NCBI GenBank assembly: GCA_016213775.1
Contig: JACQZR010000238.1
Span: 1-36,252, forward strand
DNA length: 36,252 bases
Origin: Acidobacteriota bacterium
GTDB lineage: Bacteria; Acidobacteriota; Terriglobia; Bryobacterales; Bryobacteraceae
Direction of reading: 5' to 3'
In this document: one piece after another, positions 1 through 36,252 of the stretch
How positions within the stretch are numbered: the first letter of the stretch is position 1
Layout of the letters: each line of letters begins with the position of its first letter
Notes under the pieces: model-generated
The model's database searches: none
What the model was told of the DNA's origin: nothing
What the model saw: the letters and a program-made list of their open reading frames with translations, nothing else
Program-made: the position numbers and the translations under genes

Positions 1-663
1 CACCCCATCGTCCATCACGCTGCCGCTGGTGTCCAAAAACACTGTGGGGGCGTTGCGCAGCGCCTTAATCGTCCATTCCCAATCGCCCCCGCCGCAAACA
101 TGCGCGCAAATAATCATCGCCTCCGGATACCGCCGCGCCAGCTCCGCGATATGACTCGCGTCGCTGATTCGCGGCTGGGCTTCGGGCAGCCACGTCGTGT
201 GACCGGCGTGCTGCAGCACCGGCACGCGCAGTTGAATCGCCAACTCGATCAACGGCCAGACTACTGGTTCCGTCGTGCGGTAGTCGTTGTACAGTTTGAT
301 TCCGATGAACCCCTGGTCTTCCACACGGCGGCGGACCTCGTTGAGCGTGGCCTGACCGTACCCGGGGTTTGCGGTGCAGTAACCGAGCACACGCCCGGGA
401 AACCGTTTCATCGCTTCGCGCGTGCAATCGTTGGATTGCACACACCCGTCATGCGTCATCGGCCGCTCCGGCGACAGTGTCGAACAACAGAGTTGTTGAA
501 TGCCGAGTTTGTCGGCGGCGTCGATCAATTGACGGTCGGCTTCGGCCCAATCGGCACGCCGGTGATTCTGCGTGTGATTGTGGGCATCGATCACTACGCC
601 CGAAAGCGGCGCGGCGGCCGCCATCGATGCCGCCGCTGTGGTGAGCATTTGTCGTCGAGTCAT
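1..663 (-). CDS. Amidohydrolase (metal-dependent hydrolase), C-terminus beyond window
   Basis: At least 221 residues are visible before the frame runs off the left edge. The protein opens with a short twin-arginine-like leader (MTRRQML, then an alanine-rich stretch). It has the amidohydrolase-superfamily metal motif DAHNH at the end of the first strand, QHAGHTTW (a likely metal histidine) and a later ICAHVCGG histidine. These fit the TIM-barrel amidohydrolase-2/TatD-like group; the substrate cannot be told. The ATG overlaps the TGA of the upstream alpha/beta hydrolase (ATGA), so the two are probably translated together. The C-terminal part, which normally carries the last catalytic aspartate, is not visible. 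Confidence 0.85.
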   Translation of the reverse strand, partial: MTRRQMLTTAAASMAAAAPLSGVVIDAHNHTQNHRRADWAEADRQLIDAADKLGIQQLCCSTLSPERPMTHDGCVQSNDCTREAMKRFPGRVLGYCTANPGYGQATLNEVRRRVEDQGFIGIKLYNDYRTTEPVVWPLIELAIQLRVPVLQHAGHTTWLPEAQPRISDASHIAELARRYPEAMIICAHVCGGGDWEWTIKALRNAPTVFLDTSGSVMDDGV

Positions 664-1847
664 GCTTTCATCCAACGATCCAAGAATCCGTACGCGCGAT
701 TGGCAGCCTCCACTGGAAAGCCATGGCCTCCGCGGAAATAATAGCTCTCCAGTTTCGATTCTGCCGCGTGCAGTCTGTAGACAGGCTCCAGCCGCGCGAG
801 CGCCATGCGCGCGCTCCATCCGGCATTCGGAAAAATCGCGTCCTCGTCCGACGTCGAAAGGAACAGCGGACGCGGAGCAATCAGACCCAACACCCAATGC
901 ATATCAAACGGCGTTTGCGGAGTTTCCGAGTCCTGCACTCCAGCATAGTTGCGCATGTTGATATGCGGGCTGGAAATGTAGAATCCCAAACGTGGCAGCA
1001 GCGCCGTGGCATGCGACCAGCGCCAGACATTCCCATCATGACGGAACGTCTCAAACCCGCAACTGCTCACCCCTGCCCGAATCCGTTCATCGAGAGCCAT
1101 CGCGATCAGAGTCGTGTAGCCTCCGTGTGAATGACCGATGCTTCCAATCCGCGCCGGGTCGATGAGATCCAGTGTCTGTAAGTAGTCCACCGCACGCGAA
1201 AGGTCCCACGCCATCTTGCCGATCACGCTCCACTCCGGATGCTTCCTGTAGAACGGGATCGCATCGCCATAATGGCCGCTGCCCGGATCGTGACGCTCGC
1301 CGAAACACATCGCATCGTAGGTGAACGCCGCATACCCGCGCCGGACCAGTTCCAGCGCAATATGCATGCGCGGATTCCCTGCCAGCCCTGCGGGCTCCTT
1401 ACGAGCCTCCTGCGTGGTCTGGTGCGGAACGATCAGGGCAGGGAGCCGGCCGCGGCGCTGCTTCGGAATCAGCAGAAAGCCCGGTACAAACTCGCCGGTT
1501 TCTGTTTGAAACAAAACATGGCGCCGGTGGTGATCTCCGGCGTCCTCCTCCTTGACGATCTTCGCCTCCAACGGTGGCTTCGATTGCGGCGCCTGTCCCA
1601 GAAAAACATCCAGCACCTGCCTCAACCTGGCGCGGCGTGTCGCCCAATCCGCCGAATCCAACAGATCCGACAGCGCGGCTTTTCCTGTCTGATCGGAAGT
1701 GATCGCGGGCCGCGATTCCTTGGTGATCTCCCGCCACCGGTCCCATGACCAGTCCACATACCCGCTGCGGACCGCGGGCCGTTGCGATTGCGCGGCAGCC
1801 AGGGCGGGAGCGAGCAGAAGGCCGCGCCGCGAAAAGGCGGTAGGCAT
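660..1847 (-). CDS. Secreted alpha/beta hydrolase (acetylxylan-esterase/dienelactone-hydrolase-like)
   Basis: 395 residues. The start at 1847 gives MPTAFSRRGLLLAPALAAAQ, a Tat-like leader ending in an Ala-rich cleavage region. A longer frame to 2021 would run antisense through the divergent beta-lactamase gene and is unlikely. The nucleophile elbow is GHSHGG with Ser240, and a GGHGFP motif near the C-terminus supplies the probable catalytic histidine. The central sheet pattern (LPALIVPH, YAAFTYDAMCFGER) is typical of the prolyl-oligopeptidase/acetylxylan-esterase branch. It probably removes acyl groups from a plant or microbial polymer in the periplasm, but the substrate is inferred only from the family. 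It forms an operon with the amidohydrolase downstream. Confidence 0.85.
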   Translation of the reverse strand: MPTAFSRRGLLLAPALAAAQSQRPAVRSGYVDWSWDRWREITKESRPAITSDQTGKAALSDLLDSADWATRRARLRQVLDVFLGQAPQSKPPLEAKIVKEEDAGDHHRRHVLFQTETGEFVPGFLLIPKQRRGRLPALIVPHQTTQEARKEPAGLAGNPRMHIALELVRRGYAAFTYDAMCFGERHDPGSGHYGDAIPFYRKHPEWSVIGKMAWDLSRAVDYLQTLDLIDPARIGSIGHSHGGYTTLIAMALDERIRAGVSSCGFETFRHDGNVWRWSHATALLPRLGFYISSPHINMRNYAGVQDSETPQTPFDMHWVLGLIAPRPLFLSTSDEDAIFPNAGWSARMALARLEPVYRLHAAESKLESYYFRGGHGFPVEAANRAYGFLDRWMKA

Positions 1848-1884
1848 AGAAGAAGATGGTACGACAACGGCGCGGCCGATGGCA

Positions 1885-1890
1885 TATACT
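1885..1890 (+). promoter_or_regulatory. Candidate -10 box (TATACT) of the serine hydrolase gene
   Basis: TATACT lies 9 nt before the ATG at 1900. A weak -35 (ACGACA, 1861-1866) sits 18 bp upstream. Transcription would begin only a few bases before the ATG, and no Shine-Dalgarno sequence is seen, so the mRNA may be nearly leaderless. The site lies in the 52-bp gap between two divergent genes. Confidence 0.4.
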
Positions 1891-1899
1891 CGTCCTACC

Positions 1900-3132
1900 A
1901 TGCGCAGAATGCTGCTCTTGCTCCCGCTCTGCCTGCCCGTTATGGCGGCGTCCCTGATTGTTTCCAAGCCCGAAGATTCCGGCATGTCCGCCGAGCGCCT
2001 GCAGCGCCTCAAGGCCGGCATGAAAGCTTACATCGACCGCCACGAAGTGGCCGGCACTGTAACCCTCATCGCCCGCCGCGGCCGTATTGTCCACTTGGAA
2101 GCGCAGGGAATGGCGGATATCGAAGCGCGGAAGGCTCTGACCAACGATTCGATCTTCCGCCTGGCTTCCATGACCAAACCCATCACCAGCGTCGCCGTCA
2201 TGATGTTGCTGGAAGAAGGTAAGTTCCTCCTCAGCGATCCCGTCTCGCGCTTCATCCCCGAGTTCAAGAACTCTATGGTCAAGGTGATCAACCCGCCCGG
2301 TTCCAGCCGCCAGGGGTTCAAGCTGGTCCCCGCCGCCAACGAAATCACCATCCGCGATCTGCTCAGTCACAGCGCCGGACTCGCCGGGCCCACCAGCGTT
2401 GCACTCCAGGCTGACCTGGAGAGATTCCGCGCCGAAACGCCGAAGGGCGAGACCATCGCACAGTACACCAGACGACTCGCGAAACTGCCGCTGAATTTCC
2501 ACCCGGGCACGGCCTGGGAGTACGGCCCGGCTACCAATGTACTTGGGTACCTGGTGGAAGTGGTCTCTGGCATGCCGTTGGACCGCTTCTTCGCCGATCG
2601 CATCTTCAAACCACTGGGCATGACCGATACCTTCTTTTATGTCCCCGACAATAAGCTCGACCGGCTCGTAACCCTCTACCGCCCTGAAGGCGGCACACTG
2701 CGCCCCGTCGCGCCTGCTCGCCAGCAACGCGGTTCGAATGTCTTCTTCTCCGGAGCTGGTGGGTTGTCCGGCACCGCCGAAGACTATTTCCGGTTCTGCC
2801 AGATGCTTCTCAACCGCGGTTCTTACAACGGCGCGCGCCTGCTCAGCCCAAAGTCCGTGCAGTTGATGACCGCCAATCACATTGCGGACCATCCCATCTG
2901 GCCCGACCTCGCCGGCTACCGTTTCGGGCTCGGCTTCCGTGTGATGACGGATCTCGGCCAGTCCGGCCATCTGGATAGCATCGGCAGCTACGGCTGGGGC
3001 GGAGCTCATGGCACCTACTTCTGGATCGACCCCAAAGAAGATATGCTCGGCATTCTCATGATCCAGGCAACCAGCTACAAGAACATCCGCATCGACGCAC
3101 AGGGCCTCGCCATGCAGTCAATCGTTCAATAG
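1900..3132 (+). CDS. Beta-lactamase-family serine hydrolase (class C/EstB-like)
   Basis: 410 residues with a signal peptide (MRRMLLLLPLCLPVMAAS). The SxxK catalytic motif is SMTKP in the usual context IFRLASMTKPITS. YGPATN supplies the YxN element, and GGAHGTYFWIDP near the C-terminus occupies the KTG/HxG position. This combination is typical of the beta-lactamase/transpeptidase-like family (penicillin-binding-protein-like esterases), more often esterases or D-aminopeptidases than true antibiotic-degrading enzymes. The ATG at 1900 is chosen because the signal peptide starts there; upstream in-frame codons overlap the divergent gene. It is separated by only 37 bp from vapB. Confidence 0.88.
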   Translation: MRRMLLLLPLCLPVMAASLIVSKPEDSGMSAERLQRLKAGMKAYIDRHEVAGTVTLIARRGRIVHLEAQGMADIEARKALTNDSIFRLASMTKPITSVAVMMLLEEGKFLLSDPVSRFIPEFKNSMVKVINPPGSSRQGFKLVPAANEITIRDLLSHSAGLAGPTSVALQADLERFRAETPKGETIAQYTRRLAKLPLNFHPGTAWEYGPATNVLGYLVEVVSGMPLDRFFADRIFKPLGMTDTFFYVPDNKLDRLVTLYRPEGGTLRPVAPARQQRGSNVFFSGAGGLSGTAEDYFRFCQMLLNRGSYNGARLLSPKSVQLMTANHIADHPIWPDLAGYRFGLGFRVMTDLGQSGHLDSIGSYGWGGAHGTYFWIDPKEDMLGILMIQATSYKNIRIDAQGLAMQSIVQ

Positions 3133-3169
3133 GAAGAATTCTGCTAATCTGAGGAAGAAAGGCAGAATC

Positions 3170-3427
3170 GTGGCTCTCAACATCAAGAACGAGCGCGTCT
3201 CCCGGCTTGCCAATGAACTCGCGGAGAAGACCGGCGAAACCATCACCGAGGCAGTAGGCAAGGCCATTGAAGAGCGGCTGGATAAAGTGGTTCGCAAAAA
3301 GCGTTCGGAAGGACTGGCGGAACGCCTGCGCCTCATTGGGGAGGACTGCGCCAAGCGCCTGCCGCCGGGTTTCAAGAAATGGGACTACGACGCCGACCTT
3401 TACGATGAGCGGGGCCTGCCTAAATGA
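3170..3427 (+). CDS. vapB: Type II antitoxin, VapB family (Rv0623-like)
   Basis: 85 residues starting at GTG, preceded by a purine-rich ribosome-binding region (GAGGAAGAAAGG, from 3151). The N-terminus (MALNIKNERVSRLANELAEK) followed by TGETITEAVGKAIEERL is the typical short DNA-binding head of PSK/Rv0623-like VapB antitoxins. The C-terminal tail, rich in charged residues (KKWDYDADLYDERG), should wrap the toxin. The ATGA overlap at 3424-3427 couples it to vapC. Such antitoxins usually repress their own promoter together with the toxin. Confidence 0.88.
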   Translation: MALNIKNERVSRLANELAEKTGETITEAVGKAIEERLDKVVRKKRSEGLAERLRLIGEDCAKRLPPGFKKWDYDADLYDERGLPK

Positions 3428-3816
3428 TCATCGACACCTCCGCAATCATCGCCATTCTCGACGAGGAGCCCGAGTCTCCCGCCTTTCGAAAAGTCATGGA
3501 GAAGGCCGAGTCCCTCCGCATGTCCGTAGTCAGCTACGTGGAGGCCTATATCGTGTTGCGATCAGTGAAGGACCCAATTGTGCTTCACCGTCTGCAGGAT
3601 TTGATATCCGCATCCTTCATCGAGATCATGCCCGTCACGGCCGAGCAAGGGAGAATCGCCTGCGACGCCTATCGCGATTTCGGGCGCGGCAGCGGCAGCA
3701 AAGCCAAACTCAACTTCGGCGACTGCTTCTCCTACGCCCTCGCGAGGGAGACACGCGAACCGCTTCTCTTCAAAGGTAAAGACTTCCTCCACACGGACAT
3801 CAAGAGCGCCACGTGA
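3424..3816 (+). CDS. vapC: PIN-domain ribonuclease toxin, VapC family
   Basis: 130 residues, the usual VapC length. The acidic PIN-domain residues are all present: Asp4 in MIIDTSAI, Glu in SYVEAYIV, Asp in NFGDCFSYALA and Asp in FKGKDFLHTDI. It is therefore predicted to be an intact Mg-dependent RNase that cleaves tRNA or rRNA when VapB is lost. The gene overlaps vapB by 4 bp (ATGA) and also overlaps the GTG of the following hydrolase gene by 4 bp (GTGA at 3813). The TA pair is thus directly coupled to a metabolic operon. Confidence 0.92.
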   Translation: MIIDTSAIIAILDEEPESPAFRKVMEKAESLRMSVVSYVEAYIVLRSVKDPIVLHRLQDLISASFIEIMPVTAEQGRIACDAYRDFGRGSGSKAKLNFGDCFSYALARETREPLLFKGKDFLHTDIKSAT

Positions 3817-5597
3817 TTACCCGCCGCGCCGCACTTCCACTACTCTCCGTCCCCACACTGGCACGGGGGCAAGAGGAGAGTGGATCGCTCCTATGGAATT
3901 GGTTCATCCCTCAACTGGAAGCCGCCGATGCCCGTCGCATGCAGGCGTTGGCGCAAATCAGAACCCCATCCGGCATCGCTGCACTCCGCACGCGCGTGCG
4001 AGCCCAACTACTCGCCGCGATCGGCGCCTTCCCGCAACGCACTCCACTGAACGCGCGCATCACTGGCACGCTCCGCCGCGAAGCCTACTCAATAGACAAG
4101 GTCATCTTTGAGAGCCGTCCCGGTTTCGCCGTTACGGCCAACCTCTACCGTCCCAATCGCCTCACCAAACCGCTCCCCGCCGTCATCGAATCCTGCGGCC
4201 ACTACCCCGAAGGCAAAGCAGCCCCGGAATATCAAAAAGTGTGTGCCGGCCTGGCATCGCACGGCATCATCGCGATGGTCTTTGATCCTATCGGACAAGG
4301 GGAGCGCTACATGTATCGCCAACTCGGGCTGCGTGCGCAACCGGCAACCTACGAGCATGTTCTCGCCGGCCAGCCCGCATATCTCACCGGCCGCACCCTC
4401 ACCCACTACCGTGTTTGGGATGCCATCCGCGCGCTCGACTACCTACAGTCGCGTCCCGACGTGGATGGCACGCGTCTCGGCATGGTGGGTCACTCGGGCG
4501 GCGGCATGACCACACTGCTCACCGCACCCTTGGAATCACGCCTCCGCGCCGTCATGTCCACTTGCGCGGTCACCACCTTCCTCCACAAGACGAAGGCGCT
4601 CCTCACAGCCGACCCGGAACAAATCGTGCCCGGCGTCTACGCCAACGGGATCGACCATCCGGAACTCATCGCCGCCGCTCTCCCGGCTGCGTTCCTCATC
4701 GGCCTGACCACCGGGGATTACGTGCCGCAGGAAGGCACCCGCCGCACGCTCGCCGAGGTGCAGCACTTGTCCGCCAACATCAGTCTTGTGGAAACGCCCG
4801 GCCCCCACGCCATGAATCAAGGTCTGCGCGAAGCCTGCTATGCCTGGATGCTGAAACATCTCGCCGGCCGCGAAGCGAAGGTCGTGGAACCGCAACTCGC
4901 CGTGGAATCCCCCGCCGATCTTCAATGCACCACGGACGGCGCGGTGATGAACCTCCCGGGCGCGCAGGGCCTCTTCGAGCTAAACCGCGAACAGGCTCGC
5001 GCTGTCCACGCGAAGCGCTCCCGCGAAACTCCTCGCTCCGTAAGGACAGCCCCTCCCATTGACTTCCCCACACGGCGCACCGGTCTGGGCACCACGCACA
5101 TCATTGTAGTGAGCGCCAGCTTCCGCGCGGACTTCGCCCGTTCTCTCGTGACCCCTAAGTCCACGGTGCTCGAACTCGACATCCAGGGCTGGGAGCAGCA
5201 ACCCGGACGCAAACTCAACTGGGAGGAATTCTTTGCCTATCGTGCTTTCGAACTCGGCCGCCCGCTCATCGAACTTCGTACTCAAAGTCTCATCCACCAC
5301 GCCACGGCACACCAGGGCCGCGTTTTCGTGGTCGGCCTGGAGGAAGCAGGCATCATCGCTCTCCACGCCGCAGCCAACACGCCGCGCATCGCCGGCGTGA
5401 TCACCGTCAACACCCTCCGCTCCTATCTCGACGTTTTCGACAAACCCGCCTCCAAAACGCAAGTCAGCAGTTATGTTCCGGGCGCCCTCATCCGCTACGA
5501 CCTCCCCGATCTCATCGAACGCATTCGCCCACGGCCCGTGACGCAGCTTGAAACTCCCGACGCGGCGCGTATCCTAGAGGTATGCGCGCTCGCCTGA
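3813..5597 (+). CDS. Large alpha/beta hydrolase (acetylxylan-esterase-like) with extra C-terminal region
   Basis: 594 residues from a GTG that overlaps the vapC stop. The N-terminus (MITRRAALPLLSVPTLARGQ) is a Tat-like leader. The first half is a complete hydrolase: HYPEGKAAPEYQ and FDPIGQGER near the oxyanion region, nucleophile Ser228 in GHSGGG, and a candidate histidine in GPHAMNQ. The remaining roughly 230 residues look like a second, degenerate alpha/beta fold without a clear nucleophile elbow. The usual acetylxylan esterase is about 320-400 residues, so the tail is unusual. The substrate is not known; esters of plant polysaccharides are a reasonable inference. It overlaps the next gene by 16 bp. 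Confidence 0.82.
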   Translation: MITRRAALPLLSVPTLARGQEESGSLLWNWFIPQLEAADARRMQALAQIRTPSGIAALRTRVRAQLLAAIGAFPQRTPLNARITGTLRREAYSIDKVIFESRPGFAVTANLYRPNRLTKPLPAVIESCGHYPEGKAAPEYQKVCAGLASHGIIAMVFDPIGQGERYMYRQLGLRAQPATYEHVLAGQPAYLTGRTLTHYRVWDAIRALDYLQSRPDVDGTRLGMVGHSGGGMTTLLTAPLESRLRAVMSTCAVTTFLHKTKALLTADPEQIVPGVYANGIDHPELIAAALPAAFLIGLTTGDYVPQEGTRRTLAEVQHLSANISLVETPGPHAMNQGLREACYAWMLKHLAGREAKVVEPQLAVESPADLQCTTDGAVMNLPGAQGLFELNREQARAVHAKRSRETPRSVRTAPPIDFPTRRTGLGTTHIIVVSASFRADFARSLVTPKSTVLELDIQGWEQQPGRKLNWEEFFAYRAFELGRPLIELRTQSLIHHATAHQGRVFVVGLEEAGIIALHAAANTPRIAGVITVNTLRSYLDVFDKPASKTQVSSYVPGALIRYDLPDLIERIRPRPVTQLETPDAARILEVCALA

Positions 5598-8356
5598 AAC
5601 CGCTGCCCCTGTTGATTGCCGGAAGCCTCACCGCACTCACGATCTGGCTGATTCGTCCTACCGCGCCTCATTCGGTCCTCGCCGCCGACGCCGAGCGGGC
5701 CCGTTACCTGATCCAGTTCGGCGTGGACGGTAAAGAGAACGTCGATTGGTCCGGCTCTCTTACCGCGCCGCAGGCTAAACTCAGCGCCTGGCAGTTCGAT
5801 CCCGCCGCCGACTCCCTCACTGCCAACACATGGAAGGCCGCCACCAAGCGCGAAGTCTACTGGGACACACCCTACGAGAGAATCATGGGCCCCACCGCCA
5901 ATCGCGAAAAGGTTACGGCGAAAGGCCTGTGGGTGGAACTCGGCGCGCCCGTAGCCGAAATCCGCGTCACAACAAAACAAGGCGATTTTGTTTTTGAGCC
6001 CACCATGACGCCAGGCGACGCTCCACAGCGATTCCTCGACGGCCGCGTCGCCGTACAGGCCGTTCCCGCCGGGCATTCTCTTACCAAGGACGCCGCGGTG
6101 GAAGACTACCCCTCCATGATCGAAACACGCGACGGCACGCTCTGGATGGCCTATCAGCGCTACGAGAACGACCGCGATCAAATCGTCGTCCGCAAACTGG
6201 TGAAAGGCGCCTGGACCAACCCCGAGCCAGTCTCCGCTCCCTGTGATTGCTACAAGACCGCCCTCGCTCAGGACCGCCTCGGCCGCATCTGGGTCGTCTG
6301 GTCCGAACAACAAAACGGGAACTTCGATCTCTACGCGCGCGCGTTTGATGGCAAAGCGTGGTCCAAGTCCGAGCGCATCACCAACTCGCCCAACTCCGAC
6401 ATCAATCACGTGATGGCGAGCGATGCCGCGGGCAACATCTACCTCGCCTGGCAGAGTGCGCGCAACGGCAACTTCGATATCTATTTCCGTGTGCTGAGGG
6501 AAGGGAAGTGGGGTCCCGAAATTGCCGTCAGCACCGATCCCGCGAACGATTGGGAGCCCACCGTTGCGATCGCCCCAAACGGCGCTGTCGCGGTGCTGTG
6601 GGACACGTACGCCAACGGCAATTACGACATCGCAATGCGTACGTACTTTCGCGGCCAGTTCGGCCCACCGGTTCCGATTGTGACGAGTGAAGCCTTCGAG
6701 GCCCGCCCGGTTGCGAAGTTCGACGCGCAGTCGCGCCTGTGGATCGCCTGGGACGACGGCGATAGCGCGTGGGGTAAGGACTACGGTTACCAAATCGGCG
6801 ATCGCGGCCGCGGTCTCCTCCTTCGCCGGCAGTCCCGCGTCGCGGTTTGGGAAGGCGGACGCCTCCAGGCCCCGTTGTTCCCAGAAACCGCCCTCCCTGA
6901 GGATCTCCGCCAGGTGGCCCATCAACCCAATTTCGTCCTCGATGCCGCCGGCAATCCGTGGCTCTTCTTCCACGTGCGGGTCAACCTTCCCCGACAGCGC
7001 GGTGGCCAGGAAACCTACCGTGCCATGTGGCGCATCTACGCAACCACTCTTCGTGGCGACAAGTGGACCCCGGCTATGGAATTGGCCGAAGGCTATGGCC
7101 GCATCGACATGCCCGTCGCCGCAGCCGCTCGGAAGAACGGTGAAGTCGCGGTGGCATGGGCCTCTGATGGCCGCACGTGGCCCGCCGGTCACCCCGCCGA
7201 ACATGACCTGCACGTCGCGATGATCCCCAAGGCCGCTCCCACCATGCCCGCCATTCTCGCGCCGTATTTCGCCATGCGCGAACGCCGTCCTCCCATCCAT
7301 CAGCAGGAGGCCGCCGATGTCGCGCGCATGCGAAACTACCGCGCCAAAATCGACGGCAAGGAATGGCGCATTGTGCGCGGCGACATCCACCGTCACACCG
7401 ATCTCTCCTGGGACGGCAATCGTGATGGCTCCCTCGACGACAGCTACCGCTACGCCCTCGACGCCGTGGCCTTTGATTATCAGGGTGTGTGCGATCACCA
7501 GGCCGGCCAGTCGATCCCCTACAACTGGTGGCGCATTCAAAAGGCCGTCGATCTCTACACCATCGCCGGAAAATTCGTGCCCGTCTATTCTTACGAACGC
7601 AGTCTCCCCTGGCCCAACGGACATCGCAATGTCGTCTTCGCCGAACGCGGCCGTCCTCTTCTGGAAATCCCCGAAGCCGAGCGCAGAGGCCAGGAAGGCG
7701 CGGGCAAGCTCTACGCTTACCTGCGCCAGTTCTCCGGCGTCACCACCTCGCACACATCGGCTTCCGGCATGGGCACCGACTTCCGCGATAGAGACCCTGA
7801 AGTGGAACCCGTCGTCGAGATCTATCAAGGCTACCGCAGCAACTATGAGGCGACCGACGCTCCTCGGGCTCCCAGCCGCGGCGAGGTCACTCGCTACTCC
7901 CTCGGCTTCGTTTCCAGCGCCTGGGCCCGCGGGATCAAGATGGGCGTGCAGGCCAGCTCCGATCACGTGTCCACCCACATCTCCTACGCCAACTTCTGGG
8001 TCAGCGCCTTGGACCGCAAAGAGATCATCGCCGCGATGAAAGCCCGCAGATCCTTCGCGTCGACCGACAACATCATCGTTGATCTCCGCGCCGCCGGCCA
8101 CTTCATGGGCGAGGCATTCGCTGCCGCAACGCCGCCCAGCTTGCACGCCGTGGTCAATGGCACCGGCCCGCTCAAACAAGTCGACGTCATCCGCAGCAAC
8201 AAGGTCGTCTACACGGTTCCCGGCAGTGGCTCCGAGGCGAAGTTTACATTCACCGATCGCGAGAAGCCCGAAGGCGAAGTCTTCTATTACATCCGTGCCC
8301 TCCAGCAGGACGGGCAGTTGGCGTGGAGTTCGCCCATCTGGGTGAAGTACAACTGA
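5582..8356 (+). CDS. Beta-propeller plus PHP-type (DUF3604/CehA-McbA-like) metallohydrolase
   Basis: 924 residues. An N-terminal hydrophobic segment (about residues 7-25) is a signal anchor. Residues about 160-400 hold propeller-like repeats of the form W-x-x-W/Y...NGNFD-x-Y, seen three times (NGNFDLYAR, NGNFDIYFR, NGNYDIAMR). The C-terminal part is a PHP-like metal site: GDIHRHTD (His603, His605), then VCDHQ (Asp638, His639), with further His-rich loops (TTSHTS, SSDHVSTH). This matches DUF3604/CehA-McbA-type proteins, some of which hydrolyse carbamates or phosphoesters. The real substrate is unknown. The start overlaps the preceding gene by 16 bp and is preceded by AGAGG, so translation is coupled. 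Confidence 0.82.
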   Translation: MRARLKPLPLLIAGSLTALTIWLIRPTAPHSVLAADAERARYLIQFGVDGKENVDWSGSLTAPQAKLSAWQFDPAADSLTANTWKAATKREVYWDTPYERIMGPTANREKVTAKGLWVELGAPVAEIRVTTKQGDFVFEPTMTPGDAPQRFLDGRVAVQAVPAGHSLTKDAAVEDYPSMIETRDGTLWMAYQRYENDRDQIVVRKLVKGAWTNPEPVSAPCDCYKTALAQDRLGRIWVVWSEQQNGNFDLYARAFDGKAWSKSERITNSPNSDINHVMASDAAGNIYLAWQSARNGNFDIYFRVLREGKWGPEIAVSTDPANDWEPTVAIAPNGAVAVLWDTYANGNYDIAMRTYFRGQFGPPVPIVTSEAFEARPVAKFDAQSRLWIAWDDGDSAWGKDYGYQIGDRGRGLLLRRQSRVAVWEGGRLQAPLFPETALPEDLRQVAHQPNFVLDAAGNPWLFFHVRVNLPRQRGGQETYRAMWRIYATTLRGDKWTPAMELAEGYGRIDMPVAAAARKNGEVAVAWASDGRTWPAGHPAEHDLHVAMIPKAAPTMPAILAPYFAMRERRPPIHQQEAADVARMRNYRAKIDGKEWRIVRGDIHRHTDLSWDGNRDGSLDDSYRYALDAVAFDYQGVCDHQAGQSIPYNWWRIQKAVDLYTIAGKFVPVYSYERSLPWPNGHRNVVFAERGRPLLEIPEAERRGQEGAGKLYAYLRQFSGVTTSHTSASGMGTDFRDRDPEVEPVVEIYQGYRSNYEATDAPRAPSRGEVTRYSLGFVSSAWARGIKMGVQASSDHVSTHISYANFWVSALDRKEIIAAMKARRSFASTDNIIVDLRAAGHFMGEAFAAATPPSLHAVVNGTGPLKQVDVIRSNKVVYTVPGSGSEAKFTFTDREKPEGEVFYYIRALQQDGQLAWSSPIWVKYN

Positions 8357-8383
8357 CCGGCATTTTGCGATCTAATATCATTC

Positions 8384-9325
8384 ATGGTTACCCGCCGGAC
8401 TTCCGTCTCTGCGCTTGCGGGCGCGGCCGTTATGGCTATGCCTCCCGCCAAGGGTGCTCTCGATAAGATGGTGCTCTGCGCATTCTCCAAACACTTTCAA
8501 TGGACCAGCGTTAAGGAGTGCGCCGAACTCTGCGCCAGTTGGGGATATGAAGGAATCGACCTCACCCTTCGCCCTGGTGGCCATGTGCTGCCCGAACGCG
8601 TCGAGGAAGATTTGCCGAAGGCCTTTGAAGCCGTCAAGAAGGCCGGCATCACCATGCCGATGGTCACCAGCCACATTGTGGACGCCAAAACGCCGCACGC
8701 CGAAAATGTTCTCAAGACTCTCAACAAGCTCGGCATTCACTACTACCGCTGGGGCGGTTTCCGCTACACCGAAAACGCGCCCCTCCCCAGGCAGGTGGAC
8801 GAATTCAAGGCCCGCACCAAAGACCTCGCGGCGATGAACAAACAGTACAACGTCTGCGCCATGTATCACACGCATTCGGGCGTAACGCAGGTCGGCGCGT
8901 CCTTCTGGGATCTCTATATGATCCTCAAGGACTACGATCCTGAATCCGTCTCCGTCAACTACGACATCGGCCACGCCACCGTCGAAGGCGGCCTCGGCGG
9001 ATGGATTCATTCCAGCCGCCTGCTGCTGCCCCACACGCGCGGCATCGCCATCAAGGATTTCGCCTGGGGAAAGAACGCCCGGGGCGCGTGGGCGCCTAAC
9101 TGGTGCGCCATTGGCCAGGGCATGGTCAACTTCAAACAGTTCTTCACGATGGTGAAGGCTGCGGGCTTCCACGGTCCATTGCAACTCCACATGGAGTATC
9201 CCGAACTCGGCGGAGCGGACAAAGGCAACGCCACCTACTCCATCCCCAAGGAGCAGTTGCTCGCCATTTTCAAACGCGACGTCATTAAGACGAAAGAACT
9301 GTTGAAAGCAGCGGGACTGGCCTGA
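8384..9325 (+). CDS. Sugar phosphate isomerase/epimerase-type TIM barrel protein
   Basis: 313 residues with a Tat-like leader (MVTRRTSVSALAGAAVMA). The pattern WGYEGIDLTLRPGGHVLPERV, MVTSHIVD, NYDIGHATVEGG and LQLHMEYPELGG is typical of the xylose-isomerase-like/AP-endonuclease-2 TIM barrel, with acidic and histidine residues at strand ends for a divalent metal. These proteins interconvert keto and aldose sugars or epimerise polyols; here an exported version is predicted, which is common in acidobacteria and planctomycetes. CGATCTAATA lies just before the ATG and could be a -10 (see findings). The stop overlaps the next ATG by one base (TGATG). Confidence 0.82.
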   Translation: MVTRRTSVSALAGAAVMAMPPAKGALDKMVLCAFSKHFQWTSVKECAELCASWGYEGIDLTLRPGGHVLPERVEEDLPKAFEAVKKAGITMPMVTSHIVDAKTPHAENVLKTLNKLGIHYYRWGGFRYTENAPLPRQVDEFKARTKDLAAMNKQYNVCAMYHTHSGVTQVGASFWDLYMILKDYDPESVSVNYDIGHATVEGGLGGWIHSSRLLLPHTRGIAIKDFAWGKNARGAWAPNWCAIGQGMVNFKQFFTMVKAAGFHGPLQLHMEYPELGGADKGNATYSIPKEQLLAIFKRDVIKTKELLKAAGLA

Positions 9326-10068
9326 TGCGATACGCGATCCTGATTCTCGCCGCTGCCGCCGCGTCCGCGCAGCATAGCTCCACCACCATCACCAACCCCT
9401 ACAACACGGCGAAGGATCGCGTGGAAGGCGCGGCCACTTACCGTTCGCAATGCGGCGCATGCCATGGACCCGACGCCAAGGGCGGCTCCGGCGGCCCCGA
9501 CCTCTCCCGCGGCCAGTACAAGCACGCCGTCTCTGAAGAGGCCATGTTCAAGGTCATCACCAAGGGTGTTCCCGGCACATCCATGCCCGGCTACAGCTTC
9601 GATGGCAAGCTCGCCTGGCAGCTAGTGGCCTATCTACGCGGCCTCAATCAGGAGCAAGGCGGTGGTGTTGGCGATGCCGGGCGCGGGGCCAGTCTTTTCG
9701 CTTCCCTGCGTTGCGCCGGTTGCCATTCCGGCAAAGCGCCAAACCTTGCCGATGCCTCCCAGCGCATGACGCGAGCCGAACTCCGTCTCGCCCTGGTCGA
9801 TCCGAACGCCAGCGTCTCCGCTGAATATTGGCAATGGAAATGGAAACTCCGCGACGGCGCCACCGTCTCCGGCCGCCGGCTCAACGAAGATACGTACTCC
9901 ATTCAAGTGATGCTCGCCAACGGACGCCTGCAAACGCTGCTCAAGCACGACGTCGCCGCCAGCGAAGACGCGCGCAAATCCCCGATGCCTTCATTCGCGG
10001 GCAAAGTGCCCGATGGCGACATCGACAGCCTGGTCGCCTATCTGGTTTCCCTGCGGAGAGCCAACTAA
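9325..10068 (+). CDS. Dihaem cytochrome c, probable electron acceptor of the PQQ dehydrogenase
   Basis: 247 residues with a signal peptide (MRYAILILAAAAASAQ). Two haem-binding CxxCH motifs are present, CGACH at residues 43-47 and CAGCH at 130-134. Each is followed by a plausible axial methionine (TSMPGYSF and SPMPSFAG). The first domain is a standard class I cytochrome c. The segment between haem 2 and its methionine is long and strand-rich (EYWQWKWKLRDGATVSGRRLNE), as seen in cytochromes encoded beside PQQ dehydrogenases. It ends immediately before the ATG of the dehydrogenase, so it should take the two electrons from reduced PQQ in the periplasm. Confidence 0.9.
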   Translation: MRYAILILAAAAASAQHSSTTITNPYNTAKDRVEGAATYRSQCGACHGPDAKGGSGGPDLSRGQYKHAVSEEAMFKVITKGVPGTSMPGYSFDGKLAWQLVAYLRGLNQEQGGGVGDAGRGASLFASLRCAGCHSGKAPNLADASQRMTRAELRLALVDPNASVSAEYWQWKWKLRDGATVSGRRLNEDTYSIQVMLANGRLQTLLKHDVAASEDARKSPMPSFAGKVPDGDIDSLVAYLVSLRRAN

Positions 10069-11694
10069 ATGAAAGCCATTTTTCTCATCACCCTTTGTGC
10101 GGGCACGCTCGCCGCACAGACTGGAGCCGATTGGCCCACCTACCACGGCACCTCCATGAGCCAGCACCACTCCATGCTGGACCAGCTCACGCCCGCCAAC
10201 ATCGCCAACCTCGAATTGAAATGGGTCTGGCAGGCGCATTCGATGGAGAAGTTTGAAGCCACGCCTCTCATCGTCAACGGCGTGATGTACGTCACAGAAG
10301 CACCCAACAACGTCGTCGCGCTCGACCCGCAGACCGGCCGTGAATACTGGGTCTACGAGCACAAGCTCCCCGAAGTCACCTACAACTGCTGCGGCAAAGT
10401 GAACCGCGGTGTCGCCTTGGCCAACGGCATGGTCTTTGTCGCCACACTTGACATGAAGCTCGTCGCGCTCGATGCCGCCACAGGACAAAAGCGCTGGGAA
10501 GTCACTGTCGACGATTACAAGAAAGGATACGCCCTCACCAACGCGCCGCTCATCGTCAAGGACAAACTCATCATCGGAACCGCCGGGGGCGAACTCGGCA
10601 TTCAGGGCTACATCGCCGCCTACGATGTCGAGACCGGCAAGCCGCGCTGGCGCTTCAACACCATCCCGCAGCCCGGCGAGCCCGGCCACGACACCTGGGG
10701 CAAGGACGCCAAGGGGAACGAATCGTGGAAGCACGGCGGAGCTTCCATCTGGCTCACCGGCTCCTACGACTCGCAGTTGAACCTGACCTACTGGGGTACC
10801 GGTAATCCCGGCCCCGATTGGAACCCGTCGATGCGCCCTGGAGACAATCTCTATTCCGATAGCGTCGTTGCGCTGGACGCGGATACCGGCAAACTGAAGT
10901 GGCACTTTCAATTCACGCCCCACGACGAATGGGACTTCGATTCCGTCCAGACCCCGGTGCTGGTGGATGCCAACTGGAAAGGCGCTCCCCGCAAGCTGAT
11001 GCTCTGGGGCAACCGCAATGCCTTCTACTACGTATTGGACCGCGCCACAGGCGAATTCCTGCACGGCTCCGCTTTCGCCAAGCAGACATGGGCCCAGGGA
11101 CTCGATGCCAAGGGCCGCCCCATCAAAGCTCCCAGCCGCGGCCCGAGTGCGAAAGGCACACTCACATTCCCCGGCGTCCAAGGGAGCACCAATTGGTATT
11201 CTCCGTCCTATAATCCGAAAACCGGCTTATTCTATCTCAGCGTCTGGGACGATTACTCGGGAACTTACTACTCCTGGGACCAGACTTATGAGCAAGGGAA
11301 GTGGTTTGTCGGGGGCGCGGTCCAGGGTGAAGTGCCAGCCACGCGCCGGCTCCGCATCAACCGCCGCGATCCCAAGAACGGCTATGGCGCGGTGCGCGCC
11401 CTTCGCTATGAAACTGGCGAAAGGGTCTGGGAGTACCGCATGGGCGACGTCACCGAAGCAGGTATCCTCACCACCGCCTCTAACCTCCTGATCACCGGCA
11501 ACCGCGAGGGGCATTTTCTGGTCCTCGATGCCCGTGACGGAAAACTGCTGTGGCGCCGGTATCTTGGTGGGCAGACGGCAGCTTCGCCGGTAACGTACAT
11601 GGTCAACGGCAAGCAGTACATCTCGTTGGCGGTTGGTCACTCGCTGTTCACTTTTGGGTTGAAGGAAGGTACCCCTACCATACCTGCCCAATGA
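10069..11694 (+). CDS. PQQ-dependent alcohol dehydrogenase with the lanthanide-type DxD motif
   Basis: 541 residues with a short signal peptide (MKAIFLITLCAGTLAAQ) and an eight-bladed quinoprotein propeller (tryptophan-docking motifs such as ALDAATGQKRW and AYDVETGKPRW). Active-site features line up with methanol dehydrogenase: the vicinal Cys107-Cys108 pair (YNCCG), Glu175 in GGELG, Asn246 in GTGNPG and catalytic Asp289 in HDEWDFDS. An additional Asp291 sits two residues after the catalytic Asp; this is the known mark of lanthanide-dependent XoxF/ExaF-type enzymes, whereas calcium enzymes have Ala or Ser there. It probably oxidises a primary alcohol or polyol in the periplasm and passes electrons to the cytochrome encoded just upstream. 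No PQQ synthesis genes are in the window. Confidence 0.92.
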   Translation: MKAIFLITLCAGTLAAQTGADWPTYHGTSMSQHHSMLDQLTPANIANLELKWVWQAHSMEKFEATPLIVNGVMYVTEAPNNVVALDPQTGREYWVYEHKLPEVTYNCCGKVNRGVALANGMVFVATLDMKLVALDAATGQKRWEVTVDDYKKGYALTNAPLIVKDKLIIGTAGGELGIQGYIAAYDVETGKPRWRFNTIPQPGEPGHDTWGKDAKGNESWKHGGASIWLTGSYDSQLNLTYWGTGNPGPDWNPSMRPGDNLYSDSVVALDADTGKLKWHFQFTPHDEWDFDSVQTPVLVDANWKGAPRKLMLWGNRNAFYYVLDRATGEFLHGSAFAKQTWAQGLDAKGRPIKAPSRGPSAKGTLTFPGVQGSTNWYSPSYNPKTGLFYLSVWDDYSGTYYSWDQTYEQGKWFVGGAVQGEVPATRRLRINRRDPKNGYGAVRALRYETGERVWEYRMGDVTEAGILTTASNLLITGNREGHFLVLDARDGKLLWRRYLGGQTAASPVTYMVNGKQYISLAVGHSLFTFGLKEGTPTIPAQ

Positions 11695-11726
11695 GACTCA
11701 TGCCAACACCGATGAAAGAGCGATTA

Positions 11727-12021
11727 ATGACCTACAAAGTTATTTATACGAAATTGTTCAATAGTTATCTTCGCGGACTAGAGAAGCAAGGTCAAAAGAA
11801 GGTTGTGTCAGCCGCCAGAGTGGCGATAGCGGAAGCTGGGATGAATGGCGATTATTCGTTCACTACCACGCACGAAGCACGGTGAAGCTCGCATTCCTAA
11901 CGTCGAAAATACGACATATCCGATGGCTACCGTCTGGTCGTGCAATTGGTGGATGGTGAAGAGAAGATAAGGGCTTTTCCTGTTCGTTAGAGCCCACGAT
12001 GACGCTCAACGGTGGCTGTAA
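11727..12021 (+). pseudogene. Frameshifted RelE-like toxin relic
   Basis: An open frame from ATG 11727 (MTYKVIYTKLFNSYLRGLEK, about 52 residues) stops at 11883-11885. The rest of a RelE/HigB-type toxin can be read only by changing frame three times: HGEARIPNVE after a shift near 11872, KYDISDGYRLVVQLVDGEEK after a lost A in the A-run near 11913, and FLFVRAHDDAQRWL after an extra C near 11979, ending at TAA 12019-12021. The pieces join in the right order to make a protein of normal length (about 97 residues). Family assignment is from motif memory only. The shifts are near short homopolymers, so sequencing error cannot be excluded, but three within 110 bp favour real decay. Base composition is AT-richer than the neighbours. 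Confidence 0.6.
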
Positions 12022-12033
12022 GTGTGAGTATGG

Positions 12034-12039
12034 TACTCT
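12034..12039 (+). promoter_or_regulatory. Candidate -10 box (TACTCT) of the mazE gene
   Basis: TACTCT ends 9 nt before ATG 12049, the same spacing seen at 1885 and 29449. No clear -35 or Shine-Dalgarno sequence is visible. It lies directly after the end of the decayed toxin relic. Confidence 0.25.
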
Positions 12040-12048
12040 GGTATTGCC

Positions 12049-12303
12049 ATGAAGCTGGCCAAGCGTACATACTCCCTCCCGTATCCAATCGTCGAGCGCT
12101 TCGAGCAGGCCCTATCCGCTGGCAACCGCAGCGCGTTCCTCGCCAAACTCATCGAGGAGTGGTTGGCCGAACAAGAAAGGGCCGAACTGCGCCGGCATAT
12201 CATTGAGGGGTGCCAAGCCATGGCGGAAGTGAACCTCGAAATCGACGCGGAGTGGAACTCGGTGAGCGAGGAGGTTTGGCGGTCCCTGGATTGCGCCAAT
12301 TAG
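12049..12303 (+). CDS. mazE: MazE-like ribbon-helix-helix antitoxin
   Basis: 84 residues. The N-terminal KLAKRTYSLPYPIVERFEQA followed by RSAFLAKLIEEWLAEQER fits a ribbon-helix-helix DNA-binding head of the type found in mazE/copG antitoxins. The C-terminal acidic helix (NLEIDAEWNSVSEEVWRSL) is typical of the segment that occupies the MazF groove. The gene lies directly upstream of a mazF-like gene, and its TAG stop (12301-12303) overlaps the likely toxin start. The family is called from pattern and context. Confidence 0.8.
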   Translation: MKLAKRTYSLPYPIVERFEQALSAGNRSAFLAKLIEEWLAEQERAELRRHIIEGCQAMAEVNLEIDAEWNSVSEEVWRSLDCAN

Positions 12304-12640
12304 GCGAGGGGACGTCTTCAGGGTGCTCAACCCTGTTCAAGGATCGGAACAAGGTGGGGAGCGGCCGGGACTTGTCATCTCCGCCGACATCATCAATGCA
12401 AACAGCCCGGTTGTGCTGGTTGCCCCCATCACCTCAAAGCGCACGGAGAAGATCTACCCGTTTGAAGCCGTCATCCATCCTCCTGACGGTGGTCTGACCA
12501 TGCGATCAAAAGTTTCTTTCATTCAACTGCGAACATTGGATAAGTCTCGCCTCGTGGAGCACGTGGGAACCCTGGCGCCAGAAACAATGGAAGCCGTCGA
12601 GCGAGCCCTTCGCATCGCAACCGGTTTGTTCAAGGTTTAG
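12299..12640 (+). CDS. mazF: MazF/PemK-family endoribonuclease toxin (non-standard start)
   Basis: 113 residues if read from ATT 12299. The family signature is complete: RRGDVFRVLNPVQGSEQGGE followed by RPGLVIS, then NSPVVLVAPITS, MRSKVSFIQLRTLDKSRL and a C-terminal helix. MazF toxins are sequence-specific mRNA interferases. The first in-frame ATG/GTG/TTG is GTG 12323, which has GAGGGG 11 nt upstream but would delete the conserved first beta strand RRGDVFR. The only in-frame alternatives above it, before a TGA at 12263, are two ATT codons (12290 and 12299). ATT 12299 overlaps the antitoxin TAG, as coupled TA genes normally do. Either a rare ATT start is used or the start codon has been lost. 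Confidence 0.82.
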   Translation: MRRGDVFRVLNPVQGSEQGGERPGLVISADIINANSPVVLVAPITSKRTEKIYPFEAVIHPPDGGLTMRSKVSFIQLRTLDKSRLVEHVGTLAPETMEAVERALRIATGLFKV

Positions 12641-12921
12641 CCATGACCTGGCCACCACCAACTGGACAACTCCGTGAGCGGTTCCCACCGCGCCTCTCGC
12701 AATGCAGTAGGGTTTGAGAATCGCCAACTGGGCCCGTGAAGGAACGCTGATGAGCCAACACCAGGATGAGATCCGGCGCCGGCTGGCGTTTTGTACCCGA
12801 ACCAGGGAAGGCGACAACGGAGATGCATCAGGATCACGGCGCCCAATCAATCCTTGAGCCGGTGGTGGGTGAACAAGACGAGTTTAGTAAGACCAGATCA
12901 GCCGAAGAACCGCGCATCATA
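12641..12921 (+). other. Intergenic stretch between mazF and the RES toxin gene
   Basis: About 280 bp between convergent TA modules. The longest plausible plus-strand frame with a ribosome-binding-like GAAGGA begins at ATG 12750 and encodes only 35 residues (MSQHQDEIRRRLAFCTRTRE and on), with no family resemblance. Minus-strand frames here have the arginine/serine-rich look of shadows. No terminator hairpin was recognised. Confidence 0.5.
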
Positions 12922-13374
12922 CTACAACGGCTCCGGCGAGCGTACCCGGATGTTCACGAATTGATTCACGAATTGAGGATGAAGGGGATTGATCAGCCAG
13001 ATCGACTCCGACGGGACAAGGGCCGAGGGAAGTATCAGGACTGCGACCTTCCTCTCCGCGATGAAGGAATCTCCGATGGCCGCGAGGGCGGGACTTGCCG
13101 GAACCTGTCGCCAGTCTGTCGGAAGATCATGCGGTTTCAGTATCATTCGAGATACGCTGTCCGGAATATCGGCACCTGCCACGACCAGGTCCTTGGGCGG
13201 ATCGTCCGCATTAATGTGGACAAAGTACTCCAACATCGCCAGTGACAGATGTTCCGCTGCATAGGCGATGCGCGTGCCGGGACTGGACCAGCGTCCTCCG
13301 AACAAAAAGGAGCCTTCGCCGTCGAAGGAGTTCTTTGCGTAGCGCTTCCGAAGGATCCTGTAGACCCGCGTCAA
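12922..13374 (-). CDS. RES-domain toxin (NAD-degrading type)
   Basis: 150 residues. The motif GGRWSSPGTRIAYAAEHLSLAMLE is the hallmark of RES-domain toxins, containing the conserved Arg, Ser and Glu positions; VYRILRKRYAKNSFDGEGSF before it is the usual N-terminus. Characterised members of the RES-Xre family deplete NAD+ in the host cell. The length and all recognised blocks suggest an intact toxin. Its ATG overlaps the TGA of the antitoxin gene by 4 bp (13371-13374), the standard antitoxin-first arrangement. Confidence 0.9.
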   Translation of the reverse strand: MTRVYRILRKRYAKNSFDGEGSFLFGGRWSSPGTRIAYAAEHLSLAMLEYFVHINADDPPKDLVVAGADIPDSVSRMILKPHDLPTDWRQVPASPALAAIGDSFIAERKVAVLILPSALVPSESIWLINPLHPQFVNQFVNIRVRSPEPL

Positions 13375-13808
13375 CTCACGCCACCGTACGCAATCCTGCC
13401 CAGCGCGTTCTCGACCGCTCGTGCACCCGGTTCGGTGTCGATGAGATCCAGGGGGACATGGCCGCTCAACGCCCGGTTCGGCCGCTTGAGCCAGCGCGTC
13501 GCCGTTTCCTCATCTCCGATGTACTGTTTGGCAAGCGCGACGATGCGCGCTAGCCTGTACAATCGGTCGGATTCGTAGGGAGCCAGGCGGCCTGAGTGCC
13601 GCCTTCGCTGCAAGCTGCGAGGGGAAAGGTCGAGCGTCGCCGAGAGTTGCTTGAGCGTTAAACCAGACGAGTTCATAACGCTTCCGACAACCTTTTGGGG
13701 GAACCCCTCGCGTATCGCCGACTGGAGGTCGCTGGTGGTTCGCAGAGTACGGCCAAGCGCACTCTCGCCGCCCAACTCCGCGACGACAGCCTGGAGTTCG
13801 TTTGCCAT
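13371..13808 (-). CDS. Xre/MbcA/ParS-type antitoxin (DUF2384 C-terminus)
   Basis: 145 residues from ATG 13808; a GTG three codons earlier (13817) is an alternative. The middle part (SGLTLKQLSATLDLSPRSLQ) is an Xre-type helix-turn-helix. The C-terminal block (ESDRLYRLARIVALAKQYIG, then ATRWLKRPNRALSGHVPLDLIDTEPGARAVENALGRI) is the DUF2384 toxin-binding domain. It neutralises the RES toxin encoded immediately downstream and should repress the operon. ATG 13808 is preferred because a -10-like TATACT lies 10 nt upstream, which would leave almost no leader. Confidence 0.9.
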   Translation of the reverse strand: MANELQAVVAELGGESALGRTLRTTSDLQSAIREGFPQKVVGSVMNSSGLTLKQLSATLDLSPRSLQRRRHSGRLAPYESDRLYRLARIVALAKQYIGDEETATRWLKRPNRALSGHVPLDLIDTEPGARAVENALGRIAYGGVS

Positions 13809-13818
13809 TCTGTCCACT

Positions 13819-13824
13819 AGTATA
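13819..13824 (-). promoter_or_regulatory. Candidate -10 box (TATACT) of the RES-Xre operon
   Basis: On the minus strand TATACT ends 10 nt before ATG 13808. No good -35 is seen at 16-18 bp. If used, the transcript would begin within about 4 nt of the ATG. Confidence 0.35.
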
Positions 13825-13945
13825 GCGCCACTTGACGCAAGCTAGCGAGGGCGACGGCGATCTGGCCTCAATTCAGCACAGCCGATGAAACCGGGGCCCA
13901 GTAGGAGGGTACACGCTCACAGCAAGCCAGGCGACTGCTGGTCAC

Positions 13946-14635
13946 TCACATCGTGCGCCTGTCACCCTTCTTCCTCACGAGCACAAGAAAGCCCAATCCG
14001 CCCCCAAGTAACCCCAGACTCGGCGGTTCCGGTGTCGACGCCGTCCCTACGGTGAACGCCTCCACCCGCGACACATTCACCGTCACGTAAGTATTACTGG
14101 TGGTTCCCAGTAGATTCGCTCCACCGGAGCCGTTGCCATAGCTAAAAGAGTACATCAGCGCCTGAGAGAGGCCTCCCGGAACATACAGATCGTGCCCACC
14201 GCCGAACGTCGGACCATAAGCAAGGTTATTGTAAGTCTGATACTGGCCCGTAGTGCCCGCGCTTGTGAGCAGTTCTGCCAGTTTCTGACCGGCAGTCAGG
14301 TTAAACAGAAACGCGGTCCGCATGGCATCGGTAGGCGCCAGGACATAGTTGTTCAGGCTGCCATCCCAACTGACCGGATTGTACCCGCCCACTAATCCCT
14401 GGGCAGTCTGCACCAGAATGAACGTTGCTCCCTTGTTATCCGCCGCGGCGTGAAAATTGGCCGCTCCATTCACGTCCGGCCCGGAACTGAATATGTTGGT
14501 GAGCGTCAGATCCCCTTGCCCCAGCCATGTGGCAAGCTGATTCGCGTCCGTTGCGTTCAAGAGCGTGCCGCCGTTCACGATCGTCGCGGCACGAAGTGGA
14601 AAGATGGCCAGCAAGGCCAACAGTAGCGTCTTCAT
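13946..14635 (-). CDS. Exported TLD-like protein with PEP-CTERM sorting signal
   Basis: 229 residues: signal peptide (MKTLLLALLAIFPLRAATI), a central region, and a C-terminal PEP-CTERM signal (TPEPPSLGLLGGGLGFLVLV followed by RKK). The central part has a TLD-domain look (LATWLGQGDLTLTNIFSS, FHAAADNKGATFILV, VGGYNPVSW). PEP-CTERM proteins are processed by exosortase and released or anchored at the surface, often alongside exopolysaccharide production; no exosortase gene is in the window. The biochemical role of the TLD-like part is not known. Confidence 0.85.
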   Translation of the reverse strand: MKTLLLALLAIFPLRAATIVNGGTLLNATDANQLATWLGQGDLTLTNIFSSGPDVNGAANFHAAADNKGATFILVQTAQGLVGGYNPVSWDGSLNNYVLAPTDAMRTAFLFNLTAGQKLAELLTSAGTTGQYQTYNNLAYGPTFGGGHDLYVPGGLSQALMYSFSYGNGSGGANLLGTTSNTYVTVNVSRVEAFTVGTASTPEPPSLGLLGGGLGFLVLVRKKGDRRTM

Positions 14636-14644
14636 GCCCCTATC

Positions 14645-14657
14645 AGCGGAATCCGCT
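14645..14657. promoter_or_regulatory. Small perfect palindrome in a divergent intergenic region
   Basis: AGCGGA-A-TCCGCT is a perfect inverted repeat with a 1-nt centre, 10 bp upstream of the PEP-CTERM gene on one side and about 74 bp upstream of the UroD-family gene on the other. It could be an operator for either gene. This is inference from position and symmetry only. Confidence 0.25.
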
Positions 14658-14730
14658 CACTCAAAGTGACACACGCACCATGCTACGCTTGAGCCGTGCA
14701 CGCCACCGGCGCAGCACCTTTAGAAACATC

Positions 14731-15789
14731 ATGCTACCGCATCAGTGGAGCGCCTTTAAACGCGCCGCCCGCCTGGAGAAACTCGACCGTATCCCCATGG
14801 CGCTCATCATCGACAGTCCCTGGATGCCCGGCTATCTGGGGCGCAAGCACCTCGATTACTACCTGGACCCGGAACTCTGGTTCCAATCCAATCTCCAGAT
14901 CATGCGCGAGTATGCGGATATCATCTTCGTGCCCTCGTGGTGGATGGAGTACGGAATGGCGGCGGAGCCATCCATACTCGGAGCGAAGATCAAGTTCTGG
15001 CCGGACAACACACCCAGCGAGTGCCACCGGTTGCACCGGCTGGAAGACATCGATCAGATTTCCGATTACGATGTGGAAGCGGACGGCTTCGCCGCTTTGA
15101 CGCTGCACCGCATCCGGATGCAGAAGCAGCGCATCCTCGACCATGGGTACATATTGCCGATGGTGACCGCCCGCGGGCCTTTGTGTACGGCTGGATTCGT
15201 CCGCGGCACCACCAACTTCATGATGGACCTGGTGGAGGACCCCGAAGGCGCGCACCGGTTAATCGACCTGTGCACCCGTGTCGTCATCGACTGGATGAAG
15301 GCGCAGCAGAAGGCGATGGGCGATACCGTCGAGGGATTCCTTCTTCTTGACGACATCGTCGGCTTCATCAGCAAGCGGCACTACATCGAGTTCGCCCACC
15401 CTTACCTGAAGCGGATCTGCGACGCCTTTCCGCAGGACTGGGTGAAGGTATACCACAACGATGCCAAGATCGAGGCGTGTCTGGATCACCTGCCCGACGC
15501 CGGTTTTCACGTCCTCAACTGGGGCAAGCAGCCGGACATTCGCGAAGTGAAGCGGCGCGTCGGACAACGGATGTGCCTGATGGGCAACGTCAACCCGCTC
15601 GAGATTGCAGTTCGAGGGACACCCGGCGAGGTCCGCGCGGCAACTCTCGACGTGCTCGAAGGATCGGGCGGGGAAGGCATCATCCTGTCGGTGGGCGGTG
15701 GCGTGAGTCCGGGTATGCCACGCGACAACATCCTCGCTATGCGCGCTGCGCTCGACGAGTTCCACGCAGGCCGGTTGGCTATTATATAG
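14731..15789 (+). CDS. Uroporphyrinogen-decarboxylase-family protein (methyltransferase-like)
   Basis: 352 residues from ATG 14731, where family similarity begins (LPHQWSAFKRAARLEKLDRI). A longer reading from ATG 14680 would add 17 basic residues with no resemblance. The protein has the URO-D-type TIM barrel: VEGFLLLDDIVGF, DWVKVYHNDAK, AGFHVLNWGKQPDI, CLMGNVNPLEI and EGIILSVGGGVSPGMP. In bacteria, stand-alone members of this kind (MtaA/CmuA-like) more often transfer methyl groups to corrinoid or coenzyme thiols than make haem. No corrinoid protein or haem gene is adjacent, so the substrate is open. Confidence 0.85.
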   Translation: MLPHQWSAFKRAARLEKLDRIPMALIIDSPWMPGYLGRKHLDYYLDPELWFQSNLQIMREYADIIFVPSWWMEYGMAAEPSILGAKIKFWPDNTPSECHRLHRLEDIDQISDYDVEADGFAALTLHRIRMQKQRILDHGYILPMVTARGPLCTAGFVRGTTNFMMDLVEDPEGAHRLIDLCTRVVIDWMKAQQKAMGDTVEGFLLLDDIVGFISKRHYIEFAHPYLKRICDAFPQDWVKVYHNDAKIEACLDHLPDAGFHVLNWGKQPDIREVKRRVGQRMCLMGNVNPLEIAVRGTPGEVRAATLDVLEGSGGEGIILSVGGGVSPGMPRDNILAMRAALDEFHAGRLAII

Positions 15790-15908
15790 GCGCTCCGTAT
15801 CGCTCTCGGACGACGCGGTCCATCAGAAGCTGCGCACGAACATCGCGGGTCCCGTTGTGCGCATCGGGCGTGTGCAGGATGCCGCGCACGCCGTCTTCGG
15901 CAGGGTTA

Positions 15909-17180
15909 TCAAGGCGCGACTTGGGGCTGCTTGGCGGAAGCACGCAACGGAAGCGGACGGATCGACAGGGCATCGACGAGCTGCTCGTGCGCCGTTTCGT
16001 CCAGGATGTAGTAGCGATTGCCGTCCTCCTCCACCAGGGTCGCCGATCCCTTGCTGGCGAGGATCAGGCAGAACTGCAGTTCTCCGCTCGTCATCGTCGA
16101 GACTTCGACGCGAGCCATGCCGCGCGCGCTCGGCTCCATCTTGCGCAGGAAGTCGCGAACAAACACCGGAGTGTCGGCGTCGTCCAGCGTCGCGGCGGCC
16201 GCCGACCAGCGGGCTTCCGGCGCCTCGAAGAAATGCGGCCCCGAGGCATAGGCAAGCAGGAAGACGATGATGTCGATGAACGCCGCCAGCGCCAATGCGA
16301 AAATGTGCCGTCCCGTCGGCGCGCTAAACAGTTCGGTGAATGCCAGCATCAGCTCTTCCTGGCCTGTTGCTGTCTTATCCACGAACTCGGCATAGACGGG
16401 GATTGCCGGCTTCTCCAATCTCCCGGAGTGATTGCCCTCCTCCACCTCGGTCCACGGGACGGTGTTGTAGACCTCCCGGTACTTGCGGATCTGCGCCTCC
16501 GAGCTATCGAGGGGCTTTAACTGACTTTGAAAGTCGGCAAGCGCGCGCTGCGAGGTCTGCATCTGCGCCAGCGACTGTTGCGCGAGCCGCGTGTAGCGAT
16601 CAAAGGCGGTGTAGCGGATGCCTGCGCCGGTACCCTCTCGATAGGTGCCCGCCTCCTTCGCCACAGCCTCGCGAATGCGTGCCAGGTAGGGGTCCGGATC
16701 CTGCGCCCGCGAGATATACCCGTGCGACTTCTCGGCCGCGGTCATCTCCTCCAGCGCCAGAACATGCTTGCGCTGTTCCCCGATGGCAGCGGCGAGGATC
16801 TGCTGGGTCTTGCCCGAAGACGCCGAGATGGTGTCGTAGAGCTGGCGCTCCACCTGCACGGGCCGCTCCTTGGCGGAGAACCAGGTGTAGAGGCTGACAT
16901 AGGAAAAGGCGACCGAGACCAGCGCGGTGATGACGTACACTGCCACGAGCAGCGCGCGTCGCGTCTTTGATACACCCACCAGCCATGCGACCATCACCAG
17001 CGCCGACTGCACTCCCAGGGACGCCAGCAGCGCGAACCAACCGGACAAGTACAGGGCCATCCCCTGTTGTGTCGTATACCAGGAAACGATCGATAGCAGG
17101 CAGGTGGAAACGAACAGTGCGATCACCATCGGGCGGCTGGCGGAAGATTCCCGTAAGCCGGTGCTAGGTGCAAGGGTCAT
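15909..17180 (-). CDS. Unrecognised four-helix membrane protein with large external coiled-coil region
   Basis: 423 residues; I do not recognise a family. ATG 17180 has a strong ribosome-binding site (GAGGAG, 6 nt upstream). Three transmembrane helices are seen at about residues 17-37, 43-70 and 76-97. They are followed by a roughly 195-residue hydrophilic region rich in Gln, Glu and Ala (QRQ/AEE patterns suggesting coiled coil, about 105-235). A fourth helix is at 293-313. The C-terminal 105 residues are soluble and probably cytoplasmic, with a possible small winged-helix or regulatory domain (EVSTMTSGELQFCLILASKG). The topology (external sensor-like loop, internal tail) resembles a signalling protein, but no kinase, HAMP or cyclase motif is seen. 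It lies downstream of the protease gene with a 58-bp gap. Confidence 0.75.
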   Translation of the reverse strand: MTLAPSTGLRESSASRPMVIALFVSTCLLSIVSWYTTQQGMALYLSGWFALLASLGVQSALVMVAWLVGVSKTRRALLVAVYVITALVSVAFSYVSLYTWFSAKERPVQVERQLYDTISASSGKTQQILAAAIGEQRKHVLALEEMTAAEKSHGYISRAQDPDPYLARIREAVAKEAGTYREGTGAGIRYTAFDRYTRLAQQSLAQMQTSQRALADFQSQLKPLDSSEAQIRKYREVYNTVPWTEVEEGNHSGRLEKPAIPVYAEFVDKTATGQEELMLAFTELFSAPTGRHIFALALAAFIDIIVFLLAYASGPHFFEAPEARWSAAAATLDDADTPVFVRDFLRKMEPSARGMARVEVSTMTSGELQFCLILASKGSATLVEEDGNRYYILDETAHEQLVDALSIRPLPLRASAKQPQVAP

Positions 17181-17238
17181 GGCACACTCCTCAGTAGAAG
17201 TACTTACGTACGAGGGGGGCCAAAGGTTCCACTTGCGA

Positions 17239-19494
17239 CTACGGATTGCGACCTTCCCACAATGCGAACAGCCCGCGCGCCAGAAACACCGAAATCTGCC
17301 CGCGCGTGTTCGGATCATCCGGACAATACGTGGTCGCCGAACAACCCGACGTGATCCCCAGATCCTTCATCCGCTGAATGAACGAATAGAAGGAATGCCT
17401 GTTGGAGACATCGGTAAAGGACTGTTTGTTGGAGTAAGAGAACTGGTCCACCACAAAGGCAGCCTGTCTGATCAGGACGTCGCGGCGAGCCAGTCTGTTT
17501 TGCGCCTCCGTGCGTGTCGATAGCCAGACGTTCTGGAAGTAGTTCTTCACTTGAAGAGCGCGCACGACGAAGACTGACATTTCGCCCCTGGTCACCGGAC
17601 GATCGGGGCAATACTCGGTTGCACTGCACCCGGCGGTGATGCCGAGCAGCTTCATCTCCTGAACGAACTTGTACAGGGGATGTGTCCCTGGAACATCCGC
17701 AAACGCGGGTGTAGGTGATGGCGCGGGAATCCCGGCATCTCCGCCATAGATGGAGCGGATGATGAACTGAGCCATCACGCCGCGTGTGGTTGTACCCTCC
17801 GGACAGAACTGATGCGCACCGCACAAGTCAGCCAACCCGCCATTCGCCGACAGAAACGATATCTCCTTGTGAAAGCTGTGCGACGTGGGGACATCGGTAA
17901 GTGTCGCATCCGCGACGCCTGCCTGGCTGAAATGGATGACTCGCCGCTGCTCTCCGATCACACTCACGGTGCCCAGGCGCGGCGCGGAGTTTGCGCCGTC
18001 ATTGCGGGCAACCATGTAGGTCACGGTCGCGTTCCCGGTTCCGGCTTTCGGACTGGTGATCGTAATCCAGGCTGTATCGGAGGCAACGGCCCAATTGCAG
18101 TTAGCGGGTATCGTGATGGTGAAGTTCCCACTAGCACCGGTTGCAGCAATGGCTTGATTGCCAGCATTGATCGCGACCTGACACGCTCCGGGCTCAGAGT
18201 TATTGAGGTAGCTTTGGACGCGCGGAAGGAACGTCGACATTCGCCCGAAATTGGCATACCAGGGAGGCGAAACCGAACAGGTATTCGCAGGCGCGCTGTG
18301 AAGGATTCCTCGAATCTCACGGTCAGAATAGAAGAGTGGCGCACCTGACGAACCAGGCTCGGCGGTTCCCGCGTCGGGGTTCCATGTGGTGGTGAAGAAG
18401 TAGTCGCGGGGATTGATCACGCCATCCACGCGCACATTCGAGGCCTCACTGGTAACACCAGTGGACAGCCGTTTGAGGGCTCCTCGCGGGTGATGGACTG
18501 CGACAGCGGTGGCACCGTAAGCGATCTCAGCGGGACTCCATTTGGCTGCCGGGGACCTGGAATTGGCAAAGTTCGAATCCAAAGCTAAGAGGGTGACATC
18601 CCCCTCACTTCGTGGGGCCGTGACTAAAATCCGATCACCGCCGACTCCCCCAAACCCAAAATAAGCGAAGCGGTGCAAATCCAGGTCGTATCCATTATCA
18701 CGAGTGGGATAACCGTCTTCGACGTACAAGTACGCTGTTAACGTGCGCAAATCCGTATCGCCATTGAGGCAATGATTCGCTGTGAGAAGGTAACCGCGAC
18801 CGGAATCGGCACGATCACTCACGATCACACCGGTGCAGAGAGCCCATACTTTCAACGACGGAACGTTAAACACGAGTAGAGCTACAGGACTGGCGGTGAG
18901 CTTCCAGGCCGGAAAGGCGTCGGCATAGGGTGTTGTGCACTGAGCGCCAAAGGACTCCCGCTCGCGGCCTGCCTTCGCGGCGGGCACAGCGCCCGCTTTG
19001 CCAAAGTGAGCCACCGCTTCGATCCGGAATGGCAACGAGAGGGTGCTCTCCCCCGGATGATACTCAACGATGACGATATCAGAGGCAACGGAGGCCGTCC
19101 ATTGGTCACTGTCGCCGCGCTGGCCCCGACCAGTGAGCGGCGGATCGAAGCGCGTGTTCTGCCCCGGTGCATAGATGCGCAACTCTCCGGCGCCAAGATC
19201 GAGCGCGGCAAAGTGCACGCGCAGCGAAGATGCTTCCGGCGAACGGAGGATCAGGCGCCACGTGCCGTTGTACCATTTGCCACGGTGGCGCCAGGCATCG
19301 GGCACGTCGCGGTCCACCGCCGCCATCGACGGGCTGGACTGGAGTATCTCCAATTCCGCGGGACTGAGATCCGGCAGTTGATAAATAAGATCAGTTGCTA
19401 CCGGTATATGAAGTAGATGGGGGCGTGTGTTTTGCGACTGCGCGGACGAAACCGACAGCGCAAGCACTAGGAACAGACGAGGAGTTATAGCCAT
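17239..19494 (-). CDS. Secreted trypsin-like protease with BACON-like and three SLH-like repeats
   Basis: 751 residues. ATG 19494 starts a signal peptide (MAITPRLFLVLALSVSSAQS), 2 bp after the preceding gene. A pre-region (about 25-170) is followed by a lysyl-endopeptidase/trypsin-like domain with catalytic His241 (LTANHC), Asp299 (EGDVTLLALD) and Ser383 (AEPGSSGAPLF). Residues about 438-525 form a BACON-like Ig domain (CNWAVASDTAWITI...). Three C-terminal repeats (about 531-583, 598-647, 693-741) resemble S-layer-homology modules (FTDVP-x-x-H-x-F...GI-x-x-GCSATxYCPD...TRGxM/I), each with a conserved Cys-x5-Cys-like pair (a variant in the first). It is predicted to work outside the cell or at its surface. 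The Cys pairs within SLH-like units are unusual. Confidence 0.88.
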   Translation of the reverse strand: MAITPRLFLVLALSVSSAQSQNTRPHLLHIPVATDLIYQLPDLSPAELEILQSSPSMAAVDRDVPDAWRHRGKWYNGTWRLILRSPEASSLRVHFAALDLGAGELRIYAPGQNTRFDPPLTGRGQRGDSDQWTASVASDIVIVEYHPGESTLSLPFRIEAVAHFGKAGAVPAAKAGRERESFGAQCTTPYADAFPAWKLTASPVALLVFNVPSLKVWALCTGVIVSDRADSGRGYLLTANHCLNGDTDLRTLTAYLYVEDGYPTRDNGYDLDLHRFAYFGFGGVGGDRILVTAPRSEGDVTLLALDSNFANSRSPAAKWSPAEIAYGATAVAVHHPRGALKRLSTGVTSEASNVRVDGVINPRDYFFTTTWNPDAGTAEPGSSGAPLFYSDREIRGILHSAPANTCSVSPPWYANFGRMSTFLPRVQSYLNNSEPGACQVAINAGNQAIAATGASGNFTITIPANCNWAVASDTAWITITSPKAGTGNATVTYMVARNDGANSAPRLGTVSVIGEQRRVIHFSQAGVADATLTDVPTSHSFHKEISFLSANGGLADLCGAHQFCPEGTTTRGVMAQFIIRSIYGGDAGIPAPSPTPAFADVPGTHPLYKFVQEMKLLGITAGCSATEYCPDRPVTRGEMSVFVVRALQVKNYFQNVWLSTRTEAQNRLARRDVLIRQAAFVVDQFSYSNKQSFTDVSNRHSFYSFIQRMKDLGITSGCSATTYCPDDPNTRGQISVFLARGLFALWEGRNP

Positions 19495-19496
19495 AC

Positions 19497-20336
19497 TTAC
19501 CGGTCCGCCGCGGAGATCGTGTAGCGAAGCTTCGCCGCTTTGCCGGGCTCGATCACCGCACCGGTGCGGGCGGGCCATGACGCTCCGATGAAGCCGTAGA
19601 AACGCAGGCACCAGACGTTGGGCTCGCCGGGATTCGCCGGATCGGCGGTGACGCGCAGCGCGGCCACGCGGCCTTGATAGGATGCTTCTAGCTCGGCCCA
19701 GGCATGCGGCACCAGGTCTTCATCCTTCTTCAACTGGCCTTCGCTGGTGCGAAGAGTTGTGCCTTGGCGAGGAGCAAAGCGCACGCTCACCCCACCGTAG
19801 CCCTTACCGCTTTCAGGCGCGCCTACGATGCGCACCGGCTTGGCCGTTGCCTCCAACATCAGCGTCACCACGAACTCACGTGATTTGCCGTTGGCCGCGC
19901 GGGGCTCGATGGTTACGAACTCCTTGACGATCTTCGTATCGCCGGCATACCAGCCGTTTTCCACCACCAGGCGCCTGGCGCTCTTCTCCACGAAGCGCTC
20001 ATGCCTGGTGGTGATGCCCTTCATCATCCACGAGTCGAGCCGCGGTCCTCCATCGACGAACACCTGCGGCCACGACCAGAACACGCCGCGGTGATGATAG
20101 TGGTCTTTCGGGAAGTCGTCGGTCACGGCAACGCCTGCGGGAGTGTAGACCGGATGAATGTAGCAGCAGCGGCGCCGGTCTTCGGGGACACCCGCCGGTA
20201 GTTGCGGATCGTAGTTATAAACGAGCGCGGGTTTGCCGGCATCCAACAACTGCAGCCGTCCGCCATCGAGTTCCTTCCAACTCAACTGGGCCCATAACGG
20301 GCTAACCGCGACGAGCGCGCCGAATAGCTTCTTCAT
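19497..20336 (-). CDS. DUF6807 (PmoA-like) exported protein
   Basis: 279 residues with a signal peptide (MKKLFGALVAVSPLWAQ). The signature DHYHHRGVFWSW, preceded by YIHPVYTPAG, identifies the DUF6807 family often mislabelled methane oxygenase PmoA. There is no relation to copper methane monooxygenase. The fold is predicted to be mostly beta, and the His cluster may bind a metal or sugar. In acidobacteria and planctomycetes these genes sit beside Gfo/Idh/MocA dehydrogenases, as here, which suggests a role in sugar or uronic-acid breakdown. It overlaps the end of the enolase-superfamily gene by 35 bp. Confidence 0.85.
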   Translation of the reverse strand: MKKLFGALVAVSPLWAQLSWKELDGGRLQLLDAGKPALVYNYDPQLPAGVPEDRRRCCYIHPVYTPAGVAVTDDFPKDHYHHRGVFWSWPQVFVDGGPRLDSWMMKGITTRHERFVEKSARRLVVENGWYAGDTKIVKEFVTIEPRAANGKSREFVVTLMLEATAKPVRIVGAPESGKGYGGVSVRFAPRQGTTLRTSEGQLKKDEDLVPHAWAELEASYQGRVAALRVTADPANPGEPNVWCLRFYGFIGASWPARTGAVIEPGKAAKLRYTISAADR

Positions 20337-21459
20337 TTACTTCCACTCCTAGTCCGATTCCCGTGGGTACACGTAGCGCGCCGCCTTCCAGTACAAACGG
20401 CTTTTTCAGGTAACTGGCGGTGAGGAATTGCAGTCCGTTCAGCGCCGCCGGATACTTCAACCGGGCCGCGCCGTAAATGGCGAGCGATGCAGCCAGCGAC
20501 ACATCCGGATCAGTGAGGCCGCTGCCCAACACCATCAGTCCTTCGCGCTCGCAGAACTGCAATTGCTTGATCGCATCATAGAGGCCCGCGGTGCGCGCCG
20601 GTTTGAACGCCACGCCGTCGAGCAGGCCAAGCTTGAAGAACTCCTCAAGTTCGACATGCGACACGAGGCCTTCGTCCATGAGGATGGGCAAGGCCTTCTG
20701 TTTGCGCAACGCCGCGAAGCCGGAGAGGCGGTTGGAGGCCACGGGCTGTTCGAGGACGTTCACTCCGGCGTCAGCCAGTTTGGGCGCAACGGTCAACGCA
20801 GTGCCGGTGTCGTAGCCGCCGTTGGCATCGGCCCAGAGGAAACAGTTGGGGGCATACTTGCGAACGCGCCGCGCGAGATCGAGATCGGCCTTGGGATCCG
20901 GCGCGACCTTGATGTTGTAGTGCCGGTAGCCGCGGCGCTTCCCTTCTTCCATTAACGGTTCCAGATCGTCCATCGTCGCGGGGTTCAGGGTCCAGCTCAG
21001 GTCGATTTTGTCCACTGGCTTGCGCTTCCAGAACTGGTTCATCGACTGTCTGGCGAGCTTCGCGGCGATGTCATGCAGGGCGAGATCGATGCCAGCCTTA
21101 GTGATGGGCATGCCCGTTGAAAACGACGGCGAGATAGCCTTTCGCATTTCCAGGTGCGCGCCGGCAATGTCGAGCGGATCGCGTCCGATGAGGCGCGGTG
21201 CGAGGTATCGTCGCAACGTATCCTCAGCCGATTCGGGCGTCTCGTAACTCCACGTTGGAACGGGCACGCTTTGGCCCCAGCCAACGGTGCCGTCCTCGAG
21301 GGTGATCTTCACCATCACCGTCGGCCGCTCCGGCTTGGGGAAGAATTTGAAGTGCCCGGTGACGGGATAGCTCACCGGCAACACATCCACAGTGCGGATG
21401 CGCGGCGCCGGCGCGGCGGCCAGGCTGAGCGGCATGGCTAGCAGGTCTCGTCTTCGCAT
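20302..21459 (-). CDS. Enolase-superfamily enzyme (mandelate racemase/muconate lactonizing type)
   Basis: 385 residues with a Tat-like leader (MRRRDLLAMPLSLAAA). The acid ligands are spaced as in the family: Asp211 (WADANGGY), Glu237 (LEQPV) and Asp262 (MDEGL). The catalytic bases are Lys184 (NIKVA) and Lys286 (FKPART). The usual KxK pair on strand 2 is NxK here; the first Lys is replaced by Asn182. Known members dehydrate sugar acids, racemise or epimerise. With the neighbouring oxidoreductase and DUF6807 protein, sugar-acid metabolism is the likeliest setting. It is unusual that this enzyme class carries an export leader. The ATG overlaps the oxidoreductase TGA by 1 bp. Confidence 0.87.
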   Translation of the reverse strand: MRRRDLLAMPLSLAAAPAPRIRTVDVLPVSYPVTGHFKFFPKPERPTVMVKITLEDGTVGWGQSVPVPTWSYETPESAEDTLRRYLAPRLIGRDPLDIAGAHLEMRKAISPSFSTGMPITKAGIDLALHDIAAKLARQSMNQFWKRKPVDKIDLSWTLNPATMDDLEPLMEEGKRRGYRHYNIKVAPDPKADLDLARRVRKYAPNCFLWADANGGYDTGTALTVAPKLADAGVNVLEQPVASNRLSGFAALRKQKALPILMDEGLVSHVELEEFFKLGLLDGVAFKPARTAGLYDAIKQLQFCEREGLMVLGSGLTDPDVSLAASLAIYGAARLKYPAALNGLQFLTASYLKKPFVLEGGALRVPTGIGLGVEVNEEAIRRARRG

Positions 21460-22658
21460 CAGGTGAATTCCAGCTTCTCACGATTGAAGCCCACGCGGCG
21501 GCCGGACCTGTAGGCTTCGGCGCTCATGCATCCGGCAACCGCATGAGAGAATCCGGCCTGAATATCGGCTCGCGGTGTTTGTCTGGATTTGATGCAGCGC
21601 AGCCAGTTGGCCATGTGCGATTCGATACCGGGCTTGGCTTCGATAGCGACTTCCTTCTCCAGGCGGTCGGGGCGGCGGCTGCCCTTGGGGATCAGCTTCA
21701 TCAAGTCGGCATCGAGGACGCCGCGCGTTCCGTACCACTCATTGCGCGCGCCGGAGGCGTTGGTAAGCGACATGGCAAAGCTGATCATGCACTCTTTGTA
21801 GGCCACCAGGGTCTGGAACACATCCTGTGTTGCGCGCCCGTCCTTCCAGAGGAAGACTCCGCCGTGGGCCACGGCGCTGGTGGGGTACGGATCATCGAGG
21901 AACCAGGCTGCAAGGTCGATGAAGTGCGACATCCATAAACCAGGAATACCGTTCGATGTTTCGGGGAAAAGCTGCCACTCACGGAACAGGCGCACGTCCG
22001 GGACCTTTGTAAACTCGCCCATGGTGAACTGGCCCATGGTGAAGGCGGACCAGTCGATGTCGGCTGGTTGGATCATGTGATGATCGCGACGCCAGCGCGG
22101 CTCCTGGAAGTGGACCTGCAAGTCGGCGCGCGTCAGTTGGCCGATGGCGCCGGACCGGATCATCTCGGCGCAAGTGATCATCTTCGCTTCGCTGCGGCGC
22201 TGGGTGCCGATCTGGACCACCTGCTTGGACCGTTTCACGGCGAGGTAGGCGGCACGTGCGTCCTGGAGCTTGACGCCCATGGGCTTCTCGCAGTAGGCGT
22301 CCTTGGCGGCTTCCATGGCCGCCCGCAGCATGATGGAGTGGGTGAAGTCCGGCGCGGAAATGATGACCGCGTCGACGTCCTTGCGCGCGAGCAACTCCTC
22401 GTAGCGGGTGCAGGTGAATGGGGCTTTTCCATACACTTGGGTGATTCTGCGCGTGGCGTCCTCGCGGGCCTGCCGCAGCACGTCGCACACGGCTACGATC
22501 TCGACGCCCGGTTCTTTGGCGGCCTGGATCTCGCGAAACAGATAGCTGCCGCGTCCGCCAAAGCCGATGATGCCGAGACGGATGCGATCACTGGGTGCGG
22601 TTTGCGCCAACAAGGCGGGCGCGGAAGCGGCGGCGGACACAAATTCCCTACGTTGCAT
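21459..22658 (-). CDS. Gfo/Idh/MocA-family oxidoreductase, exported
   Basis: 399 residues with a Tat-like leader (MQRREFVSAAASAPALLAQ). The Rossmann fold is shown by RLGIIGFGGRGSYL and EIVAVCDV; the CEKPMG motif carries the catalytic lysine. The C-terminal half has the family's sheet domain (SNGIPGLWMSHFIDLAAWFL). Members use NAD(P) to oxidise or reduce sugars and inositols, sometimes using a tightly held cofactor for glycoside cleavage by oxidation and elimination. Export by Tat with bound cofactor would suit the latter. It forms an operon with the enolase-superfamily and DUF6807 genes. Confidence 0.9.
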   Translation of the reverse strand: MQRREFVSAAASAPALLAQTAPSDRIRLGIIGFGGRGSYLFREIQAAKEPGVEIVAVCDVLRQAREDATRRITQVYGKAPFTCTRYEELLARKDVDAVIISAPDFTHSIMLRAAMEAAKDAYCEKPMGVKLQDARAAYLAVKRSKQVVQIGTQRRSEAKMITCAEMIRSGAIGQLTRADLQVHFQEPRWRRDHHMIQPADIDWSAFTMGQFTMGEFTKVPDVRLFREWQLFPETSNGIPGLWMSHFIDLAAWFLDDPYPTSAVAHGGVFLWKDGRATQDVFQTLVAYKECMISFAMSLTNASGARNEWYGTRGVLDADLMKLIPKGSRRPDRLEKEVAIEAKPGIESHMANWLRCIKSRQTPRADIQAGFSHAVAGCMSAEAYRSGRRVGFNREKLEFT

Positions 22659-22697
22659 GCTGGGCGGGGAGCAACTTAGTGGCCATTCGACCGGGGA

Positions 22698-23426
22698 TCA
22701 CTTGAGATCGAAGGTGACGGTGGACTCGGCGCCGAAGCGCTTGTAGGTCTCGTAGTCGATGGCCATCTTCATGCGCAGCGCCCCGCTGCGGAATTGGAGG
22801 ACATCGTCGGCCGAGGTCTTTTCCGGGAACCAGAATTTGCCGTCCACCAGCTTGCGCACGGTGACGAAACGGGGGAACAGATTCTCCTTCTTGCCGAGCA
22901 TCTGCGGGACGGCGCGGCCTTCCATGCGGATGACAGCGAGGTCCTGTTGATGGACCCAGATTAGCCCTTCAAAGAGGCGCTGGCCGTCAAGGATCTGGCG
23001 TGGGCTCACCTGCAATAGCCAGCAGCGGAAGCCGGCGGTGGTGTCCTCGCCTTTGTACTTCGTCTGGTACATGGGCAACGAGTCGCGGGTGAACAGGAAC
23101 GGCTGTACCTCGCGGATATCGCGGAAGTCCTCTTCGGTGAGGACGAGGCGGTCGAGCGAGCGGAAGGGCTTGCCCACCAGTTGTTCGAAGCGCTTGCCTT
23201 CAGGGGAGAAGATGACGTCGCGGGCTTCGCGATATTCGCCACGCTTGCGGCCACCGGGTTCGAGCTCTTCGATGTGGACCTTCTGGCGATAGGCGTAGTT
23301 GGCGCGCTGCTCTTCAGTGACGGTCTCTCGTTCGAGGACGCGGCGCAAGAGGCCGGCGGGTGGCTCATCGGCCCAGGCCGACAGCGAGCCACAGAGCAAG
23401 GCAACGATGCGCATCGCACGCGTCAT
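22698..23426 (-). CDS. Exported protein with outer-membrane-lipoprotein-sorting-like fold
   Basis: 242 residues with a signal peptide (ALLCGSLSAWADEPP, after a basic start). I recognise the pattern loosely: strand-rich blocks such as YAYRQKVHIEELEPGGRKRG, REARDVIFSPEGKRFEQLVG, CWLLQVSPR, LFEGLIWVHQQDLAVIRMEG and MKMAIDYETYKRFGAES resemble LolA/LppX-fold proteins found often in acidobacteria. No catalytic motif is visible. It is separated by 39 bp from the oxidoreductase gene and by 36 bp from the FGE-domain gene. A function in lipid or lipoprotein handling is only a guess. Confidence 0.7.
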   Translation of the reverse strand: MTRAMRIVALLCGSLSAWADEPPAGLLRRVLERETVTEEQRANYAYRQKVHIEELEPGGRKRGEYREARDVIFSPEGKRFEQLVGKPFRSLDRLVLTEEDFRDIREVQPFLFTRDSLPMYQTKYKGEDTTAGFRCWLLQVSPRQILDGQRLFEGLIWVHQQDLAVIRMEGRAVPQMLGKKENLFPRFVTVRKLVDGKFWFPEKTSADDVLQFRSGALRMKMAIDYETYKRFGAESTVTFDLK

Positions 23427-23462
23427 GATTCCCTCAACAGGATACCAGCGCTCAGGGTGGCG

Positions 23463-24260
23463 CTAGTGGGTTTTGATGGGCTTGACGCAACGGAAGCCGA
23501 TGTTGGGGCTGCGCTCGGGCGGCCGCGCCCAACTGCGGTAGGAGCAGGTGAGGTACTTGTCGACGTCGGCCCAGGAGCCGCCACGGAGGACACGGTACAT
23601 GCCGGACTTGGGCCCTTGGGGATTCGCCTCCGGTGCGGAGGCGTAGTAGTCGATGTCGTACCAGTCGGCGGTCCATTCCCAGACGTTGCCTACGATGTCG
23701 TGGAGGCCGAATGAATTGGCGGGGCAGGAGCCGGCTTCGGAGGGTCCGTTGACGGTGCCGTACCTGGCGTCCTTCGCGGTGGGTTTGCGATCACCCCACG
23801 GGTACTTTGCCTTCTCGGTGAGGCCGCGGCAGGCGCGTTCGAACTCGGCCTCGGTAGGGAGGCGCTTGCCGGCCCACCTGGCGTAGGCCGCTGCGTCGTC
23901 CCAGCTTACGGCGACTACCGGGAACTTGCCTTTGCCATCGGGAACTTTGCCGTTGGGCCAGTTGTAGGGGGCGCGGTGTCCGGTAGCGGTGATGAACTTC
24001 GCGTACTGCTCGATGGTGACTTCGTGGGTGTCCATGTAGAAGGCATCCACTTTGATGGTGCGGACCGGGCGGTCGTCCTTCATCACTTCAGGGACCCACT
24101 TGAGGCCGTCGTCAGGGAGCGGGTGAGAGCGGCCGCGCTCGAACTCGCCTCCAGGGATGAAGACCATGCCGGGCTCAGCGGCGAAAGCTGTCCAGGCAAG
24201 GAGTAGAGGAAGAAGCCCGGATGGAAATCCGGGCTGCGGCCAGGATTGGCCGCCCCACAA
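23463..24260 (-). CDS. FGE/SUMF1-domain protein, active-site cysteines not conserved; start uncertain
   Basis: 265 residues from TTG 24260, or 234 from ATG 24167. The FGE-sulfatase domain is clear: MVFIPGGEFERG, YMDTHEVTIEQYAKF, PVVAVSWDDAAAYARWAGKR, LPTEAEFERACRG, GNVWEWTADWY, RVLRGGSWAD and GFRCVK. In true formylglycine-generating enzymes the two cysteines sit as CxxxxC before the AAR/WAR block. Here that stretch is LTCSYRSWAR, with only one, shifted Cys, so it is unlikely to make formylglycine. A hydrophobic leader (LLPLLLAWTAFAAEPG) lies before ATG 24167 but has no ATG or GTG of its own. The REP-like repeat at 24214-24253 sits inside the 5' end of the frame. Confidence 0.82.
   Translation of the reverse strand: MWGGQSWPQPGFPSGLLPLLLAWTAFAAEPGMVFIPGGEFERGRSHPLPDDGLKWVPEVMKDDRPVRTIKVDAFYMDTHEVTIEQYAKFITATGHRAPYNWPNGKVPDGKGKFPVVAVSWDDAAAYARWAGKRLPTEAEFERACRGLTEKAKYPWGDRKPTAKDARYGTVNGPSEAGSCPANSFGLHDIVGNVWEWTADWYDIDYYASAPEANPQGPKSGMYRVLRGGSWADVDKYLTCSYRSWARPPERSPNIGFRCVKPIKTH
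24214..24253. repeat. REP-like double hairpin
   Basis: Two perfect inverted repeats stand back to back. The first is AGCCCGGAT-GGAA-ATCCGGGCT (24214-24235, 9-bp arms) and the second GCGGCCA-GGAT-TGGCCGC (24236-24253, 7-bp arms). Both loops are 4 nt. This resembles a repetitive extragenic palindromic element. It lies between the DUF1501 stop (24274) and the coding part of the FGE gene and overlaps the longest possible reading of the latter. No second copy was noticed in the window. Confidence 0.75.
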
Positions 24261-24273
24261 AGACGGGGTGAGG

Positions 24274-25671
24274 CTACACGTAGAGTTCCGCGATTTCATC
24301 CGTGGGTATGTAGCCTGCTGGTCCAAGGGCATCCACATACGGATAGGCCCGCTTGGATGGGGTGTTGGTGATCTGCCTGGTCCAATCGATGCCGAGGGCG
24401 GAGTACATGGTGGATACGACGTTCTCGATGCGGGGCTGCACCTTCTGATTCCAGCCGTTTTCGAGACAGACACCGCCGTCCTTGTCGGTACGTCCGAGGA
24501 TCTTGCCCGGCTTGACTCCGGCCCCGGCGAAGAGCGCGGGGAAGCAGTGGTTGTAGTGGTCGCGGCCAGCCATGTTGTTGAGATGGCCGATGGTCCGGCC
24601 GAACTCGCTCATTACCACCACGAGCGTTTCGTCCAACAACGTTTTCGAGGGATCGTGTTTGGAACGAATCGTGGACAGATCTTCCATCAGGCTGGTGAGC
24701 ACCGGGTCTAACTCGGCACAGAGGGTGTAGTGATTGGAGCTGGCCTTGCGATCCCAGATGGCGACGTGATGGTCCCATCCAGGATGGCAGAGGTGAATGT
24801 AGTGAGTACCGGCATCGGCGGCGAGCACGTTGCGCGCGAGGATGGCGGAGACACCAACGGGGGTGTTGCCGTAACGCTTCCGGTCCTCGGGTTTGATCTG
24901 GAAGGCCTCGGGCCAACGCGAGTCCGTGAGCAGCCGGTGGGCGGTGTCATAGAAATCGGTGTAGCCGGCCATCTCCTTACCGTAAGTGGAGACGTTGTTG
25001 CGGTTGGCGTCGCGCAGTTGCGAAAGGAGCTTCCAGCGCTGTTCCATCAGCTCGACGGCTTTCTGATCGAGGGTGTTGCCCTTGACCGCGGCATCAGGAT
25101 TGATGTCGACCACGGAGAAACGGGGTTCGAGGAATCCGGTGGAGAGGGCGCCGGCCGCACCCTTCTCCAAGTAAAAAGACATGTAAGTCGGGAATGTGTC
25201 GGCGGGCCGTTTGCGCTTCTCCAACTCCATGGCGACGACGGAGCCGATAGCAGGGATTTCCTTGGCGAAGGCAAGGTTTAACTGACGTCCGGTCTGGACG
25301 TAGTACTGGCCGCGGAAGTGGACCTCTTCATGGCTCTGAAGCGAGCGCAGGATGGCGAACTTATCGAACTGCGATTGGAGGCGCGGGAACAGCTTGTTGG
25401 AGAGCCAGAGGTCGTTGTGGACTTTGCGGAAGTCAAGGTCTTTGGGGGATCCGGCGTTCTCCTTGAAGTCCCAGGATTCGATGTGGCTGATGGCTCCGGA
25501 GATCTCGTAATAGAGGACGTTCCGCGCGGTGTTGCGCGGGGTCGCCTTTGGGCCGGTGGCACTGAAGGCCGGGTTTATGCCGGTGGCGGCTGCGCCTAAC
25601 AGGCCTAGGCCGCCGAACTGGAGGAGTTCGCGGCGGGAGGGGAGGAGGTCGGCTACGCGGTGTCTAGACAT
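24274..25671 (-). CDS. DUF1501 family secreted protein
   Basis: 465 residues with a twin-arginine leader (LPSRRELLQFGGLGLLGAAA). DUF1501 signatures are present: ISHIESWDFKENAG, FAILRSLQSHEEVHFRGQYY, THYIHLCHPGWDHH, VVVMSEFGRTIGHLNN and GRDHYNHCFPALFAGAG. These belong to the alkaline-phosphatase/sulfatase-like superfamily, but no activity has been firmly shown. The family almost always occurs directly after a DUF1549/DUF1553 gene, as here (4-bp gap). Metal-binding Asp/His residues (GWDHH, GRDHYNH) are retained, so a metal-dependent hydrolase is plausible. Confidence 0.92.
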   Translation of the reverse strand: MSRHRVADLLPSRRELLQFGGLGLLGAAATGINPAFSATGPKATPRNTARNVLYYEISGAISHIESWDFKENAGSPKDLDFRKVHNDLWLSNKLFPRLQSQFDKFAILRSLQSHEEVHFRGQYYVQTGRQLNLAFAKEIPAIGSVVAMELEKRKRPADTFPTYMSFYLEKGAAGALSTGFLEPRFSVVDINPDAAVKGNTLDQKAVELMEQRWKLLSQLRDANRNNVSTYGKEMAGYTDFYDTAHRLLTDSRWPEAFQIKPEDRKRYGNTPVGVSAILARNVLAADAGTHYIHLCHPGWDHHVAIWDRKASSNHYTLCAELDPVLTSLMEDLSTIRSKHDPSKTLLDETLVVVMSEFGRTIGHLNNMAGRDHYNHCFPALFAGAGVKPGKILGRTDKDGGVCLENGWNQKVQPRIENVVSTMYSALGIDWTRQITNTPSKRAYPYVDALGPAGYIPTDEIAELYV

Positions 25672-25675
25672 GGCG

Positions 25676-27517
25676 TTAGTGGTTGAACAGGAATTCGGAC
25701 TGGTTCATCAAGGCCCAGTGGAGGTTCTGCGCGCCTTCGACCCTGTTGTTACGCAGGGCTTGGAGGGCGATTTGTTTTTCTTCGGCCGAGGGCATTCGCG
25801 ACAAAGTTCCGAGGAAGAGCTCGTCGACGACGCGGGCATTATCCTCTTTATAAGTGTCGACCAGGCGTTGCACGGTGCTGTCGCTCTTTGCGAGCACGCG
25901 ATCGTTGACCACGGAGGACTGCATGAGGAGCATGGCCTGGAGGGGCGACCCCATGGGAGGCTTTGGCGGGTTGCTGCGGTTGGACTGGCCAAAGGTCTGC
26001 ATGAAATACTTGACGTCGCCACTGCCTGCGGGGCCGCTGGGTTGCATGGCCCATCCCATCTTCTGGCCGCCGTAGTTGAAACTGCCGGGACGTCCGGTGG
26101 CGGAGACGATGGCGTCGTGCAACTCCTCGGCGGCGAGCTGCCGGACGAACTTGCGGGCGTAGTAGCGCGTGTAGTCTTCTTTCCATTCGCCCTGATATCG
26201 CGCGCTGAGCTGATAGGCGTTGGACTTGACGATGTTGCCCATCAAACGTCGAATGGAGAAATTGTTTTTGCGGAAATCGGTGGCGAGGGCTTCGAGCAAT
26301 TCCGGATGGAAGAGCTGCGCTTCCCAACCGGCGGGGACGCTGCGCGGGTCGAGGCGGGCGAGATCGAATTCGTCGTAAGGCTCGACGAGACCGACGCCCA
26401 TGAGTCGGGCCCAAAACAAATTCGCCGTGGCGCGGGCGAATTGCGGGTGGGCTGTGATCATGCGGCCGAGGGCCACTCGCGGCTCTTCGCCGGGCTTGGG
26501 TTGTTCGCCAGTGAGGATGAACGCGGGCTTGGAGTCGCCACCAAAACGCGGGACACGGATCATGGATGCGCCGCGGGTGTCATAGCCGGGGTTGGCATCA
26601 TCGATCATGAACTCGCCGGATTGAGGCTTGCCGTCCTCCCAGTACATGAGGTAGCGGGAGTTGCCGAGGAAGCCGGCCATTTTGTAGAATTCGATGCGCT
26701 TGCGCTGGCTGAGATAAACGTTGACCTTTTCGAGGTGGCCGCGTCCGTCGTGACAGGAGATGCACGAGAAGTTGATGCCAAGGAATGTCTTGCCATAGAG
26801 CACAGCGAGTTCATCGTGCGTGTCGAGCTGCTGCACCATGCCGAAGTCTTTGCCGTCGTCGGGCTGGGGCTTGCCTTGGACGTGCTCGCGCGCGATGACG
26901 TTGGATGCGGCGACGACGTGATTGCTTTTGGCCGATGAGGCGATGATGTCGCGGACAGCATCGTCATACGGACGGTCGACGCGAAGGTTCTCCTTCATCC
27001 AATAGTGGAAGAGGTTCTGACCGCGCCCCATTTTGCCGTTGGCGCGGAAGAGATCCATGAAGAAGTAGGCCCACTTCTCAACGCAGGCTTCACTGCGGAG
27101 GAGCTCGTCGGCGAGCTTGTCGCGTTTGGCAGGATCGCGATCGGCGACGAAGTCGCGCACTTGAGCGGCGGATGGAATGCGTCCGGTGAGATCGAGGTAG
27201 ATACGCCGGATATACTCGTGGTCGGTGGCTAGCGGCGCGGAGGGGATGCCGTCTTTCTGCATGCGCGCGAAGAGAAGTTGATCGACGAAGTTCCTGCGGG
27301 CGATAGCAATGGCAGCTTTGCCGCCGCCGGGCACACTGGGTGCGATGCGTTCAGTGAGTGAGCCGGCTTCGTTCTTTTTGGCCGGTTGGAGCAGCGGCGC
27401 GTGGATTTCGGAGAACTGTTCGGAGGTTAGCGCCTCCGGCTTCGCGGGTTTTGGCTTGTCGCCGGCGAACAGAATTGCTGCGGCAAAAGCTGCCGAGGTC
27501 AGAAGCAGGCGTGGCAT
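25676..27517 (-). CDS. DUF1549/DUF1553 protein with one CxxCH motif
   Basis: 613 residues. ATG 27517 has a strong ribosome-binding site (GGGAGGG) and starts a signal peptide (MPRLLLTSAAFAAAILFAGD). DUF1549 covers about residues 70-265 (FVDQLLFARMQKDG, YIRRIYLDLTGRIPSAAQV), ending in a haem-binding-like CISCHDG (Cys252, Cys255, His256). DUF1553 covers about 350-600 (ATANLFWARLMGVGLVEPYD, NFSIRRLMGNIVKSNAYQLS). Related planctomycete proteins carry an N-terminal cytochrome domain; here the CxxCH is within DUF1549. Partner of the DUF1501 protein; thought to act in the periplasm on complex polysaccharides, but this is not proven. Confidence 0.92.
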   Translation of the reverse strand: MPRLLLTSAAFAAAILFAGDKPKPAKPEALTSEQFSEIHAPLLQPAKKNEAGSLTERIAPSVPGGGKAAIAIARRNFVDQLLFARMQKDGIPSAPLATDHEYIRRIYLDLTGRIPSAAQVRDFVADRDPAKRDKLADELLRSEACVEKWAYFFMDLFRANGKMGRGQNLFHYWMKENLRVDRPYDDAVRDIIASSAKSNHVVAASNVIAREHVQGKPQPDDGKDFGMVQQLDTHDELAVLYGKTFLGINFSCISCHDGRGHLEKVNVYLSQRKRIEFYKMAGFLGNSRYLMYWEDGKPQSGEFMIDDANPGYDTRGASMIRVPRFGGDSKPAFILTGEQPKPGEEPRVALGRMITAHPQFARATANLFWARLMGVGLVEPYDEFDLARLDPRSVPAGWEAQLFHPELLEALATDFRKNNFSIRRLMGNIVKSNAYQLSARYQGEWKEDYTRYYARKFVRQLAAEELHDAIVSATGRPGSFNYGGQKMGWAMQPSGPAGSGDVKYFMQTFGQSNRSNPPKPPMGSPLQAMLLMQSSVVNDRVLAKSDSTVQRLVDTYKEDNARVVDELFLGTLSRMPSAEEKQIALQALRNNRVEGAQNLHWALMNQSEFLFNH

Positions 27518-27549
27518 CCGAGTCCCTCCCAGGGTTTGTGCTGATTCAG

Positions 27550-27555
27550 AGTATA
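27550..27555 (-). promoter_or_regulatory. Candidate -10 box (TATACT) of the DUF1549/DUF1501 operon
   Basis: TATACT on the minus strand lies 32 nt before ATG 27517, followed by the GGGAGGG ribosome-binding site. This is a conventional leader, unlike the very short leaders proposed elsewhere in the window. No convincing -35 is seen. Confidence 0.4.
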
Positions 27556-27620
27556 TATGAGATTTTTGACGTTTGCTGGAGGTGCAAGGGCTTGGGGCCG
27601 GTGTAACTTTATGTTGTGAC

Positions 27621-28346
27621 TCACTTGCGCTGGGGGCGCAGGGACGTGGTTGTGGATTCGAGGATGTCTTGTTCGGGTGTGGGGAGGGCGGAGAAAAAGT
27701 CCAACCTGGCGCGTTGTTCGACTTCACGGATGGAGACGGTTTGACGTGTGGCGGCGGGTTCATTGGCGAGGATCACGGCGTAGGCGGAACGCGTGTCGCC
27801 CTTTGTGGAAAGGAGGACCTTAAAGGTTGCGCAAGGAACCGCGATCTGGTTGGGGCCGATGTGCTGGATGTTGCCGCAATCGAAGAGAGCGCCGGTGAGG
27901 ATGTAGAGGACGTCGCTTTGGGCGGCAAGTTTGCGAATGTCGTTTTCGATTCTACGCCAGGCGGACATGTTGAGTTCGGGTAGTTGAGGAACAGTGTTGG
28001 AGAGGTAGTAGGATTCGCGGAGGGCGGCGGGGGAGGAAGCAAGGTCAAGGGCGGGGACGAGGTGGCTGCGGTGGAAACCCGAGTTGCGGTAATCGACGTC
28101 AGCCGCGGATGAGGCGAGTTCGGGGTCATGGCGGAAGTGCTGACGTGGGGCGGAGGGGGCGTCGAGCATTTCGGAGGTGAGCTGGTAGGCGGTCCAGAGG
28201 GGGGCCTTGTGCGTGTTGCTGTGGCAGAGGGTGAAGGCGGTGCGGGTGGCGAGTTGTTGGTCGGGGGCGTCGCAGGCGGGGAGTCCGAAGCGGCCGGGCT
28301 GGGCGTTCAGGGTTTGGATTGCGAGGAGGAGAATCGTGGTTACCAT
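27621..28346 (-). CDS. Secreted DNA/RNA non-specific endonuclease (NUC1 type)
   Basis: 241 residues with a signal peptide (MVTTILLLAIQTLNAQ). The beta-beta-alpha-metal nuclease core is recognisable: YRNSGFHRSHLVPALDLASS, then YYLSNTVPQLPELNMSAWRR with the metal-binding Asn, and YILTGALFDC. The canonical DRGH is changed to HRSH: Asp to His and Gly to Ser, while the general-base His and the Arg are kept. Activity may be altered but is not excluded. The likely role is extracellular nucleic acid digestion for nutrients. It sits alone, with a TCTAAT box 6 nt before the ATG. Confidence 0.85.
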   Translation of the reverse strand: MVTTILLLAIQTLNAQPGRFGLPACDAPDQQLATRTAFTLCHSNTHKAPLWTAYQLTSEMLDAPSAPRQHFRHDPELASSAADVDYRNSGFHRSHLVPALDLASSPAALRESYYLSNTVPQLPELNMSAWRRIENDIRKLAAQSDVLYILTGALFDCGNIQHIGPNQIAVPCATFKVLLSTKGDTRSAYAVILANEPAATRQTVSIREVEQRARLDFFSALPTPEQDILESTTTSLRPQRK

Positions 28347-28494
28347 ACATTTATTAGATCGTTTGTTTCAAACATTTCTATATAGTACTAGGTCATAATT
28401 TTTCGAAGGAGGTTGGGGCGGAGACGGGGAGACCGAAACTGCTCCGCCCGGCGCTCAGGTGTCGGATTGCGCGGTACGAAAGATTCGGAGGAGT

Positions 28495-29385
28495 TTAGGA
28501 GGGGAAGCGCCAGATGCGGAGGGCGTTTTGGCCCAGGAGGAGAGCACGGTCAGCGGGTCTATAGAAGTCGCAGATCCTGTTTACGAATTCCAATTCCATG
28601 TCCATAGGGAGATCCCAGCGCGGGCGAGGATACCCTGTACCCCAGACTAACTGGCGAGGGCCGAACTCTTCGTAAATCGCTTTGTAGAAGGGCAGAGTGT
28701 CTTCGTAGGGATACCGTTTGAGCTCCGACATCTCGTAGGGTTCGGAGCTGGAGATCCACACTTGCGGGAACTTTTTCAGCCGGAACATCTTGCGGAATTC
28801 GGGCCAGCAGTCCTTGGCCTTGAGGTCCGGTTTACCTGCGTGGTCGATGATGATTTTGACGCCGGGGAAGCGGCCAGCCATGTCTTCCAGCATCGGCATC
28901 TGGTGCGGCAGGATGTAGTAGTTGAAGACCGCCTGCAGGCGCTCGGCTTCTTTCCACAAGGGGTAGTGCTCGCTGGAGTTCAGCCAGGTGGATTTTGGAT
29001 GGTAGATGGGACTGAAGCGCATGCCCTGGAAGCCGTGCTCCTTCATCCAATCGCGGAGTTTGCCGGCGACTTCGGGGTCCTCGGGCTGGATGAGGCCGTG
29101 GGCGACGAAGAGCTTAGGGAATTGTTTTAAACAATGCGCGACGTAATTGTTGTTCCAGCCGTAGTAGCGGGGGTTGATGAGCACGGCGTACTTGAGGCCG
29201 AAGTCGCGCATCTGGCTAACCTGGTTTTCGATAGGCGCTTCGATCTTCACGTTGAGATTAGCGCCGCGTTCGGGGTGGGAGAACGGGAACTGGAAGGACC
29301 AGACCTCCAGATGAGTGTCGATGATGGGGGATGACTGGGGCGCCATCGCCTGCAGCAACAGCGCACGGCGCGATAGATGAGTCAA
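28495..29385 (-). CDS. Amidohydrolase-2-family protein with altered metal site
   Basis: 296 residues with a Tat-like leader (LSRRALLLQAMAPQ). The fold markers of LigI/ACMSD-like amidohydrolases are seen: IIDTHLEVWSF, INPRYYGWNNNYVAHCLKQF, GFQGMRFSPIYHP, ILPHQMPMLEDMAGRFPGVK and IIIDHAGKPD. The first-strand HxH motif is HLE (Glu for the second His). The C-terminal motif, normally GTDWP or GSDYP, is GTGYPRPRW, lacking the catalytic Asp. Both positions are normally essential, so the protein may act without metal, on a different reaction, or be non-catalytic. It is divergent from the kinase gene. Confidence 0.82.
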   Translation of the reverse strand: MTHLSRRALLLQAMAPQSSPIIDTHLEVWSFQFPFSHPERGANLNVKIEAPIENQVSQMRDFGLKYAVLINPRYYGWNNNYVAHCLKQFPKLFVAHGLIQPEDPEVAGKLRDWMKEHGFQGMRFSPIYHPKSTWLNSSEHYPLWKEAERLQAVFNYYILPHQMPMLEDMAGRFPGVKIIIDHAGKPDLKAKDCWPEFRKMFRLKKFPQVWISSSEPYEMSELKRYPYEDTLPFYKAIYEEFGPRQLVWGTGYPRPRWDLPMDMELEFVNRICDFYRPADRALLLGQNALRIWRFPS

Positions 29386-29448
29386 AGTAGCCGCTCTCCT
29401 GTCTCTGCATCATACAGCGGGCCAGGCTTGGAATGGGTTCGGCGGAGC

Positions 29449-29454
29449 TATAAT
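29449..29454 (+). promoter_or_regulatory. Consensus -10 box (TATAAT) of the kinase gene
   Basis: A perfect TATAAT lies 9 nt before ATG 29464. A TTGGAA (29428-29433) 15 bp upstream could serve as a weak -35. No Shine-Dalgarno sequence is present, so the transcript would start about 2-3 nt before the ATG and be leaderless or nearly so. Confidence 0.55.
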
Positions 29455-29463
29455 CGGGTTTTC

Positions 29464-32076
29464 ATGCCCATCTCGACAGGTGACCGGTTCGGACCGTATG
29501 AGATTGTCGCACCTGTCGGAGCGGGTGCAATGGGCTCAGTCTATCGGGCGAGGGATACACGTCTCAACCGCGAAGTGGCGATCAAACTCCTGAACGAGGG
29601 GGCTAACCGCGGGCGGCTCCAGGCCGAAGCGCGCGCACTGGCATCGCTGAACCATCCCAACATCGTTTCGATCTTCGACGTCGGAGACAGTTTCCTGGTG
29701 ACGGAGTTGATCGAGGGAGCGCCGCTCAAGGCCACGGGCACGCGGAATGCAATCGAACTGGTGGCGCAGTGCGCCGATGGACTGGCGGCTGCGCATTCGC
29801 TCGGCATCTGGCATCGCGATCTCAAGCCGGACAACATATTGGTGACCCATGGCGGACGGGTGAAATTGATCGACTTCGGATTAGCGAAGTTGAACGTGCC
29901 TGGGCCTGACGACCGGACGCGCACGATTCCGGGCACTGTGATGGGCACGGTAGTGTACATGTCGCCGGAACAAGTCAGGGGAGTCGATGTGGACGGCCGG
30001 TCGGACATCTTCACGCTGGGAGTCATTCTCTTCGAAATGGTGGCGGGTGTACGGCCGTTTTCCGGGGAAACAGCGGCGCACGTGATGACACGGATCTGCG
30101 ATGAGGATTCCCTAGAGCTACCGGATTCCTTGCCGGCGGCGCTACGGCAGATCATTTACCGTTGTTTGGCGAAGGAGCCCAGACAGCGATTTCAATCGGC
30201 GAGCGATCTCGCCTTTGCATTGCGCAATCTGTCCGCGACAAGCGTGAGCACGGCCAGGCCCGAGGCTGCAGTCGTCCGGCGGGGGTGGACGCGCAGGTAC
30301 CTTTGGGTGGTGGGCACGCTGCTGATGGGAGTGGTGGCCGGCGCCGCCGGCTCGTTATGGTTGGCGCCCAGCGAAGCGAAACTCCCCCGCTACAAGAACA
30401 TCACATATTCGGGCCGGGACACGCAGCCCGCGGTGGCGGCGGACGGAAAGACGATTGCGTTTACCTCTGATCGTGATGGGTACGCGAGGATCTGGCTGAA
30501 GCAACTCCAAAGCGGCGAGGAGTCCGCCATTACGACGGGCGAGGATGAGTGGCCGCGTTTTTCGCCGGACGGTGGTTCCCTGCTATTCATCCGCAAAGAG
30601 AGTGGCCGCAAGGCGCTGTACCGTGTTGCGACCATCGGAGGCGAGCCGCGCAAGCTGCTGGATGATGTAGTGAATGCGGAGTTTTCACCGCAAGGCGGAC
30701 AGATCGCCTATGTGCGGTGGCAGAGTGCACCCGCTCCGGAGGGGACGCTGGTGGGGCTCATCAACAGCAACGGTTCGCAAGCGCAGGACATTACTGTAAT
30801 TGCCGGACTGCGTCTGGAGCATCCCCGTTTTTCCGCGGATGGCAAAACTGTCGCGCTCGTGGGCGGAGAGCAAAGCGGTTACCACGGCAAACTCGTATTA
30901 CTGGATGTCCTAACACGGAAATACCGCACATTGCCCGTGAACAGCGTCAATGCGGAGTTGTCGACGGTGGCCTGGGGGCCGTCGCAGGGCGAGTTATTCT
31001 ATCTGCGGCAGGATGGCTATTTTGGCGATTCCCAACTGGTGCGGCAGAACACGGGTTCGGGTGCGTTGAGCTCCGTTTCGTGGCAGTATCCGAGCGCCAG
31101 CCTGGAGATCAGCGGGGCCGGCCAGATCCTGTTTGCCCCTTATTCCATACGCGAGAGTTTGCAGGAAATCGACTTATCCAGCGGGAAACAGGCGGAAGCT
31201 AAGTGGCGAGCTCGTAGTTACAGCACGGACCGGCAGCCAGTATATTCGCCGGGGGGTGAGTCGATTCTGTTTGTATCCAACCGGACGGGGAATACCGATA
31301 TCTGGCAGGTGGCGACGAAGACAGGAGTAGTGACGCGCCTGATTGAGGAGGAGGGCGAGGACATCGATCCGGCGTTCACTCCCGACGGCCGCATCCTCTG
31401 GAGCTCGAACCGGAATCATGGCAGGGCAAAGGATACTGGCCAGATTACGCCGTTCAACGTCTACATGGCATCTGCGCAGGGGACGCAACCGCGGCGCGTG
31501 ACCAACGAGCAATACGATGCGCAGAACCCATCCATGACGCGCGACGGCAAGTGGATCGTTTACGCCTCAAGCGACCCGGCCAAGACGGGAATCTGGAAGA
31601 TCCATCCGGATGGGAGTGGCGCTTCGATACTTGCGTCCGGACCGTTTTTCATTCCTGAGGCGTCGCCGACGGGCGAATTTGCGCTGTACATTTTTAATTC
31701 GACGCCGGACAGCAATGAGATCCGTGTAGTGCGAGTGGCCGACGCCGCCGAAGTACCGTTCCGCATCCGGCTGCCGATTCGCCGGCACAGCGTCGGACTG
31801 GTTGGCCGCGCGCGATGGATGCCGGACGGAAAGTCGATCGTGTTTCTCGCTCAGGATGAGTACGGGCAGAACGGGATCTACTGCCAGGCGTTCCAGCCTG
31901 GACAGGACACAACAGCAACGAGACGTCTGCTTTTTGAGCCGGATGAGAACGCCTCGGTGATGACCTTTGGTGTTTCGGCTGACGGGAAGCGGATCACGAG
32001 CTCCAACTGGGAGCAGGTGTCATCGTTGACGATGGCCGATCACGTTCCCTTGGGGATCCGTCCACGGCAACGGTGA
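29464..32076 (+). CDS. Membrane Ser/Thr protein kinase with C-terminal beta-propeller (PknB/TolB-like)
   Basis: 870 residues. The kinase domain (about 8-270) is complete: Gly-rich loop VGAGAMGSVYRARD, Lys41 (VAIKLL), HRDLKPDN with Asp119, DFG at Asp137, and GTVVYMSPEQ. One transmembrane helix follows at about 279-301. The C-terminal, probably periplasmic part carries TolB/WD40-like PD40 repeats (QPAVAADGKTIAFTSDRDG, WPRFSPDGGSLLFIR, PVYSPGGESILFVSNRTGNT, MTRDGKWIVYASSD) that should form a propeller sensor. This architecture is very common in acidobacteria. ATG 29464 is chosen because the kinase fold starts there and a perfect -10 box is just upstream; the longer frame from 29377 overlaps the divergent gene. 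It ends 7 bp from the convergent PIG-L gene. Confidence 0.93.
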   Translation: MPISTGDRFGPYEIVAPVGAGAMGSVYRARDTRLNREVAIKLLNEGANRGRLQAEARALASLNHPNIVSIFDVGDSFLVTELIEGAPLKATGTRNAIELVAQCADGLAAAHSLGIWHRDLKPDNILVTHGGRVKLIDFGLAKLNVPGPDDRTRTIPGTVMGTVVYMSPEQVRGVDVDGRSDIFTLGVILFEMVAGVRPFSGETAAHVMTRICDEDSLELPDSLPAALRQIIYRCLAKEPRQRFQSASDLAFALRNLSATSVSTARPEAAVVRRGWTRRYLWVVGTLLMGVVAGAAGSLWLAPSEAKLPRYKNITYSGRDTQPAVAADGKTIAFTSDRDGYARIWLKQLQSGEESAITTGEDEWPRFSPDGGSLLFIRKESGRKALYRVATIGGEPRKLLDDVVNAEFSPQGGQIAYVRWQSAPAPEGTLVGLINSNGSQAQDITVIAGLRLEHPRFSADGKTVALVGGEQSGYHGKLVLLDVLTRKYRTLPVNSVNAELSTVAWGPSQGELFYLRQDGYFGDSQLVRQNTGSGALSSVSWQYPSASLEISGAGQILFAPYSIRESLQEIDLSSGKQAEAKWRARSYSTDRQPVYSPGGESILFVSNRTGNTDIWQVATKTGVVTRLIEEEGEDIDPAFTPDGRILWSSNRNHGRAKDTGQITPFNVYMASAQGTQPRRVTNEQYDAQNPSMTRDGKWIVYASSDPAKTGIWKIHPDGSGASILASGPFFIPEASPTGEFALYIFNSTPDSNEIRVVRVADAAEVPFRIRLPIRRHSVGLVGRARWMPDGKSIVFLAQDEYGQNGIYCQAFQPGQDTTATRRLLFEPDENASVMTFGVSADGKRITSSNWEQVSSLTMADHVPLGIRPRQR

Positions 32077-32083
32077 CCCGCGG

Positions 32084-32857
32084 CTAGTCCGTTGGCAGCG
32101 GGTGAATGAGTCCGGCGAGCAGGTCTTCCAGAAGCGGCGACTGCGGATAGGGATGGCCTTTGTAGCGGCGGAATCCTTCGCCGTAATCGAGATGGGCCCG
32201 CTTACCGCAGATGCGGGTCCAGCGGGTCATGGTTTCGATGTAGTCGTCCATGCCGTGCTGGCGCTGGAGCCAGGCGCGCTGGCTTTGGTGGGCCTTGAGC
32301 ATGTCGCTCTTGGTTTCGAACACACCGCCGACGTCGATGACAAAGTCGGGCATGATGGGATGGCCGTCGCGATCGGCTCCGCCGATGGCATCCATGTAAT
32401 AGAGATGCGGGATCGCCTTGAGTGTGGCGGCGGGGTTGTTCGCGCCAGTGAGATAGTTGGGGGCAGGAGCTCCGAACAGCGCGTCACGGACGAGTGTGCT
32501 GGTGGATTCGTGATCGCAGAGGTAGTCCGCCGGAGATGAGGTGAGGACAATATCGGGCCGCAATTGGCGCACGATCTCCACGACACGGCGGCGGGACTCA
32601 TTGTCGTTGAAGACCTCGAGATCGCGAAACTCGGCGCATAGATAGGACGCGCCGATCAGTGCGGCGGCGGTAGCGCCTTCCTTGCGCCGGAGAGTGGCAG
32701 TCTCGTCCGGCGAGAGGATGTCGGAGCCTTTGTCGCCGGGGGTCATGGTAACGATGGTGATCTTGTGGCCTCGCGCGGCCAGGATCGCGAGCGTACCGCC
32801 CGCGAGAATTTCGGCATCATCAGGATGCGCGTGGATGGAAACGATATGTTTCGACAT
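32084..32857 (-). CDS. PIG-L/LmbE-family deacetylase
   Basis: 257 residues. The zinc motif AHPDDAE is followed by PGDKGSD and, further on, a DHESTS histidine, giving the standard metal triad of N-acetylglucosaminyl deacetylases (PIG-L/LmbE/BshB). It lacks a signal peptide, so it acts in the cytoplasm on an N-acetylated sugar conjugate; BshB1-like deacetylation in bacillithiol synthesis is one option but no other bacillithiol gene is present. The ATG directly follows the stop of the YqeY gene (no gap), which suggests coupling. Confidence 0.88.
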   Translation of the reverse strand: MSKHIVSIHAHPDDAEILAGGTLAILAARGHKITIVTMTPGDKGSDILSPDETATLRRKEGATAAALIGASYLCAEFRDLEVFNDNESRRRVVEIVRQLRPDIVLTSSPADYLCDHESTSTLVRDALFGAPAPNYLTGANNPAATLKAIPHLYYMDAIGGADRDGHPIMPDFVIDVGGVFETKSDMLKAHQSQRAWLQRQHGMDDYIETMTRWTRICGKRAHLDYGEGFRRYKGHPYPQSPLLEDLLAGLIHPLPTD

Positions 32858-33304
32858 TTACGATAGCTTTGAGCGGACCTTGTCAGAGAGGGCTTTGCCG
32901 TCGACGCGCTTGCCAACGAGTTTGGCTTGAGTGGCCTTCATGACGACGCCCATTTGCTTAACGCTGGTGATGCCGGTTTCGGCGAGAGCGGCAGCGATGG
33001 CGGCTTCAATCTCATCCTCGGATGCGCCGGCGGGCATGTAGCTTTCCATGATCTTGAGCTCGGCTTCTTCCTGATCGGCCTGGGCGTCGCGGCCGTTCTT
33101 GCGGAAGATGTCGGCTGATTCCTTACGTTGTTTGATGATGCTGTTGAGGACCTTCATCTCCTCAGCCTCATCGAGCTCCTTCATGGTGTCGACCTTGTGC
33201 TTCATGAGGGCGGCCTTGAGCATGCGGATGGCGCCGAGGCGCAGTTCCTGCCGGGCCTTCATGGCCTCGACCATGTCTTTTTGTACTCGTTCAAGGAGTG
33301 GCAT
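32858..33304 (-). CDS. YqeY/GatB-related protein
   Basis: 148 residues, the usual length. The pattern LLERVQKDMVEAMKARQELR, LGAIRMLKAALMKHKVD, VLNSIIKQRKESADIFRKNG and KQMGVVMKATQAKLVGKRVDG is typical of YqeY proteins, related to the tail domain of the GatB amidotransferase subunit. It may assist tRNA-dependent amidation or sense aminoacyl-tRNA, but its role is not settled. It is divergent from the aminotransferase-serA pair. Confidence 0.92.
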   Translation of the reverse strand: MPLLERVQKDMVEAMKARQELRLGAIRMLKAALMKHKVDTMKELDEAEEMKVLNSIIKQRKESADIFRKNGRDAQADQEEAELKIMESYMPAGASEDEIEAAIAAALAETGITSVKQMGVVMKATQAKLVGKRVDGKALSDKVRSKLS

Positions 33305-33314
33305 CTTGATTTGC

Positions 33315-33321
33315 TATTCTA
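33315..33321. promoter_or_regulatory. Shared divergent -10-like element (TATTCTA/TAGAATA)
   Basis: TATTCT on the plus strand (33315-33320) and TAGAAT on the minus strand (33321-33316) overlap almost fully, so the same bases could serve as -10 for both directions. The plus transcript would have about a 35-nt leader to ATG 33361; the minus one would begin about 5 nt before ATG 33304. No -35 stands out. Confidence 0.3.
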
Positions 33322-33360
33322 GTGAATTCAACCACTCCAACGCCAGTCGTATCAATCAAC

Positions 33361-34536
33361 ATGTACATTAAGAAACAACGTCTTCTTACCCCTGGTCCGA
33401 CGCCTCTGCTTCCTCGTGCATTGCACGCGATGATGGCCTCGGACGTCCACCACCGGACACAGGATTTTCAAAAGATTTACCGCCAGGTTCTCGCGGACCT
33501 GAAAGAAGTCTACGGCACCACCAACGACGTGCTGCCGCTGGTCTCTTCGGGCTCGGGCGCGATGGAAGCGGCCATCTCGAATCTGTTCCGCCGCGGCGAC
33601 AAAGTGATCGTCTGCACGGCGGGGAAATTCGGGGAACGCTGGGTTTCCATGACGAAGGCATTCGGCTTGAACGCCGTGGTTCTCGAATCGCCATATGGCG
33701 ATGTCGTGACGGCGGCGCGCGTGGACGAAGCGCTGGCTGCGAATCCCGATGCGCGCGGCGTGTTCGTGCAAGCTTCCGAAACTTCGACAGGCGCGGCTCA
33801 CGATGTGCAAGGCATGGCCGCGGCGGTGAAGAAGAGCAACGCGATTCTTGTCATTGACGCCATCACTGGTTTGGGCACGATGCCGCTCGACATCGACGGC
33901 TGGGGCCTCGATGTGGTTATCGGCGGTTCTCAGAAAGCATTCATGATTCCTCCGGGTCTGGGCTTCCTTTCGGTGAGCCCGAAGGCTTGGGAAATGGCCA
34001 AGACGTGCGACCTGCCTCACTTCTACTTCGATCTGAAGAAGGAACTGAAATCCGCGCAGGGCGGCGAATCGAGCTGGACGCCGGCAGTGTCGCTCATCAT
34101 CTCATTAGGCGAAGCGCTGAAGTACATCAAAGAGCTGGGCATGAACAAGCTGATCGCCAACGCGCAGATGCTGGCGCAGGCAACGCGTGTGGCGGCCACC
34201 TCCATCGGGCTGGAGCTGTTCTCGCCGGGGTCGCCTTCTTCGTCGGTGACGGCGATCAAAGCGCCGGCGGGTATGGATTCCGGTGTGATCGTGAAGGGAT
34301 TTCGCAACGACTTCGGCATGATCATCGCCAACGGACAGGGTTCGATGAAGGGACAGATCTTCCGCATCGCGCACCTGGGCTACTTCGATTTCGCCGACTT
34401 GTTCTCGATGGTTGGCGCGCTGGAGTTGATCCTCAGCGCGAACGGCTATCCGGTGCAGTTTGGCAAGGGCGTGGCGGCGGTGCAGCAGATCTATGCGGAC
34501 GCGGCCTACCAAAAGGAGGCCGTTGTCGCCGGATGA
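33361..34536 (+). CDS. Class V aminotransferase (alanine-glyoxylate/serine-pyruvate type), probable phosphoserine aminotransferase
   Basis: 391 residues from ATG 33361; GTG 33322 would add 13 residues with no family resemblance. The class V fold is clear: LLTPGPTPLLPRALHAM, LVSSGSGAMEAA, QASETSTGAAHDV, VIDAITGLGTM with PLP-binding Asp166, and GGSQKAFM with Schiff-base Lys192. Family labels are alanine-glyoxylate or serine-pyruvate aminotransferase. Because the gene overlaps serA by 4 bp (ATGA) and no serC-type gene is seen here, conversion of 3-phosphohydroxypyruvate to phosphoserine is the likely role (inference). Confidence 0.9.
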   Translation: MYIKKQRLLTPGPTPLLPRALHAMMASDVHHRTQDFQKIYRQVLADLKEVYGTTNDVLPLVSSGSGAMEAAISNLFRRGDKVIVCTAGKFGERWVSMTKAFGLNAVVLESPYGDVVTAARVDEALAANPDARGVFVQASETSTGAAHDVQGMAAAVKKSNAILVIDAITGLGTMPLDIDGWGLDVVIGGSQKAFMIPPGLGFLSVSPKAWEMAKTCDLPHFYFDLKKELKSAQGGESSWTPAVSLIISLGEALKYIKELGMNKLIANAQMLAQATRVAATSIGLELFSPGSPSSSVTAIKAPAGMDSGVIVKGFRNDFGMIIANGQGSMKGQIFRIAHLGYFDFADLFSMVGALELILSANGYPVQFGKGVAAVQQIYADAAYQKEAVVAG

Positions 34537-36116
34537 AGGTTGTCGTAGCGGAACCAATGTCCCCGGTGGGCGTAGCCAAGTTGAAGGCGCAACCGGGTTG
34601 GGATGTCGTTGTGTCGAGTCCCAAGGAATACGCCGCGCACCTTGCGGAATGCGAAGCACTTTTTGTTCGCAGCGCGGTCAAGGTAACCAAGGATGTTTTG
34701 GCGCAGGCGCCGAAGTTGAGAGTGATCGGCCGCGCGGGGGTTGGCGTGGACAATGTCGATCTGCCCGCGGCCAGCGCTGCCGGAGTGGTGGTGATGAACA
34801 CGCCCGGTGGCAACGCTGTCTCGGTGGCGGAGCACACGCTGGCGATGATGCTGGGGATGGCGCGATCGGTACCGCAGGCGTCGGCGTCCACCAAGGCGGG
34901 CAAGTGGGAAAAGAAGAAGTTTCTCGGCAACGAACTGCGCGGAAAGACGCTGGGCGTGATCGGGCTGGGCAGCATCGGACGCGAAGTAGTGAAGCGTGCC
35001 CAGGCGTTTGAGATGCGCATCGTGTCGTATGATCCCTACGTCAGTTCGCAGGCGGCAGCGGACATGAATGTCGAGCTTGTCGATCTGGACAAGGCTCTGG
35101 CGGAGAGCGACTACATCTCGCTGCACGTGGCGCTGACGCCCGAGACCAGGAAGATGATCGGCAGGGACGCCATCGCGAAAATGAAGCAGGGCGTTCGCAT
35201 TGTGAATTGCGCCCGCGGTGAGTTGGTGGATGAAGCGGCCCTGGCTGAAGCGATGGCTTCGGGCAAAGTGGCCGGAGCGGGCCTGGACGTGTTCGATCCC
35301 GAACCGATGGCGGCGGACAATGCTCTCCTGCAGGCCGAGACGCTGATTGCGACGCCACATATTGGCGGGTCCACTGAAGAGGCGCAGGAAATTGTCGGCA
35401 TTCGCATTGTCGAGCAGGTGATCGAATACTTGCAGAACGGCGTGGCGATCAATGCCGTCAACATGCCGGCGCTTTCGGCGGAAGCCTACAAAACGCTTGG
35501 GCCGTTTGTGGAACTGGCCGAGCGATTGGGCAGCTTCGCTTCGCATGTGGCGACGGGGAATCCGAACAAGGTTCGGTTGAGCTATTCGGGCCGCATTGCT
35601 GCCTTGAACACGGCGCTTCTGAGGAACTCCGGCGTAGCGGGTGTGCTGAAACTGTCCACGGCGGGGCGCGCGAACATGGTGAATGCCATGGGCATCGCAG
35701 CCGAACGCGGCTGGACTGTGGAGGAGGCGCACGATCAGCGGTCGGCGCACATGGATGCCATCCGCCTGGAGTTGGAGACGGACAGCGGCGTGACGCTGGT
35801 GGAAGGGTCCGTGCTGTTGGGCCATCCGCGGCTATTGCAAGTGGATGGGATCTACTGCGAGGCGATGCTCACCGGGCACATCGTGTATCTGAAGAATGCC
35901 GATGTGCCGGGTGTGATCGGGCATGTGGGGACGGTTTTGGGTGCGCACAATGTGAACATCGCGAACTTCAATCTGGGGCGGCCGATTTCGGCTGAACCCG
36001 GGAAGCCGACTGAGGCGATCGCGCTGGTGGAAACGGATGCTTCGGTGAGCGAGGAAGTGCTTGCGGAGTTGAAGAAGAACACGGCGGTTAAAGTGGCGCG
36101 GGTGGTGGAGTTCTAA
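34533..36116 (+). CDS. serA: D-3-phosphoglycerate dehydrogenase
   Basis: 527 residues, matching the long SerA form. NAD-binding Rossmann motif GLGSIG (residues 144-149); catalytic Arg228 (NCARGE), Glu257 (FDPEP) and His276 (PHIGGST). Residues about 315-440 form the allosteric substrate-binding domain and about 450-527 the ACT domain (VIYLKN-like HIVYLKNADVPGVIGHVGTV), which in other bacteria binds serine for feedback control. It oxidises 3-phosphoglycerate to 3-phosphohydroxypyruvate, the first step of serine synthesis. The ATG overlaps the aminotransferase TGA, so the two are co-translated. Confidence 0.96.
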   Translation: MKVVVAEPMSPVGVAKLKAQPGWDVVVSSPKEYAAHLAECEALFVRSAVKVTKDVLAQAPKLRVIGRAGVGVDNVDLPAASAAGVVVMNTPGGNAVSVAEHTLAMMLGMARSVPQASASTKAGKWEKKKFLGNELRGKTLGVIGLGSIGREVVKRAQAFEMRIVSYDPYVSSQAAADMNVELVDLDKALAESDYISLHVALTPETRKMIGRDAIAKMKQGVRIVNCARGELVDEAALAEAMASGKVAGAGLDVFDPEPMAADNALLQAETLIATPHIGGSTEEAQEIVGIRIVEQVIEYLQNGVAINAVNMPALSAEAYKTLGPFVELAERLGSFASHVATGNPNKVRLSYSGRIAALNTALLRNSGVAGVLKLSTAGRANMVNAMGIAAERGWTVEEAHDQRSAHMDAIRLELETDSGVTLVEGSVLLGHPRLLQVDGIYCEAMLTGHIVYLKNADVPGVIGHVGTVLGAHNVNIANFNLGRPISAEPGKPTEAIALVETDASVSEEVLAELKKNTAVKVARVVEF

Positions 36117-36131
36117 CTGAAATCGGTAAGC

Positions 36132-36148
36132 CACTGGTTCGACCAGTG
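36132..36148 (+). repeat. Subterminal hairpin of the IS200-like element
   Basis: CACTGGT-TCG-ACCAGTG is a perfect 7-bp stem with a 3-nt loop. In IS200-like elements such a hairpin near the left end is recognised by TnpA, and in IS200 itself it also helps stop read-through transcription from the flanking gene. It lies 16 bp after the serA stop, so it could also end serA transcription. There is no U-run after it. Confidence 0.6.
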
Positions 36149-36181
36149 AGACTTGAACAGGTTTGACCGTTCCGGGAGTAG

Positions 36182-36222
36182 AATCCTCTCCAAGTGGCTT
36201 GATGATCCGCAAGGAGAGGATT
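36182..36222 (+). promoter_or_regulatory. Hairpin hiding the transposase ribosome-binding site
   Basis: AATCCTCTCC (36182-36191) pairs perfectly with GGAGAGGATT (36213-36222), a 10-bp stem with a 21-nt loop. The 3' arm contains the Shine-Dalgarno sequence GGAGAGG, 5 nt before ATG 36225. In the folded mRNA the site would be closed, keeping transposase synthesis low. A comparable hairpin control is known for IS200 tnpA. Confidence 0.65.
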
Positions 36223-36224
36223 AA

Positions 36225-36252
36225 ATGTCGGACGTTTATCAGAGCCTATCCC
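36225..36252 (+). CDS. tnpA: Start of an IS200-like transposase gene (truncated by window edge)
   Basis: Only nine codons are visible (MSDVYQSLS). IS200-like TnpA proteins commonly begin with MS-x-YxSLSH followed by a cysteine/lysine-rich HUH strand. The short match, the strong GGAGAGG site and the two hairpins together support the call. The catalytic His-hydrophobic-His and Tyr are beyond the edge. Confidence 0.55.

Follow-up and report, generated by a model that had tools for sequence, protein, structure and literature searches.

The gene at positions 10069-11694 of the analysed window (36,252 nucleotides from a Bryobacteraceae member of the Acidobacteriota) codes for a protein that, judging from its sequence, is a real and well-conserved PQQ-dependent alcohol dehydrogenase (PQQ-ADH) of the lanthanide type, unexceptional within the large acidobacterial clade to which it belongs. 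The explanation that accounts best for the data as a whole, and which is probably correct, is that of an exported PQQ-ADH with a lanthanide-type metal site, a dihaem cytochrome as electron outlet and a PQQ cofactor obtained from other organisms. The dehydrogenase would bind a light lanthanide through E175, N246, D289 and D291, with calcium as a poorer substitute, while PQQ is presumably stacked between W228 and a C107-C108 disulfide, D289 being taken here as the catalytic base. Oxidation of the alcohol would give the aldehyde, and the dihaem cytochrome of the adjoining upstream gene would carry off the electrons. Since the searches gave no PQQ synthesis genes, the cofactor would be supplied by other organisms, and it is this supply that poses the stronger question.

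The Dehydrogenase and Its Metal Site

The 10069-11694 product reaches 525 bits with the TIGR03075 model (PQQ-dependent dehydrogenase, methanol/ethanol family; cut-off 480.05) and is therefore a member of this family. Its score with TIGR04528 (acido-empty-quinoprotein group A) is 510 bits, under the curated cut-off of 650, which ruled out membership of that group. The AlphaFold model, for which 20 sequences were used as input, has a mean pLDDT of 84.5 (good confidence), and its top match in a Foldseek search of the PDB is PedH (6zcv; TM 0.85, 36% identity); the top-scoring sequence match among solved structures is 1kb0, a type II quinohaemoprotein ADH. The PQQ/metal pocket of PQQ-ADHs is formed by what we take to be a Glu, a Cys-Cys pair, an Arg, a further Glu, a Trp, an Asn, the catalytic Asp and a further Arg, and all these positions are filled in the dehydrogenase (E63, C107-C108, R113, E175, W228, N246, D289 and R316) when it is aligned with the reference rows L142 (an annotated XoxF5) and L144 (an ExaF/PedH-like protein). 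The residues on which the initial annotation had based its proposal of a lanthanide-type enzyme (D289 and D291 in the HDEWDFDS motif, E175, N246 and the Cys pair) were all confirmed in the translation (Table 1).

Table 1. Dehydrogenase gene, its putative metal-site residues and the genes upstream (coordinates of the window)
Feature	Coordinates	Strand	Basis or remarks
Acetyl-xylan-esterase-like hydrolase; start at 3813 or later, overlaps the next start	3813..5597	+	Not conserved beside relatives
Protein with weak BNR-like and CehA/McbA (PHP, DUF3604) metallohydrolase-like matches	5582..8356	+	Not conserved beside relatives
Xylose-isomerase-like TIM barrel, Tat-like RR N-terminus	8384..9325	+	Not conserved beside relatives
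Dihaem c-type cytochrome, CGACH at 43 and CAGCH at 130; followed immediately by the dehydrogenase ATG	9325..10068	+	Presumed electron acceptor
PQQ-dependent alcohol dehydrogenase of 541 aa; N-terminus hydrophobic, signal-like	10069..11694	+	TIGR03075, AlphaFold, Foldseek
C107-C108, vicinal cysteine pair	10387..10392	+	Sequence
E175, putative metal ligand, aligned with PedH E199	10591..10593	+	Alignment
N246, putative metal ligand, aligned with PedH N281	10804..10806	+	Alignment
HDEWDFDS motif, residues 285-292	10921..10944	+	Catalytic-type D289 (10933-10935), extra lanthanide-type D291 (10939-10941)

In a HMMER alignment to 6zcv, counted by hand, E175, N246, D289 and D291 correspond to PedH residues 199, 281, 323 and 325, which are the Pr3+ ligands of 6ZCW according to the available portion of PMC11845868, so that an additional Asp at the metal position appears to be present by alignment to the PedH ligands. 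When solved XoxF, PedH and MxaF enzymes are aligned, as the initial annotation had proposed, D291 falls on PedH ligand 325. The residue two positions after the catalytic Asp is Asp in XoxF (6oc5, 6dam) and in PedH, Ala in the MxaF-type enzymes (4tqo, 1g72, 2ad6), Thr in the quinohaemoprotein ADHs (1kb0, 1kv9, 1yiq) and Glu in the sorbose/DON dehydrogenase group (4mh1, 22vi, 9m2c, 4cvb, 7wmd). Two further positions, a Gly before the Glu ligand and a Thr at Asn+3, are given as secondary XoxF residues in the accessible text of PMC11845868. The first counts for the lanthanide reading, since G174 precedes E175 as in XoxF, where MxaF has Ala; the second counts against it, since Asn+3 is P249, where XoxF has Thr and MxaF Pro, although PedH also has Pro. 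The Asn-to-Asp spacing of 43 residues had been taken as a match to XoxF, but two XoxF references have 42 and a quinohaemoprotein ADH has 45, and the spacing was discarded as a XoxF mark because it is not diagnostic.

Conservation of the Site and Nature of the Metal

Conservation was followed in 79 acidobacterial rows, 78 of them distinct (14 from the genome of origin, 13 from a contig scan, 29 from a class scan and 23 from genomes with pqqC). W228, N246, D289, D291 and R316 are invariant in all 78 distinct rows of the MAFFT alignment, a set in which 66 of the 79 rows come from similarity searches, best matches first, and the 13 contig-scan rows (L029-L041) are biased, the motif itself having been one search pattern; this invariance makes the motif more than chance. 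Position 175 is occupied by Glu in 60 of the distinct rows, by Asp in 17 and by Gly in one, and 48 rows have the Cys pair in register, 45 of them with E175 and three with D175. How many Cys and Glu residues are counted depends on the MAFFT alignment (in L140, for example, the CC is displaced by one column). Several departures within the close set of 38 rows count against the main reading: E63 differs in three rows, the near relative L115 included, two rows lack the Cys pair or have it displaced, and one has Asp in place of E175.

The D-x-D motif had to be rejected as a peculiarity of the 10069-11694 product, because all 18 paralogues examined in the genome of origin carry the Asp at +2 (14 of the methanol/ethanol type and four Gcd-like). 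The search of this genome pointed to 35 places, a number that includes second pieces of single frames; loci were taken for 20 of them, from which L019, aligned only partly, and L020, the second piece of L013, were set aside. Escherichia coli Gcd also carries the motif, in the form WDMD, and in an ocean survey most or all proteins of 14 out of 17 PQQ-dehydrogenase families have it, as stated in the portion of PMC11996626 at hand. The initial annotation had regarded the extra Asp as the mark of rare-earth-dependent enzymes, a view that stands in so far as the residue aligns here with a PedH/XoxF ligand, and that falls short in so far as it is common across the superfamily and present in Gcd. Since D-x-D is inherited by the whole acidobacterial set and shared so widely, lanthanide use by the dehydrogenase is made likely, not proven, by the motif.

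The wide distribution of the Asp, fixed even in the four Gcd-like paralogues, would also be expected of a PQQ-ADH that uses calcium in the cell, or that is promiscuous for its metal, the second Asp being inherited and not enforcing lanthanide use. The membrane glucose dehydrogenase m-GDH, the type to which E. coli Gcd belongs, carries the motif and yet is able to form complexes with Ca, Mg, Zn and Sr (PMC11996626, in the text available), and when rare earths are absent PedH, too, appears to be capable of coordinating Ca (PMC11845868, in the sections accessible). Nevertheless, the Asp is a metal ligand in PedH and XoxF, all four ligands of the protein described here align with those of PedH, and the aligned Ca-type enzymes lack this Asp, with Ala in the MxaF type and Thr in the quinohaemoprotein ADHs, so that calcium use is an unlikely reading, albeit the one that survives best among the alternatives.

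The Cytochrome Partner

Of 27 loci, among them four paralogue loci of the genome of origin, 20 have a homologue of the dihaem cytochrome immediately upstream of the dehydrogenase. In the remaining seven, CxxCH is found inside the dehydrogenase frame in L173 (which carries L004) and L147, and there is no CxxCH in the other five (L161, which carries L115, and L031-L034). Haem-c motifs accompany 13 of the 14 methanol/ethanol-type paralogues of the genome of origin, nine with a CxxCH pair within 1.4 kb upstream and four with one or two motifs in frame, these being raw counts without a chance control, obtained from open frames read from stop to stop. Among the Gcd-like paralogues CxxCH was detected for L017 only (one of four). 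The dihaem partner proposed in the initial annotation is thus borne out by the gene order, and this linkage supports electron delivery to a c-type cytochrome, which here would be the dihaem protein encoded next to the dehydrogenase.

The only methanol/ethanol-type paralogue without CxxCH in frame or in the 1.4 kb upstream, L009, belongs to the same 38-row part of the tree as the window protein and has no Cys pair.

PQQ Supply

On a point that the initial annotation had not raised, the genome of origin (10.96 Mb, 98.48% complete) was searched for pqqB, pqqC and pqqE, only the best candidates of each genome being scored. There was no match to pqqC in this genome and none over the cut-off to pqqE (best 73 bits versus 381) or pqqB (best 40 bits versus 245). 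Full-length PqqU was not found in it either, the E. coli PqqU query giving partial, weak matches (best 53.9 bits). These absences count against the main reading. The pqqC model had no match in the 14 control genomes of this search, but exceeded its cut-off in 24 of 151 class genomes and in four of 81 genomes of the family; all four also have TIGR03075 proteins over the cut-off, as do 55 of the 81 family genomes in all (61 have a match at E<=1e-120). pqqB adjoins pqqC in G168, G177 and G178, which therefore look like real pqq loci, and G155 has only pieces of pqqB, below the cut-off, beside pqqC. The detection of pqqC in class and family, with pqqB alongside, indicates that the searches work within the family, and this, together with the completeness of the assembly, argues against the pqq genes having been missed because of an incomplete sequence.

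Window-type relatives (E<=1e-100) occur in 84 of the 151 class genomes and show no association with pqqC (15 of 24 genomes with pqqC and 69 of 127 without it; Fisher p 0.51), with three carriers that have strong but split pqqC matches under the cut-off (G037, G044 and G058) counted as lacking it. Near-full-length PqqU matches (E<=1e-50) were obtained in nine of 199 genomes of the phylum and in none of the class, in a sample that held few genomes of the family; the available part of PMC12124388 places acidobacterial PqqU in Vicinamibacteria only and suggests that the other Acidobacteria make PQQ themselves or obtain it by diffusion. The pqqC counts disfavour own synthesis for most of the family, so diffusion or another importer remains, and the dehydrogenase is likely a lanthanide-type enzyme loaded with PQQ that would be scavenged.

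The same lack of pqqB, pqqC and pqqE over their cut-offs, and the same absence of association with pqqC, would be explained if the protein were an 'empty quinoprotein', that is, a propeller that has lost its PQQ binding, or that takes a different cofactor, in organisms without PQQ synthesis; the sister family TIGR04528 does give the window protein 510 bits. This is improbable, because that score is under the TIGR04528 cut-off whereas the TIGR03075 cut-off is exceeded, haem-c partners accompany these enzymes, and the pocket is intact, Cys pair included, and matches that of relatives from genomes with pqqC. Thus, the window-type proteins L182 and L191 (G177) and L120 (G064) share E63, the Cys pair, R113, E175, W228, N246, D289, D291 and R316 with the window protein, which argues for a PQQ pocket in non-producers too; L120 differs at N375 (Ser), and L200, also from G177, has Asp at position 175, which counts against the main reading.

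Members of the TIGR04528 group belong to the same acidobacterial set. Two paralogues of the genome of origin, L012 (810 bits) and L014 (693 bits), are over its cut-off and yet keep the Asn, the D-x-D, the Arg and the Trp; a CxxCH pair also lies upstream of each, so that they may be redox-active and not empty. The window protein, unlike both of them, keeps the Cys pair and E63.

Phylogenetic Placement and Comparison with Known Systems

In a quick maximum-likelihood tree of 78 rows (LG+G4, with SH-aLRT as the sole support measure), in which references are few and some branches long, the dehydrogenase pairs with L113, from genome G097 of the same family (70% identity, SH-aLRT 100), within a six-row set (SH-aLRT 97) that also holds L115 and L029/L030/L114; the proteins of L029 and L114 (G117, of the window's own family) are identical. 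A larger set of 57 rows (SH-aLRT 99) encloses the dehydrogenase and is made up of acidobacterial proteins and one Sinorhizobium fredii plasmid protein. Outside it lie the XoxF rows, grouped on their own at 100%, the ExaF/PedH-like plasmid protein L144 (so labelled from its pedF neighbour and its WDYDG motif), a quinohaemoprotein ADH and the Gcd rows. The XoxF references were the annotated XoxF5 (L142), the unannotated Sinorhizobium meliloti protein L143 (whose XoxF label is given here) and methanotroph relatives, the tree covering XoxF5 out of the XoxF1-5 types. The quinoprotein ADH tree suggested in the initial annotation thus puts the protein inside the acidobacterial set and outside the XoxF group formed by these references, the ExaF/PedH type being represented in it by L144 alone.

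The S. fredii protein (L147, plasmid psfSMH12a), a dehydrogenase of 44% identity with CxxCH in the same frame, lies inside the acidobacterial set, which suggests transfer between phyla.

PedH from Pseudomonas putida KT2440 (6ZCV, 6ZCW), a lanthanide-dependent ADH, shares with the window protein the four metal ligands, the Cys pair and the Pro at Asn+3. The two systems differ in that no PQQ synthesis genes were found in this genome and in that the neighbouring cytochrome has two haem motifs and reaches only 25 bits with the PedF model (cut-off 122), PedF being a c550 cytochrome in the part of PMC12997753 available. The XoxF methanol dehydrogenases (6OC5, 6DAM, 4MAE) have in common with it the D-x-D motif, the Glu and Asn ligands, the Gly before Glu and the Cys pair (residues from 6OC5 and 6DAM), but they have Thr at Asn+3 instead of Pro, and the cytochrome next to the window protein scores 27 bits with the MoxG/cytochrome cL model (cut-off 148). 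That the enzyme is itself a XoxF-type methanol dehydrogenase is very improbable despite the XoxF-like ligands and vicinal Cys pair, and XoxF membership was rejected on the references used, since the acidobacterial set stands apart from the 100% XoxF group and identity to two XoxF references is 34-35%. Four paralogues of the genome of origin have fused haem motifs, as the type II quinohaemoprotein ADHs do (1KB0, 1KV9, 1YIQ), although the latter have Thr in place of the extra Asp and the haem motifs of the four paralogues precede the dehydrogenase domain.

Neither a characterised protein for this acidobacterial clade nor a description of it was found in a literature search that missed most subscription papers; PQQ-ADHs were reportedly classified by Keltjens et al. 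in 2014, and the clade may already carry a published type number. The same search gave no paper naming the TIGR04528 (acido-empty-quinoprotein) family and none on acidobacterial PQQ-dependent paralogues with cytochrome c. In the accessible parts of papers on lanthanide enzymes of Acidobacteria, XoxF is treated (PMC10875860, PMC6784897, PMC9258066), and some Acidobacteria of marine sets have many putative lanthanide sorbose dehydrogenases, according to the part of PMC11996626 available.

Neighbouring Genes and Substrate

The genes for the esterase-like, PHP-like and isomerase-like proteins are closely packed with those for the cytochrome and the dehydrogenase, and the rest of this operon had suggested, in the initial annotation, a sugar-derived or aromatic-side-chain alcohol as substrate. 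However, homologues of the beta-lactamase-like, hydrolase, PHP and isomerase-like genes were found at E<1e-8 in none of the 27 loci (stretches of about 4.5-18 kb), and in the closest relative, L159, the upstream gene differs. These neighbours therefore say little on the substrate of the enzyme in general, and the reading of the substrate from the operon context was given up, a pathway specific to this window being possible. Judging from the tree and the resemblance to PedH, the enzyme probably acts on a multi-carbon alcohol and not on methanol.

Other features were observed in the window. A type II RES/Xre toxin-antitoxin pair is located at 12922-13808 (- strand), with the RES toxin at 12922-13374 and the Xre/ParS-type antitoxin at 13371-13808, both over their NCBIfam cut-offs. 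A protein with the URO-D fold is encoded at 14527-15789 (+ strand), nearest to the MtaA/CmuA-type methyltransferases and well under their cut-offs. Genes for DUF1501, PSCyt2/PSD1, sulfatase-modifying-like, GFO/IDH/MocA oxidoreductase, enolase-like and DUF6807 proteins lie on one strand at 19497-27763 (- strand), perhaps as a sugar catabolic cluster.

Implications

A wider proposal, tentative and rather doubtful, is that a broad radiation of lanthanide-type quinoproteins, most of them with a haem-c partner of their own, is maintained in a family that mostly does not make PQQ (the known importer being absent in this genome), that the rare earth and PQQ are both scavenged through undescribed uptake, and that the 'empty quinoproteins' are redox-active. 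The characterised lanthanide enzymes in the accessible parts of the papers cited above are of the XoxF and ExaF/PedH types, and the existence of a large clade in the Acidobacteria with the same metal site would extend the rare-earth-dependent oxidation of carbon in soil beyond methanol. The presence of many intact quinoproteins against the missing PQQ synthesis raises the testable question of whether these enzymes are loaded with the PQQ of neighbouring organisms, and by which route it enters.
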